Under the pieces are notes generated by a model. The model searched no databases. It was not told the origin of the DNA and worked only from the letters and a program-made list of their open reading frames with translations. Below, one piece after another: positions 1-64,000 of a stretch of 64,000 nt of DNA (positions within the stretch are counted from its first letter, which is position 1; every line of letters begins with the position of its first letter). A program made the position numbers and the translations under genes. The stretch covers positions 558,001 to 622,000 of the forward strand of contig JAQSEB010000181.1 in NCBI GenBank assembly GCA_030063045.1, read 5' to 3'. Source of the stretch: Pratylenchus scribneri. Taxonomy: Eukaryota; Nematoda; Chromadorea; Rhabditida; Pratylenchidae.

Positions 1-1
1 C

Positions 2-1606
2 GAAGAATTGAAAGGTAAGGCAAAAAGGTTGGTAAAAGCTTATAAAGGCAACATGGAAAAGAGACCAAGAGTCGCAGACGACAGGACAATTGCCCCAATA
101 CTAAACAATAAAATGGACTTCAAGGTATATTACGCAACAACAGCAATGGCGGAGGAAATGCAAGGGGTTTTCACCAAGGTCACCACCTTAATAGTTGATG
201 AAGCTGGTCAATGTCCCATCAATTCCATTATTCCATTAGCCGCGAACTTACCCAATCTCAAAAAACTCATAATCGCGGGGGACAAACACCAATTGGGAGT
301 TTTTGCGGGGGACACTCCTGCTCCATTAAGCAAAGGCAACTTTGGGTTTAACTCGAGTCTGGAGTACCTCTCCAAACAAAAAGGGGTAGACCTCGTCAAG
401 CTTAAAACTACATATAGGTCACATCCATTTATAGTAGAGTGCCTCAAACAGGCCGTTTATGGGGAAGACCTCCAAGCTGGGCTCTCTGAGGGGGAAAGAC
501 AGGAATTCTGTAATTCCATTCCTCTACCCAACAAAAAAGTTCCAATCCTAATCATCCAAGCAAAAGGTGAGGATTTACGCGACCAGTTTTCCTTTTCCCG
601 CCAAAATTCGCTGCACACGCAATTAACAGTGGACACACTTGACGCGCTGGCCCAACTATGCGCCCCAAATTTATCCATCATAGTAATTTGCGTTTATGCC
701 CACCAAGCGGCGAAAATAAAAATGCGGACAAAATTCCAAGTATTCACAATCGACAGTTTCCAAGCCCAACAAAGCGACATCACCATTGTAGTCACCACCC
801 GCTCAAAAGACATCGATACCGAGCATGCACCAGCAGTTAGTTTTGTTTGCAACCCTGAGCGCTCCGTGGTTGCACTAAGTCGCGCCAAGCATGGTCTAAT
901 AGTAATTGGCGATTTAGACATTTTAAGGCAAGGGAAAATCTGGTCTAAATTCTTGGATCACGCACTGCTCCATACCGAAGTGGTAGGTGAAACCTATGTG
1001 CAAATGCTTCTTGCCCATGCGGATCGGGAAAGGGAGAAAAAGAAGCCAACAATTGAGGAAATAGGGGGCCCAATAGGGGAACGCTTGCGCCATCTAACAT
1101 TTTCAGAAGAGCCTCAACAATTCCAGCAACAGGTTCCATGTCAACAAATGCAAATGGCCCAACAAGCACCTCAAATGGCTGCCCCATTCATTGCTTCCGT
1201 TAATTATCCCCATTTTCCCTCCCAAAATTTCCCTCAGGTTCGGTTCCCAATGGCCCCATCCATGCCCTTGGCTCAACAGCAGCCTCAGTTCAATTTGCCC
1301 CAACACAATGTGGCCCAACAACAACAAATGTTCAATGTGCCACAGTTCAATGTGCCTCCCCAACAAATGCATGCCCAACAAATGGCACATCCTCAATGGC
1401 AAATGGATCCGCAATTCATCCTTTGGCGGCAACAACAACAAAACATGATCCGGCAAATGGCTCAACAGCAGCAAGCAGCACAGACTGGAATGCCCTCAAC
1501 CTCCTCAATGCCCTCAAATGCACCTCCACCATCACTGTTCGAAGTCCGTCCACGGCTTGAATTCAATGCACGGCCCAAAAAAATGAAAAATTCACATTTC
1601 CATTGA
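2..1606 (+). CDS. SF1 helicase (UPF1/Dna2-like), 3' part only
   Basis: The frame is open from the window edge, so the start and the Walker A motif lie outside. Numbering from the codon at position 8, helicase motif II DEAGQ is at residues 64-68, motif III GDKHQL at 91-96, motif IV TYRSHP at 135-140 and motif VI LSRAK at 290-294. This order is that of the AAA_11/AAA_12 helicases of the UPF1, Dna2 and SMUBP2 group, which unwind RNA or DNA with ATP. From about residue 375 the protein becomes a 120-residue tail rich in Gln, Met and Pro with no visible domain, likely disordered. No intron is seen in 1.6 kb, unlike the other genes here. The helicase call is firm; the subfamily and substrate are not. 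The T-rich tract after the stop fits a 3' UTR. Confidence 0.8.
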   Translation, partial: EELKGKAKRLVKAYKGNMEKRPRVADDRTIAPILNNKMDFKVYYATTAMAEEMQGVFTKVTTLIVDEAGQCPINSIIPLAANLPNLKKLIIAGDKHQLGVFAGDTPAPLSKGNFGFNSSLEYLSKQKGVDLVKLKTTYRSHPFIVECLKQAVYGEDLQAGLSEGERQEFCNSIPLPNKKVPILIIQAKGEDLRDQFSFSRQNSLHTQLTVDTLDALAQLCAPNLSIIVICVYAHQAAKIKMRTKFQVFTIDSFQAQQSDITIVVTTRSKDIDTEHAPAVSFVCNPERSVVALSRAKHGLIVIGDLDILRQGKIWSKFLDHALLHTEVVGETYVQMLLAHADREREKKKPTIEEIGGPIGERLRHLTFSEEPQQFQQQVPCQQMQMAQQAPQMAAPFIASVNYPHFPSQNFPQVRFPMAPSMPLAQQQPQFNLPQHNVAQQQQMFNVPQFNVPPQQMHAQQMAHPQWQMDPQFILWRQQQQNMIRQMAQQQQAAQTGMPSTSSMPSNAPPPSLFEVRPRLEFNARPKKMKNSHFH

Positions 1607-3111
1607 TGATTGATTTCATTATTTTTGTTTTTTTTTCTTCATTTCCACAATTTTCCCCAATTCATTCATTTTAATCAATTTCTGTTCTTCATTCTCACAA
1701 TTTGATTTTCATTTCTTCGGGCGGTAGGATTTTCAAAAAACAAAAACAATTTTTCTTTTTCAAATGCGAAAAATGAAAATTAAAAATTAATTTTTAGACT
1801 AAAAGTTTAATTTTCCAAAATAAAAGGGCCAAAACATTTCCTTCCTCTAAAAAGAATGGTCTCTCATTACAAAAGTTCTTTTTTGGAATTAAAGTTGATT
1901 AATTTTTTGGCAGAATCCTTTTGGGGACCCTCATTTTCACTTTTAAGTGCCCTGAACTTTTCTTGTGTTGGGAGATTAGCAATCCATTTTCTAAATTTCC
2001 AATGGGAACTAATCGGTGATGCCCAAAGGAAAAGTCTCAGGGCATCCAAAAGGTGCCCAAAAAGAATTCTGTCACTGGAAAATAGGCAAATTAATTCCAA
2101 AAAATTAAATTTGTGACCGAGGGACCGGTCTTTTTGAGGGTGGGTGGTGTAAGGAGGCCCAATCAATTTCGGTTCGGAAACTAAACCCCATTAAGCTCAT
2201 TTCCGCCCATTCAATCTCTTCTTTTTCTCACAACAATGTACCGCCCCTTTTCACATTTCTCTATATAATGTCCGTGGCTAATCCACGGGGGAAGGTCGGA
2301 GGGAAATAAACTTATAAACAATTCCAATTAAAACTTGTCAATGGGGGGAGGGAAGGGAGGGGCAATAATTTGGGGAATTCTTCGTCGATAATCATCTTCG
2401 GCTTGGCCCTTGTTGGCGGACGCGCCATTGGCCTTTCTTCAATCCTTTCCCCAATTCCCAATCCATCCATCGCCCACTTCCCTACCCAATCCATTTTCCC
2501 CAAAAATCCGTCCACACAAAACCTTCTGCCTGGCCAGCAGAAGCGTTTCTTACCACACCATATATCATTTTGCAGCTATAACTCCAACTTAGGTTCCTGC
2601 CAGATCATTGGTTTAGGAAAAATCAAAAGGAAAAAATTTTTACCTTTGCAAACCAAAAAAGTTCACTTTTTAAACCGGTTTTTGGCTGATATCTCGAAAC
2701 AGGGAATAACTTTTTGGGAAAAAAAGGATCTTTCTGGTATGTACCATCACTAAGGGAAACTTTAAAAAAAGATCTCGAAAATTGACCGTCTCTAGATTTT
2801 GCAAAATTGAAAAAATTAAAGATAAACAATTTTTTTAAATATTATATAAATAAATAATAAAGGACTTTTGCATCTGGGTATTTGGCATCTATAATATTAT
2901 AAAAATAATTTTAATAGGAAATTATGAAGCTTTTTAAAACCTATTCTAAATTGAGGAACTGGAGATTTGACCATCTCGAACAAAAAGATATTAAAAACAA
3001 ATAAAGGAAATTCCATTCAAAAAATTCGTTTTTCTCATTTTTTGGCGTTTCCATTCAATTTTATTGTTAAATTAAAGGAAAAAGTGCATTCTTTACTTTC
3101 TGGACCAATAG
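1607..3111. other. intergenic, no supported gene
   Basis: AT-rich sequence with T-rich tracts after the helicase gene. There are open frames at 2312-2515 and 2370-2753, but they lack a convincing start, domain or splice pattern. The last part, from 2967, is open in the frame of the SPRY gene and may hold its 5' exon or intron. Confidence 0.5.
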
Positions 3112-4057
3112 GCAAAAATGGATTGGTCAAATTCAACTGGAAGATATACAAATTAAATGCGGTGGATTGTGCACGCCGAGATTGGTCATTTTGGAGAAAG
3201 GATTTGCTGCCAAGTATATATATAGGCTTATCATCTACTACGAATTAAATCTTGGAAATTTAAATAAACATTTATCCAATTAGATTATTAAATTTTATTT
3301 AATTTTTAAGAAATCAATTCTGTCCGCGCCACGTTTCCGATTCCTCCGGCTAAATTGTGCGCTAATAAGCCTTATATTAACTTCTATTTTGAAGTTCAAA
3401 TTCTCAACAATTCACCCATATGGTATAATTACAATTAATTATAATTAAAATAAATTTTAAATAAGAAAATTTTTGCCATTAAAATATAATTTTATAAAAT
3501 ATAAACTATTATTTAATATAAATTTCGTCGATTTTTAAAATTAATTTTTTCATAGATATTTTTATCTTTTATGAAAAATAATCGTTGCATTAATTTATTC
3601 AGGAATTATGGAATTAAAATTGGATTTTGCACCCAACGATTTCCATTAGAAGGCATAAGCCTGGGATATGCATTTGATTCAATTGGAATTGCTCGAAAAA
3701 CGGAATTGATAATTGATGGATGCAGGAAAGAATTCGGAAGCAATAACACCAATGAATTGTTCAAAAAAGGGGACGTGATTGGTCTTGGCATAATCGAGTT
3801 TCCTATTGTTTCATTAAATAGATCAATGAAATGTTTTGTCACATGGAATGGCGAATTTTTAGGTAAAATAATTTGTAAACATTTGAAAAGTCTAATTATG
3901 AAATTTTTAAAATTCAGGAAAAGTTGAATTGCCGTCAACATTTTCTAAATAATTTCTTTTTCCGGCAATCACTTTTTCCGATCGTGGCGATTCGATTCGT
4001 GCGAACTTTGGAAAGAGAAAATGGCGCTTCACACATTTCAAACGGGCCCTTGAATAA
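3112..4057 (+). pseudogene. SPRY-domain gene with in-frame stop
   Basis: Four exons join in phase: about 3112-3213, 3311-3422, 3603-3862 and 3918-4057, all with GT...AG introns. The product has the SPRY order: NSVRATFPIP, YFEVQIL, IKIGFCTQ, LGYAFDS, KKGDVIGLGI, FVTWNGEFLGK, then LFPAITF and SIRANFGKRKWRF. SPRY domains bind partner proteins, and in potato cyst nematodes they form the large SPRYSEC effector family. A TAA at 3950-3952 lies in frame just before LFPAITF, and the frame carries on unchanged afterwards to TAA at 4055-4057. The last beta strands would therefore be lost. No signal peptide is seen, and the 5' end is not fixed. This could be a new nonsense allele, an older pseudogene or a base-call error. 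Confidence 0.7.
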
Positions 4058-4383
4058 ATTCTGGGAAACGATGAAGAATCTCAAAAAAAACAAATAAATC
4101 ATGGACACACTCTACCAGTTTTTAATTAAATTTATTTCATATTCATTATGCTGGCCAAAACGGGAAGGCACATTAATTTGTAATTTAATAGGGAAGAATG
4201 ACTCATAGAATTGACTGAGGGCACAGTTGGAGACAGCCGAAAATTAAAAAAGAAGAAGGAAATTTAGAGTGAATTTTTATACGCACTTTCTAGATGTTTT
4301 TATAATTCGCAAACTTTTCTAGTCATGCTTTCATTTCATTAGTATTGTATTCAAATTTGATCTTCTTAAACAAATATAATTCA

Positions 4384-4554
4384 ATGCAAATATCACCCCT
4401 TCTCCAACAATCCACCATTGAAAAATATGCATTTGCCGCCACCATTGTTCAATTTTTCATTTGTTTTTGTGGTTTCATCATGAATTTGATTGACATGTTA
4501 ATATCCAATGTTTGTCATAAAGCAAAAAAAAAATTTTTTTTAATATTTGAATAA
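4384..4554 (+). CDS. possible membrane-protein exon
   Basis: A short open frame starting at ATG 4384 encodes about 20 hydrophobic residues (FAATIVQFFICFCGFIMNLI) after a polar start, then a basic run. It resembles the first membrane helix of a multi-pass receptor, but no further exons could be joined. It may be a relic or chance. Confidence 0.25.
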   Translation: MQISPLLQQSTIEKYAFAATIVQFFICFCGFIMNLIDMLISNVCHKAKKKFFLIFE

Positions 4555-4765
4555 ATTATTATTATTTAGGAAAGGTTGGGAAATTTATTTATATTTATCT
4601 ATATTAATGAGAGAATAAAAAAATTATGAAAATTGCAACAAAAAGATTGAGAATAAATTAATAAAATAAATTATAAATTAAAAAAAATGTCAGATCAAAT
4701 CGTTTGAAAGAATTCAAAAATGATATCGTCCCCCAGTCTTCTCATTATCAATAATTAATATTTTG

Positions 4766-5277
4766 TTAAAATTTTCCATTTTCCTGAAGCCAATTCGTAG
4801 TTTCCAAAAAGTATGGAGTCTTTGGCATTTCATTTGTTGATGGAATGGAAGTTGGCTAAAAATAAATATGTAAGTAATTAAGGAAACGGATTTTTATATT
4901 TTGACTTATTTTTTGTATGCATCAAATTTGAATAGAAAATCACAAAATATGTGTTTTTGAGCATTTTTTCATTTTTGAAAATTTTTTTTTGATTTATTTT
5001 ACCATTTTTGACACTTTTTTGAAGGAAAATTTCTTGTTAAAAATGCAATAAAAAGCCAAAAAAAACTATTTTGAGCTTTTTGGGCAAAATTTCCTAAAAA
5101 ACCCAAAATAGGCACTTATTTTGCGATTTTTGCACCATAAATCCAATCCCTAGAAAGAAGAAATTGATATTTATAAAACACCTGCTGTTGTTGGAAAGAA
5201 TTATTAATATTTTGGGTAGCATATGGTTGTTGATCATTGAACAATCCGCCAATTGTTAAATTCGATGTGGATGCCAT
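4766..5277 (-). CDS. small two-exon hypothetical protein
   Basis: The start ATG is at 5275-5277. Exon 1 (5182-5277) encodes 32 residues ending in a glutamine run and stops at a GTG donor on the minus strand. Exon 2 (4766-4855) follows a TTTTAG acceptor and adds 29 residues to a TAA. Both junctions are phase 0, giving a 61-residue protein. It is polar, with Asn/Gln-rich middle and an aromatic C-terminal part (PYFLETTNWLQENGKF). No signal peptide, domain or family was recognised. The clean splice signals and base composition favour a real gene, though the product may be longer if other exons exist. Confidence 0.45.
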
Positions 5278-5717
5278 CTTTAATTAATTATTAATATCAT
5301 TATAGGGTTCTTTCAAATTTTCAAATTAGGCCAAATTATATCAAAAATTAAAATTTTTTGGTCAAAATTAAACATTTATAAAAGTGCTTTAAAATAATTT
5401 TATATGGGTTAATTCATGTATAAATTTGTTTAAATAATAAATATCCTATTTTTCCCCTCCCATAACCATAATCTATTTGGACTAGTTTTTACTCCTTAAA
5501 AAAGAAAAATTTAAAAAGGAATAGCTTGATAGGGAAAAATTTTTGCCAAAAATTATCGCGCAGTAAAAAAAAAGAATTTTTTTAAAAATATATGTTAATT
5601 TTTAAGATTTTACCATATGTATTTTTTCAGATTTGATCTTTCAAAATAAGGAAAAAATCTTTAAAATAAGGACAGAATTGAGGCCCTAGCCCTGAATTAT
5701 TGTCTACTTTTGAGAGT

Positions 5718-5960
5718 GTATACTAATTTACCCAAAAAAAAGAATTAATTTACCCGAATCTTTCGTGTCGAAAAATAATCATTTTTTGAGGCCATATAAC
5801 TTGGCCAAGCCAGACACCCCTAAACCCATCTTGCTATGAACCCAACCCTGTGCCCTAATACCTAGTTATCACCATCATATGGCCTCAAAAATATAATATT
5901 TTTCGACACGAAATAATTTGGGTAAATTAATTCTTTTCTTTGTGTAATTTAATATGGATA
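5718..5960. mobile_element. foldback (MITE-like) element
   Basis: A long imperfect inverted repeat: the left arm runs from the TTAATTTACCC region at about 5745 through TTTCGTGTCGAAAAAT and GAGGCCATATAACTTGG, and the right arm mirrors it from about 5876 to 5937. The core is rich in CCCTAA-like words. A related element, with the core in the other direction, lies at about 10803-11063. It abuts the left end of the Mutator-like element. No target duplication was resolved. Confidence 0.65.
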
Positions 5961-5963
5961 CTA

Positions 5964-7685
5964 ATTTTTTTGCATGAAAATAATATTTTTTTGCATGAAA
6001 AAATAATTTTTTTGCATGAAAACGATATTATTGAAACGAAAATAATCTTTTTACATAAAATTAATTAAAATTATCCTTTTTAGCTAAAATTGTCCATTTT
6101 GCCTAATATTAAGAGAAAAAGCCTATAAACTGCTAATAAATAAAGGAAATAAAAATCGAATTTTAATATTGAAAATTTTATTTATCAAAATATGCAAAAA
6201 TGGAATGAAAATAAAAGACAAATGAAAAAATGTGAGCACGAATAATGGAAAATTTAATCACTGGTGGGAAATATAAAAGATAACTGGAAATTTGAGCACG
6301 ATTAATGGCAAAATTTGAGCATGATTAATGGAAAATTTGATCACTGGTGAAAATAAATATCATTTAATTTCGTTTTAATGCCTCTCCGCCTCTTGCCTTC
6401 TTCGGACGTCCCGGCTTCCGCTTTTTCTCAATTAATTCGGCTGTGACTTCTGGGGGATATTCGACGAGACCATTGCGCACCATCAACATGACGCTGTGCT
6501 TGCAGGCCTTTCCGCGGCATCCAATGAAACAATTGCATTTGAGAAATCCTGAATATTCAATTTACTAAATCTATTAAATAATTTAATTTAACCTGGCCAA
6601 GCAGTTGATGGTGTGATGACATGGAATTCCATTTTGAGCTGCTTATACGAATTCCAATCGGCATATTCGACATCCTCCGGGTCGTTGTTGATTCCCATAT
6701 TGAGCAAATGAAATTTGGCGGCCAATTCTTCCTCGGTCAATTGCCTTGTGCTATGGATTCCTGAGGCCATGATTGAAATTTCGCCTCGATTTATGATGTT
6801 GGCGAATGTGCAATTTGTTTGTTGTCCAAACGATGCAGAACTGTTTTCCGTTGTCGATTTCGGCATGGATGATGTACGCCTTTCGATCATCATTTGGGAC
6901 CATGGCAGCTTTGTTGACTAATTGGCGCAGCTCCTCAACTGTCAATATTTCGGTTACGCCAGTCTTCTTTTTTTCTCGCCCAATAAAATTTTGTATTTGC
7001 CTGAGTTTGGGCGCTTTTCCATTTTGAATCTTTATTTTTAATTTGTTTTGATGGCAAAAATAAAATCAAACCAGCATTTCATCCTGTATTTGACCAGCGG
7101 TGAAACGGCTTTCGATTTTGGATTGCATAATTGCTTTTTCTTCTCGCGTGAAACCTGTTGTTTTCTCCACTGGATGATCATGTTCTCCGTGCTTTTCCAC
7201 CCGAACTTCGCCTGTTTGCTTGTTGTGTTTGATCCTTATCAACACCGGGCATTTGTTTTCTTGTCGGCGAGCATAACGGCAATAAAAATGTTCGGTGTCG
7301 AATCGAAGTCCAATATGCATAGCATTTCTATACTCAAATTAATTAAGTTATACAATTTTTAATTTACTTTGTCCACTCTTCCAAATTAATTTCGGCATCA
7401 AACCATTCTTTGAAAGCAGCTGCTTGTTGGAATTGTGCAATTAATTGATAATTTTTCATATTTAAATCTCTAGAAAATAATAACAATTTTATTTAATCAT
7501 TTTATTTTTCGATTTTATTTATAAATATAAAATCAATATGTTTTTATAAATTTTTATTTATTTTCATGTAAAAATACTATTTTCGTTGCAATATATTAAT
7601 TTTCATGCAAAAAAATATGCAAATAAGTTTCATGCAAAAAAATTATTTTTTCATGCAAAAAAATATTATTTTCATGCAAAAAAAC
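5964..7685. mobile_element. Mutator-like element, decayed
   Basis: The two ends are inverted copies of each other over about 110 bp. Each contains three or four TTTTTTTGCATGAAAA words; the outer 57 bp look identical (left 5965-6021; right 7628-7684, reversed). The inner arm carries the related ACGAAAATA word. Between them lies one gene (6364-7459, minus) of the FLYWCH/MULE-SWIM type, which explains the repeats as TIRs. Mutator elements usually have long TIRs and 8-11 bp target duplications, but no perfect flanking duplication was found. The span of 1.7 kb is short for an autonomous element. Confidence 0.6.
6364..7459 (-). pseudogene. MULE-derived zinc finger/SWIM gene, frameshifted
   Basis: Four exons: 7368-7459, 7072-7327, 6593-7029 and 6364-6548, with good donors and acceptors. 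The N-terminal part has a FLYWCH/GCM-like pattern, FYCRYARR..CP and then EHDHPVE. The C-terminal part has a SWIM finger, CNCFIGCRGKACKHSVMLM, and an AT-hook-like KRKPGRPKK. In Mutator transposases a DDE core of about 200 residues lies between these; here only about 100 residues remain and no DDE core is seen. Exon 3 is 437 nt, one base off the length its flanking phases need, and the frame changes near 6810-6830. So it looks like an internally deleted and frameshifted transposase relic. Confidence 0.65.
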
Positions 7686-7726
7686 TATTACTCAATATAA
7701 ACAATAAATGTAGGAGGATGGAGGAG

Positions 7727-8200
7727 GCTCTCTTCCCAATATCCTCTCCATTCAATTTATTAAAAAATTATTTTAATTTTCTCATGATAGATTGTGCTGA
7801 TTGGGATTAATTTTTAAAATATGCATTCTAATTGCTCATTTCCAATATGAAAATGCCAAAGTCAATGACAATGCAAAAAAAATACTAAAGAAAGAAATTG
7901 GACAATGGGGCATTCCATTTTTTAATATTGCAGCACTAATTCCATCCATTCTGACCCTTCTGTGCTGGTTGAATCATCTATCCTATTCTTTAAGTATATT
8001 TTCATTCATTTTTTTTTTGTAAATATAAACATTTTGAAATGTAGGAGGCTCTTTTCCCAATATACTCTCCATTCAATTTATTGTTTACATCCATCCAACT
8101 TTTCCACACCCATTCATATATTGCCTGCATTTTCCAAACCCCTATTAATTCTTTGTCTTTTTTCGATGTATTTTTAGTTTTCTATTTTGTCAAAGTGTAT
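7727..8200 (+). other. direct repeat and possible relic membrane exons
   Basis: About 40 bp around GGAGGCTCT.TTCCCAATAT are repeated directly at 7727-7766 and 8044-8083. Between them an open stretch (about 7815-7996) encodes a hydrophobic segment, WGIPFFNIAALIPSILTLLCW. The second repeat starts another open stretch after a GTAG acceptor. This could be remains of a multi-pass receptor gene, but no start or full model could be made. Confidence 0.25.
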
Positions 8201-8562
8201 TTCATCATAAAATGCATTTAAAAACCAAAAAAAAAACAAAATTTTTTTAATTTTTCAAATTGTTTTGATGGGAAAAATTCATTATTTTGGGTAATTTTTA
8301 GGCCTTATAAATTTGATGAGCTTTAATTAAGAGAATTGATTTATGCAAGTCAATTAATTAACAATAAAATTCATGCCAAATAATTGACATTTTTAAGATA
8401 AAAATTTAACCAATTCGAACTCAATTTTAAACTCTTTTTAATCCTAATCTCTTTAACACTTCTTCATAGCCAAGTTAAATGGCCTCAGAAATAATTTTGT
8501 AAATTAATATTAGCATTAATTTATTTAATAGTAAATTTATAAGAAAAACTCTCATTATAAAA
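8201..8562. other. intergenic, nothing seen
   Basis: AT-rich sequence, presumably including the promoter of the next gene. No motif stands out. Confidence 0.4.
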
Positions 8563-8759
8563 ATGCTCAATAAGCTAAAACTCAAAACAATGTCTTCAAT
8601 GTTGAAATCGAAGAAAACTGATGTTGATTCATCAAATGACAGCAAAAGCGACGAAAACAGCGAAGAATACACCGAGAAAAGTGAATTGGTTTGGCGTTTT
8701 GCCATCGGCATGGACTCTGTGTGCAAGCGTCCATATTCACCCACAATTGAATTGGCCAC

Positions 8760-9145
8760 GGGTACGCGACGGTTAGTGGCCGGCCGGTTAGTGGCGGACC
8801 AGTTTTTGCTTTATAACTCATCTTAATCTAAACCATATTGAATGTTTTTATATTCATTTGATAGAGCAATGCATTATCTATCGAATGATATAAAAAACAG
8901 TTTATATTGTCTTAAATAAAAAAAGTTGTGATTTTTTTAATAAAAATGGGCAAAATAGTGTCAAATTTGATGGTTTTTGAATTTTAAAAAATGTAAAGAT
9001 ATGTTTTAAAATTTGATTTTTATATGGACTGATAGAGAATTTTTTGCTCTTTTCAATGATATATAAAACATTATAAACCATTCATTAGGCGCCTAGCTAT
9101 TAGCTTTCGCCACTAAACGGCCGCGCCACTAACCGTCCCACTCCG
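8760..9145. mobile_element. hAT-like non-autonomous element in an exon
   Basis: The flanks are direct 8-bp copies, TTGGCCAC at 8752-8759 and 9146-9153. The ends are inverted: GACGGTTAGTGGC plus a second GTTAGTGGCG word near the left end, mirrored near the right end as CGCCACTAAACGG and GCCACTAACCGTC. The outermost 8-10 bp of the two ends differ. An 8-bp duplication is typical of hAT transposons. There is no coding capacity inside. Confidence 0.75.
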
Positions 9146-9554
9146 TTGGCCACACATCCGGCCAAAAAACTCAATGTGAACAAAAAGGAAAAGGCCGAGG
9201 GGAAGAAGGCATTGATGGCACCGCCAACTCTTTCGCTAACATTCCGAACTCGCTACAATTTGTACTACATTGTGGAAGGACTTCGCTTGCCGGTGGGAGT
9301 CGATCGTCATTGTATGTGGGGCATTTGTTTTATATTTTTAAAGGAAAAAATTTATTAATTTATTTTAATTAAAAAACATTTTCCTGGGGGCTATGAAGGC
9401 CAATAAAAAATTTAGCTTAATTAATTTGTGTACATTTTATGCGAATTTTTGGTAAGCCCAATGCCAACATTTTACCATTTCGGGGATAGTTAAAATTTGG
9501 CAAATGTTGACATTGCCCCTTAACAAAATGGCCAAATATGAAATGAACAATGTA

Positions 9555-9728
9555 TCGTATTTATTCTATTAGAAGCCCATAGGCTTATAAGTTTCAGAGC
9601 CTTCCAAGGTGGGGACTTTCTGAAATTTTCGAGACAAAAAATGCTTATTTCGGCTAAATTTCATATAAAAATTGGTTATTTTTGACATAAATTTTTCGAT
9701 GGGTGGATTTCTAATAGAATAAATACGG
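9555..9728. mobile_element. Tc1/mariner-like MITE (TA duplication)
   Basis: The TIRs are TCGTATTTATTCTATTAGAA on the left and its mirror, with one mismatch at the outermost base, on the right. TA dinucleotides flank both ends (9553-9554 and 9729-9730). The 174-bp element is non-coding and lies in the intron between 9312 and 9940. Confidence 0.75.
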
Positions 9729-10802
9729 TAAGGTCATATTCATGTTTATTAGTTGCAAAATTACTAATGGAAAATACTTTAAAAATCTCAATGAATTGGA
9801 ATTGGAATTATAATCAAAATTTTTTTCATATTTGGGAAATAAATTTAAAATTTAGATTTTCGATTCTATTAAATTTAAATTATTATTTTTCTTCTCAATT
9901 TTAACGAATATAATAAAATTTCAAACAAAATTTCTCACAGCGCTGCAATGTTATTGGCGTTCAAGTGATCAGCATGCGGTCATCTGGGCACCTTGCACCA
10001 AAGAAACGAAGGCAAATGTGGTAAGAAATTAAATTAATTTTAATAAAAATATTTCTCAATTTTTTATCACATTTTTGGATAAAAATTTTTTTTTAATTTT
10101 TTGATAATTTTATAGTCGATTTTATCTGGGAAATCCAATTATTCAGTCAGATTTGTTGATCCTTTTAGAAATATAATTTATTTGGTACTACTAATTTGAG
10201 TTGAAAATTATTAAATAGATTTGAAATTGAATTTTCTAAAAAATAAAATTGATCGATCGGAGCATTGATTTAGCCATCAAAAAGTGCCAAAATCAACATA
10301 GGCTAAATAAATTTTGGCTCCATTCTTTTAATAAATATTTAATCAAATTTTTTATTAACATAGATCACGGGCGTTTCCATTTCCAATAATGGTTATTCAA
10401 TGGAGCGAAAGGAATTCAATATGTACGATGTGCGCCAATTAGTCATACTTCAGCCAGCCCAAAGCCTTTTCAACTATGCTCCCAAGAATCATGATCTCGA
10501 AGTCCGCATCAATGTCCCAGATATGGGATCAAGCATGAATAAATGTATTAATTAATTAAATATTTTATAAATCAAATTTAGCGGGAAAATATTTAAGCAT
10601 TTTTTCAAGCATTTAAACATCGATTTTTGATAATTTCTATAAAATTTTTGATAGAAAAATCATTGATCAAAACATAATTAATAAAAAGCTACCAAAAAAC
10701 GAAAACTGTCCCGATTTTGGCCTATTTTACCGTTTTTTAAGTCATAACTTTTTTCCTTTAATAAATCGATCCCAATTTAAGGCTATAAAATAAAAGGGAA
10801 AT

Positions 10803-11063
10803 AATTAATTTGCCGAAAAAAGTATTGAAAATGCCGAAAAGGATATAATGTCTCAAACCGTTTTTGGTTTATAACTTTTTTGTAACTAGGAGAGGGCTGG
10901 GGTTAGGTTCAGGGCAGGCATGGGATTAGGGGCTAAGGGCTAGGGGTTGGGTTAGGGGTTTGATATGGCCAAGTTATATGGCCTAAAAGAAAAAGATTAT
11001 TTTTTGACACGAAAGATTTTTCGGCATTTTCAATACTCTTTTCGGCAAATTAAATACCATCCT
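10803..11063. mobile_element. foldback (MITE-like) element
   Basis: The arms are inverted copies: AATTTGCCGAAAAAAGTATT and GAAAATGCCGAAAAG on the left, mirrored on the right as CTTTTCGGCAAATT and GGCATTTTCAATACT. The core is rich in GGGTTAGGGG-like words and shares GATATGGCCAAGTTATATGG and a TTGACACGAAAGA word with the element at 5718-5960. It lies in the intron 10545-11189. Confidence 0.6.
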
Positions 11064-11401
11064 AAAATAAAATAATATAAAATTTGCCAAAATTAAAATG
11101 CATTCAAAAATTATTTTATTTTGAATATTGTTTTTTTAAAATAATTTTTCGAATATTTTTCACAAAAATTAATCTCTTCCACAATTTAGTGACCTGCCAC
11201 AGTTCGCATGCTTCCCTTGAGCCTGTGGCCTATGAATGCCAAATTTTGGAGGCCAATGAAGCGGCCAAATTGCAATCTGATGAGGAGAAGGCATCGAAGA
11301 AATTGGAGAAGAAAATGGAAAAGGAAAAGAGCTTCGATGGCGACGGTGACTATGAAAAGCAATATTGGCTCCGCAACCCGACCATCAGCTTCAATCATTA
11401 T

Positions 11402-11668
11402 GGTGAAGAAGAGGAGGAAAAAGATGAAGAGGAAAAGAATGAAGAAGAGGAAAAGGATGAGGAAGAGAAAGATGAAGAAGAGGAAAAGGATGAGGAAGAG
11501 AAAGATGAAGAAGAGGAAAAGGATGAGGAAGAGAAAGATGAAGAAGAGGAAAAGGATGAGGAAGAGAAAGATGAAGAAGAGGAAAAGGATGAGGAAGAGA
11601 AAGATGAAGAAGAGGAAAAGGATGAGGAAGAGAAAGATGAAGAAGAGGAAAATGATGGAGAAGAGGAT
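11402..11668 (+). repeat. 33-bp coding repeat, acidic tail
   Basis: A 33-bp unit coding for EEEEKDEEEKD repeats about six times in perfect register, with a few irregular units before and after. It forms the C-terminal end of the acidic-tail protein. The long open frames on the other frames and strand here are shadows of this repeat. Confidence 0.9.
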
Positions 11669-11671
11669 TAA

Positions 11672-12911
11672 AGGATGAAATAAAAGAAGATGAATGATAA
11701 TGATTGACAGCTGAAGCCTAATAAAATAATTTATTGTGGCTTGATTAACGAATTTGTTGAATAAAAAATTCATTGAAATTGATTTTTGATACTCACTCTA
11801 TATGTATTTTCTTACTAAAACTTGGTTTACTTTACCATTAGTATAGAATTAGTATAGAATCGAATTCTTCGATTTCCAGAATCCCTTAATTCTTCTATTT
11901 AAGCATCAGCGACTTTGATGAGAATGAGAGTCATAGCTCCACAAAAAAAAACTGTTTAATACAATCTTGGTAAAAATTGTTAATCATGATGATTATAATA
12001 TTGTTAGAGATTTAAGAATAATTCTTGGTTCCGTTTTATTTATGATCATAAACAGATTAAATTTTTAAAGTCTTTTAAATGGGTTTGCTTTTTATGGGCA
12101 AAAACGGATCTAATTTTGAAAACCAGAAACAGGGTTGATTTTATGGCCATAAATGGTCTGATTTTATGGTTATAAACTAGTTTGACTTTTAGTCTAATCA
12201 TAATCGCCCAAATCGAACAATAAGTTTTTTTTTAAGAATTTTAGATTGATGATCAACTGTTAATGTAAAAAAGAAAATTTGGCTAGGCTTAAGGTTTTGG
12301 TTAGGATAGGTTTAGGGTTAGGTTAAAGATTTTTCAAAATTAATATTATAATTCCAGAAGAAATTTATATAGTAATTCATCTTTCGAGCGCTTACATTCC
12401 ATTTATTTTTATCATATTTAAGAAAGAATTCAAAAATTTCACTTTTGTGGTCATTGGGATTAAAAGTTTTTATGCAGGGAAAAATTTTTTGGGGAAAAGT
12501 TTTTTATGGGGGGAAAAGTTTTTTTTTGAGGGGGGGGGGGTTTTGCGAGGAAAAAGTTTTTTCTAGCAAGTATCACTACGGCGGCTGATCGAAATTAAAT
12601 ATACTTTAAATTATTTAAATTGGTTAATTGGCTGGTGAGCTATTGCTCGACAAAATCGCTGAGACGCTAGTGGCGAGAAGCTAATATCCCTTACCCGGAA
12701 AAGGGCAGCTGTAAATTTGATTAGCCAACTTGTGGCCAATAAATTTAATTCATTTCCTCCTTCTAAAAACCTTATTCTAAGAAAATGGGGCAAACAGACA
12801 AAAAAAACATAAAGTAGTAAAAATTAATATAATATATTGGCATAAATTCATTCACTTTTTATTCCTCATTCATCACATTTGTTTTTTATGGTATTTTCTA
12901 TTTTCTAGGGT
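11672..12911. other. intergenic, low-complexity
   Basis: AT-rich with no supported gene. It holds a GGTTAGG-like patch (12290-12325) and a strongly G-rich, slippage-prone patch (12480-12560) with a run of about 12 G. Confidence 0.5.
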
Positions 12912-13375
12912 TAATTATACGCAAGGATGCTATGTCAATTCCATAATAGAGTCAATGGTGGTCATTTCCACAATAGTGCAAATGTGAGTGATTTGGACTT
13001 ATAATAAATCAGAAACCGGCTTTAGAGCTTTAGACCCCACAAACCTTATATCACTTTGTAGATCTCATCAAGACGCATCGATTGGTATATAAAATGTCAA
13101 GTTTTGGCCAAATATTAAAGAGTTTTAAACCATTTTTCATTCTTTGATTTTAAACTCTTTAATTTTGGCCAAAAAATGACAAATTTTATACAATTCGATG
13201 TGTCGTGATCGTGATGAGATCTACAAAATGGTATAAGGTTTGTGGGGTCTAAAACCGGTTTTTGATTTATTAGAAGTCGAAAACGCTCACATTGACCCTA
13301 TTGTGGAATTGACCACATTGACACTGTCTTTTGTCTATTGTGGAATTGACCCCAGACGTACACAAGCGTATAATG
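12912..13375. mobile_element. foldback element, ACCGGTTT family, with outer TIRs
   Basis: A palindromic element of about 460 bp. The outer arms share AATTATACGC at the very ends and GTCAATTCCA/TAATAG-like words; the inner arms share AATAAATCAGAAACCGG, GTAGATCTCATCA and TATATAAAATGTCAA in mirror order. Related copies are at 26130-26405, 27875-28215 and, more diverged, 62480-62785. No protein is encoded. Confidence 0.7.
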
Positions 13376-13655
13376 AAAAAGCATATAATGTATACGTATA
13401 GTCAAGATGCGTAAAACGTAACGTTTAATTAGCCCAAAATCGTTGCCTATCACAGTTACATGTAAACGTTACGCCGATGTATAATTAACTCTGGTATTTT
13501 CTAGTATAAAATGAATAAAATTGGCGCAAAAGTGTCTGCCAATTTCACCCATCAAACATGCGCCAATTTATATTTTGAATGAAATGGCCATTGAATGATT
13601 CCAAAAATATTTTTAAATCCATTTCCCACTTTATTCATTCTCACAAATACGCAAA

Positions 13656-16600
13656 ATGAGCCCGGATTTGATTGTTGGCCAAATCATTGGTCTGGCATTG
13701 GCCCTGCCAAGTTTTCCGCTTTACATCATCCAATGTGCCATTGTGATTGGCAATCGAAAAAGCAATAATTTCAATACAATTTTCTATAAATTCTTCCTTC
13801 TCGAAGCATTCAATGTTTGGGAAATTTAATTAATTAATTTAATATTAATAAATCAATTATTTTAGAATTTATTGTTGAATTTCCTTTGCTCTATGTTTTC
13901 GATGCGCCTCAATTGGATTCCGGCATTCCACGATTCATTCCTCTCATTCCCCTCTTGGCTAAGTGGCACCATTTTTGCCATAAATTTTTATAATTTCCAT
14001 GCCCAAAATTTGTTTACCCTTTTTATGCTTATCCAAAGGCTCACTGCCATTTTGAGGCCATTTGATTTTGAAAAGGTCTTTTTCCCATTTATTAGTCCTA
14101 ATCTAGGGATATAGTGATTTGGGTTGAGAGCTGAGCCTTCTCCGGAAGCCTAAGCCCCTTCCAGTGGTCCAAGGAATGGAGGGATGAAGGGACCGACTTT
14201 AAATTATTCTTTATTAATTATTGTGCGAAAAATGTGAAAATAATACATGTAGTGAAGAGGAAAACTATTTTGCGGACACGCCACTTGCGGATCAGGGACG
14301 GGCGCAATTGCCAAAGCCGTTGAACGCAAAACGCAAAAATCTCAAAAAAAATTTTTACGCAAAACGGAAAACGCAACGAAAGGGCTAAAAATAACGCAAA
14401 AAACGCAAAACGCAATTTTAAAAAAAAATAAATTTTATTCAGAAATTTAAATTTTCATAATTCAACTGTCTTCCACCATTTAAATTTTCTTTATTCAATT
14501 GTTTCCATTTTCCATCAAGAATTAAAAGATTGCTGTGCGTAGGCCAAGGGGAAGCATGCTGAAGGCAAGTGAACTAAGCCTTAGGCCAAGTGTTGCGCGG
14601 GATTAAACCGGATAAAGGGGGATAAAGTGGCTTAAGAGGAATTAAGGGTAACAATACCAGGATTAAATGGGGAAATGGGCTGGAACCTGGAAGACGAGCA
14701 CAGTCGATAAGAAGGGTAGACAACCAACATTTTCTCCCCTCCTCGTAAAACTTTGCCCGCGGCAGCGAAAAATATTGCCCAAAAATGGCCCCGATAGGGG
14801 AAAATTTAGATCAAAAATGGCCCCGATAGGGGAAAATTTAGCCCAAAAATAGCCGCGCAGCGAAAAATTTCCATACACAATCTTTTGTTTTTCCATTACT
14901 TCCCTTTTTCATCCATTAAAAATCATCCAATTTTTGCGTTAATTTTCCCATTTTTACGCAAAACGGAAAACGCAACGAAAGGGCCAAAAATAACGCAAAA
15001 AACGCAAAACGCAATTGCGCCCGTCCCTGTTGCGGATGCATCGGTTTGGTGCCGATGGCGATAAAGTTGATATGGAATTGTTTATGACATTTTATTAGGT
15101 ATTAAAATAGCTACAAAATAACATCAAAAGATTCTGCCAATGTTGCATATTCAGAGTTCTGGACAAAAAACCATCAAAATCGCAATTTTAATTAAATCAA
15201 CGGTTTTTTGGCCATAATTCGGTGAATATTCAACATTAGCCGAATCTTTTGATGTCATTTTGCAGCTAATTTATTGCCTAATAAAATGCCATGAACAATT
15301 CAAAATCAACATTACCGCCAGCGGCCCCAAACCATTTCGTCCGCAAGTGGCGGATCCGCAAAAGGCGTTATACGGAAGAGGAAATGCTGTTTGATTGATA
15401 GGGTGACGGGGCAATTATACAAAAATTGTGTGGTACAGTAGGACAAATAGGGAGGACATTTAGGCATTATTTGCATTGGACATAATTATTCATTATATTC
15501 AGATTTGGTATTACTTGTTCCCAATTTCTGCATTTCTCTGTTTTTCAATTCCATTCTTCCCAATTGCCCATTTATTCAATGTTGAAGTTCATTATTATAA
15601 ACATGTGGATGGGGCCGTCCATTTGGATTATGACCATTCATTGAATGTAACAAACGTTGAATAATAAAAATTCATCACACCAAAGCAATCTAATAAATAG
15701 GACCCGGATTTTTATGCACCGAAAAGTGCCAATATATGCGCATATATATGCACCAAAAAAGGCCAAATTATGCACCAAATATGCCAAAAAATGCCGAAAT
15801 ATGCTCGTATATGCACAAAATTAAATTGATTTTTTGGATATTAAAAGTAAAAAAATTAAAAATTTTTTTATTAAACTCAAAAATTTATCATTCTGTTGCT
15901 TAAAATTGCAAAAATATAAATTTTCAAAAATTTTGTGCTGCTAAAAAAATGTTTTATATGCGAGATGCGACCCATAGGGGGACCGTTCACTTTTTAGGAA
16001 AAATTTTTCATTTTATTTTTTTTTTTAAATTTTCTAGTCAAAATAAAGAAATTTTCCCTAAAATACTATTCTAACATAATTTTTGAATAAATTTTTTTTT
16101 CAAAAATTAAAAAAATACACAAAATTTTTTTAAAAATTTCGACATTCCCACTAAAAATTGGCAAAAATTCACGAATTTTTGGAAAATATGCAGCAAAATA
16201 TGCATTAAAATGACAAAATATGCAGAATATGCACATAATGCCAAATTATGACAAAATATGCATTATGAAACCGGTTTAAAACTAATAATTTAGACCTAAA
16301 ACCACTTTTTTCGCACTCCCAATGCTGTGCATATTCGCAAACAAAATATGCATTTGCATAAAAATCCGGGCCTTACTAATAATTCACCATGTATTTAAGT
16401 TGCCAAGTAACAGTAAATTACTTTGCATCGGCTCATCAATTTCATTAGTTCTTTATTGCATTCTAAATTTGGCAATTTTTGTTGCATTCAAATCCGGTCA
16501 AGGCCATCATCAAAATTCATCAAATCCCGCAAATGAGAGCCGAATACGAATTGAATTCCGCCTTATAATCTATTCATTTGCCATTTTTATTGCCCAATTT

Positions 16601-16996
16601 CTTGTTTGCATTTATTGGGTAAGCAATTATTATAGGCACAATAATTGAATGAAAAATAGTAATTTATTCACAGATACTGATGTATATTTTACCAAGAAAT
16701 AATTTATTAATTCCCCTATTAAATCAATACATTTGGATAAATGATCTTCGAACGGTGGTTGGTGGTGATGGTTATTTTGAATAATTATTTTAAAGAGAAA
16801 TATTTAGGTTTTGCCCTCTTGGTTTTTATTATGGGCTTCGGACGAAATGCGCGACAGAGTGAAGAAAATTATTTTGAAATTTGCATTTTGTTTGAAGCCA
16901 AAAGCATCGTCGAATAATTTGGCCCAATCAAATGTGCCCAAAAATAATAGTGAAAAAAGATTGTTCACATCGAGAACAACACCAATTAATCCATAA
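13656..16996 (+). CDS. serpentine receptor, class gamma (Srg)-like
   Basis: Six exons, all phase 0: 13656-13814, 13866-14075, 15503-15646, 16400-16618, 16674-16754 (or 16757) and 16808-16996. They give about 333 residues. Seven hydrophobic helices are visible, in order: near residues 7-30; 42-64; 80-110 with the Srg-like FTLFMLIQRLTAILRPF; 124-150; 175-200; 220-245; and 255-290. The short tail is basic and polar. Srg proteins are G-protein-coupled chemoreceptors of nematode sensory neurons, acting in the cell or cilium membrane. No stop or frame break is seen, so the gene appears intact although introns 2 and 3 are swollen by inserted elements. The ligand cannot be told. Confidence 0.8.
14267..15364. 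mobile_element. palindromic MITE, interrupted by a nested element
   Basis: The ends are inverted: TTTTGCGGAC and CGCCACTTGCGGA at 14268-14291 and CCGCAAGTGGCGGATCCGC at 15340-15362. Its body (15038-15340) is a hairpin with ACATCAAAAGATTCTGCC mirrored by GAATCTTTTGATGT and GGTTTTTTGGCCATAATTCG. A second copy of the body is at about 57070-57405. It lies in intron 2 of the Srg gene and is itself split by the element at 14293-15029. Confidence 0.6.
14293..15029. mobile_element. hAT-like MITE nested in another MITE
   Basis: Perfect 18-bp TIRs, CAGGGACGGGCGCAATTG, with 8-bp direct flanks TTGCGGAT at 14285-14292 and 15030-15037. Inside, a roughly 60-bp block of ACGCAAAACG-type words occurs near each end in the same direction, and a 29-bp block with GGCCCCGATAGGGGAAAATT is repeated twice. 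It is 737 bp long with no supported gene. Confidence 0.85.
15700..16372. mobile_element. TIR element rich in TATGCA words
   Basis: Starts with GACCCGGATTTTTATGCA and ends with the mirror TGCATAAAAATCCGGGCC. The interior is AT-rich with many TATGCACC/ATATGCA words. It fills most of Srg intron 3. No target duplication was resolved. Confidence 0.6.
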
Positions 16997-17435
16997 AAAT
17001 ATTGTAAAATGATTAATTAGAAATTTTGCAAAAGTGATCATTAATTTTGAGACTGTTTCTTTAAAGAGTAGAATATAGTATAGAATGAGGAAAAGATGAA
17101 AAGAATTTGAGGAAATAGGTAGTAAGGAAAGATTATATCACTTTCCTTTGCCCTTTAAAACTTCTTTTTTTCAAATTAATATCATTTTCTAATTGAAATT
17201 GAAAAAATAATACTAGCTATATTGAAATAGCAATCACATGTCTTCCGAAATTAGAAACATACAATAATTTAGGAAAATTGGTTTATGTATTGAAATTTGA
17301 AACAAAACAAATTGATGGGATAAATGAATAATCAAAATAGAATAAAATGTTCCTTAAATCAATACATTCTTCGATACATTCAGATGTTTTTTTTTTAAAA
17401 ATTTTCGACAAAAAATTCCTTCATTTCATTTTAAT
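16997..17435. other. intergenic, nothing seen
   Basis: AT-rich spacer between two convergent genes; both 3' ends face it. Confidence 0.4.
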
Positions 17436-19109
17436 TCATCGGCCCTTTGTCACACTTTTTAGCAAATTTGCTTTTCTTTTGCATGTTCTTCTCAGATGAT
17501 CTTCTAAAGATCTTTTCTTCTCGAATGTTCTTTCACAGATTGGGCACACAAACTGAGTAGTTCCTTTTTTGATGCAGGGTTTTTTATTTTTCGTCATATG
17601 ATCCATCAAAACATCTTTCCGCTTGAAACCTCTTTCACAATTTCGACAGACAAATGGCCTTTCCGCTAAAATATTTTATGAATAAAAAAAATAAACAATA
17701 ATTCCAGAAAACGTACATTGATGTCCTAACACATGACGTTTCAATTCCGATTTAAAGGGAAATATTTTATTACACCAATTGCATTTAAATTCATTTTTAT
17801 GATCTAAAAATAAAAAAAAGATCAAATTTTTTTTTATTAATTTCTCATAAAATATTCTGCTGGTTCAATTATAAATCAGCATAAAATCCCCACCATATCT
17901 ATGTATTTTTATTAATAGTGCTACGCCATTAACAAAAATTTAAATATTTTATTTATTTTCAAAAATTCATACAAAAATTTTTCTTTACATTTCTTTGCAA
18001 AATCTTTTGGATTGTGATCATCAGCAGCTGTTGGTTTCGAAGAAGATTCAGCTATTATTTGTTGAATATTTTGCATTTGATTTTGTTCTATTTGTTGAAA
18101 ATTCATTGAAATATTATTGGAGGAATTTTGTTGGGTCGACGATGATTGTGGAACATTTTCATCATCATTAGTTATGGCTATTCGTTTAGATGAGTGATCT
18201 TTTCCAATTGGCAAAAGCATTCCTTCGGGAAGCCAATCAGCATATGGATTTGATATTAAATGATTGGATTCATTTGAATTCGAAGCATTTTGTTCCGAAT
18301 ATTCGTCCAATTTCCTTTTACCCTTATCTTTTTTTTGATTAATTTTTAAATAAAAAAAAATATGTATTTTTGTATACCTTTTCCTTTATTTAATTGGGAT
18401 TCTTGCCCAATATTTGTTTTTGAGCCTCGATTTGGTACATTTTCTGAAGCCACTGGCAACGGATTCTGTAGATTAGGCTGAAAATTGCATAAGTGGGATT
18501 TCGAAAAATTTTACTGAAAATTCGTTTTTTTATTCAAATTATATATCATATTTCTTCGGGGTTGGGAGCGGATATATTGCATGAAAACTGAAGCCCACAG
18601 CAGGATTATGGAGATTTTTGTACCCAATCTCGAAATCGATTTAAAAGGTTTTGAAATTTTCTTCGCAATCCACAACAAAATTTATTTAAAAAAACAGCTA
18701 AATATAATTCTAAAATATTTCTACTCCACAAGTCATACTTTCTCTGAGAGAAAAGTCCCTAAATAATTTATTCAAATTGGATAATTTAATGAATTTGACT
18801 ATTTACTTGAAAGGATTGCTGGCCAATTACCTCCGGAATATTCTCATATTTCCAATTGTCATCATCAAGTGATGCCAATATCTCATTAAAATCCGCTGGG
18901 TTTAATTTGTACATAATTTTATCCGAATCTAATTCATTATACAAAGTTGCTGCTGGTCCGCTTATTTTTCTTCCTTCATTTAGTGGAGGAGGTCGATAAA
19001 TGTTTTCCGCAGTTGGAATATTTCCTTTTTCGCCTTGAGCATTTGTAAAAATAAAAATTGATGCAAAATTTAATAATAAAATTGCAAATAATAATGTTGG
19101 AATTTTCAT
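17436..19109 (-). CDS. secreted-type C2H2 zinc-finger protein
   Basis: Five exons: 18807-19109, 18378-18477, 17989-18327, 17717-17803 and 17436-17665. All phases agree, giving 352 residues. The start was taken at 19107-19109 because it opens a classic signal peptide, KIPTLLFAILLL..., ending near FTNAQ/GEKG. A long polar linker follows with an NLS-like DKGKRKLDEY and Gln/Asn-rich stretches. The end carries three fingers: CNWC...H...H, CRNC...H and CPIC...H...C. The donor of exon 3 is the least certain junction. Zinc fingers bind nucleic acid in the nucleus, so a signal peptide on the same chain is odd; in plant parasites such proteins can be effectors exported into host nuclei. That role is inference. 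It is a divergent paralogue of the gene at 20596-24050. Confidence 0.7.
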
Positions 19110-19484
19110 TTTCTTTAAAGAAAAAGATTTTAATTTATTAGTGAATTTGATTTTATGTCCCAATTAATTTTTAATAGACTTCAGTAAGGGATTTGAAGGA
19201 GAAATAATATTTGATTGGGTGCTGAAAAAGTGATCATTCGTACATTAAATAATCATGGATGGACTCATTCCCCCCCCCCCCCCCCAAATCGCTCTTACTT
19301 TCCTCCATTTATTTTGCATAAATTTTTTCTATTCCCTTACCACTGCTTATTTGGTGGAATCCATCTAAGACAATATTTTCATTAACGGATGATCCATCCA
19401 ACCTCCTCCCCAATTTTAGGCTTCGTCAATTTCCTTTAAAGTGCCAAGAGCCAAAGAGAGGTTTGAATGAATCGCGGGTGAACG

Positions 19485-19840
19485 TTTCAGTGCCGGCCGT
19501 TTCAGTGCCAGCCATTTTGACGACTCATATCTCAGCAATAAAGAAACCATTTGATGCAATCTTGGTATCATTGGATAGAGCTATTCAAGCTCTATTAAAT
19601 GATATATAGCAATTTGTGAATCCACTTAATTACAAGCTTCTAAATAAAGATGTACGACTCTCATTCACTTTTTCCACTTTAAGTCATTAAAATTTTGATT
19701 AATCTAAAAAGTTTTATCCACTATTCAATAGAGCTTGAATTGCTCTATCCAATGATATCAAGATTGCATCAAACGGTTTCTTCTTTGCTGAGTTATGACT
19801 AGCCAAAGTCGCTGGCACTGAAACGGTCGGCTCTGCTGAA
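19485..19840. mobile_element. foldback element, GTTTCAGTGCCAGC family
   Basis: The arms are inverted over about 110 bp each: GTTTCAGTGCCAGC, then GACTCATATCTCAGCAA and TGGATAGAGCTATTCAAGC on the left, mirrored on the right as GCTTGAATTGCTCTATCCA, TTGCTGAGTTATGACTAG and GCTGGCACTGAAAC. Non-coding. Confidence 0.75.
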
Positions 19841-20225
19841 CAGATCCCCACCGTGAATGGCTGGCTGCTCGATGATGCCCATATTTGCAGAATTGTGTAT
19901 ATATGACCTAGCGCACCCCGGGAATGGCCGATTCCCCAAATCGGCCGCAACACACTGATAAAAGGAAGGCAGAGAATTTGGATTGGAGAAGACAATGATG
20001 GGCCAATTTGATCCAATGGACCCAATTCCTTCTATTCCATATCATACAATTATTCCAAGAAAGGCTTTCACTCTATCCGGTCTCCATTTTTTAGTAATTT
20101 TTTATAGCTTTTCCTCAGAATCTCTTAAAAATATTGCTCCAAATCCAAATCCGGATTCAATTTATTTCTTGAATTTTCCATCCAAGAATTCATAAAGCTC
20201 GTATTTACCTTCAAAACGGTACCCA

Positions 20226-20384
20226 TAGGGATGGGTTCGATGGCCCAAAATAAAAAATTGAAATCGAAAAACGAAATTTCGGAGGGCAAAAAAATTTTCG
20301 AAATCGAAAAACGAAATTTCGATGCGAAAAATTACCGAAAATCGACATCTAAACGAAAAAATCGAAACATCGAACCCATCCCTG
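20226..20384. mobile_element. hAT-like MITE, 159 bp
   Basis: 8-bp direct flanks GGTACCCA at 20218-20225 and 20385-20392. The TIR is (T/C)AGGGATGGGTTCGATG at both ends. The inside is mostly a repeat of AATCGAAAAACGAAATTTCG. It lies about 210 bp upstream of the zinc-finger gene. Confidence 0.85.
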
Positions 20385-20595
20385 GGTACCCATGGAACGA
20401 AGAAAATTTTGTCACCTCTTCAAATTATTTGCCAATGGTCCAATTTATTATTCTCCAATTATCTTCCTTTGAAAATCAGGGATTTTTCAATTGAATTCCA
20501 AGCAAAGGACTAAAATGATATCATTTTAGTAAAATTATTAACATTTATTAATTTGTTATGCCCCTCTTATCATTTTTTATCTTTCAGTTTAAAAT

Positions 20596-23500
20596 ATGAA
20601 AATATTCTTTTATATTTTATTAATTTGTTCAAAAATTATTGAAATAATTTGTGCCGGAGAAAATGATGCTGCTGGCCCATCGCAAAGTGACAAAGGCAAA
20701 AGGAAATTGGACGAATATTTGGAACAAAATTCTTCCAATTCAAATGAATTAAGTCAAAAACCAATAAAAAATCTAAAAAATCAATTTGATTTAAACAAAA
20801 TGCCTGTTGATGAATTTGATTCGTTCAATGATGAAAATTCCCAAAATTCAGCGTCGGTATTGGTACAAATAAAAAGAATGGAACAAAATCCGTCAATTCA
20901 AGGGGCAACAACTCCAGCAGAGGATGGTAATGATATATTATTATTGATATATTGAATTGAATAGACAAAAAAAATTATAATTTAATCAATCTCTTTACAC
21001 TGCATTATCTCACAACATTTTGGTTGTTCTTGTATATTAAAATAAAATGTTTATTCATTTCATGATCAATTAATTATTTTTAAGCAAAATACATATACAC
21101 TTTCCTTCTGAATTGCGGTCTCAAAATTATCTTTTATATTTTTCAAAAATTTGTAACTGAACGAATCTGACATCCATTTTGTCAAATTTTACTATCTTGA
21201 AAATTATTCCCCATTTTTACTATGAAAAAGCAATGGGGACCAATGTCAATTTTTAAAATATTTTTTATAAAAGCAAATTATATCTAAATTGGCTTGGCTC
21301 GGAAAGCAGAATCTAAGTGTAGTGCTATTTAATACTGATACTGCAATTTAGCGAAATTATGGAAAAAATATTATTTGTCTTGATAAAATAATTTGATCTC
21401 TTTCTTGATATATTAGTAATTCAATATTTATAATTAAAAATGGTGCCTCCGCGCTGCGCCGATTAAGTTTATATATCAGTGATGCATATAGTCTCCAAAA
21501 AAAAATCCGATAACCGATATCCGATATGATTCCAAAAAATTCCGATAGGCGATATCCGATATGCCAAAAAATCCGATATTTTCCGATATCCGATAACGAT
21601 ATCCGATACGAAACAAAAAAAAATGCAAAAAAATTTTGGTTAATGTAAAATTATAAATTCATAGAATTTTATTATCAAGTAATTAAAGTTTAAAATGTAA
21701 GAAAATCTAAAATTTTTAGCCAATTTCGCAAATTGACCCCCTAAAAATTCAATTTATTTACCAGCTGTGCCAATGGAAAAAGACGATATAATATCGGATT
21801 TTGCCAAAAATCCGATATCCGATATCCGCTAAACGATATGTCAAAAAAAATCCGATAGCCAATATCTGATATCCGATACGCCAAAAAATCCGATATTTTC
21901 CGATATCCGATACGATATGCATATTAAAAAATATTTCGAAAATTTGCCTTGGTCCCATTTGCCATTTTTTGGTATAATCGACATTATCATACCAAAATGG
22001 TAACATATGACAAAATGGATGTCTTATGCGTGTTCTGCAACCCCGAAAATCCCCATCATAAACGAATTTATGAAAAATCTTTAAAAAAATTTTTGGGATT
22101 TCGAAGGGTTGTCAATGTTGTCAAATATTTATATTAGTCTGGCGCAGGAAAGGATCCGCGCAGGATCCGCAATCCTGCAAATTTGATTTTAACGGCTCTA
22201 ATTTATATACATTTTGTTTTAAAAACTGTCCAATTTCATTGATGTAAGGTCGGAAAATTTAAGTATTCACCCACAAAAATTAAATGATGAATAAACATAT
22301 AAAGTTTTTAACAAACTAATCTTATTAAAAATAATTTTAAAATACATATTTTATTTTAAATCAATTTTAATTTAGAATAATTTGCAAAAATTAAATTAAC
22401 AATTTTTTTTTTCATTTGTTTCAGAAATGAAGAAATTTGAATGCCGTTTCGCTGAATGTGATAAAAAATTTTCCTCATATAGGAGTCGTTGGGACCATGA
22501 GAGAAGGCATCGACGTAAAGAAAAATTTCAATAAATTTCTTTTTTTTCATCAGAGAAGATAAATTAATAATTTAAATTTGAGAAATTAAAGCAAATATTA
22601 ATTTGTAAAATTTAAAAATTTTTAAAAATTTCCCCATGTTTTAGCCGATTTTATGCCATATAAATGTAATTGGCCAGGATGCAAGAAAGAATTTAAATAT
22701 TATGCAAATCGTAGGGTTCATGAGGGAACACATCAAAGTGAGTAAACATTCGAATAAATTTGTTTTTCTTCTTTAGACAATATTTATTCTCCTTTAACCG
22801 AAACATAAATCGGCACTATCTTATCAAGATGATAAGATATTAAAATAGGTGTCAGATTCATTTCATGGGTCCCCGAAAATCCCCATTATATCTGTTACAG
22901 CGAATATTGGAAATCTGCTTATTTCCGGAAATACGCAGGTAGTTGGGTTAGCGAATTTTCGAAATCTCGACTTCTAGGCATCGTACAGACTCGAGAGTAG
23001 GCTCATTCGATTCGGCATGGTCGATTTACTATATGAAATTTCAATTTCAAACCCCTAGCCCTTTTAGCCCCTAAAACCCATGCCGCCCCTACCCTAACCC
23101 TAGCCCTTAAACAAGTCTGAAATTGAAATTTTATATAGTAAATCGACCATGCCGAGTCGAATGAGCCAATTCTCGGGTCTCTACGATACCTAGAAGCCTA
23201 GATTTCCAAAATTCGCTTACCCAATTTCCTAGCGAATTCCGGAAATCGCTAATTTCCAATTTGGGACGCATTTCCGAAGGATTGCTAACATTGAGAATTG
23301 TCGTCAAATATTTTTATAAATGTTGTTTTTGAATACTGTTCATTTTCATTGATGATAAGGCCAGAAAATTTAATAAGTATCACTCAGAAAAACTAAATGA
23401 TGAATATTAAATAAATTTTAAGCATGACTGCAATTTCTAATTTTTAAAAAAATCTGATCGGGTTAAAGCTAGGATTTTAAAATATTTTTTTAAATTTTTT

Positions 23501-24050
23501 TTTTTTGTAATAATTAATAATTTTTTTCCATTATTTCAGAAGTAAAGAAATTTGAATGCCGTTTTTCCGAGTGTAATAAAAAATTTGGCTCATATACGAG
23601 TCGTTGGGAGCACGAAAAAATACATAAACGTGAGGAAAAATTTCAATTAATTTCTTTTTTTCTGAAAAAATAATTAACAATTAAAATTTGAGAAAAATTA
23701 TTAATTTGTAAAAATTTAAAAAAATCATTGAAAATTTTTCCCCTATATTTTAGCCGATTTTATACAATTTAAATGCACATGGCCAGAATGCCAGGAAAAA
23801 TTTAACTATAGATCTAGTCTTATGCAACATTTGGAAGCACATAAAAGTGAGTTTAAATAAATTTAATTGTCTTTTTTAGACAAAATTAGATCTCGTTACC
23901 ATTTCCAATAAAATTTTAGATGGACCATTTGACTGCAAAAATTGTGGATCTAGCTTCACGCTGAAAAAAAATTTGAAAACTCATTTGAAGTATTCATGTG
24001 TCGGTACTTATGCTGCTATTGCCGACGAAAAAAGGAAGAAAAAAGTTTGA
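20596..24050 (+). CDS. secreted-type protein with five C2H2 zinc fingers
   Basis: Six exons: 20596-20926, 22425-22514, 22645-22737, 23540-23629, 23754-23846 and 23920-24050. All five introns are phase 1, and the product is 275 residues. The chain starts with a signal peptide (KIFFYILLICSKIIEIICA), then a polar linker with DKGKRKLDEYLEQN, which is shared with the minus-strand paralogue. Each later exon codes one finger: KFECRFAECDKKF..H...H; YKCNWPGC..H...H; KFECRFSECNKKF..H...H; FKCTWPEC..H...H; and FDCKNCGSSF..H....C. The end is lysine-rich. Fingers 1-2 and 3-4 are duplicate pairs. The signal peptide plus NLS and fingers suggests a secreted nuclear factor, possibly an effector; this is not shown by the sequence alone. 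Confidence 0.75.
21495..21930. repeat. CCGATATCCGATAT simple repeats in intron 1
   Basis: Two patches (21500-21610 and 21785-21925) of irregular CCGATAT/CGATATCCGATA words, in the same direction, within intron 1 of the zinc-finger gene. They look like the diverged ends of an inserted element. Confidence 0.6.
22906..23260. mobile_element. foldback element in zinc-finger intron 3
   Basis: Inverted arms: ATTGGAAATCTGC, TTGGGTTAGCGAATTTTCG, CTTCTAGGCATCGTA, GGCATGGTCGATTTACTATA and GAAATTTCAATTTC on the left are mirrored on the right. The core has CCCTAACCCTAGCCCTT-like words, as in other foldbacks of this window. Confidence 0.75.
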
Positions 24051-24305
24051 ATCACCAGCAGAGGATGGCCAAAGAAGGGAAAGTATGATTATTTACAAAA
24101 AGATATTTTTTGAAGCTTTAAAAGAAAGAGTTTTCGGTCCTAAAAGCTCATTTCCATTGTTCCAACTGTCCCAATAAATATTTTTTTCTCTTATTCTATT
24201 TGTGTGTTGAAGATAGTGTTAGAGTCGAGAGGCCCAGTTTGTCCCATTTGAATCCCATCTCAATCCCAATAGAATCTATCCAAATCAAGCCATAAACGAC
24301 TGGTT

Positions 24306-24941
24306 ATCGAATTTTTAGGGTATTTTATGCATTTATAATCAAATTGTCCCATCTTTTTGTGGTCGAATTTTTAGAGTATTTTATGCATTTATAATCAAAT
24401 TGTCCCATCTTTTTGTGGTCGTATTTTTAGAGTATTTTATGCATTTATAATCAAATTGTCCCATCTTTTTGTGGTCGAATTTTTAGAGTATTTTATGCAT
24501 TTATAATCAAATTGTCCCATCTTTTTGTGGTCCATTTTTAGGGTTATTTTATGCATTTATAATCAAATTGTCCCATCTTTTTGTGGTCGAATTTTTAGGG
24601 TTATTTTATGCATTTATAATCAAATTGTCCCATCTTTTTGTGGTCGAATTTTTGGGGTATTTTATGCATTTATAATCAAATTGTCCCATCTTTTTGTGGT
24701 CGAATTTTTGGGGTATTTTATGCATTTATAATCAAATTGTCCCATCTTTTTATTGTCGAATTTTTAGGGTTATTTTATGCATTTATAATCAAATTGTCCC
24801 ATCTTTTTGTGGTCGAATTTTTGGGGTATTTTATGCATTTATAATCAAATTGTCCCATCTTTTTGTGGTCGAATTTTTGGGGTATTTTATGCATTTATAA
24901 TCAAATTGTCCCATCTTTTTATTGTCGAATTTTTAGGGTTA
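24306..24941. repeat. 56-57 bp tandem repeat, 11 copies
   Basis: The unit contains TATTTTATGCATTTATAATC, CAAATTGTCCCATC and TTTTTGTGGTCGAATTTTTA. Eleven near-identical copies lie in a row 250 bp after the zinc-finger gene. Units are contiguous with no unique spacers. The open frames here are made by the repeat and do not look like genes. Confidence 0.95.
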
Positions 24942-25725
24942 CTAGTTTTAACTTTTGCTTATAGTACTTTTCAAAGCAAGTAATTGAACTTGTATCTTGG
25001 AATTGGAACTTGTAATGGACATTTCTATTTAAACAAATATCTTTATTTAAATTTAAATTAAAAAGCAGACAGTGACGGATTTGAACTACAACGCAGTTGA
25101 CAACCAATTAGAATTCGACGAAGTTTTCGGCACAACATCATTCGGCTCGACATCATCGCCCGGATTCTCCTCTGCCGGATCCGCGATAGACAGTTCACTG
25201 TTGGTTTTTTTTATATCATTCACAGATAACAATGCCCATTTTTAATGGCATATGGACTAATAAAAAGGGAATATTGAATATTCTAGAAGAATGAAACGAA
25301 TAAATTTTTTGAATATGTACCTATGATATATGAATAAACATTGAAATTTTTTAAATTGATGAAAACTATGAATTTTTATCTAAAATTTCCTCTAAATAGG
25401 ACAACGATTCGGGACATTGGTACACTTCTACGATAAGCCAGCATTAATTTTGGCCCGAATTAATTTGCCTGCGTCAATACCAAAAGATCACGGGACAAAA
25501 TTTCTCCCAATAAAATGGCCAATTAAGCGGAGTATGGCCGGCAACTGAGCCAACAATTCAATTATTTTCAATATATTTTCTGTTCTAAATTGTCAACTGT
25601 GTACTCAATTGTGATCATAGTAAAAATTTTTTAGGACAATTTGGGAAATTTGAAATAATATTTATAAAACGGATTTTTTCTTACAATTTTCATTCATTTT
25701 TTGAAGTGAAGCCATCCTGGCGGCA
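24942..25725 (+). other. intergenic with a possible lone exon at 25400-25548
   Basis: After a TAAATAG acceptor at 25398-25399, a 49-residue open stretch with gene-like composition (QRFGTLVHFYDKPALILARI...) ends at TGA 25546-25548. A second gene-like stretch (DEVFGTTSFGSTSSPGFSSA) is near 25115-25185. They could be the last exons of an unrecognised gene, but no model joins them. Confidence 0.25.
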
Positions 25726-26129
25726 ATGAACCGACTATCCGATTTTCAGGCAATATCATGGCTCCTATTTTGTGCCATAATTGCAATCAAATCCTATATT
25801 TCCAATGCACAGAGTGAGTATTAATTAAAGAATTTTTAAAAATTTAAATAAAATATCTTCATGTTCTAACTTTAAAATGTGAATAAAAATTGTATTAATT
25901 AAGGCAATTAAGGCAGAAAATTAGCATTCCCTCTCCATACCTATAGCGGATGATAGATCCACAACAATTGAGTAATAAATACAACAATTGAGTAATGAAT
26001 ACAACAATTGAGTAATGAATACTGATACTGAATATAAGAAATATATTCAAATTAAATAAAAGTTTAATTTATATTTATTAATAGAAATATTTTTACTTAA
26101 AAATCTTTTTACCTAGAGAGTAGTTTTAG

Positions 26130-26405
26130 TCTTCTATTAAATCAGAAACCGGTTTAGACTCTACAATATAAATTTTATAGATCTCATCGAGACGCATTAA
26201 ATGGCATATAAAGTGTAAGGTTTTGGCTCAAAATTAAAATTTTAAAAAAAAAAAATCAAAATATGGTTTAAACGGTTTAAACTCGCTCAGTTTCAATTTA
26301 AACTAAGAAATGTGTATGTCAAAATAAGTGTGAGTTCTACAAATTTTATAATTTTTTAGGGTCTAAAATCTAAAACCAGTTTCGGATTTATTATAAGGCA
26401 AAAAC
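26130..26405. mobile_element. foldback element, ACCGGTTT family
   Basis: Arms with AAATCAGAAACCGGTTTAGA, TTTATAGATCTCATCGAGA and GGTTTAAACGG, mirrored at the right end by AAAACCAGTTTCGGATTTATT. It lies in intron 1 of the GH28 gene and belongs to the family at 12912-13375. Confidence 0.6.
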
Positions 26406-27874
26406 TATTTTTTAGAAAAAGTATTTAGGTAAAAAATAGTATCCATTTTTAGCACTTACGCCAGCATGTGGACAAACTAATGTGCGAACACAATTCGGTG
26501 GACAAGGCGATGTGCCACAAATGCCGTGTGTTCCAACACTGGCATATGATCAGTCGAGCATTTGGCTGGTGTGGAATAAGCCGGACAATTATGCCTCCCA
26601 ACAAATTGTGGATTACAATGTTTATATGGACGGAAAATTGTTGGGTAATGCTTCCAGCAATGCGGCAAAATACTCACCGGCCGCCCCATATTTTGCCGCC
26701 TTTTATGCGGAGGACAAGCAAAAAAATTTCCACACCAAAATCACACAACACAGTTTCAAAGTGACCGGCCTAAAGCCAAATACTGTTTATTCTTTCACAA
26801 TACGATCAGTCCAAGCGAATGGCAAAGTTTCGCTGAATAGTGCCAAAGTGGTTGCAAAAACGGCGCCGGTCTATGTTAAGGTAAGAGCGAGAAAATGTTT
26901 CGGTTAATTTTAGACTAATGAATTTTCTATTATTTTTTATAAATTAAGATTTTTGTTGCTTTTTAATGAATAATCTTTCCACTCCATGGAAAAATTTACT
27001 TCCTTTTATATCAAATAAGAAAACAAAGTCTAAGGTAAGGGTTTGGACTGGGAAGGCATGGGTTTAAATATAAAGGCTAGGGTTTAGGGTTAGATTTGTA
27101 TTTTTCTTCTTCGGCGAGATAGTATGTGATTTCATAAAACTTATGATGTTTAATTTTCCGCCATTCGTTAATTAGATGGTGGATAATCCAGTGAATAATG
27201 CGAATTTCTTGAATAAAGGAAAAAAGTAAATATAGTATGACAAAATAGTTAGAGTTGTATTAAATTTCGCCACCATTTCATAATATTTCTTCTATTAGAA
27301 CTCCATTGGCTTTTTAATACCCTTTTTAGCTTGGACTTCAAAAAGAAGGTGGAATTTAAATAGAAGATGGGCTTAAAATAGAATCGTCAATTAAGAAAAA
27401 TAGTCATGACTACTCTTTACCGTCTCTTTTACTCATTTTTTACCACACAGATTGTCGATGTATCAAAGCAGGGCGCAAAAGGCGATGGAAAGACGTTGAA
27501 CACCGCTGCAATCCAAAATGCCATCAATAGCTGCTCAAAGGGCTCCACTTCAGCATTCGGCTGTAAAGTGCTTATTCCAGCCGGTGGTGTTTATCTGACC
27601 GGTGCTCTATTCCTCCGCAGCAATATGACCCTGGAAATTGCCGAAGGCGCAACCCTCCGCGGCTCAACCAACGCCAGCGATTATCCCCTTTCAATGGGCT
27701 ATCAAATCTACAGTTATTTTACTAATCCAACCGATGACCGACGTCCACCATCATTGCTCAATCTTCTGAGTGACGTGAGCAAATAAACATACATTTAATG
27801 GCGCTAGTTAATTAAAGGATACTATTTTTTATATTAAATTAAAAGTCTTTTCATCAAAATATTTTTTTTGAATT

Positions 27875-28215
27875 CTATAAAATCAGAAACCGGTTTTAAT
27901 CCATATAATCCTTATATCATTTTGTAGATCTCATTGAGACTTATCCAATGGTTTATAAATTGTCAGATTTTGGCCCAAAATTAAATATTTTAAAACTAAA
28001 AAACGAAATATGGTTTAAACAGTTTAATACCCATAATTTTTAATCAAAACATGTCAAATTATATACCAATCGATGCGTTTTGATGAGATCTACAAAATGT
28101 ATAAGGTTTGTAGGTTCTAAAACCGGTTTCTGATTTATTATAAGTCGAAAACACCCACATTGACCCTATTGTGGAATGACCATATTGGCCCTGTCTTTTA
28201 TTTATTGTGGAATTG
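27875..28215. mobile_element. foldback element, ACCGGTTT family
   Basis: AAATCAGAAACCGGTTTTAA on the left is mirrored by AAAACCGGTTTCTGATTTAT on the right; the right flank also keeps the GTGGAATTGACCATG outer word of the family. In intron 3 of the GH28 gene. Confidence 0.7.
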
Positions 28216-28842
28216 ACCATGACGATATAGAACAGATATTAGATAAGTTCAAATTTCAAAAAAATTTCAGGAGCATAGAAATGGACCAAAGCCTTTGACT
28301 GATCACCAGGGTTACGATGAAAGACGAGGCATTTTTATGAATGTTCGAATCACGGGCAGGGGAACATTAGACGGGAATGGCTGGCTGCGAAGTTCCAGCG
28401 ATTTGGAAGACGAAGTTGGGAACAAAGTGCCCAAATACGACGCTGGAAGCAGCAGTACATGGAATACCCTCGGTGTGCTGGCCAAAAATCAAATGGAGGC
28501 GGCCCAGTCAGAAGTGGGTGGCACCCTGAATAGCAGCCAGAATGCCAACTTCTACAGCAATCGCCGCTCCAGTTTGGCCACATTTCGTGGCGTTCGCAAC
28601 ATTTATGTGGTAGATTTTCTTCTTTTAGTCTAAGTCATACTTTTTAGATATTTTCACTTAGTCTAGGTTTTATTCTTCCTTTAGATCTTTGTCAAGTTAG
28701 ATCTTTTCTTAAGCTTAGATCTTTTTCTAAGTCTAGATCTTATTTTTAGTCTATCCCAAATAGCTCACCATATTCTCACTTTCCAGGAACATCACTCCAT
28801 GGAATGCTGGATTAGTCAAAAAGAGTTCACCCACCTTTTTGC

Positions 28843-29243
28843 CATATCTTGCCATCTTGGTAAGATAATGCCGATTTTTAACAAGAAAAAGCAAAGGGGG
28901 GACCAAGGGCATTTTTGCTGAAAATTTTTATATGGCCAATATATAGCTCAATCGACGCAGTTCGATGAGAGGAATTGAATGGTATCACTTTTATAGGGTA
29001 TATTTAATTACTGGCAAGTTAGAGGTCTAAATCCCTTACCAAGACAAATATTTCTTTTGGTCATAACTTGCTTTTATTAAAATATTACCTTATAAAAGTG
29101 GTACCATTCAATTCCTCTCATCGAACTGCGTCGATTGAGCTATATATTGGCCATATAAAAATTTTCAGCAAAAATGCCCTTGGTCCCCCCTTTGCTTTTT
29201 CTTGGTAAAAGTCGGCAGTATTTTACCAAGGTGGTAAGATATC
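28843..29243. mobile_element. long foldback element where the GH28 catalytic exon should be
   Basis: Arms of about 150 bp mirror each other: CAAAGGGGGGACCAAGGGCA, TTTTTGCTGAAAATTTTTAT and CAATCGACGCAGTTCGATGA on the left, and their complements on the right. Outer ends are ATATCTTGCCATCTTGG and its mirror. Diverged pieces of the same family seem to lie at 21950-22000 and 22805-22860. Confidence 0.8.
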
Positions 29244-30228
29244 AAAAAATTAACATCAATTTTGAATTCTACGGCCCGATTACCTTTAAAAATGAATTTT
29301 TAGGCAAAAAAAAATTTAAAAAATTTAGGGACCCAGATTCTTTAGGATTGCCACAGAATCATAAAATTTTCGCCTATGACACGAAAATTGAAATTGTAGA
29401 AATTTTATCACATTGCTGAAAATTTTGAAAATTGCTATTCATCTATTAATCACATTCACAAATTTTGAATATTAACTTTTTATTTAATTTCACCAAATTT
29501 TGAATATTATTTTACGCAATTAATATTTTTAAAATATCAAATATGAAATTTTTTTTGCAAATTTTCCGAAATTCATTATTTGTATCCGAAAATTTTAATC
29601 ATATACTACCTATCCGACTTTTTCGTGTATCCTCAGCAATTCTGAAATGCACAAAACATATTTAAAATTAAAATATTTTTGTTAAATATGAAATAATTAA
29701 CATGACCGACATTATTATCCAACGCTATTATCCATTCTAAAATCTCAGGACAATATTGCTTTCCTAACGGATTGTGGTCTGCGCATTAAAAGTACACCGC
29801 CCACTGGGGGAGGAGTTCGTCGCCTGGTATTCCGTGACACGGCTATGCGTGAAGTAGGCACCCGGAATGCCGTCTCCGCTGGCGGTCGAAATTTTACCAA
29901 TGCCGGCCAACTTGGCAGTCCTGTGGTGTTAACTCTGGCCTATTCGGCCGGCAGCAATGAATTTAAGAATGCCGCCAAATCGGCAGTATTCAAGGTAAAT
30001 TAATATTATTAGGGCACGGATTTATATTGATATAACTTTCTGAAATATAGGCATAAAATAATGACATAAAAAAGTAGTAAAATATTTAAATAAATAGCAA
30101 AATATAGTCAAAATATTGATGAAAATTTTAAAAAAACGATATATTAAAAAATTTGAATAAATGTTTTTTCATTAAGCTCAATCAAAAATTATAAATATTT
30201 GATGTTTTTTTAAATAAATTATAAAATT

Positions 30229-30594
30229 TGTCGTGGCCGATGTTCATTCAAAGATTGTTTGATGATTGACATTTTACATTTTTGATTTTTACGTTTAAAT
30301 TTCCATTTATTAGTTTGTCCTTTCCATTCACATTTATTTCCATCCCAATTCCCAAATTTTGCTTTGTCATTGGCCAAAACCAACGCATTTTGTGCTCGTT
30401 TTTGGCCCCCAAAAGCTTTGTCATTGTAGTTTTATTTAATGTTTGGCTTGTTCCCCCATTATTACCATTCCCACTGATCATTCACAAAAAGTAAAGAATT
30501 CATTCACAAATAAATTGCTTGGATAAAATATAATTTTATTGGACTCAGTAAAAAGAGTAATTTTGGTAATTGTTGGATCAATTGGGATTCAACA
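30229..30594 (+). repeat. left LTR of the Bel/Pao element
   Basis: Begins TGTCGTGGCCGATG and ends GATTCAACA. AAATAAATTGC (30508-30518) and a TATAATTT patch could serve as the polyadenylation signal and promoter. Confidence 0.95.
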
Positions 30595-30703
30595 AAGTGG
30601 TGCCACGACCAATTTGGAAAATCTTCGAGCCATTGGGGCAATAATCTGGTTTGCCATTGGGGCAAAAAACTTTGGTTTTGGTCGTAAATTAAAATAATTT
30701 TGA

Positions 30704-31288
30704 ATTCCCCTGCCTAAGGCAAAACTGTCTTCCTCAATCTTCAATCGAGTGGAACGTGTCTCATCAAGGAGGCCTCGAATCGAACGATCACCCGACAACA
30801 GAAGGCGACACGATCGACCGGCCCATCGACGATCAGCACCGGCCCAAATTTTGATTGAAAGGAGTCGGAGAATTGCAAATCAGCGGCCAAATAACAACAG
30901 AGACCGACGCCAATCTCCGCCAATTCAACAACAAGCACCGGCGCCTCAAATTCAGCCAGTCGTAATCCAAGTGCCTGTCCCCCAAATTCCGGCGCATCAA
31001 CCTTTTTGGCCTAGACCCCAATTTCAACCAAGGGTCTTTTGGAACGCAAATTTTCAAAGACAACCCCAGGCTATCTATCGACCTCATCATCAGCAACAAA
31101 GTCGGCAGCAGCGCCCAAATCAACGTCCCCATCATTTTGATCGGCAACAACCCAGCAACAACCAGCAACATCGACGTAATCGGCCATTTGTGAGACGAGG
31201 CTATGGCGGACGTCCTGCAAATCACCGTCAAAATGCTGCGCGACCGGCTCAATACAATCGTAATGGAAACGAACGAAATAGACTTTAA
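30704..31288 (+). other. Arg/Gln/Pro-rich open frame without ATG
   Basis: An open frame of about 194 codons lies in the leader between the left LTR and the polyprotein and overlaps the polyprotein start by 86 bp in another frame (+1 relative to this one). It has no ATG at all. It codes a basic, disordered-looking chain rich in Arg, Gln, Pro and Asn, such as RRPRIERSPDNRRRHDRPAH. It could be translated from a non-AUG codon or after splicing, or it may be chance. I do not know a Bel/Pao protein like it. Confidence 0.35.
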
Positions 31289-34200
31289 AATCGGTGAGAA
31301 CGATATGGATGGGGCAAATAAATTAAGAGAAAAATGCATTGAACAAATGGGAAAATTAAAAAATGCTATAAAGGATTTGGATGAGGAAAACAGAAATTAT
31401 GGAAATTTTTTGGAAACTTTAGGCCAGGAAAGAAAAGAATTGGAATTGGCGACTTATAAGGGATTGGCAACTGGTGTTTCTGGATTTTTGACAATTATGA
31501 ATACTGCCAGAGGCGTTATTGATGTTTTGGAGAAAAATAAAAGATTTTTCGATAAGATGTTGCCATCGGCCTCAAATGAAATTTTGGACATTAGCCGAAT
31601 GGCAATTCGCGAAAATATTAATGTAAAATTGCCAGAAATTAAATTGCCAGAATTTTCGGGTGAATTGAAAAATTGGAATTCGTTTTTTGAGGAATTCACT
31701 GCTGCCGTGGATGACCAAGATATCCCGGACAAGCGAAAAATGCAGTACCTGAAAAGTGCCCTAAAGGGCGAGCCATTGGAAATTGTAGAAAGCTATCCGC
31801 TAGAGGCAAAAAACTATAAAACCGTTTTGAAAATTTTGAAAAAACAATTTGGTGATACTCAAAACATTAAAAACAGCCTACACAGCGGTTTAAGAAAATT
31901 GAAAAAGGCAAACAATTTTATGCCCGAAATAAAGAAAACGCACAGAGAAGTGCGAGCAATTTTGAATCAATTAGAAAACGTGGGGGAAAACATTGAAAAC
32001 GCCCAGTTAATTTTCGAAGTGGAATCAAAATACCCCCAAAACATATTAAGAAAAATTTATGAAAAGAAGAAAAGCAGCCCAAATTTGGGCATTAAAGCCA
32101 TGATGGATTTTTTGGATGAATACCTAAAGCTAGAGGAAGACATTTATAGAATTCACAGGGAATTTGATTTTGGAAATGAAAAATATGAAAAGAAATATGG
32201 CAAATATGAAAAATATGACAAATACAATGGATTCAAAAAGGGACAATGGAAAGGCCCAAATAAGTATGAAAATAAAACAATAGCAAATATGCAAAAAAGA
32301 AATTGTAAATTTTGTGGCGACGAACATTGGGAGGATAAATGCCCCAAATTTAAAACAAATGACGAAAGATTGGCCAAAGCAAAAGAACTAAAAATTTGTT
32401 TGAAATGTTTGGGAAAAGGCCACATTTCAAAAGAATGCAAAAAGAATGTTAAATGTTTTACATGCAAAAAAGATGGCCATAATTCAGCTTTTTGCCGCCA
32501 AAAAGCCAAAAAAGCGGCTGATGAAAAGAAAAACTATAAAGAGCACAATAAAATAAAGAATGAAAAAATGTGCATGGCCACAGAAATTGATGAGGAAAAT
32601 GAGAATAAAAGTCTGGAAAAAGTCCTAATGAACAATTTAATTGGAAAAAAGAAAAAAGAAAAAGACATTACATTAATGCAGGTTGCCTTGGCCCCCGTCC
32701 GCAATCCATATGCACTGGGCCAAAAATCGGAAGCGGCAATCTTTTTGGATTCCGGATGTGAAATCAGCCTCATATTAAATGTGCTTGCAAAGAAATTGGA
32801 TTTGCATATAATTGGAGAAAAACAATTCCGTGGAAGCGGATTATTCAATAAAACAATTATAATAAATTCTCCAATTTACATTTTTCAAATTTTGTCCCAA
32901 AATAATGAGGCGATAAATATTGTTGCAAGAGGTGTTGAAAAAAGGCAAATGGTTGAAAGATTGAAAATGGCTGACCCAAAAACATTCAAACATTTCTTAA
33001 AGGATGATATAACCAATGAAGAAAATATTTTGGAGGTTATGCCTGAAATTTTGATTGGATCGGACTTTTATTCGGAAATTGTTGGGTTGCCTAAAACAAA
33101 ATCTGGATTTTCAATTTTGGAAACTAAAATTGGCAAAATTTTAACTGGAAAAAGCCACATTTGGAAAACAGAAACTGAACCTATTATTTGTCAAATGATT
33201 GAACAAGAAAAATTTTGGGAAATTGAAGAATGTGGAATAAATGAAATTAAGAAAAATGAAAACGATATTTTTGCTCACAAACATTTTTTGAATACAGTCC
33301 AAAGGGACAATGAAGGCCGATATGTGATTAAATGGCCAATAAGGGAAAAACCCTCGCAATTATCAAACAATTTCTGGATTTGCCTTAAAAGGCTCCAAGG
33401 CGTTTGGAATAAATTAAATAAAAATGGGCTTTTGGAGAAATATTGCGCCCCATTCAATGAACAAATTGAAAAGGGAATTATTGAAAAATGCAAAGATAAT
33501 TCGGGAATTACTGTTTATATCCCCCATCATTGCGTAATAAACGAGGAAAAAGGAAAAATTCGCCCAGTTTTTGACTTCAGTTGTAAAACGCCTGAAGGGA
33601 TAAGTGTAAATGACTTTATATTAAGGGGCAGAGTAATGTTGGCGGATATTTGTGGAATGATTCTCCGTTTTCGAAATTTCCCAATTGCCATTTTTTGCGA
33701 TGTAAAAAGTGCCTTCCATCAAATAAAAGTAAAAGAGAATCAAAGGAATTTGGCACGATTTTTGTGGTTCAAAAACCCAAAAAAGCCCCCTGCCTTGGAT
33801 AATATTGAAGAAATGAGATTCACATGCATGCCCTTCGGCATCATAGCTGCTCCTTCATTGCTTGGCGAAGTGACGGATTATCATTTAGCAAATTATGGCA
33901 CTGAATTTGCCGAAAAGTTGAGAAAAGGAATTTATGCCGACAATCCAGGATTCGGTGCATCAAACACAATGGAAGCAATAGAAAAATGCCATGAAATTAT
34001 AAAAATATTTGGAGATGCAAAAATGAAATTGCATGAATTTGTTAGTAATGATAAATTAGTAATGGAAAAATTTGGCGATAAAGAAAGTAAAAATCCAATA
34101 AAAATTCTTGGAATTGGCTGGGATGTGGAAAAAGATGCCATAATTATTGAAATAAAAGAAATAAAGAATGAAATCAAATGGACAAAAAGAAAAGTGGCAA

Positions 34201-37200
34201 AGGGCACAGCCAAAACTTTTGACCCGCCAGGATTAACAATTCCCGCAAATTTGCCAAGAAAAATATTTTTTCAAAGTCTATGGAAAGAAAATAAATATGG
34301 CTGGGATGATCAAATTGATGAAGCATATTTGGAAGAATGGAAAAATATAATTGGTGATTCTGGAAAATTTTTAATTAGAAGAAGGGCGGTCAAAAACCCA
34401 GATGCCGAAATGGAATTACATATTTTTGTGGACGCATCGGCCAAAGCATATGCATCGGTTGCCTATATTGTTGAAAAAATGAATAAAATGACTAATTCAT
34501 CAATAGTATATGCCAAAGGCAAATTGGCCCCTATCAAAGCCAAATTGACAATTCCACGATTGGAATTGATGGCTGCTGTTTCCGGTTGCAAAATGCTTGA
34601 ATTTATAAAGAAGGAAATTGATTTGAAAATTGGCAATTATTATATATGGTCCGATTCAAAGGTGGTCTTGAGCTGGATACTCATCTCCAACGTGGATAAA
34701 TTGCCAAAATTTGTGAAAAATAGAGTTTTGGAATTGAGAAAGGATACGAAAATAAAATGGAAGTATGTGCCCACAGATGTGAACCCGGCTGATTTGGCAA
34801 GCCGTGGCTGCAATTGTGCAGAATTAAAAGCCAATTCGATCTGGTGGGAAGGGCCAAAGTTCTTAAAATTTGATGAAATTAAATGGCCAAAAGCACCAGA
34901 ATTGACTAAAAATGAAAAAGAATGGGATAAAAAATTGGAAGAAATAAATATGGATATGTTTGTTAATGAAATTATTGACATAAAAATAAGAAATGAATGG
35001 CCAAAATTGGTAAATATTTCGGTTGCAACTTGTAAGGCAATTAAAATTTTTGGCCAAAAAATTAAATTTGAAACGGAATTTATGATTGATCTTCAAAATA
35101 ATAAAAATGCAATTGAAATAAGAAAATTGGCTGAAATTTTGCTCATAAGCCAGGATCAGTATAAATATCCTCCAAGTGAAAAAGAAATGCAAAATTTATT
35201 TATGGAAAAATCAAAATATGGAATTTGGACATGCCCTGGACGATTGGGCAATTCTGGACAAAAAGCACAAATTTTTATTTCATATGAATCGCCATTGGCT
35301 GAAATTATTTGTAATGAAGCGCATTTGCGCACGCTTCACAGTGGTCTCCGGCAAAGTTTGACGGAATTGAGAAAAACATTTTGGATTCCAATGGGAAGAA
35401 AGAAAATGAAAATGACAATTAATAAATGTTTTTATTGCCGGAAGGCAAAATTGGAGCCAATTGCCTTTCCAAAGATGCCAAATTTACCCGAAGAAAGAGC
35501 AAAAATTTCGATTCCCTTCACAAATTGCGGAATGGATTATGCCGGTCCTTTTAAAGTGAAAAATTTCAAAGGAGAAATAATGAAGATTTGGATCGAAATT
35601 TTTACATGCATGGCAACGAGATTCACACATTTGGAATTGATTCCGGATTTGACGGCAAAATCCTGCATCAATGCATTGAGAAGATTCATTGCCGAATATG
35701 GAAAGCCTAAATATTTAATTAGCGATAACGGCACACAATATCGATTAACATATAAAGTAGTAAATGAAATTGAAAAGAAAATTGAATTGGAAAAAATAAG
35801 GTGGACATTTATACCATCAGTGTCCCCTTGGTTCGGGGGATTTTACGAAGCGATGGTAAAAATTATGAAAAAAGCCTTGAAGGCAGCAGTTGGACGAAAA
35901 TTTTTATTTTTTGAAGAATTGCGGACAATTTTGCCGGAAGTTAAATTGGTAATGAATACCCGGCCATTAACATATGTCTATGAAAATGTTGAAGAAAGCC
36001 TGGAAATTTTGAGGCCAATTGATTTGATGTTCCCAAAAAGGAATGAAAAAATTATTGATTTGGATAATTTGGAAATTGATGAATTTAAACTAAAAGAAAC
36101 CCAAAGGGATGAATTGATTAAAAATTGGAAAAACGCAAATGATATGTTGAATTATTTTTGTAAAAAATGGGAAAAGGAATATTTGAATGAATTGAAGGAA
36201 AGGGCGGATCGTCACCGTCAAAAAATTGCCAAGAAAAATTATTTGCCACAAATTGGAGAAATTGTGCTGGTCCACCAAGAAAATGCTCCAAAATTTTCAT
36301 GGAATTTGGGAAAAATTGTTGAATTAATTAAGAGCAAGGATGGATTAATAAGGTCGGCTAAAGTAAAATGCAAAGGTAAAATTTTGACAAGGGCAATTGT
36401 CCTTTTATACCCATTGGAATTGAGAGCACATGCTGAAGAAGAAATTGAAGAAAATAAACAAAATACAAAGCATCCAATGAAATTAAGGGAAAGGAAAAAT
36501 GTTAAAAATTATAAAGAATACTCTGATGATGAAGATTTGAAATTTGGTGCATTTGTTTTGGAAGATCCTCCGAGTGATTCAGAGGAAGAATTGTGGGTAA
36601 TAAATGAAGAAAATGAGGATGAATTACAGAATGAGAATGACTCTGAAATACATGAATGCATATATTGCGCACAAATGCGCGAAGAAGTTGCAAATTCATC
36701 AAATTCGTTAACTGAGGATGAAGAGGAAATTTTTTATGAATCCGAAGCCGAATCAGGTTCAGGTGTGTATTGGTGCACTTGTCCATGTGCGATTGGAAGA
36801 GGCAGATCGACCCCAATTGAATGCATTTGCAAATCTTCCCTCAAACCGTGTTTATGCCAGCCCAATAAGAGCAAAAAGAAAAATAAAAAGTGTAAAGAAA
36901 GGTTGGAGAAAATAAAAAAGGATTCCGATGATGAGCCGGAACCAGAACCAATGGAATTGGGAAGTGAGAATTTGGAGGAAGTGGTAATGTGCCCATTGGT
37001 ATTTGAAAGAAGCCGGCCACGTCAAAATCCACCAGATGAATATTTGGAGGAGGGCGTATTCGATATAAGCCGACCACGGCAAAATTCATCAAGGAAACAG
37101 CGCCCCCGTAGAAATTGCTTATTCTGTGGCGAATTACACTTTGAAAGAGAGTGCAAAAAATTTACTCCAAATGAAAAAATTGAATTTTGTGTGAAAAAAG

Positions 37201-40200
37201 TTGGAGAAAGTGATGAAAAAATAAATAATTTAAAACAATTACTGGAAAATAACAATAAAGAATTAACAGCCGTCAAATTAGAATTTATTAACGTGGTTGA
37301 AGAAATTAAAAAACTGGAAAATAAGTTGGCAAAAGTAGAAGAAGAGGCCGGTTCGGCCAAATGGGGAATGTTACGAATGAAAAATGAATTGTTCTCAAAA
37401 GAAAGTGGGTTATCCGATGGCGATGAATACCCAAGGCCCAAAAATAAGCAAAAATATAAGAAAAATTTCCCCAAAAAGAGTAAATCGAGCACTGTTTTGG
37501 CTGTTGCTAGTGCGATTTTGATGATTATTTTCTTTTTATTTAATCCAATTTGTGCTTCCCCATGTGCAAAAAATGAAATTAATTTAAAATTTCGACATTT
37601 GGATGAATGTGTTTCAAGTGGGTTAATAATAAATGAGAGAGAAGATGGAAGTTTGTGCTGGACAAAAATTGAATGCAATTCGACACATTTGAGAAAGGAA
37701 TTTGCCGCAAAAGGGTATTGTGGGCCTAAATGTGAATGTCCAAAATGGACCGACCAATGCACATTTTTTGATGGCCCAGCAATTAAAAATTCCACGAAGA
37801 AAAATGAAAAAACGATGGAAATTTTGAGAAATTTAAAGCCAAATTATTGCTCGCTTGAGGCGACAGAAGAATGCAATAAAGTGGCCAATTGGAAGGAATT
37901 CAACCAAATCGAGCTTTTTGATGGAGAAAAATTTTTGATTAAGGAAATAAATTTGGAAATAGAAGATGTGAATAAAGATGGCTTTGAGTGCATCGGCGAA
38001 GGTTTGTCAACCGGATCGCCAAAATATTGCGCAGAACACACATGCTCAGAAAAGGGCACAAAATTTTGCTATTTCCCAAGAAAGGAATTAAGTTTCCTAT
38101 TGACTTCGGATGGGAGAATTCCGATCAAGGCATGGGGAAAGACAAAATTAAAAGTATTTGATTTTAAAACGAAAAAATTGGAATGTCCTTGCCAATTGGA
38201 ATGCATTAATGAAGGAATCCAATTAAAATCTGAAATTAAATTGGGCGGAATTGAAGTTTGTAGTGGCGAATGCATTTATATTGCCCATCCAGAAAAAATT
38301 GAAAATATTACAATGCCACAAGAAAAAATCATTTCTGGCTTTGAAGCCATTGGAAAATTTTTCAAAGAAGGTGAAATGATAAAAGAAATGGGGATTAAAT
38401 GCAAAGCAAGAGACATTTGTGAAATCATTGCATGCCGAATTTGCTGGAGTTATTTGAAAAATCCCCATTGCTTCCCCGAATTTGCAATGTTTTTATTTGG
38501 AATACTGTTTTATTTTGCATTGAACACAATCTATATTGTTGGAAAAATTATAATTTGGATTTTGAAATTGTTTAATATAATTGGGAGAGCAAAAATAAAT
38601 TGTGTCCTTTGGACAGCAAAAACAATAAGAAAATTGACAAGAAAAAGAAGAAATGCGGAAAATGAAAATTTGATTGATGAATTCCCACTGGAAGAAGTGC
38701 CTGTTGAAGAAGAAAGGGAGAGTTGGGCCTCAAGGATCAGTCCACTCAACCCAAATAATTGTAGTCCAGTGGGAACCAAATACGCGGTATTTGCAATTAT
38801 TCTATTTGTTTTCCTCTTTGGAATCACCAACGGACTCACAACATTGACAGCAAATGAAGAAAACTGCATAATAAAGAAGAATGGCGAAAGAAATTGCCTA
38901 TTTGATCATGTTTTGGAAATTGCCTTAACGGCAGAAGAACAAGAAATTCAAATAATGATGACTGATAATAGAGGAAAAATTGCTGGAGGCATCCAATTGA
39001 ATGTGCCCAGAGTGAATTTGATTTGCCCAAAAAATTTCAAATTCTTTTCAAGAACGGTAAATATTGAAGTGACATCTGCCAAAAGCTGTGATGATGCTGG
39101 CAGTTGCAAAAATCAAAAATGTTCAAAATTAAAAATGGATGAAAAAATTAAGGAACTGAAAATTGGTAATGATTATCCGGGAATCACACAATGCATGGAA
39201 ACACCCGGCGGTTGGGGAGTGGGATGTTTTTATTTCACACCCGCTTGTTTATTTTATCGAATTTATATGACCCCAGCTGAAAAAGATATTTTGGAAATTT
39301 TCAATTGTCCAACAATTTGGGAAAGATCATTAAAATTAAATGTTTCGATCATAAAAAATGGTGAGCAAAATGGAACAAAAGTAATGGATTTGGCACCGGG
39401 AGAAAAACAAACTTTCAAAGAATTGGAAATAACGGCAAAAGAAATTTCGGTGCCAAATATCCCATTGCTGGCTACCACATTTATAAGCGATGGGAAAAGA
39501 ACAGCCACTTTAGACCAGGAAATGGAGAGCAATTTGAAAAAATTTAAATGTAAAAGTAAAAAGGAGGCAATGGAGTTTTCAAATTGCACAGTTGATGTCC
39601 AAAGCTGCAATTGCCATCCAGCGGATGGCACAGTAAAATGCCTTTGCCCGGAGGTTTCCTCCGGAATGCAGATTTTCAAAGATGACAATGTTTTGCCCTT
39701 CAACCACAACGGATTGATAATTAAAAATGAGGATGGAAATGTGATGGCATCCCCCGACTTTACTTCGATTATTTTGCAATTAAAAATTTCTGGAATGAAT
39801 TTGAAAACTGAAGTGGAAATGAATACATGCAAAATAAGCAATGCCAATTTAACCGGATGTTACGAATGCGAAAAAGGCGCACAATTGGATATAATGTGCG
39901 AAACGGATTTCGGAAAATCTTTGGCAAATATTGTTTGCCCGTCAGCAAAACTGTTGACCACTTGTTCCCCGAAAGGGACAAGAAAAATTCATTCCGTCCA
40001 TTTTTCCACCGCACAAGTTGATGAAGAATGCGAAGTTTTTTGTGGAAGCACTTCAACTAAATTTAAGTTGAAAGGAACGTTGGCATTTCCAGAAATGAAA
40101 GATGAAAGTGAATGGAAAATGGCCGTTGGCCCCATCAATTTGATAAATGAATTTAAAGGATTTGATTTTAAAAATTTGTTGAAATATTTGTTGGACCCAA

Positions 40201-40352
40201 AACAATTAATAATTTGGTTGGCGACAATTTTCGGAATGTTTGCAATCTTCTATTGCTCCGCGCCAATCATTCTTCGGCTGCTTCTTCGGTTGCTGATGGC
40301 ACCTTTTGTCCCCCGGAGTGTCGTGGCCGATGTTCATTCAAAGATTGTTTGA
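31203..40352 (+). CDS. Bel/Pao gag-pol-env polyprotein, 3049 aa
   Basis: One uninterrupted frame from ATG 31203. In order: a coiled gag region with the DUF1759-like KLPEFSGELKNW at 147-158; three zinc knuckles at about 368-430 (CKFC..H..C, CLKC..H..C, CFTC..H..C); an aspartic protease with DSG at 516-518; reverse transcriptase with motif A D833 (FCDVKSAFHQI), CMPFG and motif C YADN at 911-914; RNase H around D1077; integrase with an HHCC head and D1445, D1508 and E1549; and a DUF5641-like tail to about 1745. A fourth knuckle (CLFC..H..C) is at 1972-1984. The envelope part begins with a hydrophobic segment near 2100 and holds a phlebovirus G2-like region (TPGGWGVGCFYF, about 2670) and a last membrane helix near 3010-3035. 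The usual second Asp of YxDD is Asn here. The final 11 codons run into the right LTR. Confidence 0.9.
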   Translation: MADVLQITVKMLRDRLNTIVMETNEIDFKIGENDMDGANKLREKCIEQMGKLKNAIKDLDEENRNYGNFLETLGQERKELELATYKGLATGVSGFLTIMNTARGVIDVLEKNKRFFDKMLPSASNEILDISRMAIRENINVKLPEIKLPEFSGELKNWNSFFEEFTAAVDDQDIPDKRKMQYLKSALKGEPLEIVESYPLEAKNYKTVLKILKKQFGDTQNIKNSLHSGLRKLKKANNFMPEIKKTHREVRAILNQLENVGENIENAQLIFEVESKYPQNILRKIYEKKKSSPNLGIKAMMDFLDEYLKLEEDIYRIHREFDFGNEKYEKKYGKYEKYDKYNGFKKGQWKGPNKYENKTIANMQKRNCKFCGDEHWEDKCPKFKTNDERLAKAKELKICLKCLGKGHISKECKKNVKCFTCKKDGHNSAFCRQKAKKAADEKKNYKEHNKIKNEKMCMATEIDEENENKSLEKVLMNNLIGKKKKEKDITLMQVALAPVRNPYALGQKSEAAIFLDSGCEISLILNVLAKKLDLHIIGEKQFRGSGLFNKTIIINSPIYIFQILSQNNEAINIVARGVEKRQMVERLKMADPKTFKHFLKDDITNEENILEVMPEILIGSDFYSEIVGLPKTKSGFSILETKIGKILTGKSHIWKTETEPIICQMIEQEKFWEIEECGINEIKKNENDIFAHKHFLNTVQRDNEGRYVIKWPIREKPSQLSNNFWICLKRLQGVWNKLNKNGLLEKYCAPFNEQIEKGIIEKCKDNSGITVYIPHHCVINEEKGKIRPVFDFSCKTPEGISVNDFILRGRVMLADICGMILRFRNFPIAIFCDVKSAFHQIKVKENQRNLARFLWFKNPKKPPALDNIEEMRFTCMPFGIIAAPSLLGEVTDYHLANYGTEFAEKLRKGIYADNPGFGASNTMEAIEKCHEIIKIFGDAKMKLHEFVSNDKLVMEKFGDKESKNPIKILGIGWDVEKDAIIIEIKEIKNEIKWTKRKVAKGTAKTFDPPGLTIPANLPRKIFFQSLWKENKYGWDDQIDEAYLEEWKNIIGDSGKFLIRRRAVKNPDAEMELHIFVDASAKAYASVAYIVEKMNKMTNSSIVYAKGKLAPIKAKLTIPRLELMAAVSGCKMLEFIKKEIDLKIGNYYIWSDSKVVLSWILISNVDKLPKFVKNRVLELRKDTKIKWKYVPTDVNPADLASRGCNCAELKANSIWWEGPKFLKFDEIKWPKAPELTKNEKEWDKKLEEINMDMFVNEIIDIKIRNEWPKLVNISVATCKAIKIFGQKIKFETEFMIDLQNNKNAIEIRKLAEILLISQDQYKYPPSEKEMQNLFMEKSKYGIWTCPGRLGNSGQKAQIFISYESPLAEIICNEAHLRTLHSGLRQSLTELRKTFWIPMGRKKMKMTINKCFYCRKAKLEPIAFPKMPNLPEERAKISIPFTNCGMDYAGPFKVKNFKGEIMKIWIEIFTCMATRFTHLELIPDLTAKSCINALRRFIAEYGKPKYLISDNGTQYRLTYKVVNEIEKKIELEKIRWTFIPSVSPWFGGFYEAMVKIMKKALKAAVGRKFLFFEELRTILPEVKLVMNTRPLTYVYENVEESLEILRPIDLMFPKRNEKIIDLDNLEIDEFKLKETQRDELIKNWKNANDMLNYFCKKWEKEYLNELKERADRHRQKIAKKNYLPQIGEIVLVHQENAPKFSWNLGKIVELIKSKDGLIRSAKVKCKGKILTRAIVLLYPLELRAHAEEEIEENKQNTKHPMKLRERKNVKNYKEYSDDEDLKFGAFVLEDPPSDSEEELWVINEENEDELQNENDSEIHECIYCAQMREEVANSSNSLTEDEEEIFYESEAESGSGVYWCTCPCAIGRGRSTPIECICKSSLKPCLCQPNKSKKKNKKCKERLEKIKKDSDDEPEPEPMELGSENLEEVVMCPLVFERSRPRQNPPDEYLEEGVFDISRPRQNSSRKQRPRRNCLFCGELHFERECKKFTPNEKIEFCVKKVGESDEKINNLKQLLENNNKELTAVKLEFINVVEEIKKLENKLAKVEEEAGSAKWGMLRMKNELFSKESGLSDGDEYPRPKNKQKYKKNFPKKSKSSTVLAVASAILMIIFFLFNPICASPCAKNEINLKFRHLDECVSSGLIINEREDGSLCWTKIECNSTHLRKEFAAKGYCGPKCECPKWTDQCTFFDGPAIKNSTKKNEKTMEILRNLKPNYCSLEATEECNKVANWKEFNQIELFDGEKFLIKEINLEIEDVNKDGFECIGEGLSTGSPKYCAEHTCSEKGTKFCYFPRKELSFLLTSDGRIPIKAWGKTKLKVFDFKTKKLECPCQLECINEGIQLKSEIKLGGIEVCSGECIYIAHPEKIENITMPQEKIISGFEAIGKFFKEGEMIKEMGIKCKARDICEIIACRICWSYLKNPHCFPEFAMFLFGILFYFALNTIYIVGKIIIWILKLFNIIGRAKINCVLWTAKTIRKLTRKRRNAENENLIDEFPLEEVPVEEERESWASRISPLNPNNCSPVGTKYAVFAIILFVFLFGITNGLTTLTANEENCIIKKNGERNCLFDHVLEIALTAEEQEIQIMMTDNRGKIAGGIQLNVPRVNLICPKNFKFFSRTVNIEVTSAKSCDDAGSCKNQKCSKLKMDEKIKELKIGNDYPGITQCMETPGGWGVGCFYFTPACLFYRIYMTPAEKDILEIFNCPTIWERSLKLNVSIIKNGEQNGTKVMDLAPGEKQTFKELEITAKEISVPNIPLLATTFISDGKRTATLDQEMESNLKKFKCKSKKEAMEFSNCTVDVQSCNCHPADGTVKCLCPEVSSGMQIFKDDNVLPFNHNGLIIKNEDGNVMASPDFTSIILQLKISGMNLKTEVEMNTCKISNANLTGCYECEKGAQLDIMCETDFGKSLANIVCPSAKLLTTCSPKGTRKIHSVHFSTAQVDEECEVFCGSTSTKFKLKGTLAFPEMKDESEWKMAVGPINLINEFKGFDFKNLLKYLLDPKQLIIWLATIFGMFAIFYCSAPIILRLLLRLLMAPFVPRSVVADVHSKIV

Positions 40353-40684
40353 TGATTGACATTTTACATTTTTGATTTTTACGTTTAAATTTCCATTTAT
40401 TAGTTTGTCCTTTCCATTCACATTTATTTCCATCCCAATTCCCAAATTTTGCTTTGTCATTGGCCAAAACCAACGCATTTTGTGCTCGTTTTTGGCCCCC
40501 AAAAGCTTTGTCATTGTAGTTTTATTTAATGTTTGGCTTGTTCCCCCATTATTACCATTCCCACTGATCATTCACAAAAAGTAAAGAATTCATTCACAAA
40601 TAAATTGCTTGGATAAAATATAATTTTATTGGACTCAGTAAAAAGAGTAATTTTGGTAATTGTTGGATCAATTGGGATTCAACA
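40319..40684 (+). repeat. right LTR of the Bel/Pao element
   Basis: Reads the same as the left LTR over its full 366 bp. The polyprotein stop (40350-40352) lies inside it. It is followed by the AAATT target duplication. Confidence 0.95.
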
Positions 40685-40689
40685 AAATT

Positions 40690-41149
40690 CATTTACAAAA
40701 AATGAAATTTTTTATATAAATTGACAATTTTTTCAAAAATGTCGAAATCATTTTACTCTTTTTTTTTTCAAAAAAGTCAAAATTTTTCAAAAAATTTTCT
40801 AAAATTCAAATGTGCCAATGGAAGAATTGGAAAGGGGTGGAGAATGAAGGAAGGTGATGGGGAAAATGACACAAGCCAGGGGAAAGAATGGATCATTTGA
40901 ATCTTTGGAATGAAAATAATTAATGAGTGGGAGGTGTGGGGCATTTTGGCACTCTTTTGGCCAATCCTGATCCGGGGTGATTGGATGAGGGAATAATTAA
41001 TGAGGGGGATTCATTCGTGGTCGTTCTTCGGATAAAATAAAGCCATTCACTATGCCCACTTTTGGCCGGTCTTGGCCGATCTTTGGATAAAATATTCTGG
41101 GTCATTTTATTCCATCTTCCCTTCTATTCTCCACACCTTTCCATCCTAT
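40690..41149. other. intergenic, no GH28 remnant seen
   Basis: This is the far side of the retroelement insertion. If the GH28 gene once continued, its last exons should be here, but the sequence is AT-rich and then non-coding with no beta-helix-like frame. Confidence 0.5.
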
Positions 41150-41720
41150 CATAGGCCATTTTCCTGGCTAAATTCCAATCCCTTTTCCCATCCTATTTCC
41201 AATACTTTTTCCATCCATATTCCTATCATTTTCCATCCTATTTTCTGGCCATCTTCCTTGGCCCAAATTTCAATCCTTTTCCCACCTATATTCCAATCAT
41301 TTTCCATCCTATTTTCTGGCCATTTCCTTGCCCAAATTTCAATCCTTTTTCCACCCAATTTTCTGACCATTTCCTTGGCCAAATTTCAATCCTTTTTCTA
41401 CCCATATTCCAATCATTTTCCATCTAATTTTTTGGCCATTTCCTTGGCCAAATTTCAATCCTTTTTCCACCTATATTCCAATCATTTTCCATCCTATTTT
41501 CTGGCCATTTCCTTCCCCCAAATTTCAATCCTTTTTCCACCTATATTCCAATCATTTTCCATCCTATTTTCTGGCCATTTCCTTCCCCCAAATTTCAATC
41601 CTTTTTCCACCCATATTCCAATCATTTTCCATCCAATTTTCTGGCCATTTCCTTGCTCAAATTTCAATCCTTTTCCCACCTATATTCCAATCATTTTCCA
41701 TCTAATTTATGGCCATTTTC
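41150..41720. repeat. tandem repeat of about 65-70 bp, 8-9 copies
   Basis: The unit contains AAATTTCAATCCTTTTTCCA, CCTATATTCCAATC and TTTTCTGGCCATTTCCTTG. It ends about 50 bp before the HMG-box gene and so lies in its likely promoter. Open frames on both strands here follow the repeat. Confidence 0.9.
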
Positions 41721-41768
41721 TAGAGATAAAAACTTAATATTTTCATACACATAAATACAAATTTTTAA

Positions 41769-42900
41769 ATGGCACTTCCTAACAACAAATTGTGGACCCC
41801 AATAAAACGGCCACTGGCTGAAATTGGCAACAATGATCGTAGCTGCCCGCCTAATCCCAACAATCGCATCAAAATACCACGTCGCCCATCGGCGAAAATT
41901 GATCTTGAACAACGTTCTGAACGCATGGCGTTGAAACAGGTGGCCTATTATGCCAAACAACAGCAACAGGGAGGAAAGAATATTCATAATATGGCCAAGA
42001 GCCAATTTATTGAGGCCATCGCTCAATTCATCATCAACGGCAACAACAATTATCGCATGGGCCTACTCGATGAGGAGATTTACATCCTCTTCCCCCATTT
42101 GTCATTGCCCGCGGCCCACAAAATTTCGAAGAAAGTGGGCGTCGTATCTGCTTTAATGATAATGACCGTTATCGACAATGGGATGGGAGCTGAATTGTCC
42201 GAGGAATTGGGTGGAATTTTGGAGATAAACATTAACTGGGTAATGGAGGGGAATGGAAATGGAAATTTTATGGCTAATTTTATGGTTTAATTTAGGAACC
42301 ATTGAAAAAAGCGAAAAAATTGGACGTTTTGTTTGGAATTACTCCAGTCACCCAACGTTTTATCAACCAAGTGAAAGAGGAATTACAGCATTTGGGAGGC
42401 AATTTCAAAGAACATCTTCAAAACTTCCAAGTGGCCGGCAATCTGATTTTTAGGGTATGTTAATATGGGTTAATTCAAAATTAAAACTCCTCATTTTCAG
42501 AGCCACTGCCCGGAAACACTTGTCTTCAATCTAATTGGGAATTGGCCAAGAATGAGGATGGGGCCGAAGGTTGGACAAAAAAGTGTAAAGGTAATTTACA
42601 TTTAAAATTATTAATAAATTATTAATTTCTTTAAGGACCCGAATGCCCCTAAGCGCCCATTAAGCAGCTACAATCTTTGGCTCAAAGAGAATCGGGACAA
42701 AATCAAGAAACCAGGTAAATATTTCCCTTAGCTTATTATTTAACTTAATAATTTGTTCTTCAGGCATGACAATGGTCGAGGTCAATCAGGCGGCTGGTGT
42801 GAAATGGAAAGCACTGGTGGACAAATCCAATTGGATCAAAATGGCCGCTGATGACAAAGTTCGCTATGAGCGGGAAATGGCTGCATATGGGGGACAATGA
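41769..42900 (+). CDS. HMG-box protein
   Basis: Five exons: 41769-42239, 42296-42454, 42501-42590, 42636-42714 and 42764-42900. Phases agree and the product is 311 residues. The C-terminal end is an HMG box of the HMGB/SSRP1 type: DPNAPKRPLSSYNLWLKENR, then KALVDKSNWIKMAADDKVRY. Such boxes bend DNA without strong sequence preference and act in chromatin. The first 240 residues are not recognised; they start with a basic, Pro-rich stretch and contain a Gln run (KQQQQGGKN). Four of the five exons carry strong splice signals. The promoter region is occupied by a tandem repeat. Confidence 0.8.
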
Positions 42901-42994
42901 GTTAGCGGATGACAGCGATTTGGAAACAATGGAGGGATGAATGAATGAATGGATTTTATTGGGAAGAATTGTTGGACATTTCTGATTTTTTTTG

Positions 42995-43837
42995 TGTTTT
43001 TTTATTCTCAATTCTGATTTGGGATTGTAATTCTGATTTGGGATTCTAATTCTGATTTGGGATTCTAATTCTGATTCTGATTTGGGATTGTAATTCTGAT
43101 TTGGGATTGTAATTCTGTTTCTGATTTGGGATTGTAATTCTGTTTCTGATTTGGGATTGTAATTCTGATTCTGATTTGGGATTGTAATTCTGATTCTGAT
43201 TTGGGATTCTAATTCTGATTTGTGATTCTGATTCTGATTTGGGATTCTGATTCTGATTTGGGATTGTAATTCTGATTCTGATTTGGGATTGTAATTCTGA
43301 TTTGGGATTGTAATTCTGTTTCTGATTTGGGATTGTAATTCTGATTCTGATTTGGGATTGTAATTCTGATTCTGATTTGGGATTGTATTTCTGATTTGGG
43401 ATTCTGATTCTGATTTGGGATTGTAATTCTGATTTGGGATTCTAATTCTGATTTGGGATTCTAATTCTGATTCTGATTTGGGATTGTAATTCTGATTTGG
43501 GATTGTAATTCTGTTTCTGATTTGGGATTGTAATTCTGTTTCTGATTTGGGATTCTGATTCTGATTTGGGATTGTAATTCTGATTCTGATTTGGGATTGT
43601 AATTCTGATTTGGGATTCTAATTCTGATTTGGGATTCTAATTCTGATTCTGATTTGGGATTGTAATTCTGATTTGGGATTGTAATTCTGTTTCTGATTTG
43701 GGATTGTAATTCTGTTTCTGATTTGGGATTCTGATTCTGATTTGGGATTGTAATTCTGATTCTGATTTGGGATTGTAATTCTGATTTGGGATTCTAATTC
43801 TGATTTGGGATTCTAATTCTGATTTGGGATTCTGATT
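42995..43837. repeat. tandem TTCTGATTTGGGATT array
   Basis: About 840 bp made of TTCTGATTTGGGATTGTAA and TTCTGATTCTGATTTGGGAT variants in higher-order blocks. Its right end runs directly into a truncated F-box-like gene copy, and the left end is 95 bp after the HMG-box gene. Confidence 0.95.
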
Positions 43838-44033
43838 CAGTCAAATCGAGGCCATAGTTAAGGGGAAATTAAGTAAGAACAATACAACTTGGATCTTCCA
43901 CAATTTGTGGTTGGACCAAGTTGAGAAAGAGGGGGAAATATGGATTAAAAAAGTGAATCGAATTCTCGATTTCATTGTGTACAATTTGTATAGGATTGAA
44001 AATAGGTATAGGATAAGTTGGTCAATCATTTAA
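43838..44033 (+). pseudogene. 3' fragment of an F-box-like gene
   Basis: 196 bp that read the same as the end of the gene at 45279-45833 (45638-45833), followed by about 80 bp of nearly matching 3' flank. The 5' two thirds are missing and replaced by the tandem array. It appears to be the remnant of an earlier unit in a tandem gene duplication; the match implies it is recent. Confidence 0.9.
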
Positions 44034-44177
44034 ATTTAAAAATTCAAAAAAAAAAATATTAAAATATATAAAATATATTAAAAAAATATAAAATTTAAAA
44101 TCAAAAAAAAAAAATAAAATTTAAAATGAAATAAAAAAATAATAAAATTCAAAATACAAAAAGAGGGTTTTAGTAAA

Positions 44178-44473
44178 ATGGGTGTGGTTAAATTTTTTCT
44201 CCTTAATTTTGATTTCTTCTTATAAAATTAAAATCATTCCAGAAAAATTCAAAATTTTTGCGAAAACAAACACAATTCTAAATTCTCTTAAAATATTCAA
44301 AATATTCTCCCTAAATAAATAAATAAATTTATTCATTCAATAAAATAAATTCATATTTTCATCCTAAAATCCCCATCCTAATTTTTCATTATAAAATTCT
44401 CATCCTAATTTTCCATAATCCCATCCTATTTTTCCATCCTAGAGGATTGACCAAAATAAAAAGCATCCTTACA
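44178..44473 (+). promoter_or_regulatory. shared upstream module, copy 1
   Basis: Starts with GGGTGTGGTT, then CTCCTTAATTTTGATTTCTT, AAAATCATTCCAGAAAAATT, TTTTTGCGAAAACAAACA, ATTCTCCCTAAATAAATAAA and a run of CATCCTAATTTT words up to the ATG. The same order occurs before the polymerase and, more loosely, before the second F-box-like gene. Confidence 0.6.
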
Positions 44474-44992
44474 ATGAATACAGATCTCAATAAAAAGGGT
44501 TTGCCCAATGAATTGCTTTCAGAATTGGTACAATTTGTCCCCTATGAAAATTTATGTAATATTTCCTTTTCTACCTGGAAAATTTCAAGCTATGCCATCC
44601 CTCTCCATTATAAAATCAAAAATAGGGTCGAAAAAAACACCAACGAAATAATGAAACATTATTTTTCATATTACGATAATTGTTTTATCGTAATTAAATC
44701 CCAAATAAAAAATGGAAAAGAATCAATTCAGTTGAATATTTCCCAAGAAAATAAATACCCTTTTACTCGTGGTTTTCTGATTATACTTGTCAGAGAGCTT
44801 AAAATTAGAATATGGAATTTAGGAAGCTTATTTATTTACGGGGAAAATAAATCTGGAAGGGATCCAAATATGCAGAATCAATTATTTGTACATTTTAGAA
44901 AATTATGGCTTATTTCAGCAAGAAAAAATGATAGAGCTTTGGTTGAAGAAGCCGATGAAACAATTGATTTAATAGAAAAAATAATTAATTGA
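44474..44992 (+). CDS. F-box-like protein 1
   Basis: Single exon of 172 residues. The start was taken at ATG 44474 because the first residues match those of the second gene; the frame is open a little further up without an ATG. Residues 8-40 look like an F-box (KGLPNELLSELVQFVPYENL...). F-boxes link target proteins to SCF ubiquitin ligases through Skp1. The rest is a polar, probably helical region that resembles the second gene only in parts, notably near the end (HFRKLW). Together with the polymerase upstream module this suggests it belongs to the virus-like block. The F-box call rests on the first 40 residues only. Confidence 0.55.
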   Translation: MNTDLNKKGLPNELLSELVQFVPYENLCNISFSTWKISSYAIPLHYKIKNRVEKNTNEIMKHYFSYYDNCFIVIKSQIKNGKESIQLNISQENKYPFTRGFLIILVRELKIRIWNLGSLFIYGENKSGRDPNMQNQLFVHFRKLWLISARKNDRALVEEADETIDLIEKIIN

Positions 44993-44995
44993 AAA

Positions 44996-45278
44996 AGTGG
45001 GCGTGAACTAATCTCTATAAAAATGGGGGATTTCCCTCTCTAATTTTCATTCCCAAATAATTCTAAAATCATTCTTGAAAAAAACTCAAAATTTAGTGAA
45101 CCCCAATTTAATCACCTCTATAAAAATAAATTTATTCCCTAAAATATCACATCCTAATTTTACATCCTAATAATAATAATAATTCTCATCCTAGTTTTTC
45201 ATCGTAAAATCCTACCCTATTTAATTTGGCAATCCTAAATCTAATTAAAATCTTCCTATCCTAAGATTAGGCATAAAA
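44996..45278 (+). promoter_or_regulatory. shared upstream module, copy 2
   Basis: GTGGGCGTGAAC, then CTCTATAAAAATGGGGGATT, CTCTCTAATTTTCATTCCC, AAAATCATTCTTGAAAAAAA, TTCCCTAAAATATCACATCC and CATCCTAATTTT/ATCCTAAT words up to the ATG. TATAAAAA at 45016 and 45116 may be TATA boxes. Confidence 0.6.
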
Positions 45279-45833
45279 ATGAATACAAATCTCGATAAAA
45301 AGGGCCTACCCAATGAGTTGCTTTCAGAATTGATTAATTTTGTCCCTTTTGATAAATTATCAAATATTTCCTTTTCTACATGGAAAATTTCAAGTTATGC
45401 CATCCCCCTCCATAATAAAATAAAAAAGAGGGCAAAAAAGAATGTGGATAAAAAGATGAAGAAATATTTTAAGGAATTTGAATATTCTCTTAAATTTGTG
45501 GATGATTTATTAGATATAGGAAAAGAGATGAAAACGAATTTAAAGAAGAATAAGTATGCCTATGACCCTAGGTATCTTAGCGGTTACATGCGTACTTTAA
45601 AGTCATTTACGGAGAATGCCAAATCCAAATACCAATCCAGTCAAATCGAGGCCATAGTTAAGGGGAAATTAAGTAAGAACAATACAACTTGGATCTTCCA
45701 CAATTTGTGGTTGGACCAAGTTGAGAAAGAGGGGGAAATATGGATTAAAAAAGTGAATCGAATTCTCGATTTCATTGTGTACAATTTGTATAGGATTGAA
45801 AATAGGTATAGGATAAGTTGGTCAATCATTTAA
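45279..45833 (+). CDS. F-box-like protein 2
   Basis: Single exon of 184 residues. The first 48 are nearly those of F-box-like protein 1 (KGLPNELLSELINFVPFDKL...NISFSTWKISSYAI). The remainder is basic and likely helical, ending WIFHNLWLDQVEKEGEIW and a hydrophobic tail. Its last 196 bp are duplicated at 43838-44033. The two genes lie 286 bp apart in the same direction, so they look like a tandem duplicate pair that diverged in the substrate-binding part. No partner can be named. Confidence 0.55.
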   Translation: MNTNLDKKGLPNELLSELINFVPFDKLSNISFSTWKISSYAIPLHNKIKKRAKKNVDKKMKKYFKEFEYSLKFVDDLLDIGKEMKTNLKKNKYAYDPRYLSGYMRTLKSFTENAKSKYQSSQIEAIVKGKLSKNNTTWIFHNLWLDQVEKEGEIWIKKVNRILDFIVYNLYRIENRYRISWSII

Positions 45834-45984
45834 ATTTAAAAATTCAAAAAAAAAATATTAAAATATATAAAATATATTAAAAAAATATAAAATTTAAAAT
45901 CAAAAAAAAAAATAAAAATTCAAAGAAATATAAAAAATTTAAAATCAAAAAAATAAAAAAATTAAAATCTAAAAAAATAATAAT

Positions 45985-46440
45985 CAATAGTATTTGTCGT
46001 ATCCCGTCGTATCAGTCGTAATCGTCGTACCAGTCATATCCCGTCGTAATCGTCGTATCAGTCGTAATCATTGTATCAGTCGTAATCGTCGTAGTAATGT
46101 AGTAATTAGTACTTAGCTTAGCAACTTAGGAACTTAGTAATTAGCACTTATTAGTAAAGGAATGATCTATGTAGATGTCTATGCACCTTACATGTCTATG
46201 CACTTTGCATGTCTATGTAGATGTCTATCCACCTCATATGTCTATGTAGATGTCTATGCACTTTCCATGTCTATGTAGATGTCTATGCAACCTATGCATG
46301 TCTATGCACTTTGCTTTTGCTCTTCTTCTCTGTCCAAAAATCAAATCTATCTGTCTTTGCTCTATGCTTTTGTTCTATTTCTTTGATCTATTTCTTTGCT
46401 CTATTTCTTTGTTCTAATCTTGTTCTATTCTTTTGCTCTA
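45985..46440. repeat. short irregular repeats
   Basis: Three different simple repeats follow one another: TCGTAATCGTCGTATCAG words (45990-46090), TGTCTATGTAGATGTCTATG words (46160-46310) and CTATTTCTTTGCT words (46370-46440). Confidence 0.85.
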
Positions 46441-46479
46441 GAATTTAGCCACTATCTCCAAAAAAAACGAAGACTTTAA

Positions 46480-47135
46480 TCCAAAATAATCCATTCCTAA
46501 TCCAAATAATCCATAATCCAGATAATCCATATAATCCAAATCCAATCCATAATCCAATCGATAATCCATTCCATAATCCAAAATAATCCAATTGATAATC
46601 CAATCCATAATCCAAATAATCCATATAAACCAGTCGATAATCCATTCCATAATCAATATAATCCAATCGATAATCCAATCCATAATCCAAATAATCCATT
46701 CCATAATCCAGATTTAATCCACATAATCCAGATAATCCAATCCATAATCCAAGACAATCCAATCCATAATCCAAATAATCCATTCCATAATCCAGATTTA
46801 ATCCAGATAATCCCTATAATCCAAATCCAATCCATAACCCAATTGATAATCCATTACATAATCCAGATAATCCAAATAATCCACCTATAATCCATTCTAT
46901 AATCCAAAACAATCCAATCGATAATCCATTCCATAATCCAAAATAATCCAATTGATAATCCAATCCAAATAATCCATATAAACCAGTCGATAATCCATTC
47001 CATAATCAATATAATCCAATCGATAATCCAATCCATAATCCAAATAATCCTGATTTAATCCCGATAATCCATAATCCAAATAACCCAATCCTAATCCAAT
47101 CGATAATCCAATCCATAATCCGGATAATCCATGCT
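46480..47135. repeat. ATAATCCA-based tandem repeat
   Basis: About 650 bp of ATAATCCAATCCATAATCCA variants with a higher-order period. The long minus-strand frames rich in Asp, Tyr, Leu and Trp come from this repeat. Confidence 0.95.
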
Positions 47136-47295
47136 ATAATTAATATCAATCAATTACTCAACGAATAATCAATCAATCACTCACGTAACTAACCAACCAA
47201 CCAACCAACCAATCAATAAATAAATAAATAAATAAATAAATATTTTTGGATTTTATATATTTTATTTAAGGGGTGTGTGAGAGAGTTAGAATGAA
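47136..47295. repeat. CAAT/AATA simple repeats
   Basis: CAATCAATCACTCA, then ACCAACCAACCA, then AATAAATAAATA, lying just past the 3' end of the TBP gene. Confidence 0.85.
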
Positions 47296-47805
47296 TTAGT
47301 CACCTATTTTGCCATTCTCTAGTCTATGTCTTACGCTTTCAAATGCTCTGAGACTATCTTCAAAGTTATCTGAACCCGTAATAACAAACTTTCCACTTGC
47401 AAAAACATTCAATATGACTTTTTGGCCTTTAAAATTTATTTTTGCACCGGGGAATAATTCAGGTTCATATTTACATGGGCCAATTTTATATAAATTAATG
47501 TGAAAGCCCATATTCCCTGTAAAAACCATGTTAGTGATTCGAAAATTTTGTATTTTTGCATCCATATATCCTTTAGAGAGTAAGAAAAGTAGAGCTTCTT
47601 TTGCAGATTCATATGCGATTTTCTCGGTTTTTGCCCCATTGACAACAAATTTTCCACTCTGGAATATTAGGATTGTACTTTTTTCTAGTTTAAGGATGGC
47701 GGCTGCGAATTTTTTGGGTTCATATTTGAGACCTAATTCATCTAATTTTATTTCCACACAAAATATTCCAGTTGAAACTGTATTTTGAAGATTTAGGATG
47801 GTCAT
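47296..47805 (-). CDS. TATA-binding protein (TBP), intronless
   Basis: A single 169-residue frame that is just the TBP saddle, with no N-terminal extension. The two direct repeats are clear: repeat 1 has LQNTVST, YEPKKFAAAI and ILIFQSGKFVVNGAK; repeat 2 has ITNMVF, YEPELFPGA and LNVFASGKFVITGS. The four phenylalanines that wedge into the TATA minor groove are all present (F33, F48, F118, F135), as are the paired Asn residues (N8, N92). TBP places RNA polymerase at promoters. It is diverged from the normal animal TBP and lacks introns, unlike the other genes of this window, and it lies head to head with a virus-type DNA polymerase. TTTATAAAATT lies upstream (minus strand, near 47853-47863). 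It is probably not the host's main TBP. Confidence 0.85.
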   Translation of the reverse strand: MTILNLQNTVSTGIFCVEIKLDELGLKYEPKKFAAAILKLEKSTILIFQSGKFVVNGAKTEKIAYESAKEALLFLLSKGYMDAKIQNFRITNMVFTGNMGFHINLYKIGPCKYEPELFPGAKINFKGQKVILNVFASGKFVITGSDNFEDSLRAFESVRHRLENGKIGD

Positions 47806-48030
47806 TTTTAGTGAGAGAGAGAGTAATTGAGAAAAATAAAAAAATTTGGGGAAAATTTTATAAATGAATTTTTAAAATGTTCAGGAATTGTTTTTGAAGG
47901 GAAAGTGGGCGTGGCCTATGAAAATACTGATCAAGTAGAATTTTCCTTTTTTTCTCTCTATACCTCCTAAGAACCCATGCTATCTTCTCTTTTCAGCTGC
48001 ATCCAAAAGCTCTTCGATGATTGGCTGGTC
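47806..48030. promoter_or_regulatory. divergent spacer between TBP and polymerase
   Basis: Contains a GAGAGAGAGAGT patch next to the TBP start and one GTGGGCGTGGCC word at 47904-47915, the same word that opens the shared upstream modules. Confidence 0.4.
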
Positions 48031-48491
48031 AAAAGGGGGCGTGGCCTGTTTTCAGAATCTCGGGGTTATCCCTCTTAATTTTGATTCCTCCTTATGAGCC
48101 AAAAATCATTCTTGAAAATTCCAAGATTTTGCGATCAAACAATTCTAATCAGCTCTCTTAAAAAATTATTCTCTCCTAAATAAATAAATTTAAATAAAAA
48201 GTAAAAAATTATATCCTATTTTTTCATCCTAAAAGTTGAAAAATCACATCCTAATTTTCCATCCTAATTTTTCCATCCTAAAATTATCATCCTAATTTTC
48301 CATCCTAAAATTCCAATCCTAGTTTATCTCCCTAAAATTTCCATCCTAATTTTTTCATCCTAAATTAACCAAAAATATTTAAAAAAATCCCATCCTAATT
48401 TTCCATCCTAAAATTATCCAATAGAAAATTCCCATCCTAATTTTCATCATAGGAAACGCATTCATTTAATTCATTTCATTATATAATCATT
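48031..48491 (+). promoter_or_regulatory. shared upstream module, copy 3 (polymerase)
   Basis: GGGGGCGTGGCC, then CCCTCTTAATTTTGATTCCT, AAAAATCATTCTTGAAAATT, ATTTTGCGATCAAACAA, ATTCTCTCCTAAATAAATAA and a long run of CATCCTAATTTTCCATCCTA words. TATATAATC lies 10 bp before the ATG. Confidence 0.6.
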
Positions 48492-51400
48492 ATGATTCAA
48501 CAAATTATTAAAAATACTCGCCGTGTTCGTTCGGAGGGTATTGAAAATACAAAAGAAAAAAGTCCCCAAAGAAAATCACATGGTGATAAGCCAAATAAAC
48601 CATTCTATCACGTTATAAGATCCCACGCTTCACGTATACCAGCTTTTTCACTTACTCAGCATGTCACCGAATTTGTGGTTACAAATGCTGGCTTTGCCCC
48701 AGAAGTTGGTCTCAAATCAATGTTTAACGATTTGATTGAGTCTGCCTATAGGGCAGACGTTAAAGAGGGAAGGGGTCTGCCGGATAAGTTTAGTATGATA
48801 ATTAAAGGTGAGGGTTTAGACCAACCCCTCTCAATTCCACTACGTGATCGTCAACAGAACAACGCTGACGCAATCATGGGAATTATTTGGAAGCTTGCTC
48901 AATCTGACAAGCTAATCAATTTTTTAAATTCGGAATTCCAATGTATCCTCACAACAGCAAGGGTGCCAAATGGCGCCGGAGTTACCCTTAAGCAATTCAA
49001 GCAGCTTCCCTATGCCTACAAGGAGAAACAGCGGATAAAAATCAATAATTTGAATAATGTTTATTGTCTATTCTATGCTCTGGAAGCAGCAAGAAAATAT
49101 CATGATGATTATATCATTAGTGAATATAAAGAAAAAAATTTGATTTTTCCTCCTGGTCTTTTGACACGATGTTCATGGGATAGGTATATGAGGAATGAGA
49201 AAAGACAAAAAGAAGGTGCATTAGAGTTAATGGAGAGCATTGGCTTTAATATGGATAGAGATGCATACGGTATAGAATGTCTAGACCGTGTTCAGGAATT
49301 CTATGATACAAAATATCCCTATCTCTATAGAATCGTCGCTTTCGATGATTCTCGGACATTAAAGCCGATATACAAAGAGGCGGAAAAGAGAAAATATGAT
49401 GTGGCATTATTTTTGGAAAACAATCATTGGGATGGTTTAAGGAATATTGCGGCATTCTTTGATGTTAAATACTATTGTGTAGATTGTGAAATCAGTTATG
49501 ATGCAGATTGGAGTCATCGGAAGGAATGCGTGTCGCATTGCTCCAAATGCGGAAGGAAGGGTTTTGAATACCCATGCAAGGATGAGGGTCTCAGGAAAAT
49601 ATGTCCACATTGTAAGAAAACATTCTATGGGGAGGATTGTTTTGAACACCACGAATACATTATGTGTAAAAAGTATAATCGGTGTTTAAAATGTGGCTGT
49701 GATTATATGGTAGAGAAAGATAAAAAGGGAAAAATTATAAAACATGAATGTGATCTTAAGCGTTGCGGGAAATGCCATAGATTTCATAAAGGGAAGAACT
49801 GTTTCATGAAGCCACTAAGGCCACTCAAACCGAAGCCCGATTATAGGATTATGGTATATGATTTCGAATGTAGACAGGATGTGGAAGAAAGGAATGGAAT
49901 TCATGTGCATGTGCCTAATGCCCTCTCTGTGAGATGGACTTGTACAAATTGTCTTGGGGGATACAAGAAAGGCTGTAAAATTTGTACATTAATGGGAGGG
50001 AATGAGAAGTGTAAACTCTACTGGAGTGAGCCAGAAGGGGATATACCTGCATATGATTTCATTAATTGGATGCTCATGGCTGTCCAATATAGTAAAGTTC
50101 CAACATATATCTGGGGTCATTATGCCGCCAAATACGATTCACACCTAATCCTTGATCAATTATATCTGAGGAATCTCATACCAAATGTTTTAATGTGTGG
50201 GATGAAAATATATGAGATAGCCATCAAACAGACAAGCAAGTCTCAACCTATAATACTCCGTGACTCCTTTCTTCTTCTCAACAATAAGCTGGCTAATCTT
50301 CCAAAGACCTTTGGTCTAAAGTGTGAAGACAAGGGTCATTATCCACATCATTATAATATCAAGCAAAATTATGGAACCACTCTACCCCATCTTCCTCCAC
50401 TATGGTGTTATGGTCCAGATGGAAAGAAAACATCTGAGAGGGAGGAATTAATAAAGTGGTATAGAGAAAATTATAATACACCATTTGAATTTGAGGCAGA
50501 GTTAAAGAAATATAATGAACAGGATACACAGATATTATTCGAGGCAATACTAAAAACTAGGGAAATTGTATTAGAAATAGTTCCTGGTTTTGATTCTCTA
50601 GTTTATGGTTGTACCACAGCTGGACTAGCTATGGCCATAATGAAAAATCAATTTGTAGAGAATAACACAATTCCAATAATACCGGAAAAAGGCTTCGAAT
50701 TAGAAGACAATAATAGCCTCATTGCCATCAGACATATGGAATGGTTAAAGAAAGAGAATGGATGGTCTATTATACAACATGCTGGAAATGGACCGGAGAA
50801 GAGATTGAAAATTGGGGATAATGAATTCAAATTAGATGGCTATGTTCCAGTTCAGGCAAATAATGAGGAGGAATTTGCTATTGAAATATTTGGTTGTATG
50901 ATTCATGGCTGTCTGAATTGTATGGATAGAGAACAAAAATGTGTAAGTGGGAAGTCAGCCGAATATGAATATAGCAAAACAATGGAAAGATTGGAAAAGA
51001 TTAGAGAGATTATGAGAGTGGATATATATTGGACATGTGAGATAAAGAAGCAGATGAAGGAGAATCCAGAAATGAGAAAATATATGAATGAGATTCCGGA
51101 TAAGGGTCCAATTAATCCACGTGATGCCTATTTTGGCGGTCGAACTGGGAATTGTCGGTTTTTTGCCGAAGCGGATGATGAGAACGAGATCCTCATGGCG
51201 GACATTGTCAGTCTCTATCCACATGTAATGTTCTCTGAGAAATTTCCGGTGGGTATTCCGGAAATAATGGTCCCCACCGAAACTCATGTCAATTGGACCT
51301 GTCCCTCTGATGTGAAATTCGATGAAAAAGAGATCAAGGGGCTCATAAAATGTAGGGTAACTGCACCAAAACAACTGCTCCATCCAGTTATCCCTGCCAG

Positions 51401-52487
51401 AGTTGGCGAATTTCTCATGTTTGCCAACTGCCTAAGATGTGCAGAGAAATTACAAGCGAATCCGTCCGTCCAACCAATTTGTAAACACACGGACGAGGAG
51501 AGGGCATTCTACCCTACAATCACACATCTGGAGTTACATGAGGCTTTAAGGCAGGGATATACGGTAGATCGTTTCTATAGGGCCTGGCATTGGGATGAAG
51601 ATCAGTGGAGGGATGACCTATTCAAACCCTATATAAAGATGTTCCTTAAGATAAAGGTAGAAAGTAGTGGATGGCCCAAGGAGACAGAGAATGATCCCAT
51701 TAAACAGAGAGCATTTATGGAACAATACAGGGAGATGGGGATCGATCTAGATCCGGCAAAAATGAAATTTAATCCTGGCATGAGGGCTATTGCAAAATTA
51801 GCCCTAAATAGTCTCTGGGGAAAGTTTTCTATGAGGAATAACCTCTCAACATCAGAGATTGTGAAAAGTCCTCATCGTTTCTATCAATTGGTACAAGATC
51901 ATACCAAAGAGATATGCATCCCTCATGTAATCAATAATGAAACACTCAGGGTTGTGATTAAGAGTAGAGAGGAATATATTGAGCCCCATTCCTGTTCTAA
52001 CATCGTTATTAGCCTCTGGTGTACCAGTGCAGCGAGGATGGTACTCTATCGCTATATGCAAGAATCGGAGGCAAATGGTTGGAATGTAATGTATACTGAC
52101 ACGGATAGTATCATTGCAATCGGACCCCGTGGCACCCAACCCTTCCAATTTGGAGACCAACTTGGGGAGATGTCACGAGAGCACGCCTCGAAACAGATCT
52201 TACGGTTTGTTTCAGGCGGTGCCAAACAATATGGCCTTCTCTTTGATAAGGGGCAACTGCTCAAGATTCGGGGTTTCACCCTCGATCATAAAACCTCCCA
52301 AAAAATCGATTTTGAAGTAATGGAGCAGTTGGTTAGAAATGGGGAGGGGATTGTATTCAGTTACGATCAGATAAGGGCTGGCTTCAATTCGAAAATAACA
52401 ACAAGAAAAGTTCAGAAGAAATATCAGCCAAAAAGTATGAAGGGAGTGAAAGATGGCGATATGTTAAAGCCTTTTGGTTATATTTGA
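48492..52487 (+). CDS. protein-primed type B DNA polymerase (Polinton/virus-like)
   Basis: One intronless frame of 1331 residues. The middle and end carry the DNA_pol_B_2 motifs: Exo I YDFEC at 456-460, Exo II GHYAAKYDSHLIL near 542, Exo III YNEQD at 674-678, polymerase motif A DIVSLYP from 904, motif B ALNSLWGKF from 1104 and motif C YTDTDS from 1201. All catalytic acids are present, so it may be active. The first 450 residues include a Cys/His-rich region (about 328-440) with several CxxC pairs, as seen in Polinton/Maverick and adintovirus polymerases. Such enzymes copy linear DNA from a protein primer. The gene is head to head with the TBP gene and shares its upstream module with the F-box-like genes. 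No other Maverick gene is seen nearby. Confidence 0.9.
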   Translation: MIQQIIKNTRRVRSEGIENTKEKSPQRKSHGDKPNKPFYHVIRSHASRIPAFSLTQHVTEFVVTNAGFAPEVGLKSMFNDLIESAYRADVKEGRGLPDKFSMIIKGEGLDQPLSIPLRDRQQNNADAIMGIIWKLAQSDKLINFLNSEFQCILTTARVPNGAGVTLKQFKQLPYAYKEKQRIKINNLNNVYCLFYALEAARKYHDDYIISEYKEKNLIFPPGLLTRCSWDRYMRNEKRQKEGALELMESIGFNMDRDAYGIECLDRVQEFYDTKYPYLYRIVAFDDSRTLKPIYKEAEKRKYDVALFLENNHWDGLRNIAAFFDVKYYCVDCEISYDADWSHRKECVSHCSKCGRKGFEYPCKDEGLRKICPHCKKTFYGEDCFEHHEYIMCKKYNRCLKCGCDYMVEKDKKGKIIKHECDLKRCGKCHRFHKGKNCFMKPLRPLKPKPDYRIMVYDFECRQDVEERNGIHVHVPNALSVRWTCTNCLGGYKKGCKICTLMGGNEKCKLYWSEPEGDIPAYDFINWMLMAVQYSKVPTYIWGHYAAKYDSHLILDQLYLRNLIPNVLMCGMKIYEIAIKQTSKSQPIILRDSFLLLNNKLANLPKTFGLKCEDKGHYPHHYNIKQNYGTTLPHLPPLWCYGPDGKKTSEREELIKWYRENYNTPFEFEAELKKYNEQDTQILFEAILKTREIVLEIVPGFDSLVYGCTTAGLAMAIMKNQFVENNTIPIIPEKGFELEDNNSLIAIRHMEWLKKENGWSIIQHAGNGPEKRLKIGDNEFKLDGYVPVQANNEEEFAIEIFGCMIHGCLNCMDREQKCVSGKSAEYEYSKTMERLEKIREIMRVDIYWTCEIKKQMKENPEMRKYMNEIPDKGPINPRDAYFGGRTGNCRFFAEADDENEILMADIVSLYPHVMFSEKFPVGIPEIMVPTETHVNWTCPSDVKFDEKEIKGLIKCRVTAPKQLLHPVIPARVGEFLMFANCLRCAEKLQANPSVQPICKHTDEERAFYPTITHLELHEALRQGYTVDRFYRAWHWDEDQWRDDLFKPYIKMFLKIKVESSGWPKETENDPIKQRAFMEQYREMGIDLDPAKMKFNPGMRAIAKLALNSLWGKFSMRNNLSTSEIVKSPHRFYQLVQDHTKEICIPHVINNETLRVVIKSREEYIEPHSCSNIVISLWCTSAARMVLYRYMQESEANGWNVMYTDTDSIIAIGPRGTQPFQFGDQLGEMSREHASKQILRFVSGGAKQYGLLFDKGQLLKIRGFTLDHKTSQKIDFEVMEQLVRNGEGIVFSYDQIRAGFNSKITTRKVQKKYQPKSMKGVKDGDMLKPFGYI

Positions 52488-53848
52488 GAGAAAGAGAGAA
52501 TTAGAGAATGAAAGAGTTTGAGAAAGATAGAAATTAATAAATAAAATAATAAAAAATATAAAAAAAGATAAAATATAAAAATTAAAAAGATAAAAATCAA
52601 TAAAAATTAAAAAAGGATAAAAAATCAATAAAAAAGAAATATAAAAATCTACAAAAAATATCCCTCCCCCTCCCTTCTTCCATACAGTATATAATCTATA
52701 CAATACTAATCTTCTAGTCTATACAGTATAAAAATTATACTTTTTAGAATCGAATTTACCCCCCCCCCCTTGACCTTTTATGGAAATGGTTAGATCCCCC
52801 TCGTAAATCCTTATTTGGATTTAAATCCTCCTTTTTCCCTAAATTTTAAAGTATGACTTTATCTATGGGCCTGGAGAAGGGATAATCAATAAATCATTGA
52901 ATAATAGATTAGAGGGGGCCAAAAAGTTCGAGGTTACCCTTGGGCTTTATTGCCAGCCGGTTTCAAGTACGAGGTTATCTATGGGCTGGGCTGCCAGCCG
53001 AGAAAATTCTGCGTTAGGAACTACTAGCGTCCGTGCCAGATACGATAGTGACCCCAAGCAATCTTTTACTATTCTAAATTTAACAGCAATGATATATTTT
53101 TATTCTATCTTAAGATTCTGGAGTGATATTCAATTTATTATAAGTATTTATTATGAATGATAATTGAAAAAATGGGAAAATTTCCACATATTTTTATTTT
53201 TGTTGTCCCTATTTTGGAAAAATAGGTATGAATCAGCAAAGCACTTGTTTCCGCACCTTTCTCATATTAATGCTCCGATATTTTATTTTATTCCATTGAT
53301 GAATGTTTTCTTTTTTTACCTTTTGTTGTTACTTGTTATTAAGGAAAATGCTTCCTAAATTGGTTAGCCAAATAACAATATGATAGGATGGAATTTAAGT
53401 GGAAATAACAATTCCACCTATTAATAATAAAATATTTAAAATGGCGGAAAATGAAAAGATAATAGCGGTTTAATGGTTTGTTTGCCCTAGACCCCAAACC
53501 ATATAGCTTTAATATGATTCATTTTTTTTCTGGATATTTTTTTATTCTATAAATATCGCCTCAATTTATTCCCGATTATTATTTATTATATTATTATTAG
53601 GAAATGAATACTCATTTTTAGATAACAAAAATCGGAAAATATATATCAATTTTCGTAAAAAATTGTAAAAAAAATTAAGTTTTGTAACCGAAAAAATAGT
53701 TTGGCTTTTTTTATTGCAATTTGACAAAGAAATTTTCCCTAAAAAGGAGTACTAAAATAGCGAAATTAGGTCAAAAATATGTAAAAATGTTCCCGAATTA
53801 TATTAATTTCAATATTTTAGCCAATATTCTTGTTTATTACTGAAAAAA
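52488..53848. other. intergenic after the polymerase
   Basis: A-rich sequence with GAGAGAAAGAGAG, then a C-run (52759-52768), then two direct copies of CGAGGTTA...GGGCT...TGCCAGCCG (52929-52959 and 52971-53001). An open frame at 52897-53160 lacks any recognisable feature. A partial ACCGGTTT-family foldback seems to lie near 53465-53510. No TIR that could close the virus-like block was found. Confidence 0.45.
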
Positions 53849-55386
53849 ATGTTATGCAACTTTTCTTTGGCCATTCTTTCGATTTTTCTGCTAATTTCGA
53901 TGGCATTGACCAGCCCAATGATTTCCGATGATGAGGAAAATCGAACTTCTTCCATGCAAAAATCCAATAGTCAACTCAACAAAAATATTCAAAATTATTT
54001 TTTTTATTTTTAGCTATCACTTTCGCTGAACCCAATAATTTCGGCAAGAATGAAACTGCAGTAACTTGTTACGATCCGCACCTTGCTGTCATCATCAACA
54101 CCGGCCTCCGCTATTACAGTCATAATATGGGACAATTGGCCAGCTACATTCTTACTCAGGTGCATAATTCATTGGATAAAAATATTTATTTTTTCGAAAA
54201 AAAACTAAAATTGTCGAAAAATAGAAAATTAATGTTAAAATGGTTGATAGATTAATCTTACATTCATAAATCATATGTCGAAATGGATAAGCTGGTCAAG
54301 ACTCAAGAGGCATCGAATGAGATAAATTATTTGTCCATGTTTTGACCAAAATTAAAGGGGGTATTAAACGGTTTTAACTGACTTTGGTTTTTGGTTCGAA
54401 ACAGGGATGGCCATCTCCAAAACCCAAAAACTCGGCATTCGGGTCAAAAAAAACTCGGAAAAAACTCGGCAAAAATTTTCAAAAACTCGGAAAAATCTCG
54501 GCAAAAATTTTCTAAAACTCGTAAAAACTTCGATAAAAATTTTCAAAAACTCGAAAAAAAACTCGGCAAAAATTTTCAAAAACTCGAAAAAAACTCGGCA
54601 AAAAATACGCCACTTATAAAATGTGTTAAAATGCAATATAATATTTTTTTAAAGTTTTTATAGTTCATATTATGACTTAACTTATATATTAGCAATTCTG
54701 GTAGTAAAATAAAATATATTGTATTCTTAAAAATTGTTCTGGAAAAGTAAAAATTTAACCAAATAGTCCGGTATAATAAAATTTTAATAAAAATGGCCTC
54801 GCAGTGAAAAATTTAGTCAAAAATTTAAAAACTCGAGAAACCCAGCATTATTAAAACCTTGGAAGAAAACCTTGACTGAACATCAAAATCAAAACCTCGG
54901 AAAATTCCGAGGTTTCCCTGGTTACCGTTATATAGCATTACTGATTCAAAATTAAGATTAAACATTGGAACCATGTGGTATTTTTGAATCAATTTTTGAC
55001 TATTTAAAAGTTTCCAAATTCACTCCAGTCAAATTTCACTATTCAATTACCTTATTTCAGATGGCTAGTTTTCCTGGCTTTTGGCTGGTCCATGCCGAAA
55101 TGATCAATGGACCTGTGGACAGCATCAAGGCATTGAATGGCAATCGCTGTCCAATGGCGATATTTTCTCGAAGGCGCTTAGTCGTCATGGATGTGAGTTT
55201 TGGATTGGCTGAATCAATTATATATTTAAATCAATCATTTTCACTTTTCAGGCTATTCTCACGACGGTCAAACGTTCGTTATCGTTCTTCAATATTAAAG
55301 AAAACATCAAAATGAATTCTGTGATTGGATTTAGAAAATGCATTTTATTTACTGTTTTTATTAAATATTTGCATTTTCAAGTATAA
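53849..55386 (+). CDS. secreted protein of unknown family
   Basis: Four exons: 53849-53969, 54014-54159, 55061-55192 and 55252-55386, in phase, giving 177 residues. The start opens a signal peptide (LAILSIFLLISMALTS). The mature part has three cysteines (VTCYDPHLAVIINTGLRYY, NGNRCPM and FRKC) and a WLVHAEMINGPVDSI stretch. I do not recognise the family. The donor of exon 1 (A/GTCAAC) is weak and could be wrong. Intron 2 is swollen by an ACTCGG repeat element. Secretion is likely; role unknown. Confidence 0.55.
54403..54920. mobile_element. ACTCGG-repeat element, possibly hAT-like
   Basis: Starts CAGGGATGGCC and ends with the mirror of CAGGGAAACC. The left half repeats AAAACTCGGCAAAAATTTTC about seven times. 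The flanking 8 bp do not match, so the type is uncertain. It is in intron 2 of the secreted-protein gene. Confidence 0.45.
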
Positions 55387-55674
55387 AATATTCTTCAAAT
55401 TATTTTCATCATTTTATGGTTGTTTTCATACATTATTTGGCCTCCCTTTTATGATTCGGATTTTTGTTATCATTTTGATTTTTGCCTGGGGACAAATTTA
55501 AAAAAGAAAGCGGTTTTTTTACTCAAATGGCAATCTCAAAATTTAGTCAAAAGTATTAAATTTAATGTAAAAAGAAATTTTAAAAAAATTTATAAAAAAT
55601 GTAGGATAAGAGAAAAATATATCGATAGAAAACAAAAAAAAATCAATTTCGGGGGATAATATCCTTTTCTGCAA

Positions 55675-55795
55675 ATTCAACATTTTATTTTCTGCAACTT
55701 AAATATTTCCCTTCAAAAAATTAATTTCCCAAATCACACATTCATTCTCCTCCTTTTCCTCCGTAGGCAAAACACTGATGAGACTTGGAAATTAA
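55675..55795 (-). pseudogene. remnant of the last exon of the CxxC secreted family
   Basis: Reads like the end of the gene at 59799-61283: AACATTTTATTTTCTGCAA, AAATATTTCCCTTCAAAAAA and GGCAAAACACTGATGAGAC match the 3' end of that gene. The frame is broken. It is likely the lost end of the neighbour at 55985-56756. Confidence 0.5.
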
Positions 55796-55984
55796 AATTT
55801 TTTAATTAAATATATAAATTTATAAATGGGGGGGGGGCATCAATCAAAATCATAGTTGTATAATTTGTTAACAGAAATGAAAATTTTAAGAAAAACTCTC
55901 TTCAAATTTCGAAAATTCCATGCCTCATATATTTTTCCATAACTTTGTTTTGAATCATTTTTTCTTCTCTTCCATATCCACAAA

Positions 55985-56756
55985 TCACAACGATTTTTTA
56001 CCATTCTCTTCCTCCCCGGTCTCGTTAATTGGATGCAAGGGAAATCTTACCAACAATGGAATATCTATTTCTTTCTTTATTTTTTTCTCCAATACATTAT
56101 GTAGCGCAATTGGTTTGTCATTGTCATCCAGAATTCCATCAAATAATTTATTCGCGTGCCATTGGCATTTTTCACAAATTTCTTTCGCTTTCTTATTCTC
56201 TCTTTCATTCGGGAAATTTTCATTAATATCTTTGCATAATATTCTCACAAAACACAGTGAATTTATACCGTCAGCACCATCACCATTGAGTAGCTTATTT
56301 ACGTTTACAATTTTTTTCAGGCGATCCTAAAAATCCAATAAATAATTAATTTTACATATATAGGTTAAATTTATTATTAAATTATTTTTTGATTATTTTA
56401 ATATCAATTACCGACCGATTCTTCCCATCCCTCATTTCTATTCCCAAGTGATGCAATAAGATTTTTAATTCGCATTGGTGTTGGATTTTGCAAATAATAA
56501 TATAAAATGTTATCATTCTTCAATGCATTCAATTCTTCCTTTAGGTAATTAAATTTTTCTCATCATTCACATAATTTACACAATTCTTAATTTTCAAAAA
56601 ATTGCTGCTAGAGTCATCATTCAGCATGGACTTTAATTTAGATTTAGCTTTCTTCAGCAGAAATTTGTCGTAAATACAATTAATTGGTCCGATTAAATTT
56701 GAAGCTATTAAGGGGAGTAGGAGGATTATGGGAAATTGAAACAATTTTGCATGCAT
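55985..56756 (-). pseudogene. secreted CxxC family, copy A, frameshifted
   Basis: Exon 1 (about 56416-56756) opens with a signal peptide (KLFQFPIILLLPLIAS), and exon 2 is 55985-56326. Copy B at 59799-61283 has the same order: KIKNC, LKEELN.LK, PTP..IKNLI.SL and then CKDINENFPNEREN and EICEKCQWHANKLFDGILD. In copy A the frame breaks near 56560, just before the LKEELN part, giving a stop at 56541-56543. The protein end is also shorter than in B, and a B-like end lies beyond it at 55675-55795. So A looks like a decayed tandem duplicate. Function unknown. Confidence 0.6.
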
Positions 56757-57069
56757 TTTTTTAAATAATTTTTAAAATCTATAAAAAAATATATAAATTT
56801 ATTATTAGCAATTTCGGTAATTAGACATTCCCGGAACCGGAATTGTTCAAATTTTTCCATATATACACATTTACTTAACTACGGATGGATTTATGGCACA
56901 AAGGAAAAAATAGGAATGAATGAATTTGGTGAAAAATTTGGAATATTTTGAAGTGAAATGAATTGTGGTTGCCCGTGTAATTGCCTGGCGCAGTATTATA
57001 TTGGCTATTTTATGGAATCTAGTAATGATGGCACACCCATCGCATTGCGCATCTACTCCCTCCTCTCTG

Positions 57070-57405
57070 CCATTATACTGGGGATTTGGTTTCCGACATT
57101 TGCGTATGAAATGGTTGGGTGCCGATGGTGGTAAAACTGCTGTGGCATTGTTTATAGCATTTTTTAAAGCATAAAATTAACTAAAACATCACATCAAAAG
57201 CTTTGGCCAATGTTGAATATTCACCGAATTATGGCCAAAAAAGTACAATTTTAATTAAACCACCGGTTTTTTGGCCATAACTCGGTGAATATTCAACATT
57301 GGCCAATGCTTTTGATGTCATTTTGTAGCTAATTTTATGTCTTGTTCTAAACAATTCTTGAGCAGTTTACACCAGACCCTTTCGTCCGCAAATGTCATAC
57401 GGATG
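57070..57405. mobile_element. palindromic MITE, second copy
   Basis: Hairpin with ACATCAAAAGCTTTGGCCAA and TGTTGAATATTCACCGA on the left and their near-perfect mirrors on the right (TCGGTGAATATTCAACATTG, GCTTTTGATGT). Same family as 14267-15364. Confidence 0.75.
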
Positions 57406-57798
57406 ATTTAATTTTGGGTTTATTTGGTCTAGCTTTATGCTTTAAAATGCTGAATTTTGCGTTAAGTAAATTCTCTCAATTTTCTGGGTAGATAAATTAT
57501 TTATTATGAATAATTAAAAATATAGGTACTTTGTAAAATTTTCAATTAGTCTATAAAGGAAATATGGTTTAAATTAATTTTGACTCCTTTTTTGCTAGGA
57601 AGCGGCTGTCGTTAAATCAAGGACGCCAAATGAATGATCGATTATCAAAATGAGAGAGCAGAAAAGTGGAAACCAATAATCAACCAATTAAATGGCGACA
57701 TTAAACAATTGGTTTTAAATTTTTCTAAGAAAAGGGAACATTTTGGAGAAAATTGGCTGACGAATAATATGGGAGGATAAAATTATATGGAATAATTG

Positions 57799-58230
57799 CA
57801 GGGTTGCCAGATGGATTTTTACTTTGGGGGGCATTTTGGAAAAAAAAGGGGGCATTTGGGGGGCATTTTCAGTAAAAAAGGGGGCATTTTGGGGGGCATT
57901 TTTAAAAAATGCCAAAAATGCAAAAATTTTTCCAATAATGGCCGCGCAGCGAAAAACTAGACCAAAAATTTGCCGCGCAGCGAAAAATTAGACCAAAAAT
58001 TTGCCGCGCAGCGAAAAATTAGACCAAAAATTTGCCGCGCAGCGAAAAATTAGACCAAAGATTTGCCGCGCAGCGAAAAATTAGACCAAAAAATAATAAA
58101 AAAGGGAAAAAATGACAAAATTTTAAAAAGGGGGCATTTGGGGGGCAACTCGGCTCGGGGGGCAAAAAAGGGGGCAAAATCTCAAAAAGGGGGCAAATGC
58201 CCCCCGTGGGGGGACATTCTGGCAACCCTG
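57799..58230. mobile_element. hAT-like MITE with internal tandem repeats
   Basis: TIR CAGGGTTGCCAGA at both ends with 8-bp direct flanks AATAATTG (57791-57798 and 58231-58238). Inside, TTTGGGGGGCATTTT words and five copies of a 31-bp unit with TTTGCCGCGCAGCGAAAAAT. The GCCGCGCAGCG word also occurs in the element at 14293-15029. Confidence 0.85.
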
Positions 58231-58238
58231 AATAATTG

Positions 58239-59798
58239 GCTAAAATTTGGAAATATAAAAGTCGGTTCTTTTTTCAAAATATTATTTATCGAATGCCGTT
58301 TTCCGAGATCTATGTATCATTCCGAAATTCCGACAGTATAATCAGTATTCCCGTGAGTCGGCAAAAATTCGTGTCCTAGTTTTCTTGTAAATTAACTAAT
58401 TTTTTGGTTAATTAACTATCGGTAAATGTCTCATTCAGTAAAAAGTGGTAGACGTCTTCCTTACCAAACGCGCTAGATTTATCCGTAGGCAATGCCTAGA
58501 GGGGTACTCTATAAGCAGAAAATCCATGAAAAGGTGTTGTTCTCTACGCATAAAACTATGTTTCGTCGGAATCAGGATTTTGACCGGAATCAAAACTCAT
58601 TTTTCAAACCGGAAACAGAATTCGAATTAACTTCCGGAAACCGGTACCGGAACTCGAAAAACTGGAACCGGAATTCAAATTAATTTCCAGAAACCGGAAG
58701 TAGAACCGGGGCACATTTTCAATCCGGAACCGAAACTTTTTAATCCGAAACCGGAACGAACCCAAAAAAAGACAGGAACTTCCTACCACCGTAAATGGAA
58801 CTTCCTTAGAAACCCTACATAAAACCCTCTAAAAAGACTCTTTTGGCCCATGGCATTAGGGCAAACAATTCACAAAAAACGATTCAAAGATTTTTTCACC
58901 ATTGTTGATTTGCAAAGAACTGCCCGAAATGAATTAAAATAAATAAAACTTTATACAAGTTTTAAATAAATCAATATTTATAAAATAAAATAGAACATCT
59001 ATGTGCATTGAATGTGAAATATATTTGTTGAATTAAAATAATAGAAAAAAGCATATATAGAGAAAAAAAATGAAAATTTTAGAAAAAAGTTCGTTTTCAA
59101 AATTCAATGTCATATTTTTCCATAAATTATGTTTTAACTTCTTTTTTCTTCTCTTCCACATCCAAAAATCTTTCAGATTTTTTACCACTTTTTGTCTCAC
59201 TTCCCCTTTTCTGGCGTTGTTTGACTATAGAAGCAGCTTCTACTTTAACAAATTATTATTATTTAAATTGCAAAAAAAGAATGCTTAATTTGCAGAAAAT
59301 GGCGAAAAATAATCATTTCCTTTTAGGTCAATTGGTGGAAATTTGTATTTTTCAACTAGTTCAAGTCGAATTGGAAGTCGTGTTTTAGCTCAAAACTCGG
59401 CATTTTCTCGAGCTTAATTTCCAATTTGATCTTTCGAAAGTAGAGGAGGGATTATCTTTGTCAAAAAAAAATTTGAAAAATTTTACCAAAATTAGCACCA
59501 TAAGGAAAATTTTAATTCAATTTAATTTCATTCAACTCAAGTTCAAATCGAGCTCAATCTCATAGTCAAAATTCTTTAAGATTCCTTTCCTACCTAGCAC
59601 TAATCATAAATCCATGGTTGGCCCTAATTCTAAAACCTATTACGTAGATATGGCCAAATTAAAAAATCAATTTTGGCCTAAAATTTTTCCGTATATTCAA
59701 AGTAGTACAAATTCGGGAAAACAAACCGAGGCAATTTTTGGCCCAAAAATTAAATCGCAAAACTGAAAACCTCGGTTTAAAACCGACTTTTGACCACC
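58239..59798. other. intergenic with simple repeats and a gene fragment
   Basis: 58575-58770 is a patch of AACCGGAA/TTCCGG words. 59050-59215 resembles the 3' end of secreted copy A (CTTCTTTTTTCTTCTCTTCC and GATTTTTTACCACTTTTT), so a third broken copy of that family may lie here. No intact gene. Confidence 0.45.
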
Positions 59799-61283
59799 CT
59801 AAAATTCAACATTTTTTTTCTGCAAATTAAAATATTTCCCTTTAAAAAATTGTTCTTCCAACTCACTGTGATCCTCCTCCTCATCTTCCTCGTTAATTAT
59901 ATGCAAAACACCGAGACCCGGAAATCTTCTCACCGTTGGACTGAGATATTTTCCGGCAAATATTTCATCTATATTTATTTTTTCCTCTTTCTCATCAACA
60001 GAAGTAATTTTATTTTCACCTTTTATTGAATGGCCATTTTGTTTTAAATATTTTTGAATTTCATCCAACTTATGGTTTCCCTGTTGAATTTGCGCGAGGA
60101 ATTTTTCTGCCTCTTTCTTAGTCATTTTTACTTTGATTTGCCCTTGGGCTTTTGTTGCTTTTTTCTCGCTTATTATTTCCCGTAATTCTTGCGCTTTTCT
60201 CGGATTTGTATCAATAAGTCCGGGCACTTTAGGTAGCGAAATTGGTTTGCCATTCTCATCCAAAATTCCTTCGAATAATTCATTTGCTTGGAAATGGCAT
60301 TTTTCACAAATTTCAGTGGCTTTTGTATTCTCTCTTTTTGGGAAATTTTCATTAATATTTTTGCAAAATTTTCTCGCAAAAAATAGTGAATTTAGACCTC
60401 CAGTGCCATCATATAGCTTTTTTAGATTTTCAATTTTGGTCACACGATCCTAAAAATTCAAATAATTAATTTCACATTATGATAGGAATTTGAATTTTAT
60501 AAATTACCATAAATTCTATAATAAAAATCCCTTCTCTAATAAAACCCATTCCTTTAGTGGGTCTCTGAAATTTATAAGCCAATTTCCTCTAGTAGAAGCC
60601 TTTAGTTTACACAAATTAGATCGACAAAAAAATCATCGGCGTAAGAGTAGGCGTAAACACTTCAAAAAATATTTTAAAATATTAAATAATGTTTAAAAAA
60701 TTTCAAAAATATCATTTCCGTGAATTAAAGTCCTCTCCTTTTTTTGTATAAAAATTATGTAGTTTTTTTGGATGAGTAAAAAATTTTTTGGAGTTACCCA
60801 AAATTCTATTTCCAGCCCTTTTTATGCTGATTAGTCAGCGTAATTTGTGTAAATTCAGCCTTACAATTAGAGAGTACTGAAATTGAAATTTTAAAATTTA
60901 AACCCTGGGGTTACTATAGAGAATTTTCGTTATTTGCGGGTGCAATCATTATATAAAAATAAATTCCTCAAATACAAATCAGAGTTTACCTCATTTCCCC
61001 ATCCTTCACCATTCTCGAGTGATTCAATAAGATTTTTAATTTTCAATGGAGTTGGATCACTAAAATAGCTTAACAAATGATCTTTTTTCAACTCATTCAA
61101 TTCTTCCTTCAGATGATTAAATTCTTCCTCGCTCAAATATTTTATACAATTTTTAATTTTCTTAAAATTACTACTCCTTTCCCAACAATTTAGTTTTAAA
61201 ATGCAATCAGTTTCTTCACTTGAAGCTATTAAATGGAGTAGCAGTAGGAGGATTATGGGAATTTGGAAGTATTTTGCAAGCAT
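59799..61283 (-). CDS. secreted CxxC family, copy B
   Basis: Exon 1 (60990-61283) and exon 2 (59799-60449), phase 0, 314 residues. The start at 61281-61283 was chosen over an ATG 13 codons upstream because it opens the signal peptide (YFQIPIILLLLLHLIAS) as in copy A. The mature protein has DCILKLNC near the start, a charged LKEELNELKKD segment, EICEKCHFQANELFEGILDE (CxxC), and a long Lys/Glu-rich tail with an acidic EEDEEEDHSELEE run. I do not recognise the family. It is the intact member of a local duplicate set; the duplication also includes upstream sequence (61715-62060 resembles 56870-57030). Confidence 0.65.
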
Positions 61284-63258
61284 TTCCTTGAAGTTATTTA
61301 AATTTGCAAAAAATATTTTCATATATCATTTTTAATATAAATTGATTAAAAATATATGTTTTATAATATAAATAGATATCTCTAAAATTGAATAATAGCT
61401 AATATTTTACTGCCATGGCCATATATAATATTGGCCATAGAAGACATAGTGGTGGATTTTTAGATAGTTAAAATTACAAAATAGCTGCCTATTTCTTCGT
61501 GAAGTTTGCCAAAATATGTTTCGGGAATGTCAAAACAGGTAACTTTAAATAATGAAATTTTCACTGAAAAAAGTGCCAAAATAGTTCAAGATTTTAAATT
61601 AAGTCAAAAACATGATATATTTACTCGAAAAAAGGTCAAAATTCCGAATCTAAAATCGGCCCGCCATGTCCCGGATTTTGCCGAACTATTTCAGATATTA
61701 TACAAATTTTCCTGACAGATAAGAAAGGATTTTTGGCACACATAAAATTGGAATGAATATGAATGTATTTGGAAAAAAATAATATGAAAAGTGGGGAAAT
61801 AATTTGAATATTTTGGAGTGAAAATTGCGGATTGTGAGTGATTGCCTTTGTCCTTGCCCACCCCCATTATATTGGCTTTTGCCGATCGCATTGCGCGTCT
61901 GCTGATGCCTACCCAATTATTTTCCATTTCTCTGCACCAAAGCGAGCGTTTTTTCTTTCTTTTCCAAATTAGAGGGGAATTTTTTCTTTCCACAAATTTG
62001 GATTCAATATAGCCACACTGCATCCATTCTGTAAAACAGCGTGAACCCAAAATGGATGTGCCATCATGGGACACTCTCATGATATTTTTGGCTTTTTATG
62101 GAATCGGGGAGAGGAAAGGGGAGGAAGACGATTTATGGCCACATCTTCATTCAATCGATTTTATGGCCATTGGGCCAATCAAAGCTTCAAAGAAAGAAGT
62201 GGGGATGACAGATGAGGTTTTGATGTTTTGAATGCTCTGTTTTGGAGTCTTCTGATACCGATGAGAATTAGATGTTACATCGTCCCCATCACAATCCTAT
62301 ACCGTTCCTTTATACATCAAATGAGGGGACTTTAAGTTCCAAACCAGAGGAATGGTACCCAAAGAGGGATAGAAAAGTTGCCTCAACGATGGAAGATGTG
62401 TTTTTGAAGCAAATGTAGAATATTTTATTGAATCTTAAAATGCTTTTTTTTATATTTTATTTATGGGAAATATTGAAAATGGCGAATAGAATAAAACGGT
62501 TTATAACTGTTTATAAATTTTTCCTAAACCAACAAACCTTATACCCATTCGATAGATCTCGACGATATGCACCGTTTGGTAACGATTTGGTTTAGGGCTT
62601 AACCAATTTTTAAGTAGTTTTGAACCAAAAACCATGTAAGGTTAAACGGTTTAAAACTATTAATTTTTGGTCTAAACTCGACAAATTATATACCATTCGA
62701 TGTGTCTTGACGAGCTCTATCCAATTTTGGGTATATGGTTTGGGGGTCTAGAACAAACCACTAAACCGTTATAAGCTTTTCGCCATGTTCAATACTCTTT
62801 TCGACATTTTCAATACTCTATTCGCTAAATTAAATACTATCCTTTTATTTTATGAATAAAAATTATTTTTTGAAAAAGGAAAGAACTTTTCGGACATCCT
62901 AGTATATATATTCTGTGAATTGGACAATAAATCCTTTGTTCTAAATTTTTGGCGCATTTTTCTTATTCAAATTTGTTCGAATTTAATGATAAACTAGTTA
63001 GGGAATTTTTTAAGTTTTATACCTTTTTTTGTTATTTTTGTATTTTTTAAGGGAAAAATTCATCTAAAACTCAATAAAGCCAAAATGGACTATTTGAAGT
63101 TTTGAAACCTTCACGAAAAGTACCTAAAAAGACAGATATTTTGTAATGTTTGCGACCTCTGAAGATCCGATCCTTGGAAATTACCATAATTATGGATGGG
63201 AGGGATATATGTATTGATGGTTGCGGTTTGCCATTGGTTATATTTTTTTATTTTAGAG
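61284..63258. other. intergenic with duplicated flank and foldback
   Basis: 61715-62060 resembles the upstream flank of secreted copy A (GGCAC.AA..., TTGGAATATTTTG-like and TATATTGGCT words). 62480-62785 is a diverged palindrome of the ACCGGTTT family (GGTTTATAACTGTTTATAA; CGATAGATCTCGACGA mirrored by TGTGTCTTGACGAGCTCTAT). No supported gene. Confidence 0.45.
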
Positions 63259-63486
63259 ATGTTCATTATTAGAAATTTGATTTGGTTTTTTCTAATATAT
63301 ATAATTATATTATGTCTAAATCAAAATTCTGTGGAAACAACAATTATTGGGTATTCACCAAATGACTACTTCTGTGGGATGCCTAAAATTAAGCCGAATT
63401 TAAATGAATCTATGGGCGAGATTGGCAATGCCATTCCTCACAGTTGGCCATGGCTTGTTCACATTTGTATCAATGGTTCATATTAA
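63259..63486 (+). CDS. start of a trypsin-like (S1) protease gene
   Basis: An exon with a hydrophobic leader (FIIRNLIWFFLIYIIILC) followed by CGMPKIKPNLN and then EIGNAIPHSWPWLVHI. The second part matches the start of a mature S1 protease, where R-IVGG.A.P.SWPW.V is usual. Here the basic cleavage residue and VGG are changed (MGEIGN), so normal activation may be lost. The frame ends at 63486; a GT at 63475 (AATG/GTTCAT) could be a donor, but no following exon with the catalytic His was found before the window ends. It may be a gene running off the edge or a relic. Confidence 0.5.
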   Translation: MFIIRNLIWFFLIYIIILCLNQNSVETTIIGYSPNDYFCGMPKIKPNLNESMGEIGNAIPHSWPWLVHICINGSY

Positions 63487-64000
63487 TTATTTAAAATAAT
63501 GTCTTAAGGCTGTAAATATTCGAAATGTTCATAAAATTTTTCTTTAAAATTTGAAATTCTAAAGAATGATAGTCAAATTTTGCGGTATTTAGTCAAAATT
63601 TCCACAGAATTGCCAATTGTGGATTTTTGAGACTGCACTAGGAAAAAAATTTAAATAAAGCTCCATCTAGCATTATTGAATAAAATGTTTTGAATATTTT
63701 TGTTATAATTTAATAGAGCAAAAAAAAAATCCAATAAAATTATATAAATTTTGATATAAAAATATTCATTACAATAGTTCATTCATTATAAAGCCAAGTT
63801 AGGACAATTTTTCTGTAATATTTTTAATTAAGAATTATGAATAAATTATTTCAAATTCTTCCAAAAGGATTCATAATGGGTTTTGCTTGTTAAAATTAAA
63901 AGAAGAGACTCTAACAAGGGCATATAATTGTGGCATGGGAAATTGGACAATTCCAGAATTTCCAAGATCTTTAGTCCAGAAAATTTTGGAAATACTGTTT
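63487..64000. other. AT-rich end of window
   Basis: No clear gene. The last 100 bases are open in one frame (AYNCGMGNWTIPEFPRSL...) and could start an exon that continues outside. Confidence 0.3.

What the first reader, a model, noticed from the sequence alone, without database searches (positions are those of the whole stretch)
43838..52487. Virus-like block: type B DNA polymerase with its own TBP and F-box genes
Within 9 kb lie an intact protein-primed DNA polymerase, an intronless TBP and two intronless F-box-like genes, in a region where most other genes carry introns. The polymerase is of the Polinton/adintovirus type (seen motifs). Maverick/Polinton elements normally also carry integrase, protease, ATPase and capsid genes; none is visible here. 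I do not know a Maverick described with a TBP. It may be part of a larger integrated DNA virus or a new element type.
Basis: partly seen in the sequence, partly recalled or inferred. Interest (0 to 1): 0.9.

Follow-up and report, generated by a model that had tools for sequence, protein, structure and literature searches.

The report
TBP-carrying Maverick with a capsid-bearing partner
In a plant-parasitic nematode genome, a virus-like jumping element carries its own DNA polymerase and its own TATA-binding protein, shows none of the genes needed to insert or package itself, and shares its ends with equally long elements that have those genes, so the two may work as one split virus.

Summary
Window 48492-52487 is an intact Maverick-type DNA polymerase, 47296-47805 an intronless TBP, with two related F-box-like genes. 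The unit is mobile: three more intact pol-TBP pairs (pol 92%, TBP 93-96% identical) lie elsewhere in this genome, which matches Pratylenchus scribneri. The C142 copy is complete: 15.5 kb, 270-bp terminal inverted repeats (TIRs), 6-bp target duplication, inserted in a retroelement whose unsplit twin lies in this window. Pol and TBP are under purifying selection (dN/dS 0.08; 0.05-0.15).
No integrase, ATPase, protease or capsid gene was found in it. Its TIRs also bound elements of equal length (15.2-15.9 kb) with ATPase and capsid genes, three with integrase too, without TBP and without a detected polymerase. I infer mobilisation in trans and, less surely, a bipartite Maverick. About 4.3-5 kb of each partner is unread and could hold a polymerase.
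TBP is not unique to this element: 54 of 71 TBP loci lie within 12 kb of a Maverick-type ATPase; in the 7 read, a PAZ-like gene is adjacent. Related TBPs exist in Meloidogyne and Heterodera. I found no published Maverick TBP in the papers searched; the key nematode Polinton paper was not held.

The parts
48492..52487 (+). protein-primed-type family B DNA polymerase, 1331 aa, intact
   Evidence: 4 copies; dN/dS 0.079-0.085 between the three diverged lineages
47296..47805 (-). TATA-binding protein, 169 aa, intronless, transcribed away from pol
45279..45833 (+). F-box-like gene 2 (184 aa)
   Evidence: paralogue of gene 1; no Pfam F-box hit of its own
44474..44992 (+). F-box-like gene 1 (172 aa; ATG at 44474 read by eye)
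   Evidence: PF00646 E 0.018, below cut-off; C142 copy E 0.015, below cut-off
43838..44030 (+). duplicated 3' end of F-box-like gene 2 (100% identical over 64 aa)
43004..43838 (.). tandem array (reported periods 19 to 176), similar array inside the C142 copy
41769..42898 (+). left-arm gene with introns; HMG box in exons about 42636-42714 and 42764-42898; a distantly related N-terminal gene, without an HMG box seen, at the same place in the C142 and C131b copies
   Evidence: (29% over 59 aa, E 4e-5, to C142)
48063..48174 (+). promoter-like module upstream of pol
   Evidence: nhmmer 78 bits; alignment
45028..45131 (+). promoter-like module upstream of F-box-like gene 2
   Evidence: nhmmer 49 bits
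44194..44298 (+). promoter-like module upstream of F-box-like gene 1
   Evidence: nhmmer 48 bits
46477..47155 (.). tandem array between TBP and F-box-like genes, shared with the C142 copy
52837..53025 (-). right terminal inverted repeat; outer end of the element at 53025. No left TIR was found in the window

Best explanation
The block is one copy, with its left end lost or unrecognised, of a 15.5-16 kb terminal-inverted-repeat element of Maverick/Polinton kind ('A-element'). It carries the replication polymerase and a private TBP but no integrase, packaging ATPase, protease or capsid gene that I could find. Shown: movement as a unit with 6-bp target duplications (C142, C131); purifying selection on pol and TBP; no detectable integration or capsid gene; TIRs shared with integrase/ATPase/capsid-bearing elements of equal length in the same genome. 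Inferred: the partner's integrase inserts the A-element by acting on the common TIRs, and the partner's ATPase and capsid probably package it. Inferred: the TBP brings host RNA polymerase II to the roughly 100-bp promoter-like module that precedes pol, the F-box-like genes and (in the C142 copy) two further genes, but not the TBP gene itself, giving an early (host TBP) then late (element TBP) order, comparable with beta- and gammaherpesviruses.
For: Copies: pol and TBP together at 4 of 4 places with 92% or more identity. Complete copy C142:364184-379650: TIR arms 270 of 270 aligned bases identical, with a 7-base length difference at a G run; target duplication TCCGCC; empty site in the window's own BEL element near 31204. 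C131 copies: outer flanks share CACGGT. Selection: pol dN/dS 0.079-0.085 and TBP 0.05-0.15 in comparisons between the three diverged lineages. Absence: 13 integrase, ATPase, protease, capsid, PAZ and TK queries gave 0 hits at E 0.01 in the A-element pieces and the window, while all but TK found relatives in other Mavericks; a 14th, CD38-like, query hit the C142 copy. Partner: the A TIR also bounds C109:1531042-1546520, C130:328196-343879 and C172:94541-110465, each with integrase, ATPase and MCP inside; one such element on C142 (integrase 686743, ATPase 688517, MCP 694047) ends in a TIR reported 100% identical over 266 of 270 query bases to the A-element's. TBP: saddle fold; the residues that in cellular TBPs intercalate DNA and contact TFIIB (recalled positions) are kept, including YEPELFPG. 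Module: 11 distinct places in the four copies, each upstream of a gene; no other hit above 14 bits in the loci held.
Against: No transcription, binding or packaging data. Four copies only, three diverged lineages. The window copy shows one TIR only. 656 bases of the C131b copy (C131:371001-371656) are unread, and intron-split or very divergent genes could escape tblastn. The module could be a recombination or replication feature, or upstream DNA duplicated together with the genes. The A-element polymerase could act only on itself.
Confidence: 0.6

Rival explanations
1. Satellite: the TIR-sharing partner is a complete Maverick with its own polymerase in its unread 4.3-5 kb, and the A-element is a hijacker that uses the partner's integrase and capsid while keeping a polymerase of its own.
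For: The stretch between capsid gene and right TIR of the partner is just large enough for a 4-kb gene, and in the related L047 Maverick lineage (C110) a polymerase hit lies 1.3-2 kb past the capsid gene on the other strand. Only 150 of 360 polymerase candidates were scored, and 14 of 48 loci of the nearest capsid clade also showed no polymerase.
Against: 0 of 10 TIR-family ATPase loci have a listed polymerase within 20 kb, against 75 of 140 other ATPase loci (loci are not independent, and two of the ten, C83 and C273, lie within 3 kb of a contig start). The partner has no TBP, although 45 of 48 loci of its nearest capsid clade have one, so it lacks one gene that the A-element could supply.
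Confidence: 0.3
2. The TBP is a decoy or inhibitor of host transcription, or a replication-origin binder, rather than an initiation factor for element genes. (A rival on TBP function, compatible with either element scheme.)
For: Its branch is very long (3.25 changes per site), so function may have shifted; no activity data.
Against: DNA- and TFIIB-contacting positions are kept (roles recalled); the module-bearing genes of the element share an upstream module.
Confidence: 0.2
3. Chance cluster of a degraded Maverick polymerase, a TBP retrocopy and expanded nematode F-box genes.
For: The window copy alone shows one TIR; the tree places the TBP by the host TBP, weakly (84/0).
Against: Three further copies of the same pair, with TIRs and, where both ends were read, target duplications at unrelated sites; all frames open; dN/dS far below 1.
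Confidence: 0.01
4. Remnant of one larger integrated DNA virus that lost its capsid half by deletion.
For: MCP-less Polintons that also lack ATPase and protease are described (PMC4028283, passages).
Against: The capsid-less element is complete between TIRs in C142 and in C131b (15.5 and 16.0 kb), so the capsid-less form itself moves.
Confidence: 0.06

Closest known systems
Maverick/Polinton elements (Polintoviricetes, adintovirus-like)
   Same: Maverick-type PolB, TIRs, 6-bp target duplication, 15-20 kb size; the same genome holds Mavericks with integrase, ATPase, protease and capsid genes.
   Different: In the A-element no integrase, ATPase, protease or capsid gene was found, and it carries a TBP; its TIRs are shared with a separate capsid-bearing element.
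MCP-less Polintons (PMC4028283, passages)
   Same: Concerted absence of capsid, protease and ATPase genes.
   Different: Here integrase is absent too, and TIR-sharing capsid-bearing partners exist. The passages read do not speak of TBP.
Bidnaviridae (Bombyx mori bidensovirus; PMC4061559, passages)
   Same: Bipartite DNA virus whose PolB and TIRs are thought to derive from a Polinton.
   Different: Single-stranded and parvovirus-derived; no TBP or Maverick partner in the passages read.
Beta- and gammaherpesvirus TBP-like proteins (BcRF1, UL87, ORF24; PMC4893493, passages)
   Same: A virus-encoded TBP fold that directs late viral transcription.
   Different: Those are around 10% identical to TBP and act with five further viral proteins on TATT boxes; this one is 36-39% identical to cellular TBPs and no partner proteins are known.
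TBP genes of other Mavericks in this genome, with relatives in Meloidogyne and Heterodera (this work)
   Same: TBP carried by Maverick-type elements (shown for the Pratylenchus loci read).
   Different: That clade lies beside a PAZ-like gene in the loci read, near integrase and ATPase genes; the window TBP is only 18-24% identical to it and has no PAZ-like gene beside it.

Membership tests
Maverick/Polinton | protein-primed family B polymerase | tested here: met
   PF03175 8e-36; falls among polymerases of this genome's Mavericks and of Globodera and Meloidogyne in the tree. The priming domain itself was not tested.
Maverick/Polinton | TIRs with 6-bp target duplication, 5'-AG...CT-3' ends (that these are Maverick hallmarks is recalled) | tested here: met
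   C142 and the C131 composite; in the window only the right TIR
Maverick/Polinton | RVE integrase encoded in the element | tested here: not met
   0 hits with three Maverick integrases, positive controls found
Maverick/Polinton | FtsK/A32-like ATPase, protease and capsid genes | tested here: not met
   0 hits with two ATPases, two proteases, two MCPs and one minor capsid query
Maverick/Polinton | size 15-20 kb | tested here: met
   15,467 bp (C142) and 16,016 bp (C131b) from coordinates
bipartite virus | two segments with common termini and complementary genes | tested here: inconclusive
   common TIRs, equal length, TBP on one and integrase, ATPase and MCP on the other; polymerase absence in the partner not fully tested
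bipartite virus | both segments packaged and needed together | not testable with these tools
   needs particle or expression data
TATA-binding protein | two-repeat saddle with DNA-contacting residues | tested here: met
   residue roles recalled
herpesvirus late TBP-like proteins | sequence or fold membership of that family | not tested
   analogy of function only; PMC4893493 passages
F-box proteins | F-box domain above the Pfam cut-off | tested here: not met
   15.4 and 15.7 bits against a cut-off of 20.5 for gene 1; no F-box match for gene 2; fold model unusable

The most novel reading that the evidence does not exclude
A bipartite Maverick: two TIR-sharing, equally long, separately integrating segments of one animal DNA virus lineage, one with polymerase and TBP (replication and transcription), the other with integrase, ATPase and capsid, each needing the other.
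Probability: 0.4. Interest if true: 0.93.

Novelty: new variant of a known kind. Interest (0 to 1): 0.82.

Why it matters
A general transcription factor carried by Mavericks, in the window element and, in other forms, at dozens of loci of this genome, suggests that these elements run their own promoter class inside animal nuclei, which can be tested with ordinary transcription-start mapping and DNA-binding assays. If the two TIR-sharing elements are really two halves of one virus, Mavericks would offer a case of a capsid virus genome splitting into separately integrating segments, with a clear computational test (is there a polymerase in the partner?). It would also change how capsid-less Mavericks are read: not necessarily dead transposons, but possibly segments.

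Tried and rejected
Rejected: chance clustering (other copies); duplicates of one ancient insertion (the C142 insertion and the C131 composite have different flanks and target duplications); passive TBP retrocopy (purifying selection). Led nowhere: IMG/VR scans with the polymerase, a Maverick TBP alignment, a Maverick ATPase and a TIR word gave no relative; PDB sequence search with the polymerase gave no hit; the F-box fold was too poor; no left TIR in the window. The pol-TBP distance test over the genome gave only 7 of 71 TBP loci within 25 kb of a listed polymerase, four of the seven being the A-elements; many polymerases are intron-split and few candidates are scored, so I then used the ATPase (54 of 71 within 12 kb). 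Whether the window TBP belongs to the main Maverick TBP clade stayed open (p-AU 0.37). A motif test on the module showed little (TATTC in 9 of 10, shuffled mean 3.8; TATAWA in 5 of 10, shuffled mean 3.7; the modules are related by descent, so this is no independent evidence).
Full report
What is there. The window lies in a 227,248,964-base genome of 276 contigs, matching the Pratylenchus scribneri draft (227.24 Mb, 276 contigs; PMC10138993, passages). At 48492-52487 + there is an uninterrupted 1331-aa family B polymerase; at 47296-47805 - a 169-aa TBP; at 44474-44992 and 45279-45833 + two paralogous F-box-like ORFs; the F-box match of the first stays below Pfam's cut-off and the second has none. 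Further left a gene with introns encodes an HMG box (41769-42898). A BEL/Pao element with a phlebovirus-G2-like envelope domain lies at 30229-40686 (LTRs identical).

It is a mobile unit. Searching the own genome, TBP and polymerase each give four copies at 92% identity or more: the window, C142 and two on C131; in all four the TBP starts 0.7-0.8 kb from the polymerase start and runs the other way. The C142 copy is complete: it splits a BEL element whose unsplit twin is in this window (flanks of 831 and 253 bases, 100% and 99.6% identical), starts AGTAGTACC and ends GGTACTACT, has TIR arms whose 270 aligned bases are identical apart from a 7-base length difference at a G run, and is flanked by TCCGCC on both sides. 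C131 holds two head-to-head copies with CACGGT on the outer sides and outer arms 99.8% identical over 500 bases; the first is truncated, shows no F-box-like gene and is joined to a 0.73-kb polymerase piece. In the window the right TIR ends at 53025; no left TIR was found, so no target duplication could be tested there.

It is maintained by selection. Among the three diverged lineages, dN/dS is 0.079-0.085 for the polymerase, 0.05-0.15 for TBP, 0.17-0.21 for F-box-like gene 2 and 0.39 for gene 1 (one pair), with dS 0.23-1.0. The pair C131a/C131b is too alike to count (pol dN and dS 0.001, ratio 0.745; TBP dN 0.003, dS 0).

Integration and capsid genes were not found in it. Fourteen query proteins from other Mavericks of the same genome were run against the A-element pieces and the window. 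Only the CD38-like (ADP-ribosyl-cyclase-like) query matched, in the C142 copy; the other thirteen (three integrases, two ATPases, two proteases, two MCPs, a minor capsid protein, two PAZ, one TK) gave no hit at E 0.01. Twelve of these thirteen found relatives in other Mavericks; TK found only itself. The pieces cover the C142 element fully, the C131 copies but for 656 bases, and the window.

Its TIRs belong to other elements as well. The 270-bp C142 TIR gives 56 matches in the genome. Three places have an inverted pair 15.5-15.9 kb apart with integrase, ATPase and MCP (in C130 the MCP frame has one stop) inside: C109:1531042-1546520, C130:328196-343879 and C172:94541-110465. C150:1021609-1036853 (15.2 kb) has ATPase and MCP but no listed integrase (113 of 438 integrase candidates were scored). 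On C142 an element with integrase 686743, ATPase 688517 and MCP 694047 ends in a TIR reported 100% identical over 266 of the 270 bases; its left TIR was not identified, since the TIR at 657100 is too far and another MCP (665884) lies between. Five more ATPases lie near such a TIR without a listed integrase or MCP (C45, C83, C102, C164, C273). Short TIR pairs without these genes exist too (C79, about 0.5 kb; C9, about 2.9 kb). Lengths of A-element (15,467 and 16,016 bp) and partner (15.2-15.9 kb) agree.

Do the partners have a polymerase or TBP? TBP: none listed; that search scored all 140 candidates of its first look. Polymerase: none among listed hits, 0 of 10 TIR-family ATPase loci against 75 of 140 other ATPase loci within 20 kb (Fisher p 0.0014; loci not independent; C83 and C273 lie within 3 kb of a contig start; polymerase positions typed from the printed lists). 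Among 48 loci whose MCP is at least 54% identical to that of L046, 45 have a TBP and 34 a listed polymerase within 20 kb; of the five partners 0 and 0; of 26 loci with MCP 39-47% identical, 6 and 5. So a missing polymerase is likely but not shown: 14 of those 48 escape this search too, only 150 of 360 candidates were scored, and about 4.3-5 kb next to the partner's right TIR are unread.

TBP in Mavericks at large. The Pfam TBP model gives 132 matches in this genome. I kept 71 start positions by eye as separate loci, leaving out second repeats and exons; 54 of 71 lie within 12 kb of a Maverick-type ATPase (chance about 1.6%; the ATPase list was itself capped at 150 scored candidates of 307). 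The 17 others include the host TBP (C33, C115) and the four A-elements. Three loci that I read over about 9 kb each show integrase, ATPase and a PAZ-like gene next to TBP, and two of them polymerase exons (L045, L046; for the L047 lineage a polymerase hit lies outside the stretch read). In all 7 read TBP loci other than A-elements and host (L007-L010, L045-L047) a PAZ-like match lies beside TBP (weak in L009, E 0.009); Pfam itself calls PAZ only in the L044 protein, not in the L045 piece tested. Relatives at 44-50% identity to the L045 TBP occur in Meloidogyne and Heterodera; whether they sit in Mavericks was not tested, but gene model P0042 carries both PAZ and TBP domains, and P0017 holds PAZ-like sequence before its TBP (my reading). 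In a 49-row tree these and the Pratylenchus L045 and L046 TBPs form one group apart from cellular TBPs (100/99); the A-element TBP is on a branch of length 3.25 next to the host TBP (84/0), and a tree joining it to the Maverick group is not rejected (p-AU 0.37). Its identity is 36-39% to cellular and 18-24% to Maverick TBPs. A tree of a 183-column polymerase piece puts the A-element polymerase, L045, L046 and a Globodera sequence on one side of a starred branch.

How it probably works. The TBP model matches solved TBPs at TM 0.78-0.93, and positions that I recall as DNA-intercalating phenylalanines and TFIIB contacts are kept. A module of about 100 bp precedes pol in all four copies, F-box-like genes in the three copies that have them (F-box-like gene 1 of C131b was not read through), and two further genes in C142: 11 distinct places. 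It is not found upstream of the TBP or HMG genes except as partial matches of 12-13 bits near TBP in C142 and C131, nor in the other loci held, apart from partial hits of 10 and 9 bits. Between module and start codon the window copy has arrays of ATCCTA units (24 of the 41 plus-strand copies in the window lie in the stretches before the three genes), with one copy upstream of a C131 gene and none in the C142 stretches, so they are not essential. I infer that host TBP starts the TBP gene and the element TBP then serves the module genes. This resembles herpesvirus late transcription (PMC4893493, passages) in principle, not in descent. Integration in trans by the partner's integrase is inferred from the shared TIRs and the 6-bp duplications; packaging is inferred.

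What is known. Polintons are described with pPolB, RVE integrase, ATPase, protease and capsid genes (PMC4028283, title and passages), and MCP-less ones are described there. I found no report of a Maverick TBP: the listings show none by title or abstract start, and PMC11071296 and PMC11071308 hold neither 'TATA' nor 'TBP' (word counts). TATA-binding proteins are mentioned for integrated elements of putative mirusvirus origin in an alga (PMC10675990, passage); the mirusvirus paper PMC10132985, which holds both search terms, was seen only in the listing. The most relevant paper on nematode Polintons (Jeong 2023, PMC10748475, known to me from a reference list and recall) is not held, so prior mention cannot be excluded. 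The search for segmented or bipartite Mavericks (12 of 19 papers listed) showed none by title or abstract start; in PMC12220804 'bipartite' means a gene network. Bidnaviruses are bipartite viruses with a Polinton-derived polymerase (PMC4061559, passages).

Verdict. Whether the pair is a bipartite virus (0.4) or a satellite and its helper is open and decidable by reading about 5 kb per partner.

Noticed in passing
window 30229-40686: Young BEL/Pao element: 3049-aa frame with Pao peptidase, RT, integrase and Phlebovirus G2 fusion domains (some below cut-off), LTRs identical over 367 bases, a short AT-rich repeat (about AAATT) on both sides by eye.
   Followed up: partly
L044 1842-2681, L045 about 3044-3745, L046 about 3332-4133, L047 about 4631-5108, L007-L010: Mavericks of this genome carry a gene with PAZ similarity (PF02170 9e-9 for L044), next to TBP in the 7 TBP loci read; a short PAZ protein might interfere with host Argonaute pathways.
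   Followed up: partly
L042 3558-4052, L044 1033-1587: CD38/ADP-ribosyl-cyclase-like gene (below Pfam cut-off) beside 10 of the Maverick polymerase loci fetched, and in the C142 A-element at 49% identity.
   Followed up: partly
L007-L010: A second Maverick-type lineage with an intron-split TBP, a PAZ-like gene and a gene that I read as NADAR-like (my reading of the sequence, not a Pfam result).
   Followed up: no
L045 4429-5037: Thymidine kinase gene (PF00265 6e-37) in a Maverick next to its TBP.
   Followed up: no
C131:355326-379181: Two A-element copies head to head in one insertion with a single target duplication; the first is truncated and carries an inverted polymerase piece, which looks like a joined replication product.
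   Followed up: partly
L041 8624-9697: The F-box-like gene block is inverted in C131b relative to the window and C142.
   Followed up: no
G000: About 150 or more scored matches each of Maverick-type ATPase, polymerase and capsid proteins (152, 157, 180), most in open frames: a large Maverick load.
   Followed up: partly
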